Assembly (NCBI GenBank): GCA_903642225.1
Contig: CAHJWI010000002.1
Span: 1 to 64,000 of the forward strand
Length of the DNA: 64,000 bases
Source: Acidobacteriaceae bacterium
GTDB taxonomy: Bacteria; Acidobacteriota; Terriglobia; Terriglobales; Acidobacteriaceae
Direction: 5' to 3'
Made by a program: the position numbers and the translations under genes. The notes beneath the pieces were generated by a model. That model ran no database searches, was not told where the DNA came from, and was given only the letters and a program-made list of their open reading frames with translations. Within the stretch, counting starts at the first letter, position 1. Each line of letters begins with the position of its first letter. Positions 1 through 64,000 of this stretch are shown here, piece after piece.

Positions 1-818
1 ATTCGGAACAATAGCAGTATAAAACATCGCTGCCATCTACACCCCCCCGCCACGCCGCCCACTGCAAACACCATCGGCGACCACCGCAAGACTGCACCCC
101 GCCACTCCGACCGCACCAGCATTGCCAGTACCGCACCCAGCAGCAGCCCATCCATCCGCGAAGGCGTCCACGAGTACGTGGCATACGGATGTGCACCGAT
201 CAGCCCCGACCGGTACACCCAGCAGCGCAGACTCACCGACAGCAACACGCCCACCAGCGCAGCCATTGCGATCCGCCGCTTCCGCCCCAGCAGGAACACC
301 AGCAGTGGCCACACAGAGTAAAACTGCTCCTCAATCGCCAGCGACCACAGGTGATTAATATTCACCCACGGTGCCGTCGTGTAGCCCACGCCATTGATCC
401 ACAGCGTATGCAGATAGGTCAGGTACAACAGCGTCCCCGGCACAAACCACCGGTATCCCAGCAGCAGCGACACCGCCATCAGCCCCAGGATCACCGCGTA
501 GTACAGCGGAAAAATCCGTAGAATCCGCCGCGCATAGAAGTTTCTGAAAAAGTGCGCACTCCGCTGCGTGTCATACAGAATGCCCGTAATCAGGAACCCG
601 GACAGTACAAAAAACAAATCCACCCCCACCCATCCAGACGAGAACAGCAGCGCCGCAAACCGCAGCGGCCAGCTCACCTGCGGGTTCGGATTGCGCACAA
701 ACAGGTGCCCCAGCAACACCATCAAAATCGCAATGCCGCGCACACCATCCAGTGCGGGGATATGCCGTCCCGTCGTGCTCTCGTCGGGCGTTCCCCCGGC
801 CTGCGCGGGCTTTGTCAT
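1..818 (-). CDS. Acyltransferase family 3 membrane protein (3' end cut by window edge)
   Basis: Integral inner-membrane O-acyltransferase of the acyltransferase-3 family (OafA/NodX type), which moves acyl groups onto extracytoplasmic sugars. I read at least 272 codons from an ATG at 816-818, open to base 1. Visible motifs are the N-terminal ALDGVRG...GH block with the conserved Arg and His, a WVGVDLFFVLSGFLITG helix, FRNFYARRILRI and EEQFYSVWP. The start overlaps the stop of the upstream gene by 4 bases (ATGA), so translation is probably coupled. It is very similar to its neighbour at 815-2035, which suggests tandem duplication. The true substrate cannot be told from sequence. The C-terminus is outside the window. 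Confidence 0.88.
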   Translation of the reverse strand, partial: MTKPAQAGGTPDESTTGRHIPALDGVRGIAILMVLLGHLFVRNPNPQVSWPLRFAALLFSSGWVGVDLFFVLSGFLITGILYDTQRSAHFFRNFYARRILRIFPLYYAVILGLMAVSLLLGYRWFVPGTLLYLTYLHTLWINGVGYTTAPWVNINHLWSLAIEEQFYSVWPLLVFLLGRKRRIAMAALVGVLLSVSLRCWVYRSGLIGAHPYATYSWTPSRMDGLLLGAVLAMLVRSEWRGAVLRWSPMVFAVGGVAGGCRWQRCFILLLFR

Positions 819-2035
819 GCGGCCGGAGGCGTCGCCAGCTCCGCATTCGCCTCCGCAACATCACGCCGCAGTTTGGGCCTGCCGCCACCCGAGGGAAAAT
901 ACCGCTTCAGCCGAAGGATCGGATTCTCAAACCACCTGAAGCTCGCCGCCGCAATCCCCACGAGAATCCCCAGCAGCCACACGTACGACCCAACAAACGC
1001 AAGCCCGCTCGAGTGCGTCGTCCGTTGAATCTGGAGATACGCCGGCTCCAGGACAGGCCCGCGCAGCAACGGATGTAGCAGGTAAATGCCGTAGCTGTAC
1101 TGCCCAAACATGCGCATCACCGGCCACCGCAGTACTCGCTCACACACGCTGCCCCGTTCCAGCGACCACCCGATCAGCCCGCACGCCGTCACCGCCAGCA
1201 CCGTGTACCCGGCCGTGCTGATCCATGGGTCGTTTGGCGAAAAGCCGTGCGACCGTACAAGATACCCTCCCAGCACCGCCACTCCAGCACCCAGTACGGC
1301 CGGCGACCACCGCAACACCGCTGCCCGTTCCGGCCCCCGTATCAGCATCGCCAGTGCCGAGCCCAGCAGGAGCCCGTCCAGGTGCGTCGGCGTCCATGTG
1401 TACACATTCACGCTGTGCACAAACCCGATCAACTGCACAGCTGTGCGGAACGCTGTGAACCCCACGCACAGCCCCACCGCCCCCCAAAGTATCCGCAACC
1501 GTGACCGCAGCAGAAACACCACCACCGGCCACACAAAATAGAACTGCTCCTCCATGTTCAACGACCACAGATGTCCCAGAAACAGCCACGGCGCACCGAT
1601 AAACTCCGGCGGCTGCCTCCACCAATTGCTCACATGCGCCAGCACCGGCAGCAGCCGCCCGCCAAACCACGGGTACCCCTGCGCCACCCCGATCAGCAGT
1701 AGAGCACCCACAAATAGGTAGTACAGCGGCAGAATGCGCAGCGCCCGCCGCGCATAGAAGTTTCTGAAAAACCTCGGCGTCCCCAGCGTATCGAACAGGA
1801 TCCCGGTAATCAGAAACCCCGACAATGCAAAGAACAGGTCCACACCGATCCAGCCCGTATCGATCGCGTCATACACCAGCCGCGACGCAAACGCGCTGTC
1901 CGACGCGTGCGGACGCGAGAGCAGGTGCCGCGCCATCACAATGAGCAGCGCCAGCCCGCGCACACCGTCCAGCGCAGGCAGGTGCTTGCCCGTGGTGCTT
2001 TCGTCAAATCGCGTAGCGGTAGCGGCAGAAATCAT
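815..2035 (-). CDS. Acyltransferase family 3 membrane protein
   Basis: 406-residue polytopic membrane acyltransferase of the OafA/NodX family. The N-terminus has LDGVRGLALLIVMARH (the catalytic Arg/His spacing), then GVDLFFALSGFLITG, FRNFYARRALRILPLYY, and MEEQFYFVWP near residue 165. About ten hydrophobic helices are visible. It lies 26 bases downstream of the ThyX-like gene and overlaps the next acyltransferase by 4 bases, so the three probably form one minus-strand operon. The paralogue at 1-818 shares long runs of identical residues (for example WTP..LDGLLLG). A role in LPS O-antigen or other surface-glycan acylation is likely from the family, but the substrate is unknown. Confidence 0.9.
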   Translation of the reverse strand: MISAATATRFDESTTGKHLPALDGVRGLALLIVMARHLLSRPHASDSAFASRLVYDAIDTGWIGVDLFFALSGFLITGILFDTLGTPRFFRNFYARRALRILPLYYLFVGALLLIGVAQGYPWFGGRLLPVLAHVSNWWRQPPEFIGAPWLFLGHLWSLNMEEQFYFVWPVVVFLLRSRLRILWGAVGLCVGFTAFRTAVQLIGFVHSVNVYTWTPTHLDGLLLGSALAMLIRGPERAAVLRWSPAVLGAGVAVLGGYLVRSHGFSPNDPWISTAGYTVLAVTACGLIGWSLERGSVCERVLRWPVMRMFGQYSYGIYLLHPLLRGPVLEPAYLQIQRTTHSSGLAFVGSYVWLLGILVGIAAASFRWFENPILRLKRYFPSGGGRPKLRRDVAEANAELATPPAA

Positions 2036-2061
2036 TCAGTCCTTGCGAACAGGAAAGGGAA

Positions 2062-3783
2062 CTAGCGCCGAAGCAAATCAATCGGCGCACTCGGATCTGA
2101 CATTCGAAAGTGCGCCGCAAGCGCAGGATGCCGCCGAGCCACGGCCTGGTACATCTGCCAGGCCACGTTGCGGTAGCTCCAGTGCCCGGCCGGCGTGCTG
2201 CGCAGCTCGCTCATGTACACGGCCTGCGCAAAATCCATGCTGAACAACGACCGGCATCGCGTCGCCAGCGGCAGCAGGTAATCAGCACTTTGAACCGCGC
2301 CCTGTGCAGCCTTCCGCCCAGCCATCGGCAGCGGCTCACCCCATGCCATCTGCACTCCGTCCGCACCGAACACCGGCACCGGCACAGCTGCGGCAGAGTA
2401 TGCGCCCAGCGTCGGTCCGGCACTCTCCGCACCTCCACAAAGCTGCCCATGCGCCACTCGCGCCGCCTCAATCGCCGCCGCATATTCCGCCCCAACCCGC
2501 GACCCGGACACCGCAGGCTGCCCCGAAAAGTCCGGCGTCTCAAACCCATGCACCGTCGTATACCCCTGCAACAGCTGCACGCATCTCCGATGCCGATGCA
2601 TATCCCGAAATCCGCCGATATCCATCAAAATGTCGAACCGCAAACCACCCGCCGCCGCAAACGCACGCGGCAACTCGTCATGCCGTCCACGGTGCTCCGT
2701 CCCCAGCCCCACCAGCTCAACAATCCGGCTCTCCGTCAACCCCGCCACCGCCGTCCGGATCTGCGCATACCGATAGTGCGTGTGTGGATACAGCAGCGAC
2801 GTCGCAAGATCGATCTCCAGCGACATCCGCTCTCCCGCCGGCACCTCCACCAATTCCACATTTGGCGACCCCGCAGGCATCGGCTCAATCGCCGCGTCCC
2901 CCATCAGCGCACGCGCAGCCTCGGTCAACGCCATACGGCTCTCCCGCGCAAACTCACTCGGAGCGGTATATTTCACCAGCGTCGGCGACACGTGCACCGG
3001 CCGCAGCAGATGCTCCTGCAGCGCCTCGCCCAACCCTGCATCCACCGCCGCCGCACGCTCCACCAGCGCCTCCGTCGCAGCCGTCGCCGGGCTCCAGGCC
3101 ACCCCCGCCGCCGCCGCACGCAGCTTCTCACCAAGCTCCCGCACCTCAGCGTAATCGCTGCCCAGCAACCGCGAAATCTGCCCCTCCAGCGTCCGCGCAT
3201 TTGAGATCTGCCCCAGCGATGTATTCGTCGCCAGCGGCAACAGGTACCGCGCCATGTCAAACGCCCGAGCCTTCAGCGTCCGCCCGTACGCCGCCTCATC
3301 CATCGCCGCGGGCCGCGGCACGGCATCCTTCAACTCCTCCAGCATGCCCGCCGCAACATTTTGATACGCATCGAAAAGCCGCCCAGCCGTTGCCGAAAAG
3401 AGCGTCGCATCCGCCGCGCCCGCAAACGCCGGCGTATAGAAACCCGACTTCCGAAAATCCTGGTACCGCGTGCTGCGCTCCTGCCCATCCCAGCGCGGTT
3501 CGTCCACCAACGCAATCGCCGCCAGCAGGCTCAGCCGCTCCACGGCAAACGCCACATGCGCCAGGTCCGCAATCGACCGGTGCCCATACTGAAAATAAAA
3601 CGTACTCAAAAACTGCTCGGCCCGTTGCGCGCTGATCTCCTTCAGGCTCTCCCGCAACGTCAGCGAACTCCGCGAATACTTCGCCATCGCATACGCTAGC
3701 ACCTCCGGGTCCGCCCCGTGGATGGCATACACCTCCGTCGAAATCCCCGCCGCATTCATGTCGGCAACCGGCAACTCAGGCAT
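2062..3783 (-). CDS. Two-domain ThyX-like (FAD-dependent thymidylate synthase family) protein
   Basis: 573 residues, more than twice the roughly 220-250 of ordinary ThyX, because it holds two ThyX-like halves. Half 1 (about 15-225) has FYFQYGHRSIADLAHVAF, a VDEPRWDG run and ERSTRY at 102-107. Half 2 (about 315-560) has RDMHRHRR at 393-400 and a C-terminal MSELRSTPAGHWSYR. The classical ThyX signature is RHRxxSxNExSxRY. Here the RHR part is seen only in half 2 and the SxRY part only in half 1. ThyX makes dTMP from dUMP using FAD and methylene-THF. Whether this protein does so is uncertain, and it may be a diverged paralogue. It is first gene of the operon with the two acyltransferases. Confidence 0.82.
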   Translation of the reverse strand: MPELPVADMNAAGISTEVYAIHGADPEVLAYAMAKYSRSSLTLRESLKEISAQRAEQFLSTFYFQYGHRSIADLAHVAFAVERLSLLAAIALVDEPRWDGQERSTRYQDFRKSGFYTPAFAGAADATLFSATAGRLFDAYQNVAAGMLEELKDAVPRPAAMDEAAYGRTLKARAFDMARYLLPLATNTSLGQISNARTLEGQISRLLGSDYAEVRELGEKLRAAAAGVAWSPATAATEALVERAAAVDAGLGEALQEHLLRPVHVSPTLVKYTAPSEFARESRMALTEAARALMGDAAIEPMPAGSPNVELVEVPAGERMSLEIDLATSLLYPHTHYRYAQIRTAVAGLTESRIVELVGLGTEHRGRHDELPRAFAAAGGLRFDILMDIGGFRDMHRHRRCVQLLQGYTTVHGFETPDFSGQPAVSGSRVGAEYAAAIEAARVAHGQLCGGAESAGPTLGAYSAAAVPVPVFGADGVQMAWGEPLPMAGRKAAQGAVQSADYLLPLATRCRSLFSMDFAQAVYMSELRSTPAGHWSYRNVAWQMYQAVARRHPALAAHFRMSDPSAPIDLLRR

Positions 3784-3884
3784 GCCAAAAGCATACCGCG
3801 ACCGCTGCGGCGATATCGCGACCTCCGCGGTGAGCCGCGAACGATATCAGCCCGCCCCGCAAATACTGCAGCATCTAACCACAC

Positions 3885-4664
3885 GTGACCGACCACCCCG
3901 ACCCATCCCTCCTCCAAACCACCCACCGCCCCTGGCCCATGCCCACCCGCCCGTGGCGTCTCCGCCAGCGCTGGTCCAAACTCCTCTTCGCCCACTGGCC
4001 CGTCCCGGCATCAGACGTCCAGCGCCGCCTCCCCGCCGGCCTCCGCGTCGACACCCACGACGGCTGGGCCTGGCTCGGCGTCGTCCCCTTCCTTATGGAC
4101 CAGGTCCGCTTCCGCACCCTCGGCGAACACTCCATCGGCGTCCCCACCGCCACCGCTTTCCCCGAGCTCAACCTCCGCACCTACGTTCTCGCGCCAGACG
4201 GCCGAGCCGGCGTTTACTTCTTCTCGCTCGACGCCTCCTCCCTCCTCGCCGTCCTCGGCGCACGCATCGCTTTCGGCCTCCCCTACTTTTACGCCCGCAT
4301 GTCCATGCAGCAGCAGGGCAGTGAACTCCACTACACCTCCCGTCGACCGCAAGGGCCGCCCGCCCTCTTCGACGCCCGCTACCGCTCCCTCAACACACCC
4401 AGCCCGCAAGACAGCCTGCGAGAGTTCCTCACCGCCCGCTACGCCTTCTTTACCCGCCGCTTCGGCCACGTCCAGGCAGGCGAAATCCATCACGCCCCCT
4501 GGCACCTCGAAAACGCCGAAGCCGAGTTCACCACCAACCAGCTCCCCGCCAGCTTCGGCTTCACCCTCCCCAACCGCCCACCCATCCTCCACTACGCCCC
4601 AGAAGTCCACATGCAGGCCTGGACCGTCCGTCGCGTTTCCCCAACTCACCCGCCGCCCAGCTAA
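3885..4664 (+). CDS. YqjF family protein (DUF2071)
   Basis: 259-residue soluble protein of the DUF2071/YqjF family (named from Bacillus yqjF; biochemical function unknown). The region LLFAHWPVPASDVQRRLP and the following GWAWLGVVPF are the family's hallmark N-terminal block, and FPELNLRTYV and GVYFFSLDA follow. The start used is GTG at 3885. An in-frame ATG 18 codons later (MPTRPW) is an alternative that keeps the whole domain. It is divergent from the ThyX-like gene, with 101 bases between them for both promoters, and is followed by the peptidase after 42 bases. Third positions are almost all C, as in the other plus-strand genes up to 8.1 kb. Confidence 0.85.
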   Translation: MTDHPDPSLLQTTHRPWPMPTRPWRLRQRWSKLLFAHWPVPASDVQRRLPAGLRVDTHDGWAWLGVVPFLMDQVRFRTLGEHSIGVPTATAFPELNLRTYVLAPDGRAGVYFFSLDASSLLAVLGARIAFGLPYFYARMSMQQQGSELHYTSRRPQGPPALFDARYRSLNTPSPQDSLREFLTARYAFFTRRFGHVQAGEIHHAPWHLENAEAEFTTNQLPASFGFTLPNRPPILHYAPEVHMQAWTVRRVSPTHPPPS

Positions 4665-4706
4665 ACTACTCAGGCAAACGCACAACGCCACCGCTGGAGC
4701 CACCTG

Positions 4707-6373
4707 ATGAGCCGCCTCGCCCGCCTAGCCCTCGCCGCATCCCTGCTCGCGTCCGCCCTCCACGCCCAGCAGTTCGCACCTCTCCCCGCCGGTGCCCAGG
4801 CCGAAGCCGCCTCTATCGACCCAGAGCGCCTCCGCGCCTCCGTAAAGCAGCTCTCGAGCAACCAGTTCGAAGGCCGAGGCCCCGGCCAGCCCGGTGGCAT
4901 CCTCGCCACCAATTTCATCGCAGACGCCTTCCGCTCCTACGGCCTCCAGCCCGCTGGCGACAACGGTACGTTTCTGCAAGCGGTGCCTCTCGTCGGCGTC
5001 CAGACCGTCGCCGCGGAGACACACTTCCACTTCATTCCAGGCCCCGGCTCCAAAACCACCACGCCCACTGACCTTACCTTCGGCCCCGACTTCGTCGTCA
5101 ACAACCAGACTCACACCGACAAATCCACCCTCGACGTCCCCCTCGTCTTCGTCGGCCACGGCATCGTCGCGCCGGAATACCACTGGGACGACTACGCCGG
5201 CATCGACGTCAAGGGCAAGGCCGTCGTCATCGTCGTCAACGAACCACCCTCCACCGATGCAAATTTCTTCAAAGGCGAAGCCCTCACCTACTACGGCCGC
5301 TGGACCTATAAGTTTGAAGAAGCCGGCCGCCACGGTGCCGTCGCCGCCCTCATCATCCACCGCACAGACCTCGCCAGCTACGGCTGGCCCGTGGTCCAGA
5401 ACAGCTGGTCCGGCGAGCACAGCTACCTGCGCGGCGACCCCAATGCCCGCCTCACCGCCGCCTCCTGGATCCAGCACTCCGTCGCCGACCAACTCCTCAG
5501 CTCCGTCGGGCTCACCGCCGATCAGGCCATCAACGAGTCCAACAAGCGCACCTTCAAAGCCTTCGATCTCCCCGTTCAGCTCAAGGCTGAAATCGTAAGC
5601 AACATCCGCAACTACGACTCCGCGAACATCGTCGGCAAGGTTGCAGGAGTCCAGCCCGGCAACGCCGTCCTCTACACCGGCCATTGGGATCACTTCGGCA
5701 TCGATCGCACCCGCAAGGGCGATCCCGTCTTCCACGGCGCTGCCGACAACGCAACCGGCTCCGCCATGTCATGGAACTCGCCCGCGCCTTCGCCGAAAAG
5801 AAAGCCACCCCGCCCCACGACGTTTACTTCGCCGCCGTCACCGCAGAAGAGCAGGGCCTGCTCGGCTCGCAATACCTCGGCGAGCACCCACCCACATCCG
5901 CAAAAAACATCTCCCTGGACCTAAACTTCGACGATCTCGCACCCATCGGCGATGTACGCTCCGGCACAGTCCACGGCGCAGAGCGCACCACCGTCTATCC
6001 CCTCGTCGAAGCCCTCGCCAAACAGGACGGCCTCGCCCTTCAAGGAGATGCCTTCCCCATGGCCGGCCACTTCTACCGCTCCGACCACTTCTCCCTCGCG
6101 CGCGTCGGCATCCCCGCCTTCTCCATCGGCGAAGGCACCCTCTTCCGCAACCATGACGATGCGTGGGGCAAGCAGCAGGCCGACGACTACACCGCCCACC
6201 GCTACCACACCCCCGCGGACATCTACGAACCATCCATGGACTTCAGCGGCAACGCACGCATGGCCCGCTTCGGCTTCGAACTCGGCTGGCAAATCCTCTC
6301 TCAACCCGCCAAAGTCGAGTGGCTTAAAGGCGACGAATTCGAACGCGCGCGCAAACAGAGCGAAGGTCAGTAG
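4707..6373 (+). pseudogene. M28 family metallopeptidase with PA domain, single-base frameshift
   Basis: Exported zinc aminopeptidase of family M28. Frame one begins at ATG 4707 (GGAG 8 bases upstream) with a signal peptide (LALAASLLASALHAQ), then a PA-type insert (VFVGHGIVAPEYHWDDYAG) and the metal motifs TGHWDHFG and GAADNATGSA. At about 5766-5770 the family motif breaks: frame one goes to a junk tail ending at 5924, while MELARAFAE, AVTAEEQGLLGS and YRSDHFS continue in the -1 frame to 6373. One missing base (reading ATG-GTC-ATG) would restore about 556 residues. The sequence does not distinguish true inactivation, a -1 shift in translation, or a sequencing error. The stop lies 2 bases before coaD. 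Confidence 0.85.
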
Positions 6374-6375
6374 CC

Positions 6376-6897
6376 ATGCCGGCCATCCGCGCCATCTACC
6401 CCGGCACCTTTGACCCGCCTACCAACGGCCACCTTGACGTTGTCACTCGCGGAGCCCGTCTTTTCGACTCCCTCGTCGTCGCAGTCTTAAAAAACTCCAG
6501 CAAAGGCAAGCCCCTCTTCACCACTGAAGAGCGCGCCGAAATGCTCACAGAAATCACCGCTCCCATCGGCAACGTCACCGTCGCCACCTTCGACGGCCTT
6601 CTCGTCGATTTTGCCCGCCAGCAATCCGCCACTGCCGTCATCCGAGGCATCCGCGCCGTCTCCGACTACGAGTACGAGTTCCAGATGGCCATGATGAACC
6701 GCCATCTCGACCCCAACCTCGAAACCGTCTTCCTTCAGCCCGCCGAGCAGTACACCTATGTCTCCTCCCGCCTCATCAAGGGCGTCTTCCAGCTCGGCGG
6801 CGACATCAGCACCCTTGTTCCACCGGTTGTTATGAAGCGCCTCCACGCAAAGACTCCCGCCGCCCTTACCACCCCAGAAAGCGGCGCCAGCACCTAA
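6376..6897 (+). CDS. coaD: Phosphopantetheine adenylyltransferase
   Basis: Cytoplasmic CoaD, the fourth step of coenzyme A synthesis: ATP plus 4'-phosphopantetheine gives dephospho-CoA and PPi. The 173-residue product has the nucleotidyltransferase motif IYPGTFDPPTNGHLD near the N-terminus (the T/HxGH signature), VIRGIRAVSDYEYEFQMA around residue 90, and YTYVSSRLIKGV, the ISSTxVR-like motif of the family. Length is slightly over the usual 160 because of a short alanine/threonine-rich tail. The ATG is 2 bases after the peptidase stop, so it is probably co-transcribed with it. This essential gene appears intact. Confidence 0.97.
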   Translation: MPAIRAIYPGTFDPPTNGHLDVVTRGARLFDSLVVAVLKNSSKGKPLFTTEERAEMLTEITAPIGNVTVATFDGLLVDFARQQSATAVIRGIRAVSDYEYEFQMAMMNRHLDPNLETVFLQPAEQYTYVSSRLIKGVFQLGGDISTLVPPVVMKRLHAKTPAALTTPESGAST

Positions 6898-6944
6898 CTT
6901 GCCGTGCCATCACCGCACCTGCTTGTGTATCGTGATCTCACCGC

Positions 6945-8105
6945 ATGAACGACACAGCCGCAAAGCTCAAGCCCAAACAGCACTTTGAAATCCTCGACGG
7001 CCTCCGCGGCGTCGCCGCCATGATGGTCGTCATCTTCCACACCTTCGAGGCGTGGAACGGCGGCAGCGCCTTCCGCCAGATTATCAATCACGGCTATATG
7101 GCCGTGGACTTCTTCTTCCTGCTCTCCGGCTTCGTCGTCGCCTACGCCTACGACGACCGTTGGCGCTCGCCCGCGAAGCCCAACGGCATGTCCATCGTCG
7201 ACTTTTTCAAGCGGCGCATCATCCGCCTGCAGCCCATGGTCATCATGGGCAACATCATCGGCGCGCTCCTCTTTTATCCCGCCGCTGGCAAACTCTTCCC
7301 GCTTATCGCCGCCACTCCCGTGTGGCAGGTCATCCTCACCATGCTCGTCGGCTTCACCCTCCTCCCGCTGCCCATCTCGATGGACATCCGCGGCTGGGAT
7401 GAAATGCACCCGCTTGACGGCCCCGCCTGGTCCCTCTTCTTTGAGTACATCGCCAACATTGCCTACGCCCTCGGCCTTCGCAAGGCCTCCAACCGCGTCC
7501 TCGGCATCCTCACTGCCCTCGCCGCCGTCTTCCTCATTCACTTGCTCCTCACCGGCACCCGCGGCGACGTCATTGGCGGCTGGTCCATCGACGCCCTTGA
7601 ACTTCACGTTGGCTTCGCCCGCCTGCTGTTTCCGTTCATGGCTGGCATGCTCCTCATGCGCCTCGGCAAGCGCATCCACGTCCGCAACGCGTTCTTCTGG
7701 TGCAGCCTCCTGCTGATCGTCACCTTCAGCCTGCCCCGCTTCGGTGGACTAACAACCCTCTGGAAAAACGGCCTCTACGAAGCCTTCTGCATCATCGTCG
7801 TCTTCCCGATCATCGTCGCCATGGGTGCCGGCGACCAGATCACCGGCCGCATCGCCACCCGCCTGTGCAAGTTCTCCGGCGAGATCTCGTACCCGCTTTA
7901 CATCACCCACTACCCGCTCATCTACATCTACACGGCCTACGTCGTCGCCGGCCGCTTTACGGTCCTCCAGGGCTACCTCTGGGGAGCTGCTCTCTTCGTC
8001 GCCGCCGTCACCGTCGCCTACGCCTGCCTCAAGCTCTACGACGAACCCCTCCGCCGCTGGCTTAACCGCCGCTTCCTCGTCACCGGCACCTCCACCGCGC
8101 GGTAG
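6945..8105 (+). CDS. Acyltransferase family 3 membrane protein
   Basis: 386-residue polytopic membrane acyltransferase, the third of this family in the window but a different subfamily from the tandem pair at 1-2035. It has LDGLRGVAAMMVVIFH at the N-terminus (Arg and His of the active site), MAVDFFFLLSGFVVAYAYDD, FFKRRIIRLQP, and GPAWSLFFEYIAN, where the others have EEQFY. FSGEISYPLYITHYPL near the C-terminus is a family signature. The ATG at 6945 has no clear Shine-Dalgarno. It is the last gene before the GC-skew switch and still shows C-rich third positions. Substrate is unknown; sugar O-acylation is the usual activity. Confidence 0.9.
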   Translation: MNDTAAKLKPKQHFEILDGLRGVAAMMVVIFHTFEAWNGGSAFRQIINHGYMAVDFFFLLSGFVVAYAYDDRWRSPAKPNGMSIVDFFKRRIIRLQPMVIMGNIIGALLFYPAAGKLFPLIAATPVWQVILTMLVGFTLLPLPISMDIRGWDEMHPLDGPAWSLFFEYIANIAYALGLRKASNRVLGILTALAAVFLIHLLLTGTRGDVIGGWSIDALELHVGFARLLFPFMAGMLLMRLGKRIHVRNAFFWCSLLLIVTFSLPRFGGLTTLWKNGLYEAFCIIVVFPIIVAMGAGDQITGRIATRLCKFSGEISYPLYITHYPLIYIYTAYVVAGRFTVLQGYLWGAALFVAAVTVAYACLKLYDEPLRRWLNRRFLVTGTSTAR

Positions 8106-8222
8106 CCACAGCATCTAACGTTGTAATTCGCTCCATTGTCAGTGCTTGCGCAATGCAGCCGCCTGCAGCCTACGCGCAGAGAATTTTTGAGATTCCAGTA
8201 TTGTTGGCCGCGGCTTTGATAG

Positions 8223-8423
8223 CGCCAGAGATGTTTTGGTCAGACCGCGCAGAACACCAGTGCTGCGGAGCACGAACGCAGCGACAGCAACCCCGGAGAG
8301 ACGATTGCGGGCATTGTCGCGGGTGTTCCGTCGCAGGCTCAGCCGATCGTTGAACGATCGTTGGTTGTGAAGAGCAAGGCACCGGCACGAAGGTCAGTTT
8401 TACCGCTGGTAAACTTCAGATGA
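8223..8423 (+). pseudogene. Possible gene remnant, no start codon
   Basis: An open frame of 66 codons between two stops, without a usable start, reads like protein in its second half (NPGETIAGIVAGVP, IVERSLVVKSKAP). I do not recognise a family. It may be the end of a gene lost in a rearrangement, or chance. Confidence 0.22.
8344..8360. repeat. Perfect palindrome CGATCGTTGAACGATCG
   Basis: Two 8-base arms (CGATCGTT and AACGATCG) flank a single central G. It sits 133 bases before the aminotransferase start. It could be an operator or a recombination site; it has no T-run, so it is not an obvious terminator. Confidence 0.5.
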
Positions 8424-8492
8424 GCGGCTGTGCGGAGAACGCACGTTGCTGCCGGGGCGACGCTTAAACGGCCTCGCCAGGAATACCAAATC

Positions 8493-9677
8493 ATGGCCAC
8501 AATGACTGACGCGCAAGCTCTTGCTGCACCAATTCCCATGCTCGACCTGGGGCGGCAATACGACGCCTTGGGCGCGGAGATCGAGGCGGCTGTCTTAGAG
8601 GTGTGCCGCGCCGGCAGGTTCGTGCTGGGGCGCGAGGTGGGGGAATTCGAGCGGGCGGTTGAGCGGAGGTACGGCGTTGGTGCGGCGGTCAGTTGTGCGA
8701 GCGGCACGGATGCGCTTTGGCTAGCGATGGCGGCGGTCGGAGTCGGGCCAGGGCATGCGGTGGTGACGACACCGTTTTCATTTTTTGCGACGGCGAGCAG
8801 CATTCTGCGGGCGGGTGCAACGCCGGTGTTTGCGGATATCGATCCGGTGAGCTTCAACCTGAGCGCGGCCGCTGTGGATTCGACGATTGCGGAGCGCATA
8901 CAGAAGGACGTACGCGCTGTATTGCCGGTTCACCTGTACGGGCAGTGCGCGGACTGGGACAGCTTTGCGGGGCTTGCAGCGCAGCACGACCTGCTGTTGG
9001 TAGAGGATGCGGCGCAGGCGTTTGGCGCGGAGTGGAACGGTGTGCCCGCGGGTGCGTTGGGAGACAGTGCTGCCTTTTCGTTTTACCCCACGAAGAACCT
9101 GAGCGCGTGGGGCGATGCTGGGCTGACGACGACGCGGACCGCCGAGGCTGGCGAACTAGCGAACGCTTTGCGAGCGCACGGGATGAGGCGGCGGTACTAC
9201 CACGATGAGGTGGGCTGGAACAGCCGACTGGACACGATGCAAGCGGCTGTACTGCTGGTGAAACTTGGGCATATAGAGCGATGGAACAAGAAAAGACAAG
9301 GCGTTGCCGCGCGGTATACGGAGTTGTTTATGGATGCAGGTCTTGCCGTGGAGTCGGGCACAGCTCCGAGGGATAGCCGGCTGGTGTTGCCGGTAGCGGA
9401 CGCGCGGGCGACGCATGTGTGGCACCAGTACGTTGTGCGTGCGCAGCGGCGGGACGAGCTGCGGGCGTACCTGACAGCGCGCGGGATCGGGAGTGAGGTG
9501 TACTACCCGGTGCCGCTGCACATGCAGGAGGCGCTGCGTGGTTTGGGATATCGCAAGGGGCAGTTTCCGGAGAGCGAACGTGCAGCGCGCGAGGTGCTTG
9601 CGCTGCCCATTTATCCGGAGCTGCGGGACGAGGAGCAGGTGCGGGTGGTGGAAACGATTGCTGACTTTCTGCGGTAA
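8493..9677 (+). CDS. DegT/DnrJ/EryC1/StrS family PLP aminotransferase
   Basis: Sugar aminotransferase using PLP (394 residues from ATG 8493). An in-frame GTG at 8430 would add 21 unlikely residues, whereas AGGA lies about 10 bases before 8493. Motifs in order: [12 protein letters not shown] at the N-terminus, [31 protein letters not shown], and [14 protein letters not shown] with the PLP lysine. The family moves an amino group from glutamate to a keto-sugar. Its stop overlaps the kdsA ATG (TAATG) and kdsD follows, so it probably acts on a Kdo-pathway or LPS sugar. A role like KdnA (8-amino-Kdo) is a hypothesis only, since no KdnB partner is seen here. Confidence 0.9.
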
Positions 9678-10582
9678 TGCCGTACGTGAGCTGGCGCGGT
9701 AGCATGAACACGATGCAAGAAGCGATGGGGACAGCACCGAAGAACCGCGATGTCCATGTGGGCGATGTTGTTTTTTCAAATACTCGACCGCTAACGTTGA
9801 TTGCGGGACCGTGCCAGATGGAGAGCTGTGCGCATGCGCTGGAGACGGCCAGTGCGCTGAAGGAGATCGCGGCTGCGGTGGGCATTGGACTGGTGTACAA
9901 GAGCAGCTTCGACAAGGCGAACCGAACCAGCGGGGGTGCGCAACGGGGCATCGGGCTGGAGGCGTCGCTGCCGATCTTTGCGGAGATTCGCGAGACGCTC
10001 GGGTTGCCGGTGCTGACGGATGTGCACGAGAGCGGGCAGTGTGCGCGGATGGCGGAGGCCGTGGATGTGCTGCAGATTCCGGCGTTCCTTTGCCGGCAGA
10101 CGGACCTGCTGCTGGCGGCTGCGGAGACCGGACGCGCCGTGAATGTAAAGAAGGGGCAGTTCCTGTCGCCGCTGGATATGAACAACGTGGCGGGGAAGCT
10201 GAGCGGTGCTGCCGGTGGTGTGCTGCTGACCGAGCGTGGAACAAGCTTTGGGTACAACACGCTGGTGAGCGATATGCGTGCGCTGCCGATCATGGAGGCG
10301 ACCGGGCATCCGGTGATCTTTGACGCAACCCACAGCGTGCAGCAGCCCGGCGGACTGGGGGGCGCGAGCGGCGGGCAACGAGAGTTTGTGCCGGTGCTGG
10401 CGCGGGCCGCGGTGAGCGTGGGTGTGGCGGGTGTGTTCATCGAGACGCATGCGGACCCGGACCATGCGCCGAGCGACGGGCCGAACATGATGCCGCTGCG
10501 CAGCATGGAGGCGTTGCTGCGGGAGTTGATGGAGTTTGACGCGCTGGCCAAGCGGTATGCCGTTGCCGGGGTGAGTGCTTGA
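9677..10582 (+). CDS. kdsA: 3-deoxy-8-phosphooctulonate (Kdo-8-P) synthase
   Basis: Cytoplasmic aldolase joining arabinose-5-phosphate and PEP to give Kdo-8-phosphate for LPS. 301 residues from ATG 9677; internal ATGs at 9704 and 9713 are plausible starts, since the conserved part begins at [12 protein letters not shown]. The Cys of AGPCQMES sits where metal-dependent (Aquifex type) enzymes have their metal cysteine and E. coli has Asn, so this is probably the metal-dependent class. Other motifs are [43 protein letters not shown] and [15 protein letters not shown]. It overlaps the aminotransferase and kdsD genes, indicating one operon. Confidence 0.96.
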
Positions 10583-11586
10583 GCATCGCAGTGAAGGCGG
10601 AGTCTCGCGTCGCGGATGATGTTGCGTCTGCGGTGAGTACCGTGGGTTGCGAGCTGCGCGGGCTGGAGTCGTTGCGGGACGCGCTGGCGGGCAGTCTTGG
10701 CGAGGCGTTTTCAAAGGCAGTCAGCGTCCTGCAGAGCGCCAGCGGACGCGTGATTGTGACGGGTGTTGGCAAGAGTGGGCACGTGGCACGCAAGATTGCG
10801 GCTACGCTGGCGAGCACCGGCAAGCCTGCGCACTTCGTGCATCCGAGCGATGCGAGCCACGGCGACCTGGGCATGGTGCGGCCGGAGGATGCGGTGCTGG
10901 CGCTGAGCTGGAGCGGCGAGACCGCGGAGCTTGCGGACCTGATCGCATATACGCGGCGCTTTGGCGTGCCGCTGATTGCGAGTACGTCGCGCGCGGAGAG
11001 TACGCTGGCGCGGGCGGCGGACGTGGCCCTGGTGCTGCCGCAGACGGCGGAGGCGTGTCCGGATTCGCTGGCACCGACGACGAGCACAACGATGCAGCTG
11101 GCGATGGGCGATGCGCTGGCCGTGGCGCTGCTGGCGCGGCGAGGGTTCAGTGCGAATGAATTTCGAGACCTGCACCCCGGCGGTCGGCTGGGAGCGCGGC
11201 TGCGGCGGGTGGAAGACCTGATGCACAGCGGTGACGAGGTGCCAGTGGTGCAGGAGAATGCGACGCTGGCCGAAGCGATTGTGCGCATGACGAGCGGGCG
11301 CTTTGGGATTACGGGCGTGGTGGATTCAGCCGGAGCGCTTGTGGGCGTGATTACCGATGGCGACCTACGGCGGGTGTTTGAGCGCGGACTGACCGACGGA
11401 GTGGGCCGGCAACTGGCGCGGGAGACGATGGGTCGCAGTCCGCGAACAGTTGCACCGGGCGAGCTGGCCACGGCGGCGCTGGCGCGAATGCATGGGGAGC
11501 GGATTACGAGTCTGTTCGCGGTGGAGGATGGACGTGCGGTGGGGATTGTGCACATCCACGATCTGCTGCGGGCGGGGTTGGTTTAG
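10579..11586 (+). CDS. kdsD: D-arabinose-5-phosphate isomerase (SIS plus two CBS domains)
   Basis: Converts ribulose-5-phosphate to arabinose-5-phosphate, the KdsA substrate. 335 residues with a TTG start at 10579 in a TTGA overlap with the kdsA stop; GTG 10591 is an alternative. The SIS domain (about 35-175) shows [33 protein letters not shown] and [10 protein letters not shown]. The linker [11 protein letters not shown] is typical of KdsD/GutQ. Two CBS domains fill about 205-335 ([20 protein letters not shown]). It is last gene of the aminotransferase-kdsA-kdsD unit and converges on the DUF1697 gene, with the two ends overlapping. Confidence 0.95.
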
Positions 11587-12162
11587 GTGGTTGCCATCCT
11601 GACGAGCTTTGCGACGGTGTAGAGGTTGCGGATTGTGGCGGGAGCTTGCCGAGCGGGAGTTTTAGTTTGGATTTGCCCATGCCTTCTGGTAGTGGATGTA
11701 GAGCTCGCGGGTGCCGGCGGTTCCCTGCTCGCCCGCGGGGCCGGTAAAGATCCGGGCTACGGCTGGTGGTGCCGCGGCGAGGAAAGCGATGTGAACCTTG
11801 TTGGGCTCGCCGTGCGGGAAAGGGTTGGCGGCGAGGATGGAGCGCAGCTCCTCGGCGGTGCGGACCATGACGTCGACGGGCTTGCCCATGTGGGTGTGCA
11901 GGGCCTGTTGCAGCGCATGCAGGACGGCGGCTTCATCGAGGTTTGATTCAAAGACGACGTTGCCGCTCTGGATGTAGGTGCGGGGATTGGTGAAGCCGAG
12001 AGCGACGCAGAGGGTCTTGAGGTCGGCCATGGCTAGCTTGCCGATGCCGCCGACGTTGATAGCGCGGAGCAGGGCGATGTAGGTCGTGCGCGGGCCTTGC
12101 TTGCTCGGGCGTTCGCTGCGCGGGAATTTGGTGCGCGGGGCGTCATTTACGGGGCTAGGCAC
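11583..12162 (-). pseudogene. DUF1697 family protein with two apparent frameshifts near the C-terminus
   Basis: The body (TTYIALLRAINVGG, TYIQSGNVVFES, ANPFPHGEPNKVHIAFL) is a clear DUF1697 protein of unknown function. A GTG at 12162 overlapping the kdsC stop is the best start. The frame runs into a stop at 11662 after HYQKAWANPN. The family's GxGRSKL motif is present one frame away (KGMGKSKLKLPLGKLP). Its terminal TxRNxxTVxKL motif appears in the third frame (TIRNLYTVAKLVRM), ending at 11583. Two single-base losses would explain this. If only the first frame is used, the CDS is 11662-12162 (166 residues). Decay and sequencing error are both possible. Confidence 0.7.
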
Positions 12163-12721
12163 GGGCGAGGGGGATGGCCTGTTGCCAGCGGCCCTGGGCC
12201 TTGAGGATGAGTTCGACGACTTCGCGTGCGGTGCCTTTGCCGCCGGGTGCGGTGGTGATGTAGTGGGCGACGGCTTTGAGCTCGTCGCAGCCATCGGCAA
12301 CGGAGACGGCGAGGCCGGCGCGGCGGGCGACGGGGATGTCGGGCAGGTCGTCGCCCATGTAGGCGATCTCGTCTTCGGTGACGCCGGCGGCGAGCATGCA
12401 GGCGGTGAAGGCGGCGTCCTTTTCTTTCTGGCCGAGGTGGATGTAGTCGACGTGGAGCTCGTGGGCTCGCTGGGTGACGGCGGGCGAGGTGCGGCCGGTG
12501 ATCCAGCCGGTTTTTATGCCCATGGTGTGGGCGAGCGAAAGGCCAGGGCCGTCCTTGGCGCTGAAGATCTTCAGCTCGTCCACGGTGTCGTCAGATCCCG
12601 CGCGAAGGCCGGCGATGAGGCCGATGCCGCCGTCGGTGAGCGTGCCGTCGACGTCCATGAGAAAGAGCTTGATGCGGCGGGCGCGGGTGAGGAGGTCGTC
12701 TTGCGGGATGGTGGCGGGCAT
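12155..12721 (-). CDS. kdsC: 3-deoxy-D-manno-octulosonate 8-phosphate phosphatase (HAD family)
   Basis: 188-residue HAD phosphatase removing the phosphate from Kdo-8-P to give Kdo, the step after KdsA. The HAD nucleophile motif LFLMDVDGTLTDGGIGLI lies near residue 20, WITGRTSPAV follows, and the C-terminal GDDLPDIPVARRAGLAVSVAD and TAPGGKGTAREVVELIL are typical KdsC. It is on the opposite strand from kdsA and kdsD but within 600 bases, so the pathway's genes are grouped though split between two transcripts. CMP-Kdo synthetase (kdsB) is not in the window. Confidence 0.94.
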   Translation of the reverse strand: MPATIPQDDLLTRARRIKLFLMDVDGTLTDGGIGLIAGLRAGSDDTVDELKIFSAKDGPGLSLAHTMGIKTGWITGRTSPAVTQRAHELHVDYIHLGQKEKDAAFTACMLAAGVTEDEIAYMGDDLPDIPVARRAGLAVSVADGCDELKAVAHYITTAPGGKGTAREVVELILKAQGRWQQAIPLARA

Positions 12722-12768
12722 GTGGGTTCACACGCCTGAAGACGGCTCGTAGTCGTCCTGCTGGATTA

Positions 12769-14391
12769 TCAAAGAGCTCGCATATAGGAAATAGCAGTGC
12801 TGGCTTGTACGACGAGGTAAGTCCCTGGCAGGACAAGCCGGGTGGCGGCTCGATCTGCGCTGCGTTGGTATACGCGTGCGGTGATGACAACTCGATTGCC
12901 AATAAAGATTTCAAGAACGGAATGATCGATCAAGACTCGCACCTTCACGCTTTCCGGGAGCGGCTCGTTGAGTGATACGTCCTGGCCATTAAACGAGATG
13001 GATGTGCGCGTGGCGTCTGAAGCGAGCTCTAGAAAGTAGAGGCCATTCGCCCCGATCTGCACGGGAGGGGGATTTCCTCCGATTCGCTGCAAGTGGAACG
13101 TGGTGTCAGTCTGGTACTCGACTGCGACGGGTCCACTATGTGCGAGGGCTGCGTTGATAGAAGGGTAACGAAGCAGATCAACTTCAGGTGCCGGGGCGAA
13201 GCGGGCTTCGCCGTTGCTGTCGAGCGTCATGATGCGGGGGAGGCTCATGCAGCCGGACCAGCCGTGCTTTGTCATTTCGGCTTCGGTCCAGTCTTCGGGG
13301 ATCCAGCCCCAGAGGATGCGGTTGCCGTGGGCGTCGAGCTGGGTCTTGGGGGCGTAGTAGGGTCCGTGGTTGAGGACGCCTTCTTTTTCCGCAGTCCACT
13401 TCATGGTGCGTTTGTCGAGCGTGCCGGACTGCCACATTGTCTTGCGGCCTTTGAGGGTGCCGGCGGAGTGGATGAGGACGTGCTTTCCTCCGAGCGGGAA
13501 GAAGTCGGGGCATTCCCAGGTTTCGCCGCTGTCGACGGTGTCGTCGGTTTGTTTGCCGGTGGGTTTGCCCGCGGCGAAGATGCCCTGGTACTGCCACTGG
13601 CGCAGGTCAGGGGACTTGTAGAGCAGGACGTTTCCGCCGATTCCCTTCTGGCCGCTGGCAAGAAGCATGTAGTAGGTGCCGTCGTCCTCGCGCCAAGGCA
13701 CGGGGTCGCGGAAGCCGGTGACCCTCATGTCGGGAGGCGGCGATGGGATGACGGGCTTGTCGCTCTTGTCCCAGGTGTCGAGCGCGGCATCCTTTAAGCC
13801 TTCGAGTTCGGCTGCGGAGGGGGCGCGGCCGTTGACCGTGTTGTTGGCGGCGGCGGAGTTGGCCGGCGTGGCAATGCACTGGGCTTCGCGCTCGGGCGGG
13901 TGGCTATTCCAGAGGGTCGCTTGCTCGGGCGTGGAGGGCGCGACGCAGGTGTAGAGGATGGTGGGAATGCGCTTGCTGTGCGCCTCGTCGAAGACCATGG
14001 TGCCGGTGAAGACGCCGAAGCTGTCGGGTCCGCCGGGGGTGCGTTCGAGAGCTACGGGACGGAGCGTCCAATGGACCATGTCTTTCGAGACAGCGTGGGC
14101 CCAGCTCATGTTTCCCCAGACGCTGCCGTTGGGGTTGTTCTGGAAGAAGAGGTGGTAACGGCCGTTGAAGTAGACGGGGGCGCAGGGGTCGTTCATCCAG
14201 CCATGGACGGGGGCCAGGTGGTAACGGGGACGCAGAGCGTCTGCGTCGATCTGGGATTGCGGGGGGAAGCCACCGTTGGGGCCGGGTGTGGGCTGCTGGG
14301 CAAAGGCGAAGCGCGGAAGAACAGCTGATGCACTTGCGGTAACCCCGGCCATGCCAAGGCCGTGTAAAAGTCTACGTCGAGTTACTGTCAT
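12769..14391 (-). CDS. Glycoside hydrolase family 32 (beta-fructofuranosidase/levanase type), Tat-exported
   Basis: Exported enzyme that hydrolyses fructose linkages in sucrose, levan or inulin. 540 residues; the N-terminus TRRRLLHGLGMAGVTASASA is a twin-arginine signal. GH32 catalytic motifs are all present: WMNDPC at 65-70 (nucleophile D68), FRDP at 227-230, and WECPDFF at 292-298 with the acid/base E293. A C-terminal beta-sandwich follows from about residue 400. The start has a strong TAGGAGAG upstream. Which fructan is cut cannot be decided. About 25 bases separate it from the small membrane protein gene upstream, suggesting co-transcription with it and the permease. Confidence 0.93.
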   Translation of the reverse strand: MTVTRRRLLHGLGMAGVTASASAVLPRFAFAQQPTPGPNGGFPPQSQIDADALRPRYHLAPVHGWMNDPCAPVYFNGRYHLFFQNNPNGSVWGNMSWAHAVSKDMVHWTLRPVALERTPGGPDSFGVFTGTMVFDEAHSKRIPTILYTCVAPSTPEQATLWNSHPPEREAQCIATPANSAAANNTVNGRAPSAAELEGLKDAALDTWDKSDKPVIPSPPPDMRVTGFRDPVPWREDDGTYYMLLASGQKGIGGNVLLYKSPDLRQWQYQGIFAAGKPTGKQTDDTVDSGETWECPDFFPLGGKHVLIHSAGTLKGRKTMWQSGTLDKRTMKWTAEKEGVLNHGPYYAPKTQLDAHGNRILWGWIPEDWTEAEMTKHGWSGCMSLPRIMTLDSNGEARFAPAPEVDLLRYPSINAALAHSGPVAVEYQTDTTFHLQRIGGNPPPVQIGANGLYFLELASDATRTSISFNGQDVSLNEPLPESVKVRVLIDHSVLEIFIGNRVVITARVYQRSADRAATRLVLPGTYLVVQASTAISYMRAL

Positions 14392-14416
14392 TACACTCTC
14401 CTACGGTCACCAGTAT

Positions 14417-14683
14417 CTACTCCCTATCAGACGCCAAGCGCCGAAAGATAAGGTAGAGGGCGGCTGCCAGCGTTGCATAAAACAATCCGTCCAGTGGTGC
14501 AATGGCTCCCAGGATGACAGGCCACGACCAAGGAGTCTTGAAGAGGTTGCTGACAGGGCATAGAAGGTCCATGAGTAAGTCGAAATAGGTCGTCCTGCTC
14601 GAAATGAAGCCGACGCCGAACGTAGCAAGGTAGCCCACTGCAAAGGCAATCACAAAGATGCGTGCGATGGCGCGAGTCTGCAT
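14417..14683 (-). CDS. Small hypothetical membrane protein
   Basis: 88-residue protein (ATG at 14681-14683) that I do not recognise. It has a hydrophobic helix at about 7-27 (ARIFVIAFAVGYLATFGVG) and another at about 53-80 (WPVILGAIAPLDGLFYATLA), with a basic C-terminus (RRLASDRE). It starts 5 bases after the amino-acid permease stop and ends 25 bases before GH32, so it is probably in that operon. Coding character is supported by the position and by the amphipathic and hydrophobic pattern. Confidence 0.65.
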   Translation of the reverse strand: MQTRAIARIFVIAFAVGYLATFGVGFISSRTTYFDLLMDLLCPVSNLFKTPWSWPVILGAIAPLDGLFYATLAAALYLIFRRLASDRE

Positions 14684-14688
14684 CGAGG

Positions 14689-16284
14689 TTACCGCTGGCC
14701 GGCGAACTCGCTGCGGTGGCGGCTGTAAAAGAAGTAGACGAACAAGCCGATGACGAGCCAGATGAAGAAGCGCTCCCAGGTGCGGATGGGAAGACCGGTC
14801 ATGAGCAGGATGCAGAAGACGATGGAGAGCGTGGGGATGACTGGACCGAAGGGAACGCGGAAGCCGCGGCGGCGCTCGGGCTGATGCTTGCGCAGGACCA
14901 TGACGCCGATGGAGACGAGAACAAAGGCGAAGAGGGTACCGATGTTGGAGAGCTCGGCGAGGGTACCGACGTCGAAAAGACCGGCGGGGATGGCGACGAG
15001 GACGCCGGCGACCCATGTGGCAAAAGCTGGCGTGCGATAGACGGGATGGACGCGGGAAAAGATGTCCGGCAGCAGCCTGTCGCGGGACATGGCGAACCAG
15101 ACGCGCGCCTGGCCGAGTTGGAAGACGAGGATGGACGAGATCATGCCGACGATGGCGCCGATGAGGACGACGAGTCGGACGTAATGGAGCTTGACCGAGT
15201 GGGTTTCGAGCGAGAGGCGCTTGAGGGCGTTGACGACCGGCGCTCCATCGCCCGCAACGGAGTTCCAGGGAACGATGCCGGTAAGCACGAGCGCTACGCC
15301 GATATAGAGGATGGTGCAGATGATGAGCGTGGCGATGATGCCGATGGGGACATCCCGCTGCGGGGTCTTGCATTCCTCGCTTGCGGTCGAGACAGAGTCG
15401 AAGCCGATATAGGTGAAGAAGATGATGGAGCCACCGGCGAGCACACCGGCATAACCGTTGGGCGAGAACGGCACGTAATAGTTGGGGTGAAGAAAAGAGA
15501 CGCCGGCGAAGACGAAGATGAGGATGGCCATGACTTTGACCAGCACCATGATGTTGTTGGTGCGTGCCGACTCTGAAATGCCGCGGACGAGAACGAAAGT
15601 GAGGAGGATTACGACGAGGAAGGCCGGGATGTTGAAGCCGAAATGCCAGCCCGACTTGAAGATGTCGTGGCCGGCGAGGTCCTGCAAGCCGAGGGGCAGG
15701 AACGCAGGGGACAACCACTTGGGATCGAGCCGGATGCCGAGCCAGTCGAGCAGGTCGACGACGTGCGCGGCGAAACCGACGGACACGCTCATGTTGGAGA
15801 AGGCGTACTCGAGGATGAGATCCCAGCCGATGATCCAGGCGACGAGCTCGCCGAGCGTTGCGTAAGTATAGGTGTAGGCGGAGCCGGCGATAGGAATCAT
15901 GCTGCTTAGCTCGGCGTAGCAGAGGCCGGTGAAGCAACAGACGATGGCAACCAGAATCATGGACAGCGCCAAAGCGGGACCGGCACCTGGACGCCCTGCT
16001 ACAGCGCCATGATGCAGGACGAAGTCGATAACCGGCGAATCCCAGAAAGTGGCAGTCGTTGCTGGATTTCCGGCTATAGCCGTTCCAATCACGGTAAAGA
16101 TACCTGATCCTATGACTGCTCCGACACCGAGCGCCGTGAGGGAGAACGGTCCCAATGTCTTCTTCAGTGCTGTTTTCGGCTGCTCTGATTCGGCGATCAG
16201 CTTATCAATCGACTTTGTTTGAAAGATCTGTCGGGGCAGCGGCGTGTCCTCGGGAGAAGTTCTGAGATTGCGTGTGGGAACCAT
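14689..16284 (-). CDS. APC superfamily amino acid permease (cationic amino acid transporter-like)
   Basis: 531-residue inner-membrane permease importing amino acids, probably by cation symport. The N-terminal cytoplasmic stretch (RQIFQTKSIDKLIAESE) followed by LGVGAVIGSGIFTVIG is characteristic of the CAT/YfnA branch. FTYIGFDSVSTASEECKTPQRD (TM6-loop region, read from about residue 245) and RVWFAMSRDRLLPDIFSRVHP are further family signatures. About twelve to fourteen helices are visible. The gene is divergent from the GH130-like gene with only 61 bases between starts. Downstream it is linked with a small membrane protein and GH32. Substrate is not predictable from sequence alone. Confidence 0.92.
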   Translation of the reverse strand: MVPTRNLRTSPEDTPLPRQIFQTKSIDKLIAESEQPKTALKKTLGPFSLTALGVGAVIGSGIFTVIGTAIAGNPATTATFWDSPVIDFVLHHGAVAGRPGAGPALALSMILVAIVCCFTGLCYAELSSMIPIAGSAYTYTYATLGELVAWIIGWDLILEYAFSNMSVSVGFAAHVVDLLDWLGIRLDPKWLSPAFLPLGLQDLAGHDIFKSGWHFGFNIPAFLVVILLTFVLVRGISESARTNNIMVLVKVMAILIFVFAGVSFLHPNYYVPFSPNGYAGVLAGGSIIFFTYIGFDSVSTASEECKTPQRDVPIGIIATLIICTILYIGVALVLTGIVPWNSVAGDGAPVVNALKRLSLETHSVKLHYVRLVVLIGAIVGMISSILVFQLGQARVWFAMSRDRLLPDIFSRVHPVYRTPAFATWVAGVLVAIPAGLFDVGTLAELSNIGTLFAFVLVSIGVMVLRKHQPERRRGFRVPFGPVIPTLSIVFCILLMTGLPIRTWERFFIWLVIGLFVYFFYSRHRSEFAGQR

Positions 16285-16345
16285 CGTAGTTTAGCGTGTT
16301 GCGGCAACGTAAATAGCACGACTTGCGGTCTGGAAGGTAATTGAG

Positions 16346-17593
16346 ATGGAAGCGGCAACAGTGGAGGGGGCGCATTGGCAGCGACGCCGCAATGGCAGAA
16401 GGCGAAGGCACCTCGGGTTGGGCATGCGCTTTGCCTTGGGATGGTGTGCTCTGCTGGGGCTGCTCGGCGTTCTGGTGACGCGGGGGCAACAGCCGGACCG
16501 GATCACTCTTACGTCGAAAGGATTTGCGCCGCTGATCATTCCCTTGCAATCGCAATGGGAGCTGGGGCCCTGGACGCGCGCGTTACAGCAGCCCGTGATC
16601 ATGCCGAACGCCTCTTCGGTATTCACCGATCCGGTGTCGGGCGCGCCGGTGCACTGGGAGGCGCTGCACACGTTCAATCCGGCGGCGGTCGTGCGCGATG
16701 GCAAGGTGTTCGTGCTGTACCGTGCGGAGGATGATAGTGGAGCGATGGCAATTGGCGGTCACGTGTCACGACTGGGTCTGGCAGTAAGCGCGGACGGGAC
16801 GCATTTCGACCGCATGCCGCAGCCGGTGTTTTATCCCGCCAAGGACGCACAGCAAAGCCGCGAGTCACCGGGTGGTGTGGAAGATCCGCGGCTGGTGGAA
16901 CGGCCCGAGGGCGGGTATGTGCTGACGTACACGCAGTGGTCGCGGACGAGGGACTCCTACTCTGTAGGGATTGCCACGAGTGACGACCTGGTGCACTGGC
17001 AAAAGCGGGGACCTGCATTTCTCGGCGCACTTGGTGGACGCTACGATGCGCTGAAGTACAAATCCGCGGGGATCGTGACGCGTCGAGCCGGCGAGAAGTT
17101 GGTTGCTGCGAGGATCAACGGCAGGTACTGGATGTACTGGGGCGAAATTCACGTGGGGCTTGCGACGAGCGAAGACCTGGTCCACTGGACTCCCGTGGAG
17201 GATGCACCGAGCAAAACAAAGGTGCTGCTGGAAGCTCGGCAGGGCATGGCGGACAGTGCGTTTCCAGAGACGGGTCCGCCGCCGTTACTGACAGCGGGCG
17301 GCATTGTGATGCTGTACAACGCCAAGAACGCTGAAGGTTTAGGAGGCGTTGCCGGGCTACAGCCGGGGACCTACTCCGTGGAAGAGGCCCTGTTTGCAGC
17401 GGATGCGCCGGGGACCATGCTGGCTCGAACGAAGCAGCCGGTGTTCCAGCCGGAGTTGCCGTTTGAGAAGAGCGGTCAGTACGCTGCCGGAACCACGTTT
17501 GCTGAAGGTCTGGTGTGGTTCAAAGGGAAGTGGTGGATGTACTACGGGTGCGCGGACAGCTTTGTAGGCGTGGCTACAGCACCGGCACACTAG
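16346..17593 (+). CDS. GH130-like glycosidase/phosphorylase, membrane-anchored or exported
   Basis: 415 residues. The start at 16346 has GGAAGG 8 bases upstream; an ATG at 16424 just before the hydrophobic segment (LGWCALLGLLGVLV) is an alternative. The mature part is a five-bladed propeller resembling GH130 (mannoside phosphorylases and beta-mannosidases): FNPAAVVRDGKVFVLYRAED near residue 110 and GGVEDPRLV near 175 carry the characteristic Asn and EDPR. GLATSEDLVHW and VMLYNAKNAEG follow. Because it appears exported, hydrolysis is more likely than phosphorolysis, but this is inference. A strong hairpin terminator follows 15 bases after the stop. Confidence 0.85.
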   Translation: MEAATVEGAHWQRRRNGRRRRHLGLGMRFALGWCALLGLLGVLVTRGQQPDRITLTSKGFAPLIIPLQSQWELGPWTRALQQPVIMPNASSVFTDPVSGAPVHWEALHTFNPAAVVRDGKVFVLYRAEDDSGAMAIGGHVSRLGLAVSADGTHFDRMPQPVFYPAKDAQQSRESPGGVEDPRLVERPEGGYVLTYTQWSRTRDSYSVGIATSDDLVHWQKRGPAFLGALGGRYDALKYKSAGIVTRRAGEKLVAARINGRYWMYWGEIHVGLATSEDLVHWTPVEDAPSKTKVLLEARQGMADSAFPETGPPPLLTAGGIVMLYNAKNAEGLGGVAGLQPGTYSVEEALFAADAPGTMLARTKQPVFQPELPFEKSGQYAAGTTFAEGLVWFKGKWWMYYGCADSFVGVATAPAH

Positions 17594-17607
17594 AGGATTA
17601 TGAAATG

Positions 17608-17641
17608 ACAAGAACCCCACCTGTTCGGGTGGGGTTCTTGT
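17608..17641. terminator. 14-bp stem hairpin terminator, probably bidirectional
   Basis: Perfect 14-bp stem (ACAAGAACCCCACC with its complement) around a six-base loop, placed between the convergent GH130-like gene and the small basic protein gene. Confidence 0.85.
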
Positions 17642-17660
17642 CTACTTTCGTCGCCGCAAT

Positions 17661-17813
17661 CTACCGTTTGGTGGCGCCGCGCACAAGGCTCTTCAGCTTC
17701 TTCTTGTTGGAGCCGCGGGGAGTGGTGCGGGCGACCTTTGCGGGGGCGGCGGCGCGGGACTTGCGCTTGGCGGCCTTGCGCTCTTTGTGCTCGAGATTTT
17801 TGGTGTTTGCCAT
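17661..17813 (-). CDS. Tiny highly basic protein (50 residues)
   Basis: A 50-residue protein starting MANTKNLEHKERKAAKRK, with 18 Lys/Arg of 50. AGAGAAGAG lies just upstream of the ATG at 17811-17813. It resembles no family I can name. The composition (lysine-rich, alanine, no hydrophobic core) suggests a disordered nucleic-acid-binding or ribosome-associated protein; this is inference. It has its own position between the helicase gene and a terminator. A second small basic protein of similar character is at 27311-27514. Confidence 0.72.
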   Translation of the reverse strand: MANTKNLEHKERKAAKRKSRAAAPAKVARTTPRGSNKKKLKSLVRGATKR

Positions 17814-17880
17814 GTTGTTCTCTTCTCTTTGTTGCTTAAATTTGGGGTGATGTGAAAGCCTAGGGTGCACACGAGTCGCG

Positions 17881-20800
17881 CTAGAGCCGTTCAAGCTGGG
17901 CAAATTTTTCCACCAGCTTTTTCACACCGTGCCTTGTGAATTGTACCGTGAGCTTGGCGTCGGGGCCGTCCCCTTCACGGGAAACGACGGTGCCTTCACC
18001 ATATTTGGGGTGCTTGACCCGGGTTCCGCGTTTGAGAGACGTTTCGCCGGCGGGTGTAGCAACATCGAGTTTGGGGCGGGTGAACTTGCCGCCCCCACCA
18101 AAGAAGGTGGCGATGTTGTCGATGGAGTCCGGGGTCTTTGCCGTTTTTGTCTGGCCACTGAACTGTAGGCCGTAGTTGTTGCGCGGCGTGGAGGCCGCGG
18201 ACGATGGGCGGGTGCCACTCTGGTCCTCGTCTTCGTAGCTGTAGTGCCGCTCGCCGCCGTCGTCCGTTCCGCCGGTTCTACCCCACTTGCCGGCAAAGCG
18301 TGATCCACCGCCATTGCCACTGCCATATGCTCCGCCAAGGCTGCCATAGCGTTGGCCGTACATGCCGCTGCCTGTGTCTGCCGGGGAGCCCAGGTCTTCC
18401 ACGAGCCGGTGAGGCACTTCTTCCAGAAAGCGCGAGGCGACGGAAGCCTCCGGCATATCTGACCCGTAACGGCGGCGGTAGCGTGCCCGGGTGAGGATGA
18501 GCGTATCCATGGCGCGGGTCATGCCGACGTAGCAGAGGCGGCGTTCTTCTTCAAGGCCGGTGGGGTCCTGCAGGGTGCGCGAATGAGGAAAGAGACCCTC
18601 TTCCATGCCGCAGAGAAAGACCAGCGGGAACTCCAGGCCCTTGGCGGCGTGGAGCGTCATGAGGGTGACGCGCGCGTCGGACTTGATCTGGTCGGTGTCG
18701 GAGACCAGGGCCGCGTGGTCCAGGAACTCGGCCAGGGTTTCGCCGCGCTCCTGTGCGTCCTGCGCGGCGTTGGCCAGCTCCTTCAGGTTGTCGATGCGGC
18801 TGAAAGCTTCAGGCGTGCCTTCGGTTTCGAGGCCCTTGATGTAGCCGCTACGGTCGTTGAGGAACTTGATGAGTTCGGGCAGCGTCGCGGGGTCGCCGGG
18901 AGCGCGGAAGCCATCGACACGTGTACTTGTTTCCGGACTGGAATTTGCCGGTGCCGGCATTTCGACGATGGGCGCGGCCTTAGAGCGGAGGTCGTCGAAG
19001 CGATCGGCGAGGGAGGTGACCTTCTTGCCGGTGCGCTTGTCGGCGCGGCTTGCGGCTTCAAACGGATTGAAGGCGATGGGCGGGGTGTCCATGCCGAGAT
19101 CTTGCCTTCCGGTCGCGCTTACCTGCTGTGGTTTCGACGCGCCGTCGTCTGCGGCATCCTTTGGTGCAAAGGGGTTGAAGGCTGTGCCGCTGCCGAAGAA
19201 GGTATTCACCGCGGATGCGGTATCGGCGTCCAGATCTTCTTCGTCCTCGTGGCTTGAAGCGAAGTCGAAGCTGGTGTCGTCGTCCTCTTGCGTCTGCTGG
19301 GGGAAGTCCAGGACGTTCGTGGGGACGCTGCTGTTTTCCGGCGCGAGCGTGCTGCGCTCCTCTGTCCAGGCGGCTTCGTCGCCGCCAAAGTCGAAGTTGA
19401 AGTTGAAGCTGGTATCAAAGCTGCTGTCATCTGCGGGGTTGGCGGTGGAGGCGTTCTCCTCGGTCCCGGTGAATTCAGTATCCAGGTAGTTCGCTGCAGC
19501 TTCGGCGTGGGGCTTGGCTGTGCCAAGTGCGTCGGTGGCAAGCTGCTCGCCAAAGTCAGGGCCGAGCATGGCTCGGGCGTCAAGGATGAGGCGACGAAAG
19601 CCGTTGAGTGCGGTGAGTGCACGCGCGGGCAAAAGCTGGTCTTCAGTGGCCCGCAGGATCGCGTCCCAGGTGCTGATGCCCGTGGTGAGGGCGATGCGCT
19701 CCAACGTCTCCATGGTGGTCTTGCCGATGCCGCGGGGAGGTGAGTTCACGACGCGGTTCAGGGCGATGGAGTCGTGCGGGTTTTGCACCAGCTTGAGGTA
19801 GCTGAGGATGTCCTTAACCTCGGCGCGATCGTAAAAGCTGAAGCCGCCGACCATGTGGTACTGGATGGCGTAGCGGCGGAGCGCTTCTTCCACCAGGCGC
19901 GATTGCGAGTTGGTGCGGTAGAGGACTGCGCACTTGGCTTCGCCACCGCTCTGGCCCACTTCGCGCAGATATTTCTGGATGCGGTCGCCGATGAAGAGGG
20001 CTTCGTTCTCGCCGTCGGGAGCCTCGTAGAAACCGACCATGGATCCGCCTTCGCGGGTGGTGAACAGCTCCTTGCCTTTGCGCTGCAGGTTGTTCCGAAC
20101 GACCGCGCCGGCGGCTTCAAGAATGACCTGCGTGGAGCGGTAGTTCTGCTCGAGGCGGATGGTCTTTGTATCGGGGAAGTCCTTTTCGAACTCGAGGATG
20201 TTTTTAATGTCCGCGCCGCGCCAGCTGTAGATGGACTGGTCTTCGTCGCCGACGACACAGACGTTGCCGTGGGCGCCGCCGAGCAGCTTCATGAGTTCGT
20301 ACTGAGGCCGATTGGTGTCCTGGTATTCGTCGATGAGCAGGTACTTGTAACGACGGTTGTAGCGCTCGCGTGTTTCGGTGCTGACTTTGAGCAGGCGCAC
20401 GGTTTCGAGCAGCAGGTCATCGAAGTCCATGGCGTTGTTTTTCGCGAGCTCGCTGCGGTAGACCTCAAAGATGTGGGCGATGCGTTCTTCCAGCGGATTG
20501 GTCGACGCGAGGAAGTACTCCTGCGGGTCGATCATGTGGTTCTTGGCCCAGGAGATGCGGCCGAGTGCGACGCGTGGCTTGAGCTGCTTATCGTCGAAGC
20601 CGAGGCGCTTGAGCGCGGACTTGACGATGGCTTGCTGGTCGCTCTCGTCGTAGATGGCGAAGGTCTTGGTGAGGCCGACACCGTTGGTGCGCAGGGCTTC
20701 AATATCGCGGCGAAGGATGCGGACGCAAAGCGAGTGAAAGGTGGCGATGGTAGGCCGCGCGAGCGACGAGTGCCCGATGAGCTTCTCGACGCGCTCGCCC

Positions 20801-21009
20801 ATCTCCTTGCTGGCCTTGTTGGTAAAGGTGACGGCGAGGATCGCGTCGGGCGAGATGCCCTTTTCAATCAGGTAAGCAATGCGGTGCGTGATGACACGCG
20901 TCTTGCCGGAACCCGCGCCGGCGAGGATGAGGACGGAGCCGTCGGTGTGCTCGACGCCCTCACGCTGCTGGGGGTTCATGTTTTGTAGAAGGGCGGATTC
21001 AACTGGCAC
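17881..21009 (-). CDS. pcrA: ATP-dependent DNA helicase PcrA/UvrD with long acidic insertion
   Basis: SF1A 3'-5' DNA helicase for repair and replication-fork maintenance. 1042 residues against about 720-750 in PcrA/UvrD. Motif I is AGAGSGKT (30-37), motif Ia TFTNKASKEM, motif II LLIDEYQDTN (224-233), motif III GDEDQSIYSWRGA (254-266), motif IV LEQNYRS (286-292), motif V TLHAAKGLEFPLVFL (785-799) and motif VI RRLCYVGMTRA. The C-terminus has the PcrA Tudor-like element (KHPKYGEGTV). Residues about 490-710 are an extra low-complexity acidic insertion, with runs such as FNFNFDFGGDE and HEDEEDLDAD, placed before the C-terminal core motifs V and VI. A glycine-rich linker lies at 880-930. Core helicase function should be intact. 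Confidence 0.95.
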   Translation of the reverse strand: MPVESALLQNMNPQQREGVEHTDGSVLILAGAGSGKTRVITHRIAYLIEKGISPDAILAVTFTNKASKEMGERVEKLIGHSSLARPTIATFHSLCVRILRRDIEALRTNGVGLTKTFAIYDESDQQAIVKSALKRLGFDDKQLKPRVALGRISWAKNHMIDPQEYFLASTNPLEERIAHIFEVYRSELAKNNAMDFDDLLLETVRLLKVSTETRERYNRRYKYLLIDEYQDTNRPQYELMKLLGGAHGNVCVVGDEDQSIYSWRGADIKNILEFEKDFPDTKTIRLEQNYRSTQVILEAAGAVVRNNLQRKGKELFTTREGGSMVGFYEAPDGENEALFIGDRIQKYLREVGQSGGEAKCAVLYRTNSQSRLVEEALRRYAIQYHMVGGFSFYDRAEVKDILSYLKLVQNPHDSIALNRVVNSPPRGIGKTTMETLERIALTTGISTWDAILRATEDQLLPARALTALNGFRRLILDARAMLGPDFGEQLATDALGTAKPHAEAAANYLDTEFTGTEENASTANPADDSSFDTSFNFNFDFGGDEAAWTEERSTLAPENSSVPTNVLDFPQQTQEDDDTSFDFASSHEDEEDLDADTASAVNTFFGSGTAFNPFAPKDAADDGASKPQQVSATGRQDLGMDTPPIAFNPFEAASRADKRTGKKVTSLADRFDDLRSKAAPIVEMPAPANSSPETSTRVDGFRAPGDPATLPELIKFLNDRSGYIKGLETEGTPEAFSRIDNLKELANAAQDAQERGETLAEFLDHAALVSDTDQIKSDARVTLMTLHAAKGLEFPLVFLCGMEEGLFPHSRTLQDPTGLEEERRLCYVGMTRAMDTLILTRARYRRRYGSDMPEASVASRFLEEVPHRLVEDLGSPADTGSGMYGQRYGSLGGAYGSGNGGGSRFAGKWGRTGGTDDGGERHYSYEDEDQSGTRPSSAASTPRNNYGLQFSGQTKTAKTPDSIDNIATFFGGGGKFTRPKLDVATPAGETSLKRGTRVKHPKYGEGTVVSREGDGPDAKLTVQFTRHGVKKLVEKFAQLERL

Positions 21010-21068
21010 TGGCTACTTGCTCCAGTACGTAGTTTACGACGTTCGTTCGCCCTGTCGCTTGCGGCGGC

Positions 21069-21806
21069 CTAGTTGACGCGCGGTGGCAGCTCGCCGCCAT
21101 GAGGACCGTGCTGCAGGCTGTCGCTGGCGTGTTCCGGCGTGACTTTGATAGATGTTGCGCCACAGGTTTTTACGCCTTTGCAGGCGATGGGTTTGAGAGT
21201 GGCCTTGTCGTAGCAGGCCTCGACCGCGGTGAGATAGTTGCGGCCGCAGCTGAGCAGGATGCTGCCCTGCGGATAGACTGGGTTCGCCATTTGAAACTGG
21301 CCGAGCAGATCGTCTGGCCTTAAGGTGAGCGGGTGTGTGACGTTTGTCAGGGATGCTGGAATCTTGAGGTCGTGGAAGCGGTCGTCGGCGGTTGCAAAGA
21401 AGGCGTCAGGGTTTAGTGTGGTGCAGGTTCCGTGCTTGCTCCACTCATGTTGAAGCAGTGTGAGTGAGGGTGTGTCGCCGAGGTAGGGCGCATAGCTCTC
21501 AGGTCCGCTGCGGGTGGAGCAGTTGGCGGGGTATGTGCCATCGAAGTTCTGAGGCCACAGGCCATGCAGCACAAAGCCGTGCGGGGTGCCGCACTCGTCT
21601 GCGGCGTCGGCACGCTTATTCGCAGTGCGCTCGTTCAGCGGCAGCACTTCGACGTTGTGGCAGAACTCGGGTGCCCAGCTCAGGTTCATAAGGTAGAAGT
21701 CGAAGTGTCCCGGCGCGCTTTGCACCTCTTGCGCGCACGTAAGCGGTGCAGTGACGAAGGCGAGCAGAAGAAACGTTGCGAACCGGAGGAAGATCATGCA
21801 AACCAT
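21069..21806 (-). CDS. Ribonuclease T2 family, secreted
   Basis: Secreted endoribonuclease cutting RNA to nucleoside 3'-phosphates. From the Met at 21806 (245 residues) it has a signal peptide (MIFLRFATFLLLAFVTAPLTC) cut near Ala-Gln; the Met at 21797 is an alternative, and a still longer frame begins at 21884. Both catalytic segments are present: CAS I FVLHGLWPQ and CAS II HEWSKHGTC, with paired cysteines. A likely role is nutrient (phosphate or nucleobase) scavenging. It lies 59 bases upstream of the helicase gene on the same strand but has its own upstream region. Confidence 0.92.
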   Translation of the reverse strand: MVCMIFLRFATFLLLAFVTAPLTCAQEVQSAPGHFDFYLMNLSWAPEFCHNVEVLPLNERTANKRADAADECGTPHGFVLHGLWPQNFDGTYPANCSTRSGPESYAPYLGDTPSLTLLQHEWSKHGTCTTLNPDAFFATADDRFHDLKIPASLTNVTHPLTLRPDDLLGQFQMANPVYPQGSILLSCGRNYLTAVEACYDKATLKPIACKGVKTCGATSIKVTPEHASDSLQHGPHGGELPPRVN

Positions 21807-22065
21807 TGTAGTGAGTGCGAAGCTCCTCCCAAATGAGGGGAAGAAATGACCAGGGTCGGACAGTTTGCGTCCATCTGCGGACAACTAGTAACACGCTGTA
21901 AATAAGTGGGTTGCTCGCTTACCTTAGTTAATTCTTTTACTTATATTTTCTTGCGGAACCAGTGGAACGAAGTTATGCGGGAAGCGTATAACCAAGTGCG
22001 CGACGAATGTACCAACTGCAGTGGGACTTCGCCAGCAACACAAGCAGTACCCAAGGAGAAGTCAC

Positions 22066-22395
22066 ATGATTCGTCGTATCGTTACCACCGCCGCCCTGAG
22101 CCTTTCGCTTGTTGCACCGTTCGCGGCTCACGCCTCCATCTTCGGACGTTCCGCCGAGACACCCAGCTCCACGACCAGCAACGCGCCCAAGGGCAAGATG
22201 ATCAAGCTGACCCTAAAGAATCGGACCGCCAGCCCCATGAGCATCTTCGTGAATGACCAGCCTGTCACGCTTGCCGCGAACAGCGAACAGCAGATCAAGG
22301 CAGCAGAGGGTTCTGACGTGCTGGATGCGGACCACACCACAGTTCGCCTGCACGTGACGGGCGCGTTGAGCGGCAACACCGTCTCGTTCCGCTAG
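22066..22395 (+). CDS. Small secreted protein of unknown function
   Basis: 109 residues from ATG 22066, preceded by a strong AAGGAGAAG 6 bases away; a longer reading from 22021 lacks such a site. The N-terminus is a signal peptide (IVTTAALSLSLVAPFAAHA), followed by a serine/threonine-rich linker and a compact domain (IKLTLKNRTASPMSIFVNDQ, VTLAANSEQQI). The repeated K-L-x-N-R-T-x pattern suggests a beta-sandwich. No family recognised. The 181-base AT-rich upstream region is likely to hold its promoter. A hairpin terminator follows. Confidence 0.75.
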   Translation: MIRRIVTTAALSLSLVAPFAAHASIFGRSAETPSSTTSNAPKGKMIKLTLKNRTASPMSIFVNDQPVTLAANSEQQIKAAEGSDVLDADHTTVRLHVTGALSGNTVSFR

Positions 22396-22416
22396 ACTGA
22401 TTGCGGCATCACACGA

Positions 22417-22454
22417 GCGGCGTGGCTCTGCCTTTAACGGTGGAGCCACGCCGC
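22417..22454 (+). terminator. 16-bp stem hairpin terminator
   Basis: Stem GCGGCGTGGCTCTGCC with its complement (two G-U pairs) around TTTAAC, 22 bases after the small secreted gene. The following T-run is weak (GCTGCTTT). Confidence 0.65.
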
Positions 22455-22502
22455 GCTGCTTTGGGATCGCGAGCGGTGGGACTGCACCGGTATGCTGCTG
22501 CT

Positions 22503-23060
22503 ATGGCATTGCGTTCCGTGTGTGTGTTCTGTGCGTCGACCAGTGGCAATCGGCCGGAGTATCGCGAAGCTGCCGTTGCAACGGGAAAGACGCTGGCAGA
22601 GCGCGGTATTGGTCTTGTGTATGGCGGCGCAACGGTTGGGCTGATGGGGATTGTTGCAAGTGCCGCGCTCGATGCCGACGGGACGGTGGTGGGCATCGTC
22701 CCCGAGGTGCTAGTGGAGAAGGAGATTGCGCACCTGGGGTGCACGGAACTGATAGTGGTGGACACCATGCACACGCGAAAGGCAAGCATGGCAGAGCGTG
22801 CGGACGGCTTCCTGGTGCTGCCCGGTGGATTGGGAACGCTGGAGGAGCTGTTCGAAGTGCTGACATGGCAGACGCTGCGCCTGCATGCAAAACCCGTATG
22901 CCTGCTGAACACGGCCGGCTTCTACGATGGCCTGCTGCAGTTTCTGGATCACTCCGTTGCCGAGGGCATTTTGCGAGAGAAGTCACGCGCGATCGTGCTG
23001 GTGGCCGCCACCGTAGCAGAAGCGCTGGACAAGATGCATGCATGGCGTGAATCAGCCTGA
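22503..23060 (+). CDS. LOG family protein (TIGR00730 Rossmann-fold nucleotide phosphoribohydrolase)
   Basis: 185 residues. Proteins of this family hydrolyse nucleoside 5'-monophosphates (cytokinin-riboside monophosphate or AMP) to base and ribose-5-phosphate. SVCVFCASTSGNRPEY at the N-terminus, LVYGGATVGLMG, MHTRKASM and the signature PGGLGTLEELFEVLTW are all present, so it looks active. The start is ATG 22503; an upstream in-frame extension to 22401 overlaps the terminator and is rejected. The reductase gene follows after 69 bases. Confidence 0.93.
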   Translation: MALRSVCVFCASTSGNRPEYREAAVATGKTLAERGIGLVYGGATVGLMGIVASAALDADGTVVGIVPEVLVEKEIAHLGCTELIVVDTMHTRKASMAERADGFLVLPGGLGTLEELFEVLTWQTLRLHAKPVCLLNTAGFYDGLLQFLDHSVAEGILREKSRAIVLVAATVAEALDKMHAWRESA

Positions 23061-23129
23061 GATGGCGGCCTGCTGAGACGTTTGGTGCCGCGCGACATCC
23101 AATGGTCCGTTGGAGGACCACGACACACG

Positions 23130-24188
23130 ATGCCTACCCTGTTCGATTCCATTCGCGTTGGCGATCTTGACTTGCCGAACCGCTTTTTTATGGCTCCCCT
23201 TACCAGGCTGCGCGGCACCGCCGATCACCTGCCACGGCCGGAGTTGATGGCCGCGTACTATAGCCAGCGTGCGAGCGCCGGACTGATCATTACAGAGGGC
23301 ACGCCCGTTGATCCGATGGGGGTCGGGTACCCGCAGGTGCCTGGCATTTGGAGCGCAGCGCAGGTGGAGCTTTGGAAGCCTGTGGTGGAGGCCGTGCACG
23401 ATGCGGGTGGCCGGATTTTTGCGCAGATCTGGCATGTGGGCCGCCTCTCTCACTCGTCGTACCTGGACGGCAAGCTGCCAGTGGGACCGAGCGCCATACA
23501 GCCCCAGGGCCATGTGAGCCTGGTTCGGCCAACGACTGGGTTTGAGACACCGCGCGCTCTGCTGCTGAGCGAGGTGCAGGGTGTCGTGGAGCAATTTGGC
23601 CGTGCGGCCGAGAACGCGAAGTCTGCCGGCTTTGATGGTGTGGAGCTGCATGGCGCGAATGGATACCTGCTGGATCAGTTTCTGCAAAGCACGTCAAACC
23701 AGCGCGAAGATGAGTATGGCGGCAGCGTGGAGAACCGCGCACGCTTGCTGCTGCAGTGCGCAGACGCTGCGACTGCAGTGTATGGTGCAGGCCGCGTGGG
23801 CATGCACCTGGCACCACGTGCGGACATCCACAGCATGGGCGACGCTGACCGGACGGAGACGTTCGGCTACGTGGCACGCGAGCTAGGCAAGCGGAAACTT
23901 GCCTTTTTAATGGCACGCGAGAAGCAGGGCGCGGACCAGCTTGGGCCGACGTTAAAGAAGGAGTTTGGCGGCGTGTACGTGATGAATGAGGAGTTCACGC
24001 TGGATAGTGCGAACGGAGCACTGGCGGCTGGGACGGCGGATGCCGTCGGTTTCGGCAAGCTGTTTATTTCAAACCCGGATTTGCCGGCTCGATTTCAGTC
24101 TGAAGCGGTATTGAACCCGCAGCGGCCGGAACTGTTCTACTCGCATGATGCCGCTGGTTACACAGACTACCCGGCGTTGCGGGCGTAG
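23130..24188 (+). CDS. Alkene reductase, old yellow enzyme family (NemA-like)
   Basis: 352-residue FMN-dependent ene-reductase using NAD(P)H to reduce activated C=C bonds or nitro compounds. TLFDSIRVGDLDLPNR at the N-terminus, MAPLTRLR, AQIWHVGRLSH, and HGANGYLLDQFLQS followed by RxDEYGGSxENRARL are family hallmarks. The His-Gly-Ala-Asn element carries the usual His/Asn substrate-binding pair. GTADAVGFGKLFISNPDL binds the FMN phosphate. TGGAGGA lies about 14 bases before the chosen ATG at 23130; a longer in-frame start at 23082 adds an unlikely leader. Confidence 0.94.
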   Translation: MPTLFDSIRVGDLDLPNRFFMAPLTRLRGTADHLPRPELMAAYYSQRASAGLIITEGTPVDPMGVGYPQVPGIWSAAQVELWKPVVEAVHDAGGRIFAQIWHVGRLSHSSYLDGKLPVGPSAIQPQGHVSLVRPTTGFETPRALLLSEVQGVVEQFGRAAENAKSAGFDGVELHGANGYLLDQFLQSTSNQREDEYGGSVENRARLLLQCADAATAVYGAGRVGMHLAPRADIHSMGDADRTETFGYVARELGKRKLAFLMAREKQGADQLGPTLKKEFGGVYVMNEEFTLDSANGALAAGTADAVGFGKLFISNPDLPARFQSEAVLNPQRPELFYSHDAAGYTDYPALRA

Positions 24189-24276
24189 ACGTGGCTCGGG
24201 CGTGACTCTTGCTGCCTTTGCAGAGTAGTCACACCGATACTTCTCGCGTCTGACTCTAAGCGGTAAAACTTCAAGT

Positions 24277-24774
24277 GTGAGTTCACTACGAAGCATGCAG
24301 GGTGGCCGCGTGAAGCGGACAGCGGTACCGCGAGGACCGAACGGCAGGGGTTTGTGCCGGTGGTGCTCGCTGGAGGTGCCACCCCGCCGCTTTACCTTTT
24401 GCTCCGCCTACTGCGTGCATGAGTGGCGGTTGCGGTCGCAGCCTGCATATTTGCGCGAGCAGGTGCTTCTGCGCGACAAGGGCATGTGCTGCGGCTGCGG
24501 TGCCGACACCCTGCTCGAGTGGCGCAGGCTGCGGCGGTTGCGTGGCCAAGCTCGCCTAGAGCTGATGGCCCATTGGGGCTTGAAGACGAAGCTACGCAAG
24601 AGCCTTTGGGACGCCGACCACATTGTGCCAGTGGTTGAAGGAGGTGGTGAGTGCGACCTGCTCAACATCCGTACGCTGTGCCTGCGCTGCCACCGGGTCG
24701 CAACGGCCGCCTTACGTGAGCGCATTCGGCAGGCCAAGGTAGCAGCCATGGTGCAGGCGAAACGCGCCGCATAG
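24277..24774 (+). CDS. HNH endonuclease domain protein
   Basis: 165 residues with a C-terminal HNH nuclease fold: DADHIVPVVEGGG, then DLLNIRTLCLRCHRVAT supplies the N and final H. Two CxxC-type pairs (CRWCSLEV, FCSAYC) and CCGCG in the N-terminal half are likely zinc sites. GTG 24277 is the given start; ATG 24295 is an alternative. It stands alone, with no methylase, phage or restriction partner nearby, so it may be a housekeeping or repair nuclease of unknown role. Confidence 0.82.
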   Translation: MSSLRSMQGGRVKRTAVPRGPNGRGLCRWCSLEVPPRRFTFCSAYCVHEWRLRSQPAYLREQVLLRDKGMCCGCGADTLLEWRRLRRLRGQARLELMAHWGLKTKLRKSLWDADHIVPVVEGGGECDLLNIRTLCLRCHRVATAALRERIRQAKVAAMVQAKRAA

Positions 24775-24847
24775 CAGAATCGCGCCGTGGCAGCAGCATG
24801 ACCTCCGCAAGACAAAGCGAAAGCCATGGCAGTATCGTCAAATCTGC

Positions 24848-26599
24848 GTGCGACTGCTTCGGTTTGTGTTGAGTTCGGCTCTTGGTTTCGGGATGGTGGC
24901 GGCTGCGCAGACACCCGCACCGCCATATCCGGCAAGTGCCGATCATCCTTCTCCCGCATGGTTTGTGGATGTCGCAACGAAGGCCGGGATCACCGTGCGC
25001 AACGTGAATGGCGGCGCAGAGAGCAAGAAGTACATTGTGGAGGCGACCGGCAGTGGTGTTGCCGTACTGGATTATGACCGTGATGGCTGGCAGGACATCT
25101 TTCTGGTGAATGGCGCTGAGCTGGACAGCGCCGGCCACGCTAAGAGCGACGCGCCAACCAACCACCTGTTCCACAACAACCACGATGGGACGTTTACCGA
25201 CGTGACGGTCAAAACAGGCATGGTGAGCAGCGGATGGGGCCAGGGCGCATGCGTGGGCGACTATGACAACGACGGATATGACGACATCTTCGTCACGGCG
25301 TACGGCAAGAACAGGCTGTTCCACAATGACGGAGGCATGCGCTTTACAGAAGTCGCCGAAAGCGCAGGTGTCGCCGGAAGCGGAAGGGAATGGGGTACCG
25401 GGTGCGCCTTCATCGACTACGACCGCGACGGACGGCTGGACATTGCCGAGGCAAATTACGTCCACTTTGACCTAGCCAAGACGCCGAAGCCAGGCGAAGA
25501 GCAGGGCTGCACGTGGAAGGGGACGCCGGTGATGTGCGGTCCACGCGGGCTGCCATGGGCGCCGAATCTGCTGTTCCACAACGAAGGCAAGGTGGCGGAC
25601 GGGAAAGTGCACTTCAAGGACGTTAGTGCTGCGAGCGGCGTTCAGAAGACGGACGGCCATTACTGCTTTTCCGTGACGACGCTGGATTTTGACGAGGATG
25701 GCTGGCCGGACATTTACGTCGCATGTGATTCCACGCCGGCCATCCTGTACCGTAACCAGCACGATGGGACGTTCAAGGACGTTGCCGCCGACGTGGGCGC
25801 GGCCTTTAATGAAGACGGTCGCGAGCAGGCAGGCATGGGTGCTGCGGCCGCAGACTTCGACGGCGACGGCCATCTGGATCTGTTCAAAACCAACTTTAGC
25901 GACGACACCAGTACGCTGTACCACGCGAACGGCGACGGCACATTTACAGATACGACCTTTGCCGCGGGGTTGGGCATTAATGCCGATGCGCTGGGTTGGG
26001 GCGCTGCCTTTGCCGACGTAGACAATGATGGCCGGCCGGACCTGCTGCTGGTGAACGGACATGTGTACCCGGAGGTGGATTCAGCCAAGCTGGGGGCATC
26101 GTTTCGTGAGCCGCGCTTTCTGTACTGGAACGCGGGTGGCGGCAAGTTCAAGGACCTGTCGAAACAGGCGGGGCCCGGGATGAATGAGCCGCTGAGCGGA
26201 CGTGGCCTGGCGGTTGCCGATTTGTGGAACGATGGTCGCCTGAGCGCGATGGTGAACAACCTGAGTGACCGACCGATGTTGCTGGTGAACGAGGCCGCGA
26301 ACGGTAACCACTGGCTGGGTTTGCGGCTGGTCGGTACGCTGTCGAATCGTGATGCGATCGGCGCACGCGTGACGGTGCATGGAGCGTCGCGCAACTGGGT
26401 GGACGAGGTGCGCAGCGGGTCGAGCTATAACAGCTCGAGCGATTTACGGCTGCACTTTGGCCTGGGCGCTGCATCGGCGCTCACAGGTGTCACGGTCCGT
26501 TGGCCGAACGGCAGAACAGAGGAGTTTGCGGCACCCCTTGTGAATGGCTTTACGGCATTGACCGAAGGCAAAGGAACAAGTTCTGGAAAGCACGAGTGA
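24848..26599 (+). CDS. CRTAC1 family protein (FG-GAP/VCBS repeats plus ASPIC/UnbV domain)
   Basis: 583-residue exported beta-propeller protein. After a short signal (VLSSALGFGMVAAAQ) it has repeated calcium-type loops of the FG-GAP kind (DYDRDGWQDIFLVNG, DYDNDGYDDIFVTAYG, DFDEDGWPDIYVA, DFDGDGHLDLFKTN). It ends with the ASPIC/UnbV domain (WLGLRLVGTLSNRDAIGARV, VTVRWPNGRTEEF). GTG 24848 is the start. Such proteins are abundant in Acidobacteriota and often lie near TPR or cytochrome genes; here a TPR cytochrome lies 1 kb away on the opposite strand. Molecular function is unknown. Confidence 0.92.
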   Translation: MRLLRFVLSSALGFGMVAAAQTPAPPYPASADHPSPAWFVDVATKAGITVRNVNGGAESKKYIVEATGSGVAVLDYDRDGWQDIFLVNGAELDSAGHAKSDAPTNHLFHNNHDGTFTDVTVKTGMVSSGWGQGACVGDYDNDGYDDIFVTAYGKNRLFHNDGGMRFTEVAESAGVAGSGREWGTGCAFIDYDRDGRLDIAEANYVHFDLAKTPKPGEEQGCTWKGTPVMCGPRGLPWAPNLLFHNEGKVADGKVHFKDVSAASGVQKTDGHYCFSVTTLDFDEDGWPDIYVACDSTPAILYRNQHDGTFKDVAADVGAAFNEDGREQAGMGAAAADFDGDGHLDLFKTNFSDDTSTLYHANGDGTFTDTTFAAGLGINADALGWGAAFADVDNDGRPDLLLVNGHVYPEVDSAKLGASFREPRFLYWNAGGGKFKDLSKQAGPGMNEPLSGRGLAVADLWNDGRLSAMVNNLSDRPMLLVNEAANGNHWLGLRLVGTLSNRDAIGARVTVHGASRNWVDEVRSGSSYNSSSDLRLHFGLGAASALTGVTVRWPNGRTEEFAAPLVNGFTALTEGKGTSSGKHE

Positions 26600-26621
26600 A
26601 GGGTTGCTGGCGGTAGAGCGA

Positions 26622-27296
26622 TTATCGCGGATCGGCAGTCTGTTCCGGCTCGATTGTTCTTTTCGAGATACGTGACTGCAGAAACGCTCGAGTTCGAGAC
26701 TTTGCGTCCTCGCGATGCTCGGGAAAGACGTGGCCGTCCCCTTTATAGATGGTGCCCGAGCAGGTCACATGCAAACGATCGCAAAGCAGGAACAGTTGTT
26801 TTGCATTGATCACGGGTACATTCTGATCGTCACTACCATGCAGGATAAGCAGTGGCGGCAGATGTTTCAGGTGCAGGAAATACTCATCGGGCAAACTGCC
26901 TGCCCACTCCACAATGGAGTCGATGCCGGTCAGTTCCGTTCCTGCTGCAAGAGCAACGGATGCTCCCAGTGAAATGCCGAAGAGCACAACAGGCTTGTTC
27001 TTGGGTGCGAAGTGCGCAATGCATTCAGCTGTACTGGCGACCCAACGGACATAGTTTGCGTTCGTTGGGAATGTGCCGTGCGACGCCTCGTAGAAGTGTG
27101 GAAACAGAACGAAGTAACCCTCACCCGCCCACACTTTTGCAAGCATGCGATATGGCTCCGCCCCTGCGGCTCCATGCAGAAAGACGATGGTGAGAGGAGC
27201 AGATGCCTCTCCGAATTGCTCGCACATTGCGGCGTGCGCGGCTGGACACGCCAGCATCGTTACGCAAAGGAGAGGCACCTGCACTAAACGCAACAT
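26622..27296 (-). CDS. Exported alpha/beta hydrolase (dienelactone hydrolase-like)
   Basis: 224 residues with a signal peptide (VQVPLLCVTMLACPAAHA). The serine nucleophile elbow is FGISLGASVAL, the oxyanion region is VFLHGAAGAEP, and the catalytic Asp and His are in HGSDDQNVPV and KGDGHVFPEH. This arrangement fits dienelactone hydrolase/peptidase S9-like small hydrolases. Substrate unknown. It converges on the CRTAC1 gene with 22 bases between stops, and is 14 bases downstream of the small basic protein gene on the same strand. Confidence 0.87.
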   Translation of the reverse strand: MLRLVQVPLLCVTMLACPAAHAAMCEQFGEASAPLTIVFLHGAAGAEPYRMLAKVWAGEGYFVLFPHFYEASHGTFPTNANYVRWVASTAECIAHFAPKNKPVVLFGISLGASVALAAGTELTGIDSIVEWAGSLPDEYFLHLKHLPPLLILHGSDDQNVPVINAKQLFLLCDRLHVTCSGTIYKGDGHVFPEHREDAKSRTRAFLQSRISKRTIEPEQTADPR

Positions 27297-27310
27297 GGCA
27301 AGCAGTGCTG

Positions 27311-27514
27311 CTACACAGCCTTGCGTTGAAATGTGGACTTCTTGGTGTTGGAGAAGGAGTCTTTCGCTTTGAAGGCGTTTGCCGTGGCACCTGCATGCTG
27401 CTTGGTACCTGCCTTACCGACGGCGGCTTTTTCTTTTGCTGCCTGCAGCTTCTGTGCTGCACGGCTGAGGCCGCCAACCTTCACGGATCCTGGTTTTGGA
27501 ATGAAATCGCTCAT
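27311..27514 (-). CDS. Small basic protein (67 residues), unknown function
   Basis: MSDFIPKPGSVKVGGLSRA begins a 67-residue lysine- and alanine-rich protein with no hydrophobic core. AGAGGA lies 9 bases before the ATG, a good ribosome site. It resembles the 50-residue basic protein at 17661 only in composition. I recognise no family. It is 14 bases upstream of the hydrolase gene and could share its transcript. Confidence 0.68.
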   Translation of the reverse strand: MSDFIPKPGSVKVGGLSRAAQKLQAAKEKAAVGKAGTKQHAGATANAFKAKDSFSNTKKSTFQRKAV

Positions 27515-27573
27515 AGCAAAATCCTCTCATGAGTGGTGATGCGTGTGGATTGCATGTAGCCCAATCGCGGCTA

Positions 27574-29319
27574 CTAATGCACAGCGCAGTGGGCTCCCCC
27601 GTAGTCGCCGGTGTTGAGAAAATGGCGCGCATCTGCGTTATCGGGATTGAAGTGGAGAGCTCGCTTCAGGGTGGAACGTGCAGAAGCACCATCGCCGCTT
27701 CTACACTGTAGGAGCGCAAGGTTGAGCAGGGCGGTGGTTTGCCCTGGGTCGTCAGTGAAGATGGTGGCGAGATGCTGAATGGCACCTGAACTGTCCCGTT
27801 GCTGAGCATCCAGAACCGCAAGGTTGGAGAGCGCTGCCACATCGTGAGCATTCTGAGCGAGCGTCGCGGCATATTGTGTACGCGCCGTTTTGGCGTCTCC
27901 GGCGATCTGGGCGAGGTAGCCAAGCTGCTCGCGGACCACGCCATCATCTGCGCCGTTTAACTCTGCAGACCGGAGCAGCTTGACCGCCTTGCTGAAGCTT
28001 GCGCGATCGCCACGAACGGCAAACTGCGCGTAAGCCAGACCAAGTTCCCTATCCGTCGGCTGCACGTTGCCGACCGACACCAAATCGACGGCGCGCGTGT
28101 ACGTGGCCGCTGGAATCGGGCCATCGAGGTTGCTGAGGGAGAGTGCCGGTTGCTGTGCCGCGCCATGCGGCGGATGGCGAGCTTCGATGTCGTGATCCAC
28201 ATTCTGTTCGTGCGAGATATCAGAGGTGGCGCGCGATGGCATGTGGCACGCTGCGCAATCCTGCTGCTCTGAATGGTGCGTTGCGGGGTGAAATGATGCC
28301 GAGTCACCATGGCACTGCAGGCATTTGCCTCGGTAAAAGGCAACACGCTGCTCTGGTGGTGGCTCGCTGTGTGGATCGTGGCAGGTTGTGCAGGTAAGCT
28401 TGTCGCCGACGGAGCGACGGCACGCAGATCTGAGGAGGCCCTCGTACTGACTACCGGCGCGTTCCCTTGTCTTTTCCGAGGATGTATTGACGAAGTAGAC
28501 GGCTGTGTCGGCGAGTTCCTGTCCTGGAGCGAAGGTTGAGAGGGATCGTCCGGCACGCTGAACCATCGCATCGCCTTCAAGGTGACATTGCAGGCAGATG
28601 CTGTCGCGCTTGCTGGGGGTGAGCGCAGCGAGTTTGAGCATAGGGGCTTTGCCCAGCGTGCGGAGATGCTCTGCGCTGTCACCATGGCAGTTGCTGCAAC
28701 TTATGCCTGCCTGCTGGAAGGGTTCGTCGCGGAAGGCGTTTGGTGCTGCTGCCAAGGTTTGCTGAACGGCACCCGCGTGGCAGTGCAGGCAATTCGCATC
28801 CGTGGGCAGAGATAACGGCGCCGTAGTCGTGGAATCGTACGCTGGTGCCATGCCGAAGGACGCCCTGCGGGTGTACCAGTTGACGGGAGCTTCGTACCAG
28901 AGCTTGGTGTTGCCGTTCGTACGGCTGAACAGGTAGGTTCTGCCGTGAAGTCCGGAGCCGATGTAGTAGGTCAGCTGCTCTGTATCGTCGAGCGGTGCGG
29001 TCTCGCTTTCGCGAGTTGAATGGAGGTACGCTACCCCATCTTTCTGACTGACTTTATACGTGACTCCCGAGGTTTGGTTGGTGAAGGTTCCGGTACTCAA
29101 TGCCTGTAGAGCGAGGCCGCTTCCTCGCGCCATCGAGGTTTTCTGGTAGCTAGTTACGATGGCTGCGTGGCACTGGATGCAGGCTTTGTCCGGATCTGTA
29201 AGGACCGGTGAGGATGCAGTGGCGGCGTGGGCAGGTTGTATGTTTTTGGCGCGCAGGACTAGAGTTGCGGTCAGGACAGCCAAAAGTATGACAACGAGGG
29301 CGAGGCGGTGAGGCATCAC
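27574..29319 (-). CDS. Seven-heme cytochrome c with C-terminal TPR repeats
   Basis: 581-residue exported or membrane-anchored multiheme cytochrome. After an N-terminal hydrophobic helix (LALVVILLAVLTATLVL) there are seven CXXCH sites: 47-51, 177-181, 208-212, 242-246, 310-314, 333-337 and 355-359. Histidine-rich stretches between 340 and 390 may supply distal ligands. TPR repeats occupy about 425-570 (RELGLAYAQFAV, VAALSNLAVLDAQQRDS). The family is of the cytochrome c554/doxx-TPR type, electron carrier or heme-protein scaffold in the periplasm. It overlaps the upstream TPR gene by 4 bases, so the two are translated together. Confidence 0.9.
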   Translation of the reverse strand: MMPHRLALVVILLAVLTATLVLRAKNIQPAHAATASSPVLTDPDKACIQCHAAIVTSYQKTSMARGSGLALQALSTGTFTNQTSGVTYKVSQKDGVAYLHSTRESETAPLDDTEQLTYYIGSGLHGRTYLFSRTNGNTKLWYEAPVNWYTRRASFGMAPAYDSTTTAPLSLPTDANCLHCHAGAVQQTLAAAPNAFRDEPFQQAGISCSNCHGDSAEHLRTLGKAPMLKLAALTPSKRDSICLQCHLEGDAMVQRAGRSLSTFAPGQELADTAVYFVNTSSEKTRERAGSQYEGLLRSACRRSVGDKLTCTTCHDPHSEPPPEQRVAFYRGKCLQCHGDSASFHPATHHSEQQDCAACHMPSRATSDISHEQNVDHDIEARHPPHGAAQQPALSLSNLDGPIPAATYTRAVDLVSVGNVQPTDRELGLAYAQFAVRGDRASFSKAVKLLRSAELNGADDGVVREQLGYLAQIAGDAKTARTQYAATLAQNAHDVAALSNLAVLDAQQRDSSGAIQHLATIFTDDPGQTTALLNLALLQCRSGDGASARSTLKRALHFNPDNADARHFLNTGDYGGAHCAVH

Positions 29320-30344
29320 TTTGGGGTATCGAACTTTGGAGCGGTATCGGCCTGGATTTTCTGCGAGAGGGCTGTCTCCCGTTGGGCTTCAGTGGTGCGA
29401 CCAAGGCCGCGGTAAGCCTGGCCCAGCAGGTTGTGGGTCATGTAGTTGGCTGGATCCATGCGTTCTGCGCGCTCTAGGAAGCCTGCGGCCGTGGCGGGAT
29501 CATTGCGTTTAAGCAGGACTTTGCCGAGCAGGATGTAGGGACCGGTGGAATTTGGTTCGAGGAGGAGGGCTCTCTGGAGGGTTTGCTGGGCGGCTGCGTA
29601 ATCGCCTTTCCTAGAGTAGGCATCGCCGAGGCGGTCGTAGACGGCTCCGTTGAGAGGATTGCGTTGTTGTTCGGCCGAGAGTTCTGTGATCGCTTCGTCA
29701 ACGTGAGCTTGAGCGAGGGCGACTTCGCCGAGGAGCATGTGAGCTTCAGGCAGGGCAGGTTCGAGGGCTAAGGCCTTTCTGGCCTCATCCTGGGCGACGG
29801 GGACGTACTCGCGTCTGAGGAGCATTCTGGCTGCGAGGAGATGGGCGGCAGCGGAGTCACCAGGAAAGCCATATTGGTCGGCGAAGGCGTGCCTGGCGTC
29901 GTCGTAGCGTCTGGAGTCGATGTAGCAGAGGGCGAGGACGTAGGCTGGGTCGGATTTGGTTTCAGGTGTCCAGGTATGAGCTTTTTCGAGGAAGGGGATG
30001 GCGGCGGCCGGTTTACCCATTCGGAAGAGGGTGAGGCCTCTGAGTTGGGTGGCGGAGAGGTCGTTGGGTGGGGCGGCGGCGAGGGCTTTTTCAGCTTCGG
30101 GGAAACGGTTGAGAGCGTAGAGTGCCTCGCCACGGAGGCGTTCGAGGTTTTCAGTTTTTGGGTTGCTATCGAGGGTTTGAAGGGCTTGTTCGGCACGGCC
30201 GGTGTCTATGTCGTGCTGGATGGACTGAGCGGGTACCACCCCCCCTATAGCCAGAGCCAAAATCGTGCAAGCAAAGGAGATGCGTGTTGGCGTGAGCCAA
30301 AATCCTGACGGGATTGGAGTTTCGGGATGTGGTCTCTTGTTCAC
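29316..30344 (-). CDS. Exported TPR-repeat protein
   Basis: 342 residues with an N-terminal signal or anchor (RISFACTILALAIGGVVPAQ), then about eight TPR-like repeats through to residue 330 (LRGLTLFRMGKPAAAIPFLE, VYDRLGDAYSRKGDYAAAQ, YILLGKVLLKRNDPATAAG). TPRs mediate protein-protein contacts. The ATGA overlap with the seven-heme cytochrome gene indicates they function together, perhaps as an assembly or docking partner. It carries no enzyme motif. Confidence 0.9.
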   Translation of the reverse strand: MNKRPHPETPIPSGFWLTPTRISFACTILALAIGGVVPAQSIQHDIDTGRAEQALQTLDSNPKTENLERLRGEALYALNRFPEAEKALAAAPPNDLSATQLRGLTLFRMGKPAAAIPFLEKAHTWTPETKSDPAYVLALCYIDSRRYDDARHAFADQYGFPGDSAAAHLLAARMLLRREYVPVAQDEARKALALEPALPEAHMLLGEVALAQAHVDEAITELSAEQQRNPLNGAVYDRLGDAYSRKGDYAAAQQTLQRALLLEPNSTGPYILLGKVLLKRNDPATAAGFLERAERMDPANYMTHNLLGQAYRGLGRTTEAQRETALSQKIQADTAPKFDTPK

Positions 30345-30519
30345 TAAGCTGTCTTCGGTTTGGGTGACCTTGGATTAGACGATTTCCTGCTCTTTCTATT
30401 GTAGAAAATGTGAATGGTAAGTGTGCCAACTATTTTTGGGGCGAAAGTCACGTCAATACAATCGTTTGCGCTTCGACGAAGGACGCGAGGGCTTGACAGC
30501 AGAGTGGCTGAAAAGGAAA

Positions 30520-30545
30520 CGGAGGAGAGCCTGAGCTCTCCTCCG
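30520..30545 (-). terminator. Terminator of the TonB receptor gene
   Basis: Perfect 11-bp stem (CGGAGGAGAGC and complement) with loop CTGA. On the minus strand it is followed by a T-rich run (GTTTCCTTTTC). It begins 23 bases after the receptor stop. Confidence 0.85.
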
Positions 30546-30567
30546 CTGGTGGTGGAGTGCAGCCTGC

Positions 30568-33500
30568 TTAGAACTTCAAGCGGGCTGCAAATTGGAGTTG
30601 ACGTGGGTTAGAACCCGGCGCGAGCTGCGTGATTTGACCACCATTGACGTCGATGTTGTCATTCGACGGTGTGGCGTAGCTCTGGTGGTTGAGGACGTTG
30701 AAGAAGTCCGTACGGAAGATCGCGGTGACGCTCTCCTTGATACGGAAATTCTTCTGGGCCGAAAGATCGACATTGTAGAAGTGCGGTCCAAAGAAGCTAT
30801 TGCGCTTCAAATTTCCGAACTGTGCGTAACCGGGATTGGTGAAGATCTGTCCGCTCGTAGAAGTGATATCCGTAATAGGTGTGAAGAAGGAGAGTGTGCT
30901 ACCACCTCCCGGGGCGGTGGCGTGGTCCAGACCCTTAAGGCCAGTCGTAAATCCACTCCCGGTGTAGTTTGGCTCGTTCGGACCTACGTCTTTGTTAATG
31001 CTGGCGTTGCTGTAAGTCGGCCAGAAGGGCAGGCCGCTGGCGATGTTGAAGGTGGGGCTGAGCTCCCATCCGCCAATCACGCGATCGACGATGCCGTTGA
31101 CGTTGGAGGCGAAGGCCTTGCCTTTGCCGAAGGGCAGTTCAAGGTTGCCGAAGAAGGTGAGCTGCTGCTGACGCAGATCATCCTGGTTTCCTTGCGTGAT
31201 GTTCTTGAACTGCTGCAGGTCAGTGTTGGAAAAGTTGATGGCCTTTTGATAGGCGTAATTCAGCGTGAACTGATAGCCCTGACCGAAGTTCTTCTGCAGC
31301 GTAGCCTGAAGCGCATTGAAGTGCGTGTCAGCGTCCGAAGCGAAGTAATTGATGTCCTGAGTCCAACCGAAACGAGGCTGGTAGTACCGGCGCTTCGGAT
31401 CGTTGTTATTGGAGCAGGGCAGGTTCGGGAAGTGGCCCCCGACGCAGACCGTGTTTACGGCGGGCTGAAAGATGCCATTCGGCGCTGGGTTGTAGACCAG
31501 GCCATTTTGAACAAGGCCGACCGCATTCGGGTTGATGGTGGAACCATCACCGGTGAAAGTATGGGTTCCCTTGTTGCCGACGTAGCCAACTGTGACCGAG
31601 AACTGACGGCCTAGATCCCGTTGAAGTTGTGCATTCCAGGAGTCGATGGTCGGGAAGCGCTCCGTGGTGGGACGTGCGTTCGCGTTGACACCGTCAGGTA
31701 GCGGGATGACTCCGTTTGTGATGGCGCCGCCGAAGTTAGGTGTCGGTGGTGCGCCGCCCAGCTGGAAGACGTAGCCGTTACCGGAGCTGTTGACCTGCTG
31801 TTTGGACAAGACAGGCAGATTCTGAGTGACAGCGTGGCCGAAGATGGAACCGAAGACGCCGATGTCAAACGAGCGACCGTAGCCGGCGCGAATGACGGTC
31901 TTAGGTGTGATTTGGTAGGCCGCGCCGATACGCGGGGCGATGTTGCTGTAGTTGTTCTTGGTTCCCATCTCGCCGTCGTACGGACCTTCGTGCGCAACCT
32001 GCAGGTTGCCGGTGTCCAGGTTCAGGATGGAACCCTGATCCTTCTCCGTCTTTTCAGGCGTGTAGACCTCGTAACGAGTGCCGTAGTTCACCGTCAGCTT
32101 CTGACTGATGCGCCAGGTGTCCTGGAGATAACCGAAGTAGCGGTTCTGGGTCTCAGAAGCGTTGGTGGAGGTGCTGGCGTAACGGGAGAACTGGCCAACA
32201 TCTCCAAGGACGAAGCTGGCGAATCCGAGACCTCCCTGACCCGCGGCCTGTGTCGTGTGTCCCTGGAAGTTGAGCACACCGGCGCGGTTGTTATCGGAAG
32301 GAACGCGGAGATTGTATGCGTGACGGAGATCTACACCGAACTTGATGGAGTGGTTGCCAAGCTCGTGCGTCCAGTTGTTGACGACCTGGTACTGGCGCTC
32401 GTTCTCGGTAAGGGGGCAGTTACAGTGGTTGACACCAAGACCGGAACCGAAGTTTGCACCGGCGTTATTGAGCCCGTTGTTGGGTGGACCTTCAATATCG
32501 AACTCCGGTGCACCGATGGTGTTGCCAGTGTCGAAGTTCAGGCCGGGGATGCCGTTATTGGTCGCAAAAGCCTCTGCGCCATCGTACTTGGAGGTCGCGA
32601 TGGAGTAACGGAGGAAGCCGAAGCGAATGTCGGTGACCCACTTGGGGCTGACGACTACGTCAAAGCCGGTCGCCCAGCTGGCGTTATGGCCTTTTGAGAC
32701 ACCGCCGAAGCCACCAGTACCGAACCCCGGGCCGCCGAGGGCACCGAAGGCCGTTCCACCGGTGAGTACGTCTGAAAAGTAGCTAAATCGGTTGAAGTAG
32801 TGCACCTTGTCTGAAACTTGGGCGTCGAGACGGATGGTGCCCTGGTCGTAGTTGAATTGACCTGTGCCGACGGCGGAGTAGTTGGCGTACGGCGTACCGG
32901 CCGAGGAGGTATTGGCAACGGGGTAGCGCTCGAGCAGGCTTACGGCAGCCGCGTTGAGCTCGCCTTTCGGGACGATGTTGTTGGCGTACGGCACACCGGT
33001 TAGCGGGTTGGCGATGACAGTGCTTACCTTGCCGGAGGTGAGGGTACGCGTACCATCTGCCTTTAGCGTGCTTCCGACGTAATCGGAGAAGTCACAGCCG
33101 ACAGGGCCGAGGCAGCTGGACCGCAGAAGGGTCGTCGGGACGGTGTTGATGCCGGTCGACGTACCAACCTTGGAGCGGACACCCTGGTAGTCCATAAAGT
33201 AGAAGAGGACGTCCTTCTTGACGGCACCGCCGACGGAGCCGCCGAATTGGGACTGAAGACCGACGGGAACGATGCGATGGGTGACGGAATCGGGCTGGTT
33301 GAACGGATTCTTGGCCTGATTGGCGTCAGACTGGCGGAAGTCGAAGATGCCGCCGTGGAGGGCGTTGCCACCAGACTTGGTCTGCGCTGTGACGACAGCA
33401 GCGACGGCCTTGCCGAACTGGGCGTCGTAGTTCTGGGTGGCAATCTTGGATTCCTTGACCGAGTCAAGGGATGGGTTGACGACGATGATGCCGAGGATGG

Positions 33501-34116
33501 GGTCCTGGTTATCGGTACCGTCAAGCTCGTAGGCGACACCGGCGAAGTGCTGGCCGTTGACGATGATCTGTTGGGAACCTTGAGGATTTTCAGACGAGGC
33601 GTGCGACCAGCCGAGCAACTGGGTACCGGGAAGGAGGAGCTGCAGGCCGGTGAAGTTGCGATTGGGGAGGGGCAGATCTTCAGTATTACGCTCGTTGAAG
33701 ACGGTGGCTACGTCGGCACGGTCAGTCTTGAGGGTGGGGATATCGCCGGCAGACACGTCAACGACGGTACCGGAGTCACCGACTGTGAGATTGGCGTCGA
33801 CCTTTGGAGAGGAGTCTGCGGCGACGTTGACGCCGGTGGTGGAAAAGGTGGTGAAACCCGGAGCGGTGATCTTGATCGCGTAGGAGTCTGGGATGAGGTG
33901 CTCGACGGTGTAGGCGCCGGAGCTGTTGGCGGTGACGGTGACGGAGGTGCCCTTACTGATATCCGTGACGGTAACCGTAGCATTGGGAATGGCGGCGCCG
34001 GTGGGGTCCGTTACGGTTCCATTGAGGGAACCGTAGATGGCCTGGCCATAGCTTGCTCCTGCCGAGAGTAGGACGGCAGAAAGGGCGAGGGCGCTCACCT
34101 TTCTTGTGATGTTCAT
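30568..34116 (-). CDS. TonB-dependent receptor, Oar-like, with carboxypeptidase-regulatory-like domain
   Basis: 1182-residue outer-membrane receptor. The ATG at 34114-34116 has a perfect GGAGGATC 5 bases upstream; a 54-residue longer reading is rejected. A signal peptide (VSALALSAVLLSAGASYGQ) precedes a CarboxypepD_reg-like Ig domain (LNGTVTDPTGAAIPNATVTV, about 25-115). The plug follows (RNTEDLPLPNRNFTGLQLLL, YELDGTDNQD, KIATQNYDAQFGKAVAAVV) and then the large barrel ending in ARLKF. This architecture takes up large oligosaccharides or peptides using TonB energy. It is divergent from the GH13 enzyme gene, which suggests shared use of an alpha-glucan, an inference only. Confidence 0.93.
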   Translation of the reverse strand: MNITRKVSALALSAVLLSAGASYGQAIYGSLNGTVTDPTGAAIPNATVTVTDISKGTSVTVTANSSGAYTVEHLIPDSYAIKITAPGFTTFSTTGVNVAADSSPKVDANLTVGDSGTVVDVSAGDIPTLKTDRADVATVFNERNTEDLPLPNRNFTGLQLLLPGTQLLGWSHASSENPQGSQQIIVNGQHFAGVAYELDGTDNQDPILGIIVVNPSLDSVKESKIATQNYDAQFGKAVAAVVTAQTKSGGNALHGGIFDFRQSDANQAKNPFNQPDSVTHRIVPVGLQSQFGGSVGGAVKKDVLFYFMDYQGVRSKVGTSTGINTVPTTLLRSSCLGPVGCDFSDYVGSTLKADGTRTLTSGKVSTVIANPLTGVPYANNIVPKGELNAAAVSLLERYPVANTSSAGTPYANYSAVGTGQFNYDQGTIRLDAQVSDKVHYFNRFSYFSDVLTGGTAFGALGGPGFGTGGFGGVSKGHNASWATGFDVVVSPKWVTDIRFGFLRYSIATSKYDGAEAFATNNGIPGLNFDTGNTIGAPEFDIEGPPNNGLNNAGANFGSGLGVNHCNCPLTENERQYQVVNNWTHELGNHSIKFGVDLRHAYNLRVPSDNNRAGVLNFQGHTTQAAGQGGLGFASFVLGDVGQFSRYASTSTNASETQNRYFGYLQDTWRISQKLTVNYGTRYEVYTPEKTEKDQGSILNLDTGNLQVAHEGPYDGEMGTKNNYSNIAPRIGAAYQITPKTVIRAGYGRSFDIGVFGSIFGHAVTQNLPVLSKQQVNSSGNGYVFQLGGAPPTPNFGGAITNGVIPLPDGVNANARPTTERFPTIDSWNAQLQRDLGRQFSVTVGYVGNKGTHTFTGDGSTINPNAVGLVQNGLVYNPAPNGIFQPAVNTVCVGGHFPNLPCSNNNDPKRRYYQPRFGWTQDINYFASDADTHFNALQATLQKNFGQGYQFTLNYAYQKAINFSNTDLQQFKNITQGNQDDLRQQQLTFFGNLELPFGKGKAFASNVNGIVDRVIGGWELSPTFNIASGLPFWPTYSNASINKDVGPNEPNYTGSGFTTGLKGLDHATAPGGGSTLSFFTPITDITSTSGQIFTNPGYAQFGNLKRNSFFGPHFYNVDLSAQKNFRIKESVTAIFRTDFFNVLNHQSYATPSNDNIDVNGGQITQLAPGSNPRQLQFAARLKF

Positions 34117-34505
34117 TGCTGATCCTCCAGAGGATGAAACGCGGTTCAGTGTCATGAGCAGATTGGCTGCCTGAGACGGCAACTCTGCCGATGTATGGAA
34201 CGACGAGGACTCTAACGGGTGTGTGAGACCGTTGTCAATCAAAAGGTTGAGGTATTTTTCTGAAAAGGTACTACACATTTAGGGATTCGGGATGGAAGAT
34301 CTTTCTAAATTTCATAGATGGATGTTCCGCGTAGGGATTGGTGCCTTTTCTGGGGTTTTTGGGGTGTTGTCTTGTTTATGGATCGGGTTTTGGGGGCCGA
34401 TTTGCAATCGGGCGAGGTGATTGTGCCTACAGCTTGGAGCCAGACATGTAGGCATTGTGCTATGGTTTGGCGGCTGCTGAGTCTACATCGAATTGAGGAT
34501 TGTTC
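34117..34505. other. 389-base divergent regulatory region
   Basis: Between the divergent receptor and GH13 genes. It holds the receptor leader and promoter above and an AT-richer stretch (about 34240-34330) that is likely to carry control elements for both. I see no clear operator repeat and no gene here. Confidence 0.55.
34209..34238 (-). promoter_or_regulatory. Sigma70-like promoter for the TonB receptor
   Basis: On the minus strand TTGACA (34238-34233) and TAGAGT (34214-34209) are spaced by 18 bases. The predicted leader to the ATG at 34116 is about 85 bases. Confidence 0.5.
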
Positions 34506-36332
34506 ATGGCTGCAAAACACTTTGTCGGTGCACTTTGTCTGAGCGCGATGTTAGTTGGTGCAGGTGGGGCGCAGACGTCTGCCGCCGCCGTAACGCCGAC
34601 ACCCGCCGAACTACATGCGGCCGCGATGCCCACGCACGATGACACGTGGTGGAAGCATGCGCTGGTGTACGAGATTTATCCCCGGTCATTTCAGGACAGT
34701 AATGGCGATGGTGTGGGCGATTTGAACGGCATGACGCAGCGGTTGGACTACCTGCAAGGGCTGGGTGTGGACGCGATCTGGATTGCGCCGATGTTTCCGT
34801 CGCCACAGGTGGACTTTGGGTACGATGTCTCGGACTTTCTGACAGTGGACCCGCAATACGGCAGCCTGGCAGACATGGACAAGCTGATTGCCGAGGCGAA
34901 GAAGCGGAAAATCCGGATTTGCCTGGACTGGGTAGTGAACCACACGAGCGACAAGCACAAGTGGTTTGAGGAGAGTGCGTCGAACCGTACAAACTCGAAG
35001 GCGGACTGGTATGTGTGGAATGACGGGAAGAAGGCGACAGACGCGGGTGTTGGGACGTATCAAAAGAAGTTTGAGCACGACGGGATGGTGCCGCCGAACA
35101 ACTGGGAGAGCGTGTTTGGCGGGAGCGCGTGGACGTGGGTGCCGGCGCGGAAGCAGTTTTACTATCACAAGTTTTATGTGCAGCAGCCGGATCTGAACTA
35201 TCGCAACCCTGCTGTGGAAAAGGCGATGTTTGACGGGATGCGGTTCTGGATGGACCGCGGCGTGGCGGGCTTTCGGCTGGATGCGGTGCCGACGCTGTTT
35301 GAGGATCCGCAGTTGCGGGACGAGGCAGAGACGGGCGGTGTGAATGCGCAGGGTGATCCGAACCTGAAGGATACGTACACGAGCAACCTGGCCGATGTGC
35401 ACGCGGTGATGCAGCGGATGCGGGCGGTGGTGGCAAAGTATCCGGGAGACCGGGTGCTGATTGGCGAGACCTACCTGCCGAATACGGCGGCGCTGGAAGA
35501 GTGGTACGGCGGAAGCCGCCGCGACGAACTGCAGCTGCCGATGGACATGCTGGTGGGTTTTCCGGATCGGGCGGGCGGCAAGACGCTGAGTGCGCCGTAT
35601 CTGAGGCAGTACATCACGGAGGCGGAGACGGAGCTGCATGGGTCGCAGCCGCTGTTTGTGTTCGATAACCACGACAATGAGCGGAGCCACGACCGGTATA
35701 ACGACGGCACCCACGCGGCGGAGATCGACAAGGCGATTGCGGCGGTATTGCTGACGAGCAAGGCGACGGCGCTGATGTATTACGGCGAGGAATTGGGGAT
35801 GCCGACGTCGACGCCGACGCGGGTGGAGGATGTGAAGGACCCGATTGGGGTGACGGGCTGGCCCAAGGAGAAGGGCCGGGATGGCGAGCGGACGCCGATG
35901 CAGTGGGACGGGTCGCCGCAGAGCGGGTTCAGCAGCAATGGGAAGACGTGGCTGCCGGTGCCGGGGAATTACGTGTCGTTGAATGTGGCAGCAGAGGCGG
36001 CGGATCCGAGTTCCCTGCTGAACTGGCACAAGAAGCTGATCGCGATGCGGCGAACGATGCCGGCGCTGCACGATGGGGGCGTGGTGATGCTGGATACGGC
36101 GAACTCGAATGTGCTGAGCTATGTGCGAACGGCTCCCGCGGGGGCAAAGGCGGTGGTTGTGTCGCTGAACCTGTCCGGCACGCCGCAAACGGTGTCGCTG
36201 GATTTGAAGGGAGCGGGGCTGGGGTCTGCGGTGACGCCGCTGCTGGCGAGTAGTGATGGGCTGATGGGGGCGACAACGGTGGAGAGCCTGATGCTGCCGG
36301 CGTATGGGTCGTTTGTGGCTCAAGTGAAGTAG
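34506..36332 (+). CDS. GH13 alpha-glucosidase/alpha-amylase family enzyme, exported
   Basis: 608 residues from ATG 34506, with a signal peptide (FVGALCLSAMLVGAGGAQ). The (beta/alpha)8 domain starts WWKHALVYEIYPRSFQDSNG, the oligo-1,6-glucosidase/alpha-glucosidase signature. Conserved regions: LDWVVNHTS, GFRLDAVPTLF (nucleophile Asp), LIGETYL (acid/base Glu) and FVFDNHDNERS (third carboxylate). A C-terminal beta domain ends the protein. Expected to act on malto-oligosaccharides or other alpha-glucosides. The divergent TonB receptor may import the substrate. A hairpin terminator follows 8 bases after the stop. Confidence 0.94.
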   Translation: MAAKHFVGALCLSAMLVGAGGAQTSAAAVTPTPAELHAAAMPTHDDTWWKHALVYEIYPRSFQDSNGDGVGDLNGMTQRLDYLQGLGVDAIWIAPMFPSPQVDFGYDVSDFLTVDPQYGSLADMDKLIAEAKKRKIRICLDWVVNHTSDKHKWFEESASNRTNSKADWYVWNDGKKATDAGVGTYQKKFEHDGMVPPNNWESVFGGSAWTWVPARKQFYYHKFYVQQPDLNYRNPAVEKAMFDGMRFWMDRGVAGFRLDAVPTLFEDPQLRDEAETGGVNAQGDPNLKDTYTSNLADVHAVMQRMRAVVAKYPGDRVLIGETYLPNTAALEEWYGGSRRDELQLPMDMLVGFPDRAGGKTLSAPYLRQYITEAETELHGSQPLFVFDNHDNERSHDRYNDGTHAAEIDKAIAAVLLTSKATALMYYGEELGMPTSTPTRVEDVKDPIGVTGWPKEKGRDGERTPMQWDGSPQSGFSSNGKTWLPVPGNYVSLNVAAEAADPSSLLNWHKKLIAMRRTMPALHDGGVVMLDTANSNVLSYVRTAPAGAKAVVVSLNLSGTPQTVSLDLKGAGLGSAVTPLLASSDGLMGATTVESLMLPAYGSFVAQVK

Positions 36333-36340
36333 GGGTTGGG

Positions 36341-36371
36341 AGGCGCGGGAAGTCTTCTTCCTGCGCCTTTT
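36341..36371 (+). terminator. Intrinsic terminator of the GH13 gene
   Basis: 12-bp stem (AGGCGCGGGAAG and complement, one G-U pair) with loop TCTT and a short T-run (TTTT) after it. Confidence 0.85.
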
Positions 36372-36409
36372 GCCTGCTGGACAGAAACGTGTTGTGAGGA
36401 GTGGGGTCG

Positions 36410-37567
36410 ATGGCGGACGGCGGGCTAAAGAGCAGGTCGTCAAAGGATGGGAAGACCGCGGTGCAGGGGCGTGGTGAGATGCCGTTGCACCGCTCGATCT
36501 ATGAGCAATTGCTGCGGGAGATTGAGGATGGGCGCTGGAAGATTGGCGACCGGCTACCGAGTGAGGCGCTGCTGTGCGATCGATTTTCTGCGTCGCGGAT
36601 TACAGTGGCGAAGGCGATTGGGCAGTTGCAACGGGAGGGCCGGGTACGGCGGCGTGCCGGGTCTGGGACGTTTGTGCAGCAGCCATCGAGTACTGGCGGG
36701 ACGGCCTTACGGTTTGGTCTGCTAATTCCGGAGCTGGGGCTGACGGAAATTTTTGAGCCGATGTGCCGGGGGATGATGACGTCGCCGCTGGCGCGGCCAC
36801 ACTCGCTGACGTGGGGGCACACGGCGGAGGATCCTGGATCGCCGGAAGCTGGAGCGGAGGATCTTTGCCGGCAATTTATTGCGCAGCGGGTGACGGGGGT
36901 GTTCTTTGCGCCGCTGGAGTATTCGGCGGATCGGTATGCTGCGAATTTGCGGGTGGTGCAGGCGCTGGAAAAGGCGGGTATCGCGATTGTGCTGCTGGAC
37001 CGTTGCCTGGAACCGTTTCCGAAGCGATCGAAGTATGACCTGGTCGGCATCGACAACCATCGTGCGGGTGCGCTGGTGACGGAGCATGTGATTGCCGCGG
37101 GTGCGAAGAGGCCGGTATTTGCCGCGCGTGCGGAGTCTGGTGTGACGGTGCAGGTACGCAGTGCGGGGTATCTTGCTGCGGTTCGGGCTGCTGGGCTGGA
37201 ATATGCGGGTATGGTGTGGAACGGCGATGTGGAGAGCGCGGCGGAGCTGGATGCGCTGCTGGCAGCAGAGAAGCCTGATGCACTGGTGTGCGCAAACGAT
37301 AAGACGGCGGCAACAGTGATGCAGCACCTGCTGAACCGGGACCTGCGCGTGCCGGGGGATGTGCGGGTGACGGGCGTGGACGACGTGAAGTATGCGAAGT
37401 TTCTGCCGGTGCCCTTGACGACGATTCACCAGAACTGCGCAGAGATGGGTAGGCTGGCAATGACAGTGATGTTGGATCGGGTAGAGAACCCCCACAGGCC
37501 AGGAGTGGAGGTTCTGACCGGGTTTGAGCTGGTGGTGCGGGAGAGTAGCGGCGCTCAGAAAGCCTGA
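36410..37567 (+). CDS. GntR-LacI hybrid transcriptional regulator (AraR-like)
   Basis: 385 residues (ATG 36410; GTG 36401 adds three). The N-terminal GntR winged helix is clear at about 25-95 (LHRSIYEQLLREIEDGRWKI, LPSEALLCDRFSASRITVAK, RRRAGSGTFV). The rest is a LacI-type periplasmic-binding-like sensor (LVGIDNHRAGALVTEHVIAA, ALVCANDKTAATVMQHLL, VRVTGVDDVKYAKFLPVPLT). This fusion is the AraR architecture, a repressor responding to arabinose or another sugar. It sits among many glycoside hydrolase genes, and a ribulokinase gene lies 15.5 kb away, so control of pentose or glycan use is plausible. The ligand cannot be read from sequence. Confidence 0.92.
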   Translation: MADGGLKSRSSKDGKTAVQGRGEMPLHRSIYEQLLREIEDGRWKIGDRLPSEALLCDRFSASRITVAKAIGQLQREGRVRRRAGSGTFVQQPSSTGGTALRFGLLIPELGLTEIFEPMCRGMMTSPLARPHSLTWGHTAEDPGSPEAGAEDLCRQFIAQRVTGVFFAPLEYSADRYAANLRVVQALEKAGIAIVLLDRCLEPFPKRSKYDLVGIDNHRAGALVTEHVIAAGAKRPVFAARAESGVTVQVRSAGYLAAVRAAGLEYAGMVWNGDVESAAELDALLAAEKPDALVCANDKTAATVMQHLLNRDLRVPGDVRVTGVDDVKYAKFLPVPLTTIHQNCAEMGRLAMTVMLDRVENPHRPGVEVLTGFELVVRESSGAQKA

Positions 37568-37619
37568 GGCGGAGCGGGAACCAGGACAGGAGTAGTACGG
37601 GTAGTGCAGGCGAGAACAG

Positions 37620-37645
37620 ATCGCCGCGGCGGACGCGGCGATTTG
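37620..37645 (+). terminator. Probable terminator of the GntR-LacI regulator gene
   Basis: 9-bp perfect stem (ATCGCCGCG and complement) with loop GCGGA and a short TT run, 53 bases after the regulator stop. Confidence 0.55.
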
Positions 37646-37684
37646 TGATCTTGGAGTTGTGACATTCGGTGCTGGCACCCCGCT

Positions 37685-37720
37685 GCTGGGACCCGTTGCT
37701 GGGACCCGTTGCTGGGACCC
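37685..37720. repeat. Tandem 13-bp repeat, about three copies
   Basis: Unit GCTGGGACCCGTT at 37685-37697 and 37698-37710, then a partial copy 37711-37720. A diverged GGGAC follows near 37730. It lies within the decayed minus-strand frame. Confidence 0.75.
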
Positions 37721-37723
37721 ATG

Positions 37724-38006
37724 GATGGGACTTCCCTACTGGAATCGATGTCGAAGTCGATGGTGACCCGTTGACCGGTGATGAGTCCCTTGAACTCGAC
37801 GAACAGCTTATGACTGGTGTCGTAGACCTGGGTGAGAAAGGTGCCGGTGAACTTCTTCTGCGACGGGCGACCGTGACCAGCACCCGGATGATGTTGGTGA
37901 GATTGAGGTTGTCGCCATAGGCGAGCGCATATCGGTTGGAGAGCCTGGGTTTGAAGTTGGGCCGTAGCCCGGTATGGGCCCATCTTAATTTTTTGAACAT
38001 GTTCAT
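37724..38006 (-). pseudogene. Decayed open frame, unrecognised
   Basis: A minus-strand frame from ATG 38006 (MNMFKKLRWAHT) reads well through LSNRYALAYGDNLNLTNIIR and VLVTVARRR, then turns to serine-rich junk. One frame away protein-like sequence resumes (KKFTGTFLTQVYDTSHKLFV, GLITGQRVTIDFDID) and stops making sense near 37730. Together it looks like an N-terminal gene fragment with one frameshift. I do not recognise a family. Its start overlaps a GAACATGTTC palindrome. Confidence 0.35.
37994..38005. promoter_or_regulatory. Candidate operator 1, TGAACATGTTCA
   Basis: Perfect 12-base palindrome 92 bases before the small membrane protein gene. It shares the core GAACAYGTTC with operator 2. TetR proteins bind such inverted repeats, so the downstream TetR is the natural candidate; binding is inference. 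Confidence 0.5.
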
Positions 38007-38047
38007 TTATTGCTTGCAAGCTTGTGTTCCCGGATTTACCCTCACTT

Positions 38048-38059
38048 TGAACACGTTCG
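38048..38059. promoter_or_regulatory. Candidate operator 2, TGAACACGTTCG
   Basis: Imperfect copy of operator 1 (GAAC and GTTC arms intact), centred 54 bases from it, about five helical turns, and 38 bases before the ATG of the membrane protein gene. Confidence 0.5.
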
Positions 38060-38096
38060 AAAATGCAATTTAGATCGATCAAGGAGAGGTGTTGCC

Positions 38097-38459
38097 ATGT
38101 ATGTTGCGTCCTGCTATTTCAGTTATTTGGCCATCAGCATAGCGCTGACAATGTGGGTTGCGCGCACGCTGCACAGGAGCGGGCGAGTGTTTCTGGTGAA
38201 TGCCTTTGGGGGCGATGCCGAGCTTGCCGATTCAGTGAACCGGCTGCTGGTGGTGGGGTTCTACCTCATGAATCTTGGGTATGTGGCCCTGTTTCTGAAG
38301 ACGTATGAGCCGCTGAGTACTCTGCGGCAGGTGATTGAGCTGGAGAGCAGCAAGCTGGGTGCAGTGCTGCTGGTGCTGGGTATCGTGCATTTTGCGAACA
38401 TCCTGGTGCTGGCGAACTTGCGGAAGAAGGCGGCGACAACGGCGGGTGCGGTAGCGTAG
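38097..38459 (+). CDS. Small membrane protein, TetR-linked
   Basis: 120 residues from ATG 38097 with AAGGAGAGG 7 bases upstream; a longer frame from 38010 is rejected. Three hydrophobic helices are visible at about 3-21, 52-74 and 88-110 (LLVVGFYLMNLGYVALFL, GAVLLVLGIVHFANILVLAN). I do not recognise the family. The gene ends 4 bases before the TetR start, so the pair is one operon behind two GAACAYGTTC sites. A membrane-stress or efflux accessory role is possible. Confidence 0.82.
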   Translation: MYVASCYFSYLAISIALTMWVARTLHRSGRVFLVNAFGGDAELADSVNRLLVVGFYLMNLGYVALFLKTYEPLSTLRQVIELESSKLGAVLLVLGIVHFANILVLANLRKKAATTAGAVA

Positions 38460-38463
38460 GAAG

Positions 38464-39165
38464 ATGACGGCGACCGCGGAGAAAGGCCTGCCGGTGCGCA
38501 AGGCTGGGCTGAAGAAGTCTGAGGAGACGCGCAGGCGGATTCTAGAGGCTGCGCTCGTGATCTTTCGCGAGCGCGGCTTTGCCAGTGCGACGATGCGAGA
38601 GATTGCGACGAATGCGGACGTGGCGGTGGGCGCGGCGTACTACTACTTTGAGAGCAAGGACGCCATCGTCATGGCCTTTTACCAGCGGGCGCAGGAGGAG
38701 ATGCGGCCGGCACTGCTGGCGGCGCTGGATCGGAGCCGAACCCTGGAAGGACGGCTGCGCGGCATAGTGGGGGAGAAGCTGACATACTTCTCGAGCAATC
38801 GGGCCTTGCTTGGGGCGCTGACGGCGCATACCGATCCGAAGCATCCGCTGTCGCCGTTTGGAGAGGCGACGACTGCGATTCGGGAGGAGGATGTTGCGCT
38901 GTTTGCGCGTGCAGTGGCGCAGAGTGCGGTGAAGTTGCCGAAGAATGTGGCGCCGTATTTGCCGCGGCTGCTGTGGATGTACCAGATGGGCATCATCCTG
39001 TTCTGGGTATATGACGATTCGCCGGGGCAAGCGCGAACGAAGACACTGTTTGACGGAACGCTGAAGATATTGCTGCTGACTCTGAAGCTGGCGAACTTTC
39101 CACTGTTGCGGCCGATGCACAAGCTGGCGGGGGAGCTGTTAGCGGCAGTGTACGGGGATAGGTGA
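38464..39165 (+). CDS. TetR family transcriptional regulator
   Basis: 233 residues. The N-terminal helix-turn-helix is unmistakable at about 20-67 (RRRILEAALVIFRERGFASA, TMREIATNADVAVGAAYYYF, ESKDAIVMAFY). The C-terminal ligand-binding part ends in a leucine-rich helix (ILLLTLKLANFPLLRPMHKL). It follows the small membrane protein gene by 4 bases and probably represses its own operon through the GAACAYGTTC sites. Ligand unknown. Confidence 0.92.
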   Translation: MTATAEKGLPVRKAGLKKSEETRRRILEAALVIFRERGFASATMREIATNADVAVGAAYYYFESKDAIVMAFYQRAQEEMRPALLAALDRSRTLEGRLRGIVGEKLTYFSSNRALLGALTAHTDPKHPLSPFGEATTAIREEDVALFARAVAQSAVKLPKNVAPYLPRLLWMYQMGIILFWVYDDSPGQARTKTLFDGTLKILLLTLKLANFPLLRPMHKLAGELLAAVYGDR

Positions 39166-39561
39166 GGTTCTATTTGAGCTGCAGGCAGGTGAGCCACAAG
39201 AGACCAAGGTTGAGGCATAACCGAACGTGTAACTTAAGAGCGCTCACACAGCTGCAATAGGAGGGAGGGCTTAGGGCCACCCGCTTTCTCTTGTGCTTAC
39301 CGAGCTCGTACACGGGTATGGGGACAAGAAGCGACATTTGGAATATTTATGTGTGAAGCGCCAACTCAGGCGGGAGCTTGAGCAACTTAAGTGTTGGCGC
39401 ACATCGTTGCAGGTATCGATCCGCAGACGAAACGACGCGACCCTCTTTCCGCCTAGCCCGCACGTTCCAGATGCGGCGGACCACTCAAGACACGCGCGCT
39501 CAGCACCTTCATAGCGATGGAGGTGAGCGTTGCTCTGCGCTACACCCCGGAGATTTCTGAC
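39166..39561. other. 396-base gap upstream of the DUF2382 group
   Basis: No gene seen. It contains an inverted repeat with arms GCGCCAAC (39358-39365) and GTTGGCGC (39393-39400) separated by 27 bases, and an AT-rich run (GGAATATTTATG, near 39340) that may be the promoter of the group. No matching operator elsewhere was noticed. Confidence 0.5.
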
Positions 39562-40365
39562 ATGGCACTTACGACTTACATTGCGTTGTTTCACCATCGC
39601 GACCATGCAACCGATGCATTGCGTGACTTACACCAGGCAGGCATCGCGCCAGGCGCGATTACCGTGATCGGCGACAGAGATGGCGGCGATAGCGATGAGA
39701 CCCGCGGCAGCTTTGGCGACGGATGCGGCTACGGAAATGAGACGGGACTTGACGCGATCGGCGTGCCGGAGAAGGATCGCACACACCTAGAAGACGGCAT
39801 AAAGAACGGTGGGGTCGTGATCTCGCTGAAGAGTGCGGATGCACAGGCTGAGGCGGTCGAGAAGATCTTTCATACACACTCCACCCGAAAGATCGACGAG
39901 ACGGACGTAGAAAGAGAAAAGTACGTTGCGCCAGCGGTCGCCGCGCCAGTTGTTGCTGCTACCGCTGTAGAAACGGGTGTCGTTCCAATCGTGGAAGAGT
40001 CGCTGGTTGTGGGCAAGCGTGAAGTGGATCGCGGCGGAGTTCGTGTATTTCGGCGCGTGGTGGAAGAGCCGGCGAGCGCGAATGTGACCCTACATGAAGA
40101 GCATGTCGTGGTGGATCGCAGGCCGACGGACCGGGCAGTGACGGATGCCGACCTACTGGGTGGAGACCGCGTGATTGAGCTTACAGAGACCGCGGAAGAA
40201 GCGGTGGTGAGCAAGACGGCGCGTGTTGTGGAGGAGGTTCGCGTTGGCAAGGAAGCTACTGACCACACGGAAACTGTTCATGACACGGTGCGGCACACGG
40301 AAGTGGATTTCGAAGAAGTTCCCGTTACGGGGACAGTAGCCACAGCATCGACAAAGAAGTACTAA
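39562..40365 (+). CDS. YsnF/AvaK-type protein (YflT-like domain plus DUF2382)
   Basis: 267 residues from ATG 39562; GGAG lies about 10 bases upstream. The N-terminus (TTYIALFHHRDHATDALRDL) resembles the YflT/general-stress 17M domain, with a glycine-rich linker. The DUF2382 domain is at about 128-245 (VPIVEESLVVGKREVDRGGV, VVDRRPTDRAV, VSKTARVVEEVRVGKEATD). This family is induced by general or heat stress in Bacillus and Deinococcus-like bacteria; its biochemical role is unknown. It is the first of three DUF2382 genes here, with the OmpA gene after 33 bases. Confidence 0.85.
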   Translation: MALTTYIALFHHRDHATDALRDLHQAGIAPGAITVIGDRDGGDSDETRGSFGDGCGYGNETGLDAIGVPEKDRTHLEDGIKNGGVVISLKSADAQAEAVEKIFHTHSTRKIDETDVEREKYVAPAVAAPVVAATAVETGVVPIVEESLVVGKREVDRGGVRVFRRVVEEPASANVTLHEEHVVVDRRPTDRAVTDADLLGGDRVIELTETAEEAVVSKTARVVEEVRVGKEATDHTETVHDTVRHTEVDFEEVPVTGTVATASTKKY

Positions 40366-40398
40366 GACTTCAAAGTTTTTTGAGGAGAACGAGGGACC

Positions 40399-40908
40399 AT
40401 GGCGAACGAACATGTGAAGGTTTATGAAGAGAAGAAGGGTTTGCCGCTTTGGGCGTGGCTGATTCCGCTGTTGTTGTTGTTGGCGCTGTTGCTCTGGTAT
40501 TTCTTGCGACCCAAGCACGAGGCGGTCAACACATCTGCGCCGGCAACCACGGCAACGGCTGCCGCAACTGGTGCGCCGGATCTGGGTGCAGTGCACTTCG
40601 ATACGGACAAGGCAACTCTTACATCTGAAGGTCAGGCGACGCTGACACGAGCGGCGCAGTACCTGAAGCAAAATCCGAGTGCGCATATGCGGATTGAGGG
40701 CTACACGGACTCAACCGGGACGACGCCGCATAATGCTGATCTGTCGGAACAGCGTGCGATGGCAGCGGGGCATTTCCTTGAAGGCCTGGGCGTCGAGCAT
40801 TCACGGCTGACGGGTAGCGGTTTTGCGGATGCAAAGCCGGTAGACACCAACAACACGGCCGCGGGCAAAGCAGACAACCGTCGGGTTGAGATTTTCGCCA
40901 CGCAGTAA
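40399..40908 (+). CDS. OmpA family protein, membrane-anchored
   Basis: 169 residues with an uncleaved N-terminal helix (GLPLWAWLIPLLLLLALLLW, about 14-34), an alanine/threonine-rich linker, and a C-terminal OmpA-like peptidoglycan-binding domain at about 62-168 (LGAVHFDTDKATLTSEGQ, GYTDSTGTTPHNADLSEQRA, NRRVEIF). It probably tethers a membrane to peptidoglycan. AGGAG lies upstream of the ATG. Placed between DUF2382 genes, it links that group to envelope stress. Confidence 0.9.
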   Translation: MANEHVKVYEEKKGLPLWAWLIPLLLLLALLLWYFLRPKHEAVNTSAPATTATAAATGAPDLGAVHFDTDKATLTSEGQATLTRAAQYLKQNPSAHMRIEGYTDSTGTTPHNADLSEQRAMAAGHFLEGLGVEHSRLTGSGFADAKPVDTNNTAAGKADNRRVEIFATQ

Positions 40909-40975
40909 GTGCTTCGGCGGCTTCACGGGAGTGCGGCTGCTTAACTAAATTCGGTTGCGAATGTTAGGGGACAAA

Positions 40976-41776
40976 ATGAAGACAGTAGTTGGGTTATACG
41001 AAAGTGTTGCGGCGGCGACCAAGGTCAAGGCGATTCTGACGAGCCAGGGTATCGATGCCGGCCAAATTAAAGTTGTGGATCAGTCAAATGGTGGAGACGC
41101 GGGTTCGTCGACAGACTCGACATCATTGACGACGAAGGTTAAGGACTTTTTCGGTGGGTTTAGCGGACACAATGATGAGCATGCCGAGTACTCCAAAAGC
41201 ATTGGCGGTGGCAACGTGATGCTTGCGGTGACAGTGCCAGACGAGCAGGCGGAAGAGACGGCGGACCTGTTGTATGGTAACGGTGCGACAGGGGTGCAAG
41301 GTGGCGAAGGTGCAGAGGATGTCGCGACGTTGACCGGCAACAGCGGTGTGGCAACGACACCTAACTCTGTCGTAAGTGGTGAACAGGTGATTCCTGTTGT
41401 GCAGGAAGAGCTTGTCGTGGGCAAGCGGCAGGTAGACCGGGGTGGAGTTCGTATTTATTCGCACCTGGTGGAAACGGCTGCAAGTGCAGATGTAACGTTG
41501 CGTAACGAGCGTGTTGTCATTGACCGTCAGGCTGTGAATCGGCCTGCAACCGACGCTGATTTTGCAACGGGGAACGATGTGCTCGAGCTCAAGGCGACAG
41601 GGGAAGAGGCCGTTGTTGGCAAGACCAGTCGCGTTGTGGAAGAGGTTCGCGTGGGCAAGCAGGCGAGCGATCATACGGAGCAAATTAACGAGACGGTTCG
41701 GCACACAGAAGTGGATGTGGAACCGGTAACGACAACATCTACGGAGACACTGACAGGTACGAAGAGCCGCTACTAA
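40976..41776 (+). CDS. YflT/DUF2382 protein
   Basis: 266 residues from ATG 40976 (AGGGGA upstream); in-frame ATG 40961 and TTG 40955 are less likely. N-terminus MKTVVGLYESVAAATKVKAI resembles the YflT fold. DUF2382 follows at about 140-255 (VIPVVQEELVVGKRQVDRGG, VVIDRQAVNRPATDADFATG, VVGKTSRVVEEVRVGKQASD). It is clearly paralogous to the 39562 protein over the second half, but its linker differs (GGGNVMLAVTVPDEQAEETA). A hairpin terminator follows. Confidence 0.86.
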   Translation: MKTVVGLYESVAAATKVKAILTSQGIDAGQIKVVDQSNGGDAGSSTDSTSLTTKVKDFFGGFSGHNDEHAEYSKSIGGGNVMLAVTVPDEQAEETADLLYGNGATGVQGGEGAEDVATLTGNSGVATTPNSVVSGEQVIPVVQEELVVGKRQVDRGGVRIYSHLVETAASADVTLRNERVVIDRQAVNRPATDADFATGNDVLELKATGEEAVVGKTSRVVEEVRVGKQASDHTEQINETVRHTEVDVEPVTTTSTETLTGTKSRY

Positions 41777-41791
41777 GTAAGCCAGCATGTG

Positions 41792-41828
41792 AACGACGGA
41801 TCTGCAAGGATTGCAGGTCCGTCGTTTT
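41792..41828 (+). terminator. Intrinsic terminator after the second DUF2382 gene
   Basis: 16-bp stem (AACGACGGATCTGCAA with its complement, one G-U) and loop GGA, followed by TT; it is 15 bases after the stop. Confidence 0.85.
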
Positions 41829-41865
41829 GTATCTGGTTTCAAGTGGGTGGTGCTGAGGAGACATT

Positions 41866-42291
41866 ATGGAGTACGGGAAAGAGAGAGCCTCCGGTTATAC
41901 GGAAGTGGATGGCGAGGCTATTACGATTCCGGTTGTGGAAGAGTCGCTGGTTGTGGGCAAGCGACTGGTGGAGACGGGTAAGGTGCGGCTGACGCTGCAC
42001 GCCGAGGAACATGCGGAAGTGTTGGATGTGCCGCTGACGGAGGTTCGCTGGCATGTGGAGCATGTGCCTGTGAACCGCGTGGTGGATGCCGCGCCGGAGG
42101 TACGGGTAGAGGGTGACACGACAATTTACCCGGTGATGGAGGAACGAGTTGTGGTGCGTCGCGAACTGGTGGTGCGGGAGGAAGTTCGGGTGACACGACG
42201 GACGGCGACGAACGTGGAAAGAGTTAGTGAGACCGTGCGGCGCGAAAAAGTGGTAGAAGAGCGGTTGCCTGCGGATAGTTTCAGCGAGTAG
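41866..42291 (+). CDS. Short DUF2382 protein
   Basis: 141 residues, essentially a single DUF2382 domain (ITIPVVEESLVVGKRLVETG, VEHVPVNRVVDAAPEVRVEG, VSETVRREKVVEERL). It lacks the YflT-like N-terminal part of its two upstream paralogues. GGAGAC lies before the ATG. Because a terminator precedes and another follows, it may be transcribed separately. A structure made of repeated beta hairpins is suggested by the alternating pattern. Confidence 0.86.
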   Translation: MEYGKERASGYTEVDGEAITIPVVEESLVVGKRLVETGKVRLTLHAEEHAEVLDVPLTEVRWHVEHVPVNRVVDAAPEVRVEGDTTIYPVMEERVVVRRELVVREEVRVTRRTATNVERVSETVRREKVVEERLPADSFSE

Positions 42292-42302
42292 ATGCGTCGT
42301 GG

Positions 42303-42342
42303 AAAGGGTCCATGTCTTGCGGTGCAGACATGGACCCTTTTT
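42303..42342. terminator. Strong bidirectional terminator between DUF2382 and GH3 genes
   Basis: 15-bp perfect stem (AAAGGGTCCATGTCT and complement), eight-base loop, with T-run on one side and A-run on the other; it serves both convergent genes. Confidence 0.88.
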
Positions 42343-42346
42343 GCGT

Positions 42347-44554
42347 TTAACGGACGACGCTGGTGTGGAGGGGGAGGTCTGCGGAGCTGGGGCCGACGGA
42401 GAGGGTGTAGGTGCCGGGGAGTTGTTCCCAGCTGGCCTGGGGCTCGTTCCAGGACTTGAGGGCGAGAGGTTCAAGGGGGATGGTGACGGTCTTGCTTTCG
42501 CCGGGGTTGAGCGCTGTACGGGTGAAGCCGGCGAGGCGGTGGAAGTGTTCGCTTGCCGCGGCGGGGAGCTGGATGTAGGCCTGGCTGATCTCGGTGCCGC
42601 GGCAACTGCCGGTATTGGTGACGGTAAAGCTGGCGGTGTTGGTCCCCTTGTTGAAGGCGAGGTTGGAGTAGGTGTAGGACGTGTAGCTGAGGCCGAAGCC
42701 GAAGGGGAAGAGTGGGGTTTTGTTTTCGCTTTGAAACCATTTGTAGCCGAAGCGGACACCTTCTGTGTAGTCGGCGGGGAAGGTCTCGTTCTTGGCCTCG
42801 TCGACCCAATGCTCGGGCAGGCCGCCGTTGGTGGTTTTGTAGGTGAGGCCGAAGATACGGTCGTGGGGCAGATCGGCATCGGTGCGGGCGAAGGTGATGG
42901 GAAGCTTGGCGGAGGGGTTGACGGTGCCGAAGAGAAGGTTCGCGAGAGCTTGCGCGCCGCCGATGCCGGGGTACCAGGCCTCGAGGACGCCGGAGACGCT
43001 GTCGATCCAGGGCATGGCGACGGGGTTGCCGGTAACGAGGACGACGACGGTTTTTGAGTTCGCTTTGCTGACGGCTGCGATGAGGGCGTCCTGGTTGTCT
43101 GGAAGGGCGAGGGTCGGTGCGTCGCCACCTTCGCTCATGTACTGGTCGGCGAAGACAATGGCGATGTCGGCCTGCTTTGCAGCTTCTGCGGCGGATTTGA
43201 TGTCGGTGCCGGGGTTGAAGGTGACGTTGCTGTTGGGGGCGTGCTCGCGAATGTAGCGAAGTGGAGCGGAGTTGAAGTAGACGGCCTGACCCCATTCGGT
43301 GGGCTGGCCGGGATGGGTGGGATCGCCGCCGGGAGCGTCGACCTGGGCGGAGCCGCCGCCGGACATGAGGCCCACGTCGGCGTGGGCACCGATGAGGACG
43401 ATGTTCTGCTTCCGTGCTCCGTCGAGAGGGAGGGTGTTGTCCGCGTTCTTGAGCAGGACGATGGATTCTTCAGCGATGTGCTGGGCGTCGTCACGGCCGC
43501 GGAAGGGGTCGACCACGGTGCGCGGAGTGGGTGGGTGATCGATAACGCCGGCGGCGAACATGCTGCGGAGGAGGCGGCGGACCATGTCATCAAGGCGGGC
43601 TTGCGGGACTTCGCCTTTTTGCACGGCGGTCTTGAGGTCTTCAGCAAAGTGGTGAATACCGGGCTGCTCCATGTCGAGGCCGGCAAGAGCGGCCTTGGTG
43701 GTGGTGTGGGTGGCTTCCCAATCGGAAACGACGAAGCCGGGGTAGTGCCACTGACCCTTCAGGACGTCGGTGAGCAGGTACTTGTTTTCGCAGGCCCAGT
43801 CGCCATCAATCTTGTTGTACGAGCACATGACGGACGAGGGTTGGCCGATGCGGATGCCGATTTCAAAGGCGAGGAGGTCGGACTCGTGCATGGCTTTGCG
43901 GGTCATGTGGACGTCGACGACGGTGCGGCCGGTCTCCTGGTCATTGAGGGCGAAGTGCTTGATGTCGCCCATGATGTTGTTGGACTGGACACCCATGATG
44001 ACGTGGCCGACGGTGGTGCCGGCGAGGACGGGATCCTCGCCGGGGTATTCGAAGAGGCGGCCGTTGCGGGGGTCGCGAGCGAGGTTGGTGCCGCCGCCGA
44101 TGCTTTGGTTGTAGCCCTGGGCGCGGAGCTCGCGGCCGATAACGTCGCCGTAGAGGTGGGCGGCTTCGGGATCCCACGACGCGGCTGCGCTGAGGACGGA
44201 GGGGAGAAGGGTGGCGTAGCGGCTTTGTTGTGCGGCCATGCGGACGCCTACTGCGGAGTCTGCTTCCTGGAGGGAAGGAATGCCGAGGCGAGGGATACCC
44301 TCGACTTCGCCGGCGCCGCCGTTGTTGTCTGCGGGGACGGGGTCACCTTCGCGGAGTGGGCCCCAGCCGATGCCATGGACGAGCTGGATCTTTTCGTCGA
44401 GTGTGAGCTCTTTGACGACCAGGTCGGCGCGATTGTCTGGCGAGAGGGTGGGATCAGACCAGGGGAATGTGGGCGCGGGTTTGCGCCGCGGGGGCTGAGC
44501 GACGACAGTGACGCAGGCGACGAGGGCGATGGCAGGGAGGAAGCGACGCAGCAT
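42347..44554 (-). CDS. Glycoside hydrolase family 3 beta-glucosidase, exported
   Basis: 735 residues from ATG 44552-44554 with a signal peptide (FLPAIALVACVTVVAQ). The GH3 N-domain has LTLDEKIQLVHGIGW, PRLGIPSLQEADSAVGVRM, MGDIKHFALNDQE and the nucleophile motif FVVSDWEATH near residue 290. The GH3 C-domain follows, then a fibronectin-III-like C-terminus (NPGESKTVTIPLEPLALKSW). Probable beta-glucosidase or beta-xylosidase; the exact sugar is not predictable. A 209-base gap separates it from the trehalase gene on the same strand. Confidence 0.94.
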   Translation of the reverse strand: MLRRFLPAIALVACVTVVAQPPRRKPAPTFPWSDPTLSPDNRADLVVKELTLDEKIQLVHGIGWGPLREGDPVPADNNGGAGEVEGIPRLGIPSLQEADSAVGVRMAAQQSRYATLLPSVLSAAASWDPEAAHLYGDVIGRELRAQGYNQSIGGGTNLARDPRNGRLFEYPGEDPVLAGTTVGHVIMGVQSNNIMGDIKHFALNDQETGRTVVDVHMTRKAMHESDLLAFEIGIRIGQPSSVMCSYNKIDGDWACENKYLLTDVLKGQWHYPGFVVSDWEATHTTTKAALAGLDMEQPGIHHFAEDLKTAVQKGEVPQARLDDMVRRLLRSMFAAGVIDHPPTPRTVVDPFRGRDDAQHIAEESIVLLKNADNTLPLDGARKQNIVLIGAHADVGLMSGGGSAQVDAPGGDPTHPGQPTEWGQAVYFNSAPLRYIREHAPNSNVTFNPGTDIKSAAEAAKQADIAIVFADQYMSEGGDAPTLALPDNQDALIAAVSKANSKTVVVLVTGNPVAMPWIDSVSGVLEAWYPGIGGAQALANLLFGTVNPSAKLPITFARTDADLPHDRIFGLTYKTTNGGLPEHWVDEAKNETFPADYTEGVRFGYKWFQSENKTPLFPFGFGLSYTSYTYSNLAFNKGTNTASFTVTNTGSCRGTEISQAYIQLPAAASEHFHRLAGFTRTALNPGESKTVTIPLEPLALKSWNEPQASWEQLPGTYTLSVGPSSADLPLHTSVVR

Positions 44555-44730
44555 GAGTGAGTTCCTTAACGCCCCTAACGATAGCAGTGGCGCGGATGTG
44601 GCCGGCAAGAGCCAAGCAGTTTCCCCACTTCGCTTCGCTTCGGTCGAAATGACTTCCCGAGCAAGCAGAGTGTGGTCGGTGTTTCACGATTGAATTCTGT
44701 AGGGTGAAGCGAGCTGCTTCGGCTTGTGAA

Positions 44731-44756
44731 CCCATGTCCGAAAGTCTGGACATGGG
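44731..44756 (-). terminator. Hairpin after the trehalase gene
   Basis: 9-bp stem (CCCATGTCC/GGACATGGG) with loop GAAAGTCT, 8 bases beyond the trehalase stop on the minus strand. Its arms resemble the stem at 42303, but there is no clear T-run. Confidence 0.55.
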
Positions 44757-44763
44757 CACGGAG

Positions 44764-46500
44764 TTACTGGGCTACTGCGCCGGGGAGGAGGCGGAGATAG
44801 ACGCCGTTGGTCCAGCCGAAGCCGACACCGTTGGCTTTGTAGCCGAAGGTGACACGGGTGGTGGTGGAGCCGGTGAGGACGTCGTACTTTTCGCGGATGT
44901 TGCCTTCTCGGAGGTAGTTGGTTTCAACGGCTTCGCGGAACTTGGTGCTGAGGCGGTCGGCGTCGGCGGTGTAGCCGTATTGACGCAGGCCAAGGACGGC
45001 GAAGTAGGTGGTGGGTGCCCAGCCGAAGGGGAGGTCCCACTGCTGGCCGCTGTTGCGTGTGCTCATGGCGAGGCCGTGGTCGTGCTCAAGCAGGCTGAGC
45101 TCGAGGACAGTGTCGGCGGCCTGCTTTTTGCTGGCGATGCCGGCCCAGAGCGGATAAAAGTCGGAGGCGTAGGGGTAGTTGTTGTGTTGCTTGGTGACGA
45201 TGTCGTAGTCGGCGTAGCGGTTCTGGGCAGGGTCCCAGAGGTATTTGTCGATGGCGGCCTTGCGAGCGGCGGCGCGCACCTTCCACATTTTTTCGTCGGC
45301 GGTTTTGCCGAGTTCGCGGGCGAAGCCGGCCATGTCATTTTCGTAGCGGACGAGGAGGGCGTTGAGGCAGACGGGGGCGTAGTGATGGGTGGAGCCGCTG
45401 AAGGGGCCGAAGCGGAAGGTGGTGTCGAAACCGGATTCGCGGTCGGCACGGTCACCCTTATAAAAGTCGCGGGAGAGGCGGGTGTCGTCGACCTGGGCGG
45501 AGCGGCAGACGGCGGTGAGGGCTTTGTCGCAGCTGGCGCTGTCCGGCGAGGAGGCAGGAACGAGGTAGTCACGGGCCTCGCTTCGATGGTTCAACAAGTA
45601 TCGAAGTGCGTCTGGGTAGTAGGTGCTGTCATCGGCCATCTCCAGGACGGGTCCTTCGCCAACGTCGAAATATCGCGCCAGATGGGTGTTTTCGCCATTG
45701 GGGGTGTTGCCGACGCGGGCCTGGTGGATGGGCGAGATCCATAGGGAGTAGTCCTTTGTGGCGACCCCGTAGGCATGCGCGAGCCACTGCTTTGAACCTG
45801 GGTTGGATGGCCCAAGCGCGAGAGTTTTGGGCGAGATGCGGGCGCCGGAAATGTCTACGCCGGGTGCCGGGTCTGGAGTGGGAGTAGGGAGTTTGTGGGG
45901 GCGCTGGTCGGCTTCGTGGATTTCACGGATCATGTCGGCGAGGAGCGGAGGTTGGGAGCGGGTGAGGAAGTAGGTGCGGTTGGCGTTGAGAAGGGCGCCG
46001 TAGTTCTCGATTTCAAAGAAGTAGTTTTCGGCAATCCCGCGGGCGAGTTCGAGCCGGTTGTCTGTGATAAGGCCGAGAACGATGAAGTAGCTGTCCCAGC
46101 CGTACATCTCGTTGAAGCGGCCACCGGGAACGACGTAGGGGTTGGGGAGGTAGAGAAGGCCGGGGCGCTCTAAATCTTTCTCAGGCCGCAGGTCGCCGAG
46201 CTGGTTGATGGCCTTGGGGAGATGATCGATCTCAACGCCGCAGGTGTCATGGAGCTTTTGCAGGGACGCGGGGACGGCCATGTCTTTGGGCAGATAAACG
46301 ATGGAGGCGGTGGTGACTTTGGGATCGCGGACAGATTGGCACTCTGCCATGGAGCGGGAGAGGGTGTCCCAGGAGGTTCGGATGTAGTCGCGGATAGGTG
46401 GAGGTGCGGTGCCGGCTGCGGGTGTTTGCGCAGCGAGTGAAAGGGTGCAGAGGGCGGCTGCGGCGGAGAGTTTGAGGACGGTGTTGGCGACGGTTTGCAT
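44764..46500 (-). CDS. treA: Trehalase, glycoside hydrolase family 37, periplasmic
   Basis: 578 residues with signal peptide (LKLSAAAALCTLSLAAQ). Both GH37 signatures are present: PGGRFNEMYGWDSY near residue 125 and QQWDLPFGWAPTTYF near 480. Between them are LDTTFRFG-type (SGFDTTFRFGPF) and RYADYDIVTKQ stretches of the catalytic barrel. It hydrolyses trehalose to two glucose molecules in the periplasm. The start is the ATG at 46498-46500. It is upstream of GH3 on the same strand, but a hairpin lies between, so they may be separate units. Confidence 0.94.
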   Translation of the reverse strand: MQTVANTVLKLSAAAALCTLSLAAQTPAAGTAPPPIRDYIRTSWDTLSRSMAECQSVRDPKVTTASIVYLPKDMAVPASLQKLHDTCGVEIDHLPKAINQLGDLRPEKDLERPGLLYLPNPYVVPGGRFNEMYGWDSYFIVLGLITDNRLELARGIAENYFFEIENYGALLNANRTYFLTRSQPPLLADMIREIHEADQRPHKLPTPTPDPAPGVDISGARISPKTLALGPSNPGSKQWLAHAYGVATKDYSLWISPIHQARVGNTPNGENTHLARYFDVGEGPVLEMADDSTYYPDALRYLLNHRSEARDYLVPASSPDSASCDKALTAVCRSAQVDDTRLSRDFYKGDRADRESGFDTTFRFGPFSGSTHHYAPVCLNALLVRYENDMAGFARELGKTADEKMWKVRAAARKAAIDKYLWDPAQNRYADYDIVTKQHNNYPYASDFYPLWAGIASKKQAADTVLELSLLEHDHGLAMSTRNSGQQWDLPFGWAPTTYFAVLGLRQYGYTADADRLSTKFREAVETNYLREGNIREKYDVLTGSTTTRVTFGYKANGVGFGWTNGVYLRLLPGAVAQ

Positions 46501-46848
46501 GCGAAGGCCATGCTACGGGAGTGGGTGGTTTTGCGATAGGGTTTGCTGGCGGGTGCCCACGTCCAAGTTCCGGCATGAGTACACGATCGGGCTTCAACGG
46601 CGCATTAGAAAAGGGCAGCAGCTTTTCACGGTGGCTCTTCAGGCAGTCCACACCTTACACGCAGGTGCGAGAAGTGCGATCCGGTTTGAGGGTTCGGCAA
46701 CAAATAATCGTGACGCGGAAGTGGGATGGTGTTCGGCAGGTGAGGTTAGTGCTTGAGGGATGGTGGTGTGATTTGTTTGTCCGGAGGTGGGACAGTTTGG
46801 GGCACAGCCGCTGATCGGGCACCTAGGATGGTGGCTGAGGGTGGGCAG
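46501..46848. other. 348-base gap between divergent trehalase and PilZ genes
   Basis: An open plus-strand frame (46575-46814, starting MSTRSGFNGALEKG) can be read, but it has no ribosome site or family resemblance, so I leave it uncalled. Promoters for both neighbours must lie here; none is clear enough to place. Confidence 0.5.
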
Positions 46849-47211
46849 ATGGAACGGGATGAGCGCAGAAGAACGAGGCGGTACAGGACCTGCGGGCGGG
46901 TGGAGATTCCGCTGGTGTACGCGCGGGTGCCACTGTACGGGATGGTGCTGGACATCAGCCCGGCGGGGTGTGGAATCTGTTTGCCGACGGGGACGGGCTT
47001 TGTTGCGATGGATGAGGAATACCTGGTGGAGGTGCGATTCCGGACGAACTATTTCACCTTTCGGGCGGTGGGCGCGGTGCGGAGCCAGTACCGCAATGGA
47101 ACCTATGACGGAGCGATGCTTGGGCTGGAATTTGTGCGGCTCAATGCGCGGGCGCGATTGGACATAGCGCAGTTCATACGGGACCAGGATGAGGTACGGC
47201 TGGCGGCGTAG
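46849..47211 (+). CDS. PilZ domain protein
   Basis: 120 residues from ATG 46849, with GAGGGTGGG about 10 bases upstream; longer in-frame starts are possible. The c-di-GMP signature is intact: basic RRRTRRYRTCGRVEI (RxxxR element), then VLDISPAGCGI (D-x-S-x-x-G), and LGLEFVRLN at the end. It is a single-domain PilZ, expected to bind c-di-GMP and alter motility, exopolysaccharide or a partner enzyme. No cyclase or pilus gene is nearby. Confidence 0.87.
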   Translation: MERDERRRTRRYRTCGRVEIPLVYARVPLYGMVLDISPAGCGICLPTGTGFVAMDEEYLVEVRFRTNYFTFRAVGAVRSQYRNGTYDGAMLGLEFVRLNARARLDIAQFIRDQDEVRLAA

Positions 47212-47374
47212 GCGTGCGGGCATGGCCAGGATGTTCGTTTGACTTGGGAAGTTTGTGCTGGCCTATACTCTACGCAACCACTGGCTGAGCTGGAGCGAGA
47301 AGGTCGTGTGCGTTTGGGTCCGAGTTGTGCTCGTCGTCGCCTGGCTAAATCGTTAAAGGCTGGAACGCTGTGCC

Positions 47375-47572
47375 TTGCGGCGGTTGGGCGATAACCGGAC
47401 GGGCGATGCGCTGAGCCGGACGACGTGGATGCTGGCGATGGGACCGGGGATACGGGAGAACGTGGTGGTGGACCGGGCAGTGGAGTCGATCGACCTGGTG
47501 CCGACGCTGACGCAGAGGCTTGGACTAAACGCGCGGTTTGCGCAGGGCCACGTGCTGCGGGAGGTGGTGTAA
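47375..47572 (+). pseudogene. C-terminal fragment of alkaline phosphatase/sulfatase-like enzyme
   Basis: 65 codons reading SRTTWMLAMGPGIRENVVV and ESIDLVPTLTQRLGL match the C-terminal part of sulfatase/alkaline-phosphatase superfamily proteins (GPGI...SIDLVPTL). The active-site N-terminal part is absent upstream. It is therefore a remnant, with the stop retained at 47572. Confidence 0.6.
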
Positions 47573-47575
47573 GCC

Positions 47576-48058
47576 ATGTTGCCGGGAGAGTTGCGGGACG
47601 GGAGTTTTGGGAAGTATCCGCCGATGGCAGCGGAGGTAGAGCGTGCTTCCCTGCCCTTGCTGCGGCGGCTGCCCCTGCCGCTGCTGCCGATCCTGCTGCG
47701 AGAGGTGAGCGGGTATGACTGCCGGTTCCGCGGGAGCGCGCGGAGGTGCGATGGCTGAAGGGCATGGGCGCGGCGGAGTTTGCGGCTACTGTCGAGCCGT
47801 TTCGGGCGCTCTCGCTGCCTGTGGGGCTGAGCAGAACGGAAATTGGGTAGACGACCCGGCGGGTGGCGGGTGAATGCGGAGCAGGGTGCGTGGTACACGT
47901 GGCTGAATTCCCAGCGATTGCCGGGGACGGAGAGTTCGCGGTTTCCCGTGTGGCAGGAAGGAAGTTGGACGGCCGTGGTGATTGGGCCGGGGCTGCCGCG
48001 GGGATCGACGTCGAGTTCGCCGGTGACGATGGCGCAGGTGGTGCGGCTGCTTTGGTGA
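47576..48058 (+). pseudogene. Broken gene, unrecognised family
   Basis: Protein-like sequence continues through three frames: LRDGSFGKYPPMAAEVERA to about 47720, then RAEVRWLKGMGAAEFAATVE to a stop at 47850, then AEQGAWYTWLNSQRLPGTES to a stop at 48058. No single frame spans it. It starts 3 bases after the sulfatase-like remnant, so the two were likely adjacent genes that decayed together. I do not recognise the family. Confidence 0.5.
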
Positions 48059-48521
48059 GTGGCCAGTGATCAGTAGCAAGTAACAAGGGGCCAGTAGTGA
48101 GTAAGAAGTGATCAGTGATGAGCGGTAAGTGTTGAGGAGAAGTAGGACGCAGTAAGTTTCTGTATAGAGTTGAGTTGCTGAAAGGAGCAGGGCTATGTTG
48201 CGATGTGAAGCAAGGGCGTGGGCTGGGCTTATTGCGGTAAAAGCTTTCAGCGCGATGGTATCGCTGGCGCAGGGATCGGGGATGCAGCACCCCCGCGCCG
48301 CGTGTAGTGGAGCAGGGTCGGCGGCCTGCGTTGATGAAAACGTCTGGGGCGCTCCATGTGGAGGAAGTCTGCCGGGGCTGCTGATTCAGGTGTTGAGTGC
48401 GGAAGAGGACACGTACGAGAACAGCGTGTGGAAGTTGCAGCGTTGTAGAACGGGGACCGCGGATTGAACTTTAACCGGTAGCCGTACTCGGCGGTTCGCA
48501 TTAAGCTCGGGAGGTCTTTAG
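48059..48521. repeat. Low-complexity degenerate repeat and uncoded gap
   Basis: 48059-48160 is made of imperfect copies of words such as AGTGATCAGTAGCAAGTAA and GATCAGTGATGAGC. After it, a 90-codon frame at 48195 has an AAGGAG ribosome site but no family resemblance and poor hydrophobic pattern; I leave it uncalled. No other gene is seen before GH42. Confidence 0.45.
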
Positions 48522-50702
48522 ATGATGCAGAGACGAAGTGTGGTGCGTTCCCTGGCAACGATGGCGGTGGGCGTCGGTCTGGTGGGTGCAAGCGGATGGG
48601 CGCAGACAAAGGGTGCCGGGTATGACCCGACGCCGGGGATGAAGCTACCGCAGGTGCTGTATGGCGCGGCGTACTACAACGAATACATGCCGGATGCTCT
48701 GCAGCCGGGTCGGCTGGAGAAGGACGTTGCACTGATGAAAGCCGCGCATATTTCCGTTGTGCGCATGGGTGAAAGTACGTGGAGCTTGTGGGAGCCGACG
48801 GATGGCGCATTCGAGACGGCGTGGATGGACCGCGTGGTGGATGCAATGGGCAAGGCCGGGATCAAGGTGATCCTGGGCACACCGACGTATTCCATACCGG
48901 CGTGGATGGCGAAGGCACACCCGGAGATACTGGCGCGGCCGATGGGCGGCGGCGAGACCGGATATGGAATGCGCCAGAACATGAATACCGATGACCCGAA
49001 TTACCGGCGGTATGCGGAGCGAGTGATCACGAAGATGGTGGCGCACTACAAGGGGAACCCGACGGTGATCGGGTGGCAGATTGACAACGAGACGAGCAGC
49101 TATGGGGCGACGAACGAGTCGCTGCATGCGGCGTTTGTGGAGCGGCTGAAGAAGAAGTTTGGCACGACGGACGCGCTGAATAAGGCGTGGTTCCTGAACT
49201 ACTGGGGACAGGATGTGAACGACTGGAACGACTTCCCTACCCGCGACCACGCGACGAGCACGAGTTACAAGCTGGAGTGGACGCGCTTTGAGCAGGACCG
49301 GGTGACGGAGTTTTTGACGTGGCAGGCGGGGCTGGTGCATGCCAACGCAAGGGCGGACCAGTTTGTGACGCAGGACTACGGCAGCATGATGCGGCTGGAT
49401 GTGAACGAACCGGCGGAGTCGAAGGTGCTGGACGTGGTGGCCAATAATCCGTACCACGGCACGCAGGAGCACATGGACGGGCGGTGGCAGGCGCTGCAGG
49501 GGGACTTTGCGCGGTCGCTGAAGCATGGGAATTACCTGGTAACGGAAACGAATGCGCAGACGCTGGGATGGGACAGCACGATGCAGTTTCCACCGTATGA
49601 CGGGCAGTTGCGGCTGGACGTGTATACGGACCTGGCGACGGGCGCGAACATGGTGGAGTACTGGCACTGGCACAGCATTCACGCGGGGCAGGAGACGTAT
49701 TGGAAGGGCGTGCTGAGCCACGACCTCCAGCCGAACCGGGCGTATGCGGAGGTGTCGAAGATTGCGCATGAACTGGACAAGGTTGGTCCAGAGATTGTGG
49801 ATCTGAAGATCAAAAATGATGTCGCGATTTTGTACAGCGTGGACAGTAACAACGCGCTGACGTTTATGCCGTATGAGACTCTGTCGGGTCTGCCGTGGGT
49901 GCCGGGGCATGCTTCGACGAGTTATGGGAAGTTAGTGGAGCAGGTGCACGGGGCACTGTACGACAATAACGTGGGCATGGACTTTGTATTTCCAACGACG
50001 ACAGATTTTTCGCAGTACAAGGTGCTGATTGTGCCGGCGTTGTATATCGCGGATGATGCGGTGTTGCAGCGGATCAGCGAGTTCGTGAAGAACGGCGGGC
50101 ATGTGCTGATGACGTTCAAGAGCGGATTTGCGAACGAGAACTCGGCGGTGCGGTGGGAGAAGGCGCCCGGTCCGCTGGCTGCGGCTGCGGGGTTTACGTA
50201 CCAGGAGTTTTCGACGCTCGAGAAGCCGTTGATGCTGAAGGGGGATCCGTTCCACGCGGGTGAGGAGAACCAGGTGGGCAAGTGGGCGGAGTTCCTGATG
50301 CCGACGACGGCGAAGGCGTTGGCTACGTACGATCACCCGTTCTTTGGGCGGTGGCCTGCGATTACGGAGAACACGTACGGCAAGGGCACGCTGACCTATG
50401 AGGGGACGGCGGTGAGTGATGTGCTGCAGAAAAACCTGGTGGCGCACACGCTGGAGCTGGCCGGAATAACGACGGACGCGACGGGAGCTGTACCGGCGAG
50501 TGTGCGGGTGAAGCATGGGGTAAATTCGCAGGGTAAGCGGATTACATATCTGCTGAATTACTCGTCGGTACCGGCTACGCTGACTTACTCAGGTGGTGAA
50601 GGGCGCGATTTACTTACGGGTAAGTCACTTACGCCGAATGCCAGTATCACGATTGGACCGTGGGACCTGATGATTGCGGAGGAGGGTGGAGCAGGAAGTT
50701 AG
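48522..50702 (+). CDS. Glycoside hydrolase family 42 beta-galactosidase, exported
   Basis: 726 residues with an RR-containing exported N-terminus (RRSVVRSLATMAVGVGLVG). GH42 landmarks are in place: GAAYYNEYMPDALQ at residues 48-61, acid/base Glu190 in GWQIDNE, and nucleophile Glu342 in LVTETNA. The trimerisation-like middle domain and C-terminal beta domain follow (LLNYSSVPATLTYSGGEG). It cleaves beta-galactosides, for example from galactan or lactose-like oligosaccharides. The downstream GH27 gene would remove alpha-galactose, suggesting use of galacto-glycans. Confidence 0.93.
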   Translation: MMQRRSVVRSLATMAVGVGLVGASGWAQTKGAGYDPTPGMKLPQVLYGAAYYNEYMPDALQPGRLEKDVALMKAAHISVVRMGESTWSLWEPTDGAFETAWMDRVVDAMGKAGIKVILGTPTYSIPAWMAKAHPEILARPMGGGETGYGMRQNMNTDDPNYRRYAERVITKMVAHYKGNPTVIGWQIDNETSSYGATNESLHAAFVERLKKKFGTTDALNKAWFLNYWGQDVNDWNDFPTRDHATSTSYKLEWTRFEQDRVTEFLTWQAGLVHANARADQFVTQDYGSMMRLDVNEPAESKVLDVVANNPYHGTQEHMDGRWQALQGDFARSLKHGNYLVTETNAQTLGWDSTMQFPPYDGQLRLDVYTDLATGANMVEYWHWHSIHAGQETYWKGVLSHDLQPNRAYAEVSKIAHELDKVGPEIVDLKIKNDVAILYSVDSNNALTFMPYETLSGLPWVPGHASTSYGKLVEQVHGALYDNNVGMDFVFPTTTDFSQYKVLIVPALYIADDAVLQRISEFVKNGGHVLMTFKSGFANENSAVRWEKAPGPLAAAAGFTYQEFSTLEKPLMLKGDPFHAGEENQVGKWAEFLMPTTAKALATYDHPFFGRWPAITENTYGKGTLTYEGTAVSDVLQKNLVAHTLELAGITTDATGAVPASVRVKHGVNSQGKRITYLLNYSSVPATLTYSGGEGRDLLTGKSLTPNASITIGPWDLMIAEEGGAGS

Positions 50703-50746
50703 TCGCACTACGGACGCAGACCGGGTGCTCCGCGTCTGCCACCGGG

Positions 50747-51484
50747 TTATTTCTGTTTCCCCATGTGGCGGACGGTCATCTGCGTGACGCGTACGTTGGC
50801 CGGCTGGGTGACGGCGAAGAGGATGGAGGCGGCCGTGTCATCCGGGTTCATCATGGTGGAGTCCTGCACGCTTTGTTCGGTGCGACCGTTGCCGACGGCG
50901 AACTCTGTCTTGATGCCGCCGGGGCAAAGGACTGTGACCTTGATGCCGTAGGGGTGCAGTTCTTCGGCAAGGGCCTGGCCGAAGCCGACCTGGGCGAACT
51001 TGCTGGCGCAGTAGATGCTTTCGTTGCTGACGCCAACGAGACCTGCGACGGAGGAGACAAAGACGATGTTGCCGGAGCGTTGCTGAAGCAAGGTGGGGAG
51101 GACAGCCTGCGAGAAGACGAAGCCGCTGCGGACGTTGGTGTGCATCATGGTGTCGAAGTCTTGCAGGGTGGTTTCGGCGAAGGTTTTGTAGTTGCCAATG
51201 CCGGCGTTATTGACCAGGATGTCGATGCCGCCAAAGGTGCGCAGGGCCGCCTCACAGGCTTGCTGGGCCGTGGCCGGGTCCGCAGCGTCACCGGGGATGG
51301 GGACGGAGTTATGTAGAGTTTGGGCGAGTTGCTGCAGTGGTTCGGCACGGCGTGCGATGAGGACTGTGTAGGCGCCGGCTGTGGAAAGAGCTGCGGCAGT
51401 GGAGCGGCCAAGGCCGGAGCTGGCACCGGTGATGATGGCGACCTTGCCGTGGAGTGGTGCTGGGACGTTAGTCGTATCGGGCAT
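50747..51484 (-). CDS. Short-chain dehydrogenase/reductase (classical SDR)
   Basis: 245-residue NAD(P)-dependent oxidoreductase. The cofactor motif is VAIITGASSGLGRS (TGxxxGxG), NNAGIG follows, and the catalytic Ser-Tyr-Lys is in FVSSVAG and YCASKFA. PGGIKTEF is the usual post-Tyr loop. Substrate unknown; similar proteins act on short-chain alcohols or sugars. It converges on GH42 and is divergent from GH27 (123 bases between starts). Confidence 0.9.
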   Translation of the reverse strand: MPDTTNVPAPLHGKVAIITGASSGLGRSTAAALSTAGAYTVLIARRAEPLQQLAQTLHNSVPIPGDAADPATAQQACEAALRTFGGIDILVNNAGIGNYKTFAETTLQDFDTMMHTNVRSGFVFSQAVLPTLLQQRSGNIVFVSSVAGLVGVSNESIYCASKFAQVGFGQALAEELHPYGIKVTVLCPGGIKTEFAVGNGRTEQSVQDSTMMNPDDTAASILFAVTQPANVRVTQMTVRHMGKQK

Positions 51485-51607
51485 GGTGGCTTCTTTCGGA
51501 GAGTAGCTGGTGAGTGACTAAAAGCCTACTGTACCGCGTGAGGTGGTTGGCGCGGTAAGACTGCGATGTACGCGGTGAGTGGCATCATCGAGAGTGAAGG
51601 AGTGCTG

Positions 51608-52951
51608 ATGCGTGGTTTCGGGCGAGTGCGATGGGCTCTGTCGATCGTTGTAGTTGCGGGATTCGCCGGTGTGGAGGCGCAAGAGTCTGTGCTGGCACCG
51701 ACGCCGCCAATGGGGTGGAACAGCTGGGATGCGTATGGCACGACGGTGCGGGAGAGTGAGGTGCGGACGACCATCGACAGCATGGCCGCGAGCCTGCGCA
51801 GGTATGGATGGGAGTATGTCATCGTCGATATTCAGTGGTCGGAGCCGAACCCGAAGGCGCATGGGTATCGCGAGGGTGCGGCGCTGACGATGGATGCGAA
51901 TGGGCGGCTGCTGCCGGCGGTGAACCGCTTCCCCTCCTCGGCGGATGGAGCGGGTTTCAAGGCGCTGGTGGACTATGCACATAGCAAAAAGTTGAAGTTC
52001 GGCATGCACATGATGCGGGGGATTCCGCGACAGGCGGTGGTGGCGAATACGCCGATTGAGGGATCGCGGTTTCGCGCGGCGGACGTGGCCAACAAGGCGA
52101 GTACGTGCGAGTGGAACACGGACATGTATGGCGTGGACATGACGAAGCCGGGGGCGCAGGAGTATTACGATTCGCTGGCGCGGTTGTATGCGGGATGGGG
52201 GCTGGACTTCATCAAGGCGGACGACATGAGCCGGCCGTACCACGCGGACGAGGTTGAGGCGTTGCATAAGGCGATTGCGAAGACGGGCAGGCCGATGGTG
52301 CTTAGCCTGTCGCCGGGGCCGGCACCGGTGGCGGAGGTTGCGAGCCTGCGGAGGATTGCGCAGATGTGGCGGATTGCGGATGATTTGTGGGATAACTGGG
52401 CGTCGGTAAAGGAGATGTATTTTCGTATGGAGACGTGGCTGCCGCTGGTGCAGGTTGGCCATTGGCCGGACGCGGATATGCTGCCGCTGGGGCACATCGG
52501 GCTGCGTGCGGAACGTGGGGAGGATCGGCAGTCGGCACTAACGCATGACGAACAGCGGACGCTGATGACGCTGTGGTCGATGGCGCGATCGCCGCTGATG
52601 TTCGGCGGGGATGTGCCTTCGATGGATGAGTGGACGCGGACGCTGATGACGAATGCAGCGGTGCTGGCGGTGGATCAGTACAGCTCGGCAAACAGATTGG
52701 CGCTGAAACGCGATGATGTGCGGGTGTGGACGGCACGGGGTACGGGTGGAGTGGTGTATGTTTCGCTGACGAACCTGGGGGATACGCCGGCGGACATTAC
52801 TGTGGGATGGCAGGAGGTTGGGCTGGGCGCGGTGCACGGGACGGCGACGGAATTGTGGACGGGAGAGCGGGGGAAAGCGGCAAGTGGGTTGAAGCGGGCC
52901 TTGGCTCCACATGCTTCCGCGCTCTATAGCATTCGGGTTTTGGGAGAGTGA
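51608..52951 (+). CDS. Alpha-galactosidase, glycoside hydrolase family 27
   Basis: 447 residues from ATG 51608 with AAGGAG 7 bases upstream; the longer frame from 51566 is not preferred. It has an N-terminal signal (WALSIVVVAGFAGVEAQ). The GH27 hallmark PPMGWNSWDAYG is near residue 35. The nucleophile region is DFIKADDMSRP and the acid/base region MWRIADDLWDNW. MARSPLMFGGDVP begins the C-terminal domain. Predicted to remove terminal alpha-galactose (or alpha-linked arabinopyranose/N-acetylgalactosamine). A ribulokinase follows after 119 bases. Confidence 0.94.
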   Translation: MRGFGRVRWALSIVVVAGFAGVEAQESVLAPTPPMGWNSWDAYGTTVRESEVRTTIDSMAASLRRYGWEYVIVDIQWSEPNPKAHGYREGAALTMDANGRLLPAVNRFPSSADGAGFKALVDYAHSKKLKFGMHMMRGIPRQAVVANTPIEGSRFRAADVANKASTCEWNTDMYGVDMTKPGAQEYYDSLARLYAGWGLDFIKADDMSRPYHADEVEALHKAIAKTGRPMVLSLSPGPAPVAEVASLRRIAQMWRIADDLWDNWASVKEMYFRMETWLPLVQVGHWPDADMLPLGHIGLRAERGEDRQSALTHDEQRTLMTLWSMARSPLMFGGDVPSMDEWTRTLMTNAAVLAVDQYSSANRLALKRDDVRVWTARGTGGVVYVSLTNLGDTPADITVGWQEVGLGAVHGTATELWTGERGKAASGLKRALAPHASALYSIRVLGE

Positions 52952-53070
52952 CCGCGTCGACTGCGTGACAACGACGCCATTGTGGGCGGCAGAATGGCAT
53001 GCAGGAATAAAGAGCGGGCGAATGGAAAACGCTTACTGACATAATGAACCGACGTGAGTTGGAGCTTTTG

Positions 53071-54645
53071 ATGAGAGTTGTTGCGGGTGTGGATTTTGGC
53101 ACGCTGAGTACGCGGGTGACGCTGCTGGACAGCGTGAAGGGCCGGCTGGGAACGGCGTCAGCCGGGTATCCACTGAACCGGAAGCGCGAAGACCCGGACT
53201 TTGCCACGCAGTCGCATGCGGCGCACATGGAAGCGTTGACGGCGGCGATGCGCGATGTGTTGCAGCAGACCGGCGTTGACGGTGCGAGCGTGGAGTCGAT
53301 TGCGCTGGATACGACGGGGTCGAGCGTAGTGTTTGTGGACAGCGCGATGCAGCCGTTGGATGACTACTATCTGTGGTGTGATCACCGTGCGTTGGGAGAG
53401 GCGCAGCAGATTACGGCGGCGGCGCACCTGCAAGGTTTGGAGGCAATTGACTGGTGTGGCGGCGTGTACAGCCATGAGTGGGGATGGGCGAAGTTGTTGC
53501 ACTGGCTGCGGCACAACCCGGGGAAGCGCGAGCAGTTTGCGGCGGCATTTGAACACTGCGATATGGTGGCAGCAACGTTGTGCGGCGTTACCGAACCGCA
53601 CCTGGTAAAGCGCAGTGCGTGTGCCATGGGGCACAAGTGGATGTGGAATCCACGGTGGGGCGGGTATCCGTCGCAGGAGTTTTTGTCGTCGCTGGATCCG
53701 CTGCTGGACGGGGTGCGGGAGAAGATGGCGGGCGAGGTTCTGACTTCGGATAACATCGCGGGCACACTGTCGACGGAGTGGGCGGAGAAGTTAGGTCTGC
53801 GGGCGGGCATACCGGTGCCGGTGGGCGCGTTCGACGCGCACTGGGACGCGATTGGCGCGGGCTGCCGCGAGGGCGATGTGGTGAATGTGGTGGGCACGAG
53901 CACCTGCATTATTGCCATGGGGCACACGGCCGAGCTGGTGCCGGGAGTGTGCGGTGTGGTGCCGGGCAGCGTGCATCCGGACTTCACCGGTGTGGAGGCC
54001 GGGCTGAGTGCGGTTGGGGATATTTTTGAGGCGATTGCGCGGCGTGCGGGGACGGATGTCAAGGCGCTGTCACAGGGCATTGAGGAGTACAAGCCGGGGC
54101 AGACCGGGCTGCTGCGGCTGAGCTGGGATAACGGCGACCGCACGGTGCTGGTGAAGAGTGAGCTTGGCGGTATGACGCTGGGATGGAACCTGCTGCATAC
54201 GGCGAAGGACGAGCTGGTGGCGGCGATCGAGGGCACGGCGTTTCATACGCGCATCATCCTGGAGCGGATGGCGGAGCACGGCGTGCCAATTGAGCGCGTG
54301 ATCAATGCGGGTGGAATTCCGCAGAACAACAGCACGCTGAACCAGATTTATGCGGACGTACTGAACAAGCCTGTGCTGGTGCCGGATTCGACACCGACGA
54401 GTGTGGGTTCCGGCATTTTTGCGCAGCTGGCAGCGGGGATTTTCGCGACGGTTGAGGAGGCGCAGAAGGCGATGTGTCCGGGGCACCGGGTATATGAGCC
54501 GGTGGCGGCGCATGCGGTGGTGTACGAGAGGCTGTACGCTCTGTATCGCAAAGTGTACTTTGGCTTTGGGGATGAGACGGCGACGCCGGTAAGTATGGCA
54601 GGCGTGCTGCGTGGCTTACGTGAAGTAGCAGCCGAGGCGCGATAA
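53071..54645 (+). CDS. araB: Ribulokinase-like FGGY kinase
   Basis: 524 residues. I chose ATG 53071 (TTGGAG 9 bases upstream) over ATG 53044, as MRVVAGVDFGTLSTRV is the usual FGGY start. FGGY N-domain: DTTGSSVVFVD, CDHRALGEAQQI. C-domain: PVPVGAFDAHWDAIGAGC, VGTSTCIIAMG, ERVINAGGIPQNNSTLNQIY and TPTSVGSGIFAQLAAGI. Length and the CDHRA and GAFDAHWDA elements fit AraB, which phosphorylates L-ribulose. The isomerase (araA) and epimerase (araD) are not next to it. The AraR-like regulator at 36410 may control it; this is inference. Confidence 0.85.
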   Translation: MRVVAGVDFGTLSTRVTLLDSVKGRLGTASAGYPLNRKREDPDFATQSHAAHMEALTAAMRDVLQQTGVDGASVESIALDTTGSSVVFVDSAMQPLDDYYLWCDHRALGEAQQITAAAHLQGLEAIDWCGGVYSHEWGWAKLLHWLRHNPGKREQFAAAFEHCDMVAATLCGVTEPHLVKRSACAMGHKWMWNPRWGGYPSQEFLSSLDPLLDGVREKMAGEVLTSDNIAGTLSTEWAEKLGLRAGIPVPVGAFDAHWDAIGAGCREGDVVNVVGTSTCIIAMGHTAELVPGVCGVVPGSVHPDFTGVEAGLSAVGDIFEAIARRAGTDVKALSQGIEEYKPGQTGLLRLSWDNGDRTVLVKSELGGMTLGWNLLHTAKDELVAAIEGTAFHTRIILERMAEHGVPIERVINAGGIPQNNSTLNQIYADVLNKPVLVPDSTPTSVGSGIFAQLAAGIFATVEEAQKAMCPGHRVYEPVAAHAVVYERLYALYRKVYFGFGDETATPVSMAGVLRGLREVAAEAR

Positions 54646-55029
54646 GGGACGCTTTCTATGCGAACGTATTTCCCCGGGGAAATTCGGGGACTTACTTGTG
54701 TGTTAAGTGGTGACTTATAAGTGTAAGTGCGACGGCCTACTTCATCGGGTCAGGTGTGGACCTTACAGTGTTCCGACTTTGAGGTTCGTGCGCCTCCTGT
54801 CGAGAGCCGGAACCTGTTTGGCCCAGCGTATTGTTGATGCGGATTGACCAAGCCAGCAGTTCTATGCAGGTCATCTGCGTAAGTTACAGTTGCAGCAAGT
54901 TAAGACTTGTGGAACGACTTATCGCATTTGCATTGATGCATAAGTATTCAGCCTGACGTGAATAATCATTCTCGTTGACACTGCTGCGGTGTACTGACAG
55001 GCTTGAGGGACTGGAAAGGTGTGTGCAGG
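54646..55029. other. 384-base gap before the arginine genes
   Basis: No gene seen. It contains a short palindrome (TTCCCCGGGGAA near 54669) and an AT-rich 54935-54975 stretch ending in TTGACA (near 54975), a possible -35, with no clear -10. AATAATCATTC in this stretch has partial Fur-box character, not enough to call. Confidence 0.5.
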
Positions 55030-55938
55030 GTGCTTCATTCCTTCGGTTTTTCTGGAGATCGCGACCGTGTACCGGCGTTACTGATGTGCGCGCCACGTTT
55101 GTATGACGTGGAGTACGTGATCAATCCCTGGATGCAGGGGAATGTCCATGCATCGTCTCGCGAGCGTGCGATGGAACAGTGGCAGCGCCTGCATGATGCG
55201 CTTGCCCGGATTGCGACAGTGTTGCTGATTGAGCCGGAGCCGGGTTCGCCAGATATGGTTTTTACGGCCAACGCAGGGCTGGCGCGCGATGGTGTGGTTG
55301 CGCTAAGCAGCTTTGCGCACCCGGAGCGGCAGGGAGAAGAGGCACACTTCCGCAGGTGGTTCGAGCAGGCTGGATATGCGGTGACGGTTGTTGCGCGGGA
55401 GACACCATTTGAGGGAGAAGGCGATTCGCTGTTTTCAGCAGATGGAGGCACGCTTTGGGTCGGGTACGGAACGCGTACCAGAGTAGAGAGCCACGATGTG
55501 CTGCGTGGGCTGTGGGCCGCCGATGTCGTGAGTGTAAGGTTGACCGATCCACGGTTCTATCACCTGGATACCTGCTTTGCGCCTCTGCCGAATGGCGACC
55601 TGCTGTACTACCCGGCTGCGTTCGATGCGGAGTCGCTTGGGCGGATCGAGGCGGCGTATCCGGTGAACCGACGCATTGTTGTGTCAGAGGATGATGCGGA
55701 GCGCTTTGCGTGCAACGTGGTGGCACTTGGCCGCACACTGGTGCTGAATCGAGTAAGCGCCGGTTTGGCCGCAGAGCTGCGCGGACGGGGCTTTGTGGTG
55801 ATAGAAGTGGAGCTGGATGAGTTTATGAAGGCAGGCGGCGCGGCCAAGTGCCTGACGATGCTGCTGACGCCGGAGTTACACGTGAAGGCAGAGGCGCGCG
55901 CGTTTGCTGAGACAGACCTGACAGAGGTGGCGGCGTGA
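55030..55938 (+). CDS. Arginine dihydrolase-like protein (guanidine-modifying superfamily, ArgZ/AgrE type)
   Basis: About 302 residues. The start is uncertain: TTG 55003, GTG 55021 and GTG 55030 (GGAAAGG upstream) are in frame, before the conserved LMCAPRLYDVEYVINPWM. Guanidine-modifying signatures are present: PDMVFTANAGLA (with the Asn typical of cyanobacterial ArgZ), EGEGDSLFSADG, YHLDTCF (catalytic His) and GAAKCLTM (catalytic Cys). Members are arginine deiminase, DDAH, amidinotransferase and arginine dihydrolase (arginine to ornithine, CO2 and ammonia). The overlap with rocD (ornithine use) favours ornithine production. The exact product remains inferred. Confidence 0.72.
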   Translation: MLHSFGFSGDRDRVPALLMCAPRLYDVEYVINPWMQGNVHASSRERAMEQWQRLHDALARIATVLLIEPEPGSPDMVFTANAGLARDGVVALSSFAHPERQGEEAHFRRWFEQAGYAVTVVARETPFEGEGDSLFSADGGTLWVGYGTRTRVESHDVLRGLWAADVVSVRLTDPRFYHLDTCFAPLPNGDLLYYPAAFDAESLGRIEAAYPVNRRIVVSEDDAERFACNVVALGRTLVLNRVSAGLAAELRGRGFVVIEVELDEFMKAGGAAKCLTMLLTPELHVKAEARAFAETDLTEVAA

Positions 55939-57149
55939 ATACGACGGTCGCGCAGCCTTTGCTGACAGACGCCGCGGAGTTAATCGCGATAGAAGACCGG
56001 TTTGGCGCGCAGAACTACCATCCGCTGGATGTGGTGATTGAGCGTGGCTCTGGAGCGTGGGTGTATGACGTGGAGGGCCGGCGCTATCTGGACATGCTGG
56101 CTGCGTATTCCGCGGTCAACCAGGGTCATTGCCATCCGGCGATTCTGCAGGCGATGGTGGAGCAGGCACAGAAGATCACACTGACCTCCCGTGCGTTTCG
56201 AAATGACCAGCTGCCGATGTTGCTGCGTGAGTTGAGCGAGCTTACGGGATACGAGATGGCGCTGCTGATGAACAGCGGGGCGGAAGCAGTGGAGACGGCG
56301 CTGAAGATGGCGCGCAAGTGGGGCGAAACTGTTAAGGGGATTGCGCCGGACCGCGCAGACATCATTGTGTGTGACCAGAATTTTCATGGGCGCACGATTT
56401 CGATCGTTGGTTTCTCGTCGGAGGCGCAGTACAAGCGTGGGTTCGGGCCATTTCCAGGTGGGTTCCGGTCAGTGCCGTTTGGCGATGTAGAGGCGCTGCG
56501 CGCCGCGATCACGCCGGAGACGTGCGCTTTTCTGGTAGAGCCGATCCAGGGGGAGGCCGGCGTGGTGATGCCCCCGGATGGCTATCTGCGTGAGGTGGAG
56601 TCGCTTTGCCGACAGCATGACGTGTTGCTGATCGTGGATGAGATTCAGGCTGGACTGGGCCGGACGGGCAAACTGTTTGCGCACCAGTATGACGACGTGC
56701 GGCCGGACGTTGTGATTTTGGGCAAGGCTCTTTCAGGCGGCTTCTACCCTGTGTCTGCGGTGATTTCTTCACAAGAGATTTTGGGTGTGTTTCAGCCGGG
56801 AGACCACGGCAGCACGTTTGGGGGCAATCCGCTGGCATGCGCGGTTGCACGTGCAGCGCTGCGGGTGATCTCCGACGAAGAGTTGCCGGAACGGTCGGCA
56901 AAGCTGGGGGCGTATGCGCTCCATCGTTTGCGAAACATGCGGAGCGCCTCGATTCGAGCGGTAAGGGGCCGCGGGTTGTGGCTGGCTGTGGAGTTGGACC
57001 GGCCGGCACGGGGGCTCTGCGAGCGCTTGCAGAAGCGGGGTGTGCTTTGCAAGGAGACCCACGACACGATCATTCGGATTGCGCCGCCGCTGGTGATTGA
57101 AGAGGACGATTTAGCTTGGGGTCTGGACCAGATAGAAGCCGTTTTGTAG
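55935..57149 (+). CDS. rocD: Ornithine aminotransferase
   Basis: 404 residues, class-III PLP aminotransferase. It starts GTG 55935, overlapping the upstream stop by 4 bases (GTGA). Motifs include YDVEGRRYLDMLAAYSAVNQ, MNSGAEAVETALKMARKWG, FHGRTISIVGFS, VDEIQAGLGRTGKLF and LGKALSGGFYP, which includes the PLP lysine (Lys in GKALSGG), and HGSTFGGNPLA. These closely match RocD, which moves the delta-amino group of ornithine to 2-oxoglutarate, giving glutamate-semialdehyde/P5C. With the upstream gene it completes an arginine-to-glutamate-semialdehyde route. Confidence 0.93.
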   Translation: MNTTVAQPLLTDAAELIAIEDRFGAQNYHPLDVVIERGSGAWVYDVEGRRYLDMLAAYSAVNQGHCHPAILQAMVEQAQKITLTSRAFRNDQLPMLLRELSELTGYEMALLMNSGAEAVETALKMARKWGETVKGIAPDRADIIVCDQNFHGRTISIVGFSSEAQYKRGFGPFPGGFRSVPFGDVEALRAAITPETCAFLVEPIQGEAGVVMPPDGYLREVESLCRQHDVLLIVDEIQAGLGRTGKLFAHQYDDVRPDVVILGKALSGGFYPVSAVISSQEILGVFQPGDHGSTFGGNPLACAVARAALRVISDEELPERSAKLGAYALHRLRNMRSASIRAVRGRGLWLAVELDRPARGLCERLQKRGVLCKETHDTIIRIAPPLVIEEDDLAWGLDQIEAVL

Positions 57150-57192
57150 CCTGCGCATTACGACTTCAGGCGAGTCCGCAGTCAAAGTAAAA

Positions 57193-57217
57193 GGTTTCGT
57201 GAAGGACTCACGAAGCC
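57193..57217 (+). terminator. Terminator after rocD
   Basis: 10-bp stem (GGTTTCGTGA and complement, one G-U) with loop AGGAC and GTTT after it, 43 bases past the stop. Confidence 0.7.
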
Positions 57218-57242
57218 GTTTGCTACGGGTTGGGGGCTGCGG

Positions 57243-57380
57243 TTAGAAGATGGACTTGCCTGGGAACTGGAAGACACGTGCATCCTGTGCGCTTGTCAGC
57301 TTGCCGAAGTCGTCACTAAAGGCCGGGTCGCGCGTACGAAAGGCTTCGGCAGCCTCGTCCGATGTCTTCCCATTCGACTT
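57243..57380 (-). pseudogene. Gene-end remnant, no start codon
   Basis: A 45-codon minus-strand frame (SDEAAEAFRTRDPAFSDD, DARVFQFPGKSIF) ends at 57243 but opens immediately after an in-frame TGA and has no start. It reads like the C-terminus of a soluble protein. It lies just downstream of the KimA-like gene. I cannot name it. Confidence 0.3.
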
Positions 57381-57405
57381 TCAAATGCAGGCTCTCTCCC
57401 TAAAT

Positions 57406-59274
57406 TCAGCGATGGAGATACCAGGGCACGTTAATAACGACTACGCCGCGGGTACCCTGAAGAAGCAGCAGGCCCTTCAGCGCCGTGGACCGATGATTGT
57501 GCAGCAGGTATTCGTACCAGTGGCTTGCCACCAGCTCAGGCACGACAACCGCCACCCGCTGCTCGGGATTGCTCGCCAGGATGTCTGCCACATACTTCAG
57601 GATGGGAGACGTAATAAAGCGGAATGGGGACTGGACTCGAACTACCTGGGGCGGACGCAAGCTGTGCTTTGCAGCGGCCGTGTCCAGTTGCCCTTGCCAG
57701 TCTTTTGCCGTCTCCTCACCTACTTCGTCCGAACACTCAACGTGCAGCACACGCACGTCGCCACTCAGCATGCACGCAAACTGCAGCGCGGCCTCTGATG
57801 CCCGCGTCCATGCCGCTACAGGCAGCACGGCGACAGGTCTGGCCAGGGGCTGCAGTTCAATCTGGTGGATGGTCGTTTCCGCACTGACGCGGCGATAATG
57901 GCGGTTCACCCCCTTCATCATCACGATCAGCACCGGTATGAGCAGCACTGTGATCCATGCACCCTCGACAAATTTTGCGACCAGTACCACGACCGTTGTG
58001 AGGCCAGTCGCAATCGCGCCGACCAGATTGATAGCCATGTACAGCTTCGAGCGTGGACCGCCCTCACGCCGCCAGTGCATGACCATGCCTGCCTGCGACA
58101 GTGTGAATGCGCTGAATGCGCCAATTGCAAACAACGGGATCAGACGATCTGTTACGCCGCCGAACACGGTAAGAATCACCGCCGACAAAACGGCCAGAAC
58201 GAGAATGCCTTCGTGATACACCAGGCGACGCCCACGAATAGCAAAGAATCTCGGCAGGTATCCATCCTCTGCGATGGCACGACACAGGCGTGGAAAATCT
58301 GCAAAGGCAGTGTTTGCCGAAAGTGACAGCAGCACCAGGATGGACCCGATGGTGACGTAGTAGACGACGCCCTTCCCTGCTACGGCGGCGGTGATCATGC
58401 TGAGCAGACTTTGGTAGTTTTTGCCCCCCGGGTCCGTCGCCATGATGCCGTACGCGCGGGTGAGGTGGGCGATGCCGGCCAGAAAAATTGCCAGCAGGGT
58501 CACAATGACGGCAAGGGTTCGTCGCGCATTCTGCGAGGTCGGCTCGCGGAAAGCCATGACACCGTTGCTTACCGCCTCAACACCTGTAAGGGCTGTGCAA
58601 CCGCTGGCGAACGCACGAATGAGCAACCACGCGCTGATGGCGGCAACCGCGTGTTCGGGCGCTGGTGGCATAACCACCGGTGCAGCGTGACCGCCGTGCA
58701 GCATGACTTTTGCTGTGCCCCACCCAAGCACACCCAGCAGACAAACGACGAAGAGGTACGTCGGCACCGTGTACACCAGGCCGTTTTCGCGGACACCACG
58801 CAGGCTGATAAGGGTGAGCAGCAGCAAAATGAACAGGCAGATGGCCAGCGTGTGCGGAGCGAACGACGGAACCGCGCTGACCAGCGCGCCCACGCCGGTA
58901 GAAATACCGACGCCCACGTCAAGCAGGTAGTCGAGCATGAGCGCCGCTGCCGCCAGCAGACCCAGGTTTTGGCCCAGGTTCTCGCTGGCTACCGTGTACG
59001 AGCCGCCGCCGCGCGGGTAGGCGTCAATCGTCTGCCGGTATGAAAAGTACACGACCGCGAGCAAAAGAATGATGATGAGACTGATGGGCATAACGTAGGC
59101 GATGCCAGCGGCAGCAGCCGGAATAAGGATGGTGAGTGCTGCTTCCGGCCCGTACGCCGCGGAACCCAGGGCGTCAAGACCAAACGTAGGAACACCCGTG
59201 GTGACACCGATCCGTTGCTCGCTATCCTCTTCACTGGCAAGCGGCTTACCCAGCAGTACATCCATCAAAGACAT
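57406..59274 (-). CDS. KimA-like potassium transporter (APC superfamily)
   Basis: 622 residues from the Met at 59274 (a 42-residue longer frame to 59400 is possible). Twelve or more helices precede a cytoplasmic C-terminal domain (about 470-620; VRVLHVECSDEVGEETAKD) of the USP-like type. Motifs GVPTFGLDALGSAAYGPEAA, AYPRGGGSYTVASENLG, AFASGCTALTGVEAVSNGVM and FPRLCRAIAEDGYLPRFFAI match the KimA/YdaO K+/H+ symporter and relatives. In Bacillus, KimA is inhibited by c-di-AMP. Whether this protein is, is unknown; a general amino-acid permease is the alternative call. Confidence 0.8.
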   Translation of the reverse strand: MSLMDVLLGKPLASEEDSEQRIGVTTGVPTFGLDALGSAAYGPEAALTILIPAAAAGIAYVMPISLIIILLLAVVYFSYRQTIDAYPRGGGSYTVASENLGQNLGLLAAAALMLDYLLDVGVGISTGVGALVSAVPSFAPHTLAICLFILLLLTLISLRGVRENGLVYTVPTYLFVVCLLGVLGWGTAKVMLHGGHAAPVVMPPAPEHAVAAISAWLLIRAFASGCTALTGVEAVSNGVMAFREPTSQNARRTLAVIVTLLAIFLAGIAHLTRAYGIMATDPGGKNYQSLLSMITAAVAGKGVVYYVTIGSILVLLSLSANTAFADFPRLCRAIAEDGYLPRFFAIRGRRLVYHEGILVLAVLSAVILTVFGGVTDRLIPLFAIGAFSAFTLSQAGMVMHWRREGGPRSKLYMAINLVGAIATGLTTVVVLVAKFVEGAWITVLLIPVLIVMMKGVNRHYRRVSAETTIHQIELQPLARPVAVLPVAAWTRASEAALQFACMLSGDVRVLHVECSDEVGEETAKDWQGQLDTAAAKHSLRPPQVVRVQSPFRFITSPILKYVADILASNPEQRVAVVVPELVASHWYEYLLHNHRSTALKGLLLLQGTRGVVVINVPWYLHR

Positions 59275-59986
59275 GCGCTCTAGGATGCCTGTGCTGTGAC
59301 GTTTCGCCTGGGTAGCGCTAAATTGTTCCACCCAAGTTTCTGGCGCAGGCCCTACAGTGACAAGATGTTCGACAAAGTGAATCAGGTTGATGCTCGACAC
59401 GGGCGGAAACCACCGTCAGCAGCTTTCGTCAGCGGCTACAGATCATTTAGTTGGGGCGGCTACTCTGTCCGTTTCGACTTGTAGGGATGTACGGCCATGA
59501 CGAGGTCGACTTCTGTAATGCCATGCGCAGATGGTCTTCTTTTTTCCCGCTGGATCCAAAGGGACGCAGTCGCACTGCTCACGCGAGCTTAACGTGAAGC
59601 CTTAATGCAGGGCAACGCCTTGCGCTTCAGGAGTCTGCTCACTACACTTGGGCAATGGAAATGCGCTCCTTTCAGGTCGGTTGTTGTCGCTGAGAGTTTG
59701 AGCCGATTTCGTACGTCTGCAGGACGCGTATTCCTGCGACCAGGCGCTGCACTTTGCTTCCGTTCAACATCGCGCCAACGGCGTTGAAGGTGTTATGCCG
59801 AGACCCTCTTCCCTCCTTTCTTCTGTCAGCCCTTTGAAGCGTTCACTCCAGTGCGGAGTGTTCCGCTGTTGTTGCTGTTGCCGCTGAACGTTCCGCCGAC
59901 GATTGAGGTGCGTTTTCCGCATCCGCGTCTGCTTTACGCAATGCGTACCAGCAACACATGGAGCAGTCTTGACTTACATATCTGCA
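59275..59986. other. 712-base gap between divergent transporter and TonB receptor genes
   Basis: No gene seen on either strand; the frames that are open have no ribosome site and no family resemblance. This is the longest non-coding stretch in the window apart from the decayed 47-48 kb region. A ydaO-type leader for the KimA-like gene would be expected here in some bacteria; I could not identify its conserved blocks by eye. Confidence 0.5.
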
Positions 59987-62900
59987 ATGACCTACCGGCG
60001 CAATTTGCTGGCTTTAAGTTCCGCACTTTTATCGACGGTTGCTGTTGCCCAGGTGGTGGGGGGCACAATCACCGGCGTTGTTTCAGATCCGTCCGGGGCT
60101 GCTGTGCCGAACGCGGCAGTGCTTGTGCATAACGACGATACCGGTACAGAGCGCCGGCTGTTTACCGATGCAGCGGGACGCTATGCCGCGCCGTCCATTC
60201 CAGTGGGCAACTACACCGTAACGTCGACTGCCGATGGCTTTGCCCCGCAGCGTCGCACGGCGGTACAACTTGCGGTGGGTCAGAGTACCGCGATCAATTT
60301 GTCGCTTGCCGTGCAAAGCTCGCAGGAGCAGGTTTCGGTTGAAGCTAATGCCGGCGTGGTGAATCTCTCCACGGAGCAGACCTCCGGCCTGGTGAGCGAA
60401 CGCCAGGTGAAGGACCTGCCGCTGAACGGGCGAAGCTACGACCAGCTCATCACACTGAACCCGGCGACGGTAAATTACACGGCCCAGCGCTCGGGATCGG
60501 TGGGCACGTCGAACTCGTCGGTAGGCAACATGTTTGCCGTATCAGGCCGGCGGCCGCAGGACAACCTGTACCTGCTGAACGGGGTGGAGTACACCGGGGC
60601 CTCGCTGATTAACGTGACACCAGGCGGTACCAGCGGGCAGTTGCTGGGTGTGGATGCGGTGCGCGAGTTCAATGTGGTTGCGGACACCTATGGCGCCAAC
60701 TACGGCAAGCGGCAGGGTGCGCAAATTTCGATCGTCACTGCCTCCGGCACAAATGCGCTGCACGGGTCGGCCTACGAGTTTTTGCGCAACAGCTATTTCG
60801 ATGCGCGCAACTACTTCGACCAGAGTCGCAAACCGAATTTCCAGCGCAATAACTTTGGCGGTGCTTTAGGCGGCGCACTGGTGCACGACAAGGCGTTTCT
60901 GTTTGGCAACTATGAGGGATATCGTCAGAACCTTGGTATTACCGACGTGACGCTGGTGCCCGATACGCAGGCGCGCGCCGGCCTGCTGCCGAACGCCGCC
61001 GGTGTCGAAACGAAGGTGACGATTGGACCGGGAGTTGCGCAACTGTTCAACCTGTGGCCGGTCCAGAATGGCCCTGAGCTGCTGGATGCAAACGGTCACC
61101 GGACGGGAATCGGGCTTGCCTACTCGAGCCCGACGCAGCACATTCGCGAGGAGTTTGCGACCGCGCGCTTTGACAGCAACCTGACTGCGAACGACCTGTT
61201 TTTCGCGGTATACACGGTGGATGATTCCACCGCAAATACACCCACGCAAAACCCGCTTTCGCTGATCAGCGAAGATCTGCGAGAGCAGGTGCTGAGCCTG
61301 CAGGAGCAGCATGTGTTTTCTGCGCGGCTGCTGAACACCGCGCGTTTCGGCTTTTCGCGTGCCAGCTTTTTCTTTCTTGGGTCGGTACCGGCCGACGTGC
61401 AGGCGGCCACAGGAACCTTTGTAGCGGGCAAGCCCATAGGTGCGGTGGTGATTGCGGGGTCTACCGCGTCGAACGGCTCGTCACAGATTACGGGCGCGGG
61501 TGCGAACGTGGGCTCGAACAATGCGATCGCGCGCAACCTGTTCACCTTTGACGATCACATCTTCTACACAGTGGGTCGGAACCAGATTGAGGCCGGCGGA
61601 TGGCTGCAGCGCCTGCAATCCAACGATAATCTGGCGCAGAACCAGTACGGTCAGGCGAGCTTTGCCTCGCTTGCAACCTTTGTTGCGGGAACGGTGAAGA
61701 CCTTTACGGTGGTGCCGAATCCGACTGCGCTCAACTGGCGGTCGTGGTTCGGTGCGGGCTATGTGGAAGACACGTTGAAGATAGCGCGCAACCTGGAGAT
61801 CAGTGCGGGCATTCGCATGGAATCCACGAACGGGTTTAATGAAGCGCACGGCCGGGCCGGCGTCTACCAGGTGGCAAATGGCGTGCTGCAAACGACGCCA
61901 ACTGTGGGTTCAGCCGGCTTGCCAGACAACCGTGCGCGCTTTCTTCCGGAGCCGCGCGCCGGTGTTGCATGGGACGTGCACGGCGATGGAAAGACCGCGG
62001 TGCGCGCTTCAATTGGGCTGCATCACTCGCTGCTGGATAACCTGGATTACCGCCTGGACCAGGCCGCGCCCTTCAACACTACCCTTTCGTACAGCAATGT
62101 GCCGGTGGCGAACCCCACGTCGGGCGCGACCGGTCTCATCTCTCCTTCGAACGTGCAGACCGATCTTGCTACGCCTGGCGTTGTCGCCTACACGGTGCGG
62201 GTGGAACAGCAGATTGCTCCGTCGCTGTCGCTCACGGTTGCGTACGTGGGTTCTCATGGCTACCACCAGATCCTGTCGGAAGATCAGAATGAACCTGCGT
62301 CGATCGTCTGCAACAACAACTGCCCGACCGGTGTGGCCAACGGCACGCTGTATTACCCCACGACCGTCAAGGCGAACCCGGCGCTGGCAAACACTACCTC
62401 ATGGGTATCGCAGGGTGTAAGCAACTACAACGCGCTGGAGGTGGACGTACGTCGCCAGTTTGCGCATGGACTGCAGTTCCGAGCCAATTACACCTTTGCG
62501 CGTAACCTGGACAACGGCTCAGCGTGGAACACCAGCGTTTCGGCAAACACGCCGGCCTTCGTGTCTTATCCGCAGAACCCGGGGCTGGATTATGGGCCCG
62601 CGGCGACGGATGTGCGTCACGTTGCCGCGTTCAACGGAAGCTACGATCTGCCGTTAGGCGGCACGCATGGCCGGCTCGCCGGGCACGGTGCGGTTGTGGA
62701 TCGCGCGGTTTCAGGCTGGACGGTGAGCACCATCGCCACCCTGCAGACCGGGTTTGCGTTTTCACCCCAGCTTGGGTATAACCCCACCGGCTCCGGCGAT
62801 ACACGAAACCCCGTAAGGCCCAATGCGAACCCCGTCTTTCGCGGCTCGGTGTACACCAAGGGCAGCACTGCGCAACGAGCTGCAAAGTATTTCGATCCGA

Positions 62901-63226
62901 CTGCTTTCCGCGCGCCCGCTTTCGGGACCGTAGGCAATCTTGGCCGCGACACCCTGACCGGACCTGGCTTTGCGGACTGGGACTTGTCGCTGCTGAAGAG
63001 CACACGCATTTCCGAAAGGGCGCGTGTACAGTTTCGAGCCGAGGTGTTCAATCTGCTGAATCACACGAACCTGCTAACGCCCAACGCGGTTATCTTCAGT
63101 TCAGGTCCGTCCCAGGGGAACACTGCCGCGCAGACCACAGCAGCCGTTCAAAGCCCGACGGCGGGTGTGATCACAGCGGCGTCTACGTCCCGACAGATTC
63201 AACTCGGGCTCAAGTTCATCTTTTAG
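59987..63226 (+). CDS. TonB-dependent receptor, Oar-like, with carboxypeptidase-regulatory-like domain
   Basis: 1079 residues from ATG 59987, whose signal peptide (LLALSSALLSTVAVAQ) fits; a start at 59903 adds an unlikely leader. No strong ribosome site. The regulatory-like Ig domain is at about 22-115 (ITGVVSDPSGAAVPNAAVLV, YAAPSIPVGNYTVTSTADGF). The plug follows (VKDLPLNGRSYDQLITLNPA, MFAVSGRRPQDNLYLLNGVE, ISIVTASGTNALHGSAYEFL) and the barrel ends in LGLKFIF. It differs widely from the receptor at 30568, so they are not recent duplicates. Probably imports an oligosaccharide or peptide. No hydrolase adjoins it. Confidence 0.93.
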   Translation: MTYRRNLLALSSALLSTVAVAQVVGGTITGVVSDPSGAAVPNAAVLVHNDDTGTERRLFTDAAGRYAAPSIPVGNYTVTSTADGFAPQRRTAVQLAVGQSTAINLSLAVQSSQEQVSVEANAGVVNLSTEQTSGLVSERQVKDLPLNGRSYDQLITLNPATVNYTAQRSGSVGTSNSSVGNMFAVSGRRPQDNLYLLNGVEYTGASLINVTPGGTSGQLLGVDAVREFNVVADTYGANYGKRQGAQISIVTASGTNALHGSAYEFLRNSYFDARNYFDQSRKPNFQRNNFGGALGGALVHDKAFLFGNYEGYRQNLGITDVTLVPDTQARAGLLPNAAGVETKVTIGPGVAQLFNLWPVQNGPELLDANGHRTGIGLAYSSPTQHIREEFATARFDSNLTANDLFFAVYTVDDSTANTPTQNPLSLISEDLREQVLSLQEQHVFSARLLNTARFGFSRASFFFLGSVPADVQAATGTFVAGKPIGAVVIAGSTASNGSSQITGAGANVGSNNAIARNLFTFDDHIFYTVGRNQIEAGGWLQRLQSNDNLAQNQYGQASFASLATFVAGTVKTFTVVPNPTALNWRSWFGAGYVEDTLKIARNLEISAGIRMESTNGFNEAHGRAGVYQVANGVLQTTPTVGSAGLPDNRARFLPEPRAGVAWDVHGDGKTAVRASIGLHHSLLDNLDYRLDQAAPFNTTLSYSNVPVANPTSGATGLISPSNVQTDLATPGVVAYTVRVEQQIAPSLSLTVAYVGSHGYHQILSEDQNEPASIVCNNNCPTGVANGTLYYPTTVKANPALANTTSWVSQGVSNYNALEVDVRRQFAHGLQFRANYTFARNLDNGSAWNTSVSANTPAFVSYPQNPGLDYGPAATDVRHVAAFNGSYDLPLGGTHGRLAGHGAVVDRAVSGWTVSTIATLQTGFAFSPQLGYNPTGSGDTRNPVRPNANPVFRGSVYTKGSTAQRAAKYFDPTAFRAPAFGTVGNLGRDTLTGPGFADWDLSLLKSTRISERARVQFRAEVFNLLNHTNLLTPNAVIFSSGPSQGNTAAQTTAAVQSPTAGVITAASTSRQIQLGLKFIF

Positions 63227-63249
63227 AAGATTCGCCAGCCTGCATCGCC

Positions 63250-63872
63250 CTATGAACTGTCGACGACAAGATCAGCGGAAACTTCAGGGCTTTGGCTCAA
63301 TGCATACTCATCCTCTGCCGGCATCCAGACATTAAGCCACTCAGACCTTGAGTCCTCACCATCCCGAGCAAGCCCGCGAGCAAGACGCAGCGAGGGCTCC
63401 GCATTGCACCAGATCCTGAACGTGTATGCGTTTCGGAACTCTGCTTTCAGACAAAACACGCCCTCAAGCACAAGGGGCACTCCCGCGGGTACATCGGCCC
63501 ACTGCGCCAGGTCATCCCTCACCCAGTCGTAGCGCTGTTAGTGGAGCGCTTCACCAGCGGAACCGGGCAGGATTACCTGCTCAGCAAGCCGGGGTAGATC
63601 GAACAGATAACCTATCTCGCCCTTACGTTCTTCTCGGCGCGGTAAGGGCAGAAAGAACTCATCCACATGCACAAGAAAGGCGTTGCCCTTGGCAGTGACA
63701 AGTTGCTAGCAAGCGTGCTCTTACCCGATGCCCCCGGCCCGTCAACAGCCACGAACGCGCGAGGGTAGCCGACTGCTGTTCGCTTGATCCGATCGGCGAG
63801 TTCAACGAAATCGACCTGTGCAAACGGCACCAGGCTTCGCTTCTGCCCTGGAGCTGTCTTCAGTTCATCCAC
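63250..63872 (-). pseudogene. Uridine-kinase-like P-loop gene with a frameshift and an internal stop
   Basis: Frame one (GTG 63872, 13 bases inside the upstream gene) has the Walker A AVDGPGASGKSTLASN. Near 63700 the protein switches frame: AFLVHVDEFFLPLPRREE and IGYLFDLPRLAEQVILPG continue in another frame. That frame then meets a TAA at 63538-63540 where GEALH*QRYDW should read Tyr. It resumes as WADVPAGVPLVLEGVFCLKA and RIWCNAEPSLRLARGLARDG, ending at 63250. Whole, it would be a uridine kinase-like or P-loop NTPase protein of about 206 residues. One indel plus one nonsense codon make real inactivation likely. Confidence 0.75.
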
Positions 63873-64000
63873 TTGCGGTCGTTGGGTTTGCGACGCTCAT
63901 CTTCGGGCGAGATGTAGCGGCCTTCGTTGTCAAAGTGGATGTCGGTGCGGCCATGTTTTCGCATGTGGACTTCGAACTTCTTTGCGGCGGAGCGGCGTCT
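63860..64000 (-). CDS. C-terminal end of an unidentified protein (5' part outside window)
   Basis: The last 46 codons, ending TGA at 63860-63862, read RSAAKKFEVHMRKHGRTDIH and then FDNEGRYISPEDERRKPNDR, with KWMN at the end. The composition is strongly basic and hydrophilic. I do not recognise the family. The frame is open to the window edge. It overlaps the start of the kinase-like pseudogene by 13 bases, so the two were in one operon. Confidence 0.6.
   Translation of the reverse strand, partial: RRRSAAKKFEVHMRKHGRTDIHFDNEGRYISPEDERRKPNDRKWMN

Follow-up and report, generated by a model that had tools for sequence, protein, structure and literature searches.

We find that the plus strand changes abruptly from C-rich to G-rich between positions 8106 and 8492 of the window, and our analysis suggests that this switch is probably a rearrangement junction, most likely one end of an inversion, in a strongly strand-asymmetric Terriglobus lineage. 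The window, that is the whole stretch of DNA analysed, comprises the opening 64 kb of contig C2 (184,129 bases) in an assembly of 3,656,062 bases in 62 contigs, and the source bacterium probably belongs to Terriglobus in the GTDB sense. Because conserved gene order is broken at the switch, genome reshuffling is a more likely cause than a replication origin. The features surrounding the junction are listed below.

1..8105, C-rich side: acyltransferases, thyX, DUF2071, M28 peptidase (frameshifted), coaD and acyltransferase-3 genes; raw skew -0.27
6376..6897, plus strand, coaD: CTP_transf_like (PF01467); fourfold skew -0.93
6945..8105, plus strand, acyltransferase-3 gene (PF01757): final gene before the junction on the left
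8106..8492, junction interval: from the stop of the acyltransferase gene to the start of degT
8493..9677, plus strand, degT/dnrJ/eryC1 aminotransferase gene (PF01041): start picked by eye
9677..10582, plus strand, kdsA: DAHP_synth_1 (PF00793); fourfold skew +0.62
10579..11586, plus strand, kdsD-like gene: SIS and CBS domains; fourfold skew +0.57
8493..57100, G-rich side: weaker at about 21-28 kb; ends in a drop at 57094-57477

Raw GC skew is -0.271 over positions 1-8105, +0.031 over 8106-8560, +0.223 over 8561-16500 and +0.212 over 8561-57000, and the lowest cumulative G-C value between 7000 and 10000 falls at position 8173. When the window was cut into 1-kb chunks and these were permuted 2000 times, the step of 0.485 between 8-kb halves was not reached anywhere in any permutation. 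By the contrast of neighbouring 4-kb halves (+0.527; sd 0.079) the switch ranks first among 13,832 positions, and it is also the top change-point, with a likelihood gain of 725; the next one (523) is downward and lies on contig C9. This ranking and the switch counts given below cover 1.56 of 3.66 Mb (43% of the assembly), and both the gene caller and the change-point code were custom-written. The change-point output flags the switch as intragenic solely on account of the last fourfold sites, which lie at the 3' end of the gene at 6945-8105; it is counted here as intergenic.

A preliminary description of this DNA had noticed the switch from counts in 60-base segments, and all five counts were exact on recount (3001-3060, 31 C and 13 G; 5101-5160, 28 C and 9 G; 7501-7560, 30 C and 9 G; 8701-8760, 29 G and 15 C; 13321-13380, 29 G and 12 C). 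It had also described the C-rich side as extending to about 8.1 kb in genes of both strands. This holds at fourfold sites, where GC skew left of the junction ranges from -0.70 to -0.93 in thyX on the minus strand as well as in DUF2071, M28, coaD and acyltransferase genes on the plus strand. Near the junction on the right the fourfold values range from +0.57 to +0.85, the genes of this side being degT, kdsA and kdsD on the plus strand and DUF1697, HAD-type hydrolase and GH32 on the minus strand. The description of the sequence as G-rich from about 8.55 kb onward is therefore correct for both gene strands but not beyond about 57.1 kb, where skew falls to -0.12. This fall is a second sharp switch of the window (57094-57477, from +0.68 to -0.12), and it likewise lies across an intergenic gap.

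Agreement between the two gene strands extends well outside the window. By the final gene calls, skews of plus- and minus-strand genes in 135 windows of 10 kb are correlated with r = 0.88 (0.89 on C2, n = 17; 0.87 on C1, n = 23), and in sampled stretches r is 0.92 for this genome (n = 19), 0.95 for T. roseus (n = 19) and 0.90 for the relative G003 (n = 20). Since plus and minus genes agree, the asymmetry is a property of the DNA strand and not of transcription, and transcription-driven skew is thereby rejected. Of 152 windows of 10 kb, skew is strongly minus in 27, mildly minus in 26, flat in 41, mildly plus in 31 and strongly plus in 27. Coding-strand fourfold A/C/G/T frequencies are 0.094/0.627/0.160/0.120 in plus genes of C-rich blocks and 0.091/0.617/0.168/0.124 in minus genes of G-rich blocks. 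The two block types thus mirror each other within 0.011, which fits one strand-asymmetric process read in two orientations. Transitions and the purine/pyrimidine balance both shift between the block types; a bias made up of G-to-C transversions only (fourfold AT skew is about 0 here) was rejected, as twofold C/(C+T) in plus genes is 0.83 versus 0.59. In strong blocks genes do not favour the G-rich strand (190 of 382).

The conserved gene order broken at the switch is that of hfq and degT. The 14 genomes of the genus that were examined, out of 18, all carry hfq and hflX in divergent orientation directly upstream of degT. Among 75 named loci of the family, which have at least 1.2 kb of upstream sequence (5 of 80 were set aside) and overlap with the set of 14 relatives, hfq is found upstream of degT in 73 (exceptions L081 and L114) and hflX in 68, while coaD is present in none, with loci extending at most 10 kb to either side. 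In the window degT is instead preceded by coaD and the acyltransferase gene, and the adjacency to hfq is lost at 8106-8492. The comparison with relatives that the preliminary description had proposed as a check thus reveals broken synteny at the switch. Neighbour order across the genus is conserved in only 44 of 111 comparisons, so a broken neighbourhood alone would be weak evidence; the strength of the present case comes from the fact that hfq and degT have stayed together almost everywhere else examined. The junction interval itself is present in one copy in the genome, and alignment to the 14 relatives does not start until the coding region of degT (about position 8505).

The counterpart of the break is located on the same contig. 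In six of the 14 relatives (G001, G002, G006, G007, G009 and G010) the order is atp operon-hflX-hfq-degT. Here the atp-hflX-hfq part is undisturbed at C2:127103-136211, 118.6 kb from degT, and hfq-hflX (C2:127103-128950) lies on the plus strand, which is the orientation required of an inversion partner. Conserved DNA upstream of hfq extends to about 127032, and similarity on the degT side begins at the gene. The partner end is accordingly placed at C2:126858-127032, and re-inverting C2 from 8.4 to 127.0 kb brings back the divergent order of hfq and degT. However, no skew switch is present at the partner end (-0.26 on the left and -0.21 on the right; per-gene skews here and at the degT loci of relatives come from an earlier gene caller, which in skewed blocks assigned part of the genes to the wrong strand). 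Re-inversion merely shifts the discontinuity to the coaD side, the summed steps being about 1.38 before and after by our own arithmetic. The inversion that the preliminary description had offered as its second explanation is thus supported by the broken synteny at 8106-8492 but not by the composition of the partner end, and a single clean inversion does not explain the full pattern.

We therefore regard the junction as well supported at the degT end and less clean at the partner end. An event with ends at 8106-8492 and C2:126858-127032, which we infer to be an inversion, would have parted degT from its ancestral neighbour hfq and left it adjoining the coaD-acyltransferase pair. Segments of opposite strand composition would have been joined in this way, making the sign of the skew flip at the join, and the step itself would be inherited from the earlier orientation of these segments. 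An inversion mediated by repeats was considered and rejected, the longest exact match common to both ends being at most 9 bases. The hfq-hflX-atp block is headed by another acyltransferase gene (C2:125577-126857), so that members of the acyltransferase-3 family (PF01757) are present immediately left of both ends (the other at 6945-8105), in the same orientation.

The relative with the highest coaD identity (G015, 83%) carries M28, coaD and acyltransferase genes contiguously (L145), with a fourfold skew of only +0.02 to +0.07 there. Its degT gene has a skew of -0.05 (earlier gene caller) and still adjoins hfq. Because G015 has hfq-degT and lacks the step, both the step and the break would postdate the split between the two lineages, or else have been lost in G015. 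The M28 region of L145 is a single frame. In the window the M28 peptidase gene (4707-6373) is broken by a frameshift near 5.7 kb, with both overlapping frames matching Peptidase_M28, and it may represent a pseudogene or a sequencing error.

In circular bacterial chromosomes the skew minimum lies at oriC, and the sign and the sharpness of the step in the window are alike to that. No upward step in the 1.56 Mb read is stronger. Even so, it is highly improbable that the window contains the chromosome replication origin, which had been the first explanation of the preliminary description and is not supported by our analysis. The dnaA gene is located at 141 kb of another contig (C1), inside a G-rich block and with no switch beside it. 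Exact matches to TTWTNCACA, the single consensus tried, number 3 in 64 kb versus 2.0 expected, which is chance level, and none lies within 9 kb of the switch, the nearest being at 17.9 kb; the earlier remark that neither a dnaA gene nor a clear DnaA box is near is thus correct. Moreover, change-point switches of at least 0.6 number 21 in 1.56 Mb, 12 up and 9 down (9 and 6, respectively, among the sign-changing ones), so the minus-to-plus change is not unique to the window. Unlike an oriC, the site has no dnaA close by, no cluster of DnaA boxes and many fellow switches of both signs, and the widely kept adjacency of hfq and degT is broken exactly at it. A chimeric assembly, in which 8 kb of other DNA was joined at a contig end, is also very unlikely, although the assembly is split into 62 contigs and the C-rich side of the switch makes up no more than the initial 8.1 kb of one of them. 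Misjoins usually occur at repeats, whereas the junction DNA has a single genomic copy. Elsewhere in the genome, too, C-rich and G-rich blocks are mirror images of each other. The loss of the adjacency is also evident, independently, from the hfq side, which lies 118.6 kb away within the contig. A part played by mobile DNA appears unlikely: there is no tRNA in the window and no plasmid match at 7000-10000, and housekeeping genes are present on both sides.

Judging from the kind of asymmetry, the skew may be caused by replication. In the two finished relatives, agreement between skew and replication arm was assessed in 22 pieces each (20 stretches and the two halves of a chosen 40-kb degT region), assuming a terminus opposite dnaA. 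On this assumption 13 pieces match, 6 are contrary and 3 weak in T. roseus (13 of 19 non-weak, one-sided p 0.08), and 10 match, 7 are contrary and 5 weak in G003 (10 of 17 non-weak, one-sided p 0.32). Skew thus follows the arms as a weak, non-significant tendency. An apparent excess of sharp upward switches was dropped: the early count of 12 up and 4 down (sign-changing, at least 0.7), taken from the first 0.84 Mb and 0.44 Mb of each of two relatives with the C2 rows at 3.7 and 5.7 kb omitted as products of gene calls on the wrong strand, faded with more sequence and an improved gene caller. In this genome and two relatives together, up and down switches now number 16 versus 11 (p 0.44).

Several switches are located inside intact genes. 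In atpA (C2:131960-132041), 5 kb beyond the partner end and within an intact ATP synthase operon, fourfold skew changes from minus to plus (-0.32 to +0.38), a change matched in 0 of 5000 within-gene shuffles. The same holds for a dnaJ-family gene of T. roseus (L178:10832-11036, 0 of 5000), a finished genome. The degT gene of G003 (L048 and L049), also a finished genome, has an internal minus-to-plus switch (13 of 5000) with hfq-degT synteny intact; that of G014 is weak (206 of 5000), and in G008 the change-point method gave no degT switch, the gene means alone moving from -0.22 (hflX) to +0.24 (degT). Further intragenic cases of this genome lie at C1:234265-235722 (2 of 5000), on C7 (10) and on C30 (49), and at C2:100256-100792 (Fisher p 0.017, uncorrected for the choice of split), and those of relatives in T. 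roseus (L172, 10 of 5000) and G003 (L205, 5 of 5000). One on C6 was unsupported (2055 of 5000). Because they lie within intact genes, such switches cannot be inversion ends, and a cause other than inversion is required for some polarity changes.

Exchange between lineages is our first guess for these intragenic switches. Extended to all sharp switches, that of the window included, it would make them the edges of segments homologously exchanged from relatives with reversed arms, gene order being left unchanged. This would explain why switches occur within intact genes in draft and finished genomes alike, and why degT skew differs despite a shared hfq-degT order (T. roseus -0.72, G005 -0.15, G003 +0.23, all by the earlier gene caller). 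It nevertheless appears unlikely as a general account. At the window site gene order is altered, so exchange is unnecessary there, and at atpA the genes on both sides are closest to G001 among the six relatives compared, so no foreign segment is visible. Opposite skews could also be produced by a local strand-specific process in or upstream of degT, such as ectopic initiation or a recurrent break site. In a separate clade the skew also turns from minus to plus at the degT start with synteny intact (G003, weakly G014, and G008 by gene means only). We consider such a process improbable, since the gene means of the other 11 relatives examined reveal no degT switch of this kind and an origin-like process should favour sharp upward switches, while up and down switches do not differ significantly.

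A junction of this sort, in a genome with strong skew and much rearrangement, is of a known kind. Local reversal of skew serves both for calling inverted genes and for locating origins, and an excerpt of the article 'Gene inversion potentiates bacterial evolvability and virulence' (PMC6220195) takes it as a direct indication of physical inversion. The inverted segments in that excerpt show a stretch of reversed skew beside normal skew, as here; in contrast to them, the present blocks measure tens of kilobases, the skew is very strong and the break is backed by gene order. The rule, as the excerpt gives it, would not predict switches inside intact genes. The window switch fits this rule in part, and the atpA and dnaJ-family switches argue that it is incomplete. 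It is possible, though we hold it only tentatively, that the tens-of-kilobase skew domains of Terriglobus are set or moved by a cause other than inversion, such as lineage exchange or local reversals of replication direction, in which case local skew reversal would no longer be direct proof of physical inversion. Both uses can be tested in this genus, where skew is very strong (fourfold values of up to 0.9) and sharp switches are numerous, and the intragenic switches may be the most interesting part and worth following.

A study of radiation-resistant species and their relatives explains gene-order change largely by inversions, as we propose here, and 'Acidobacter' and 'Terriglobus' do not occur in its main text. 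In the T. saanensis paper, GC skew is mentioned solely in a figure legend. Among the titles and abstract openings listed for GC skew with Acidobacteria, Terriglobus and inversions, none treats skew blocks of the genus.

Four switches within the 1.56 Mb read have a step of at least 1.0, and each of these largest ones lies across an intergenic gap. In the very large ones at C7:14261-15216 and C9:47462-48154 the gaps resemble, by eye, decayed gene remnants. On C5, at about 113 kb, a large switch ahead of pgk likewise leaves an old neighbourhood behind. Among the 17 loci of relatives that include upstream sequence, 9 have a GAPDH gene at most 1.5 kb upstream of pgk (one of these GAPDH genes was verified by Pfam), and the remaining loci have a common different neighbour (6 of 17), an acyltransferase gene (1 of 17) or neither in the stretch covered (1 of 17). 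Here the GAPDH gene is located on contig C30, apart from pgk. A homologue of the acyltransferase gene at 6945-8105 is present upstream of pgk in G006.
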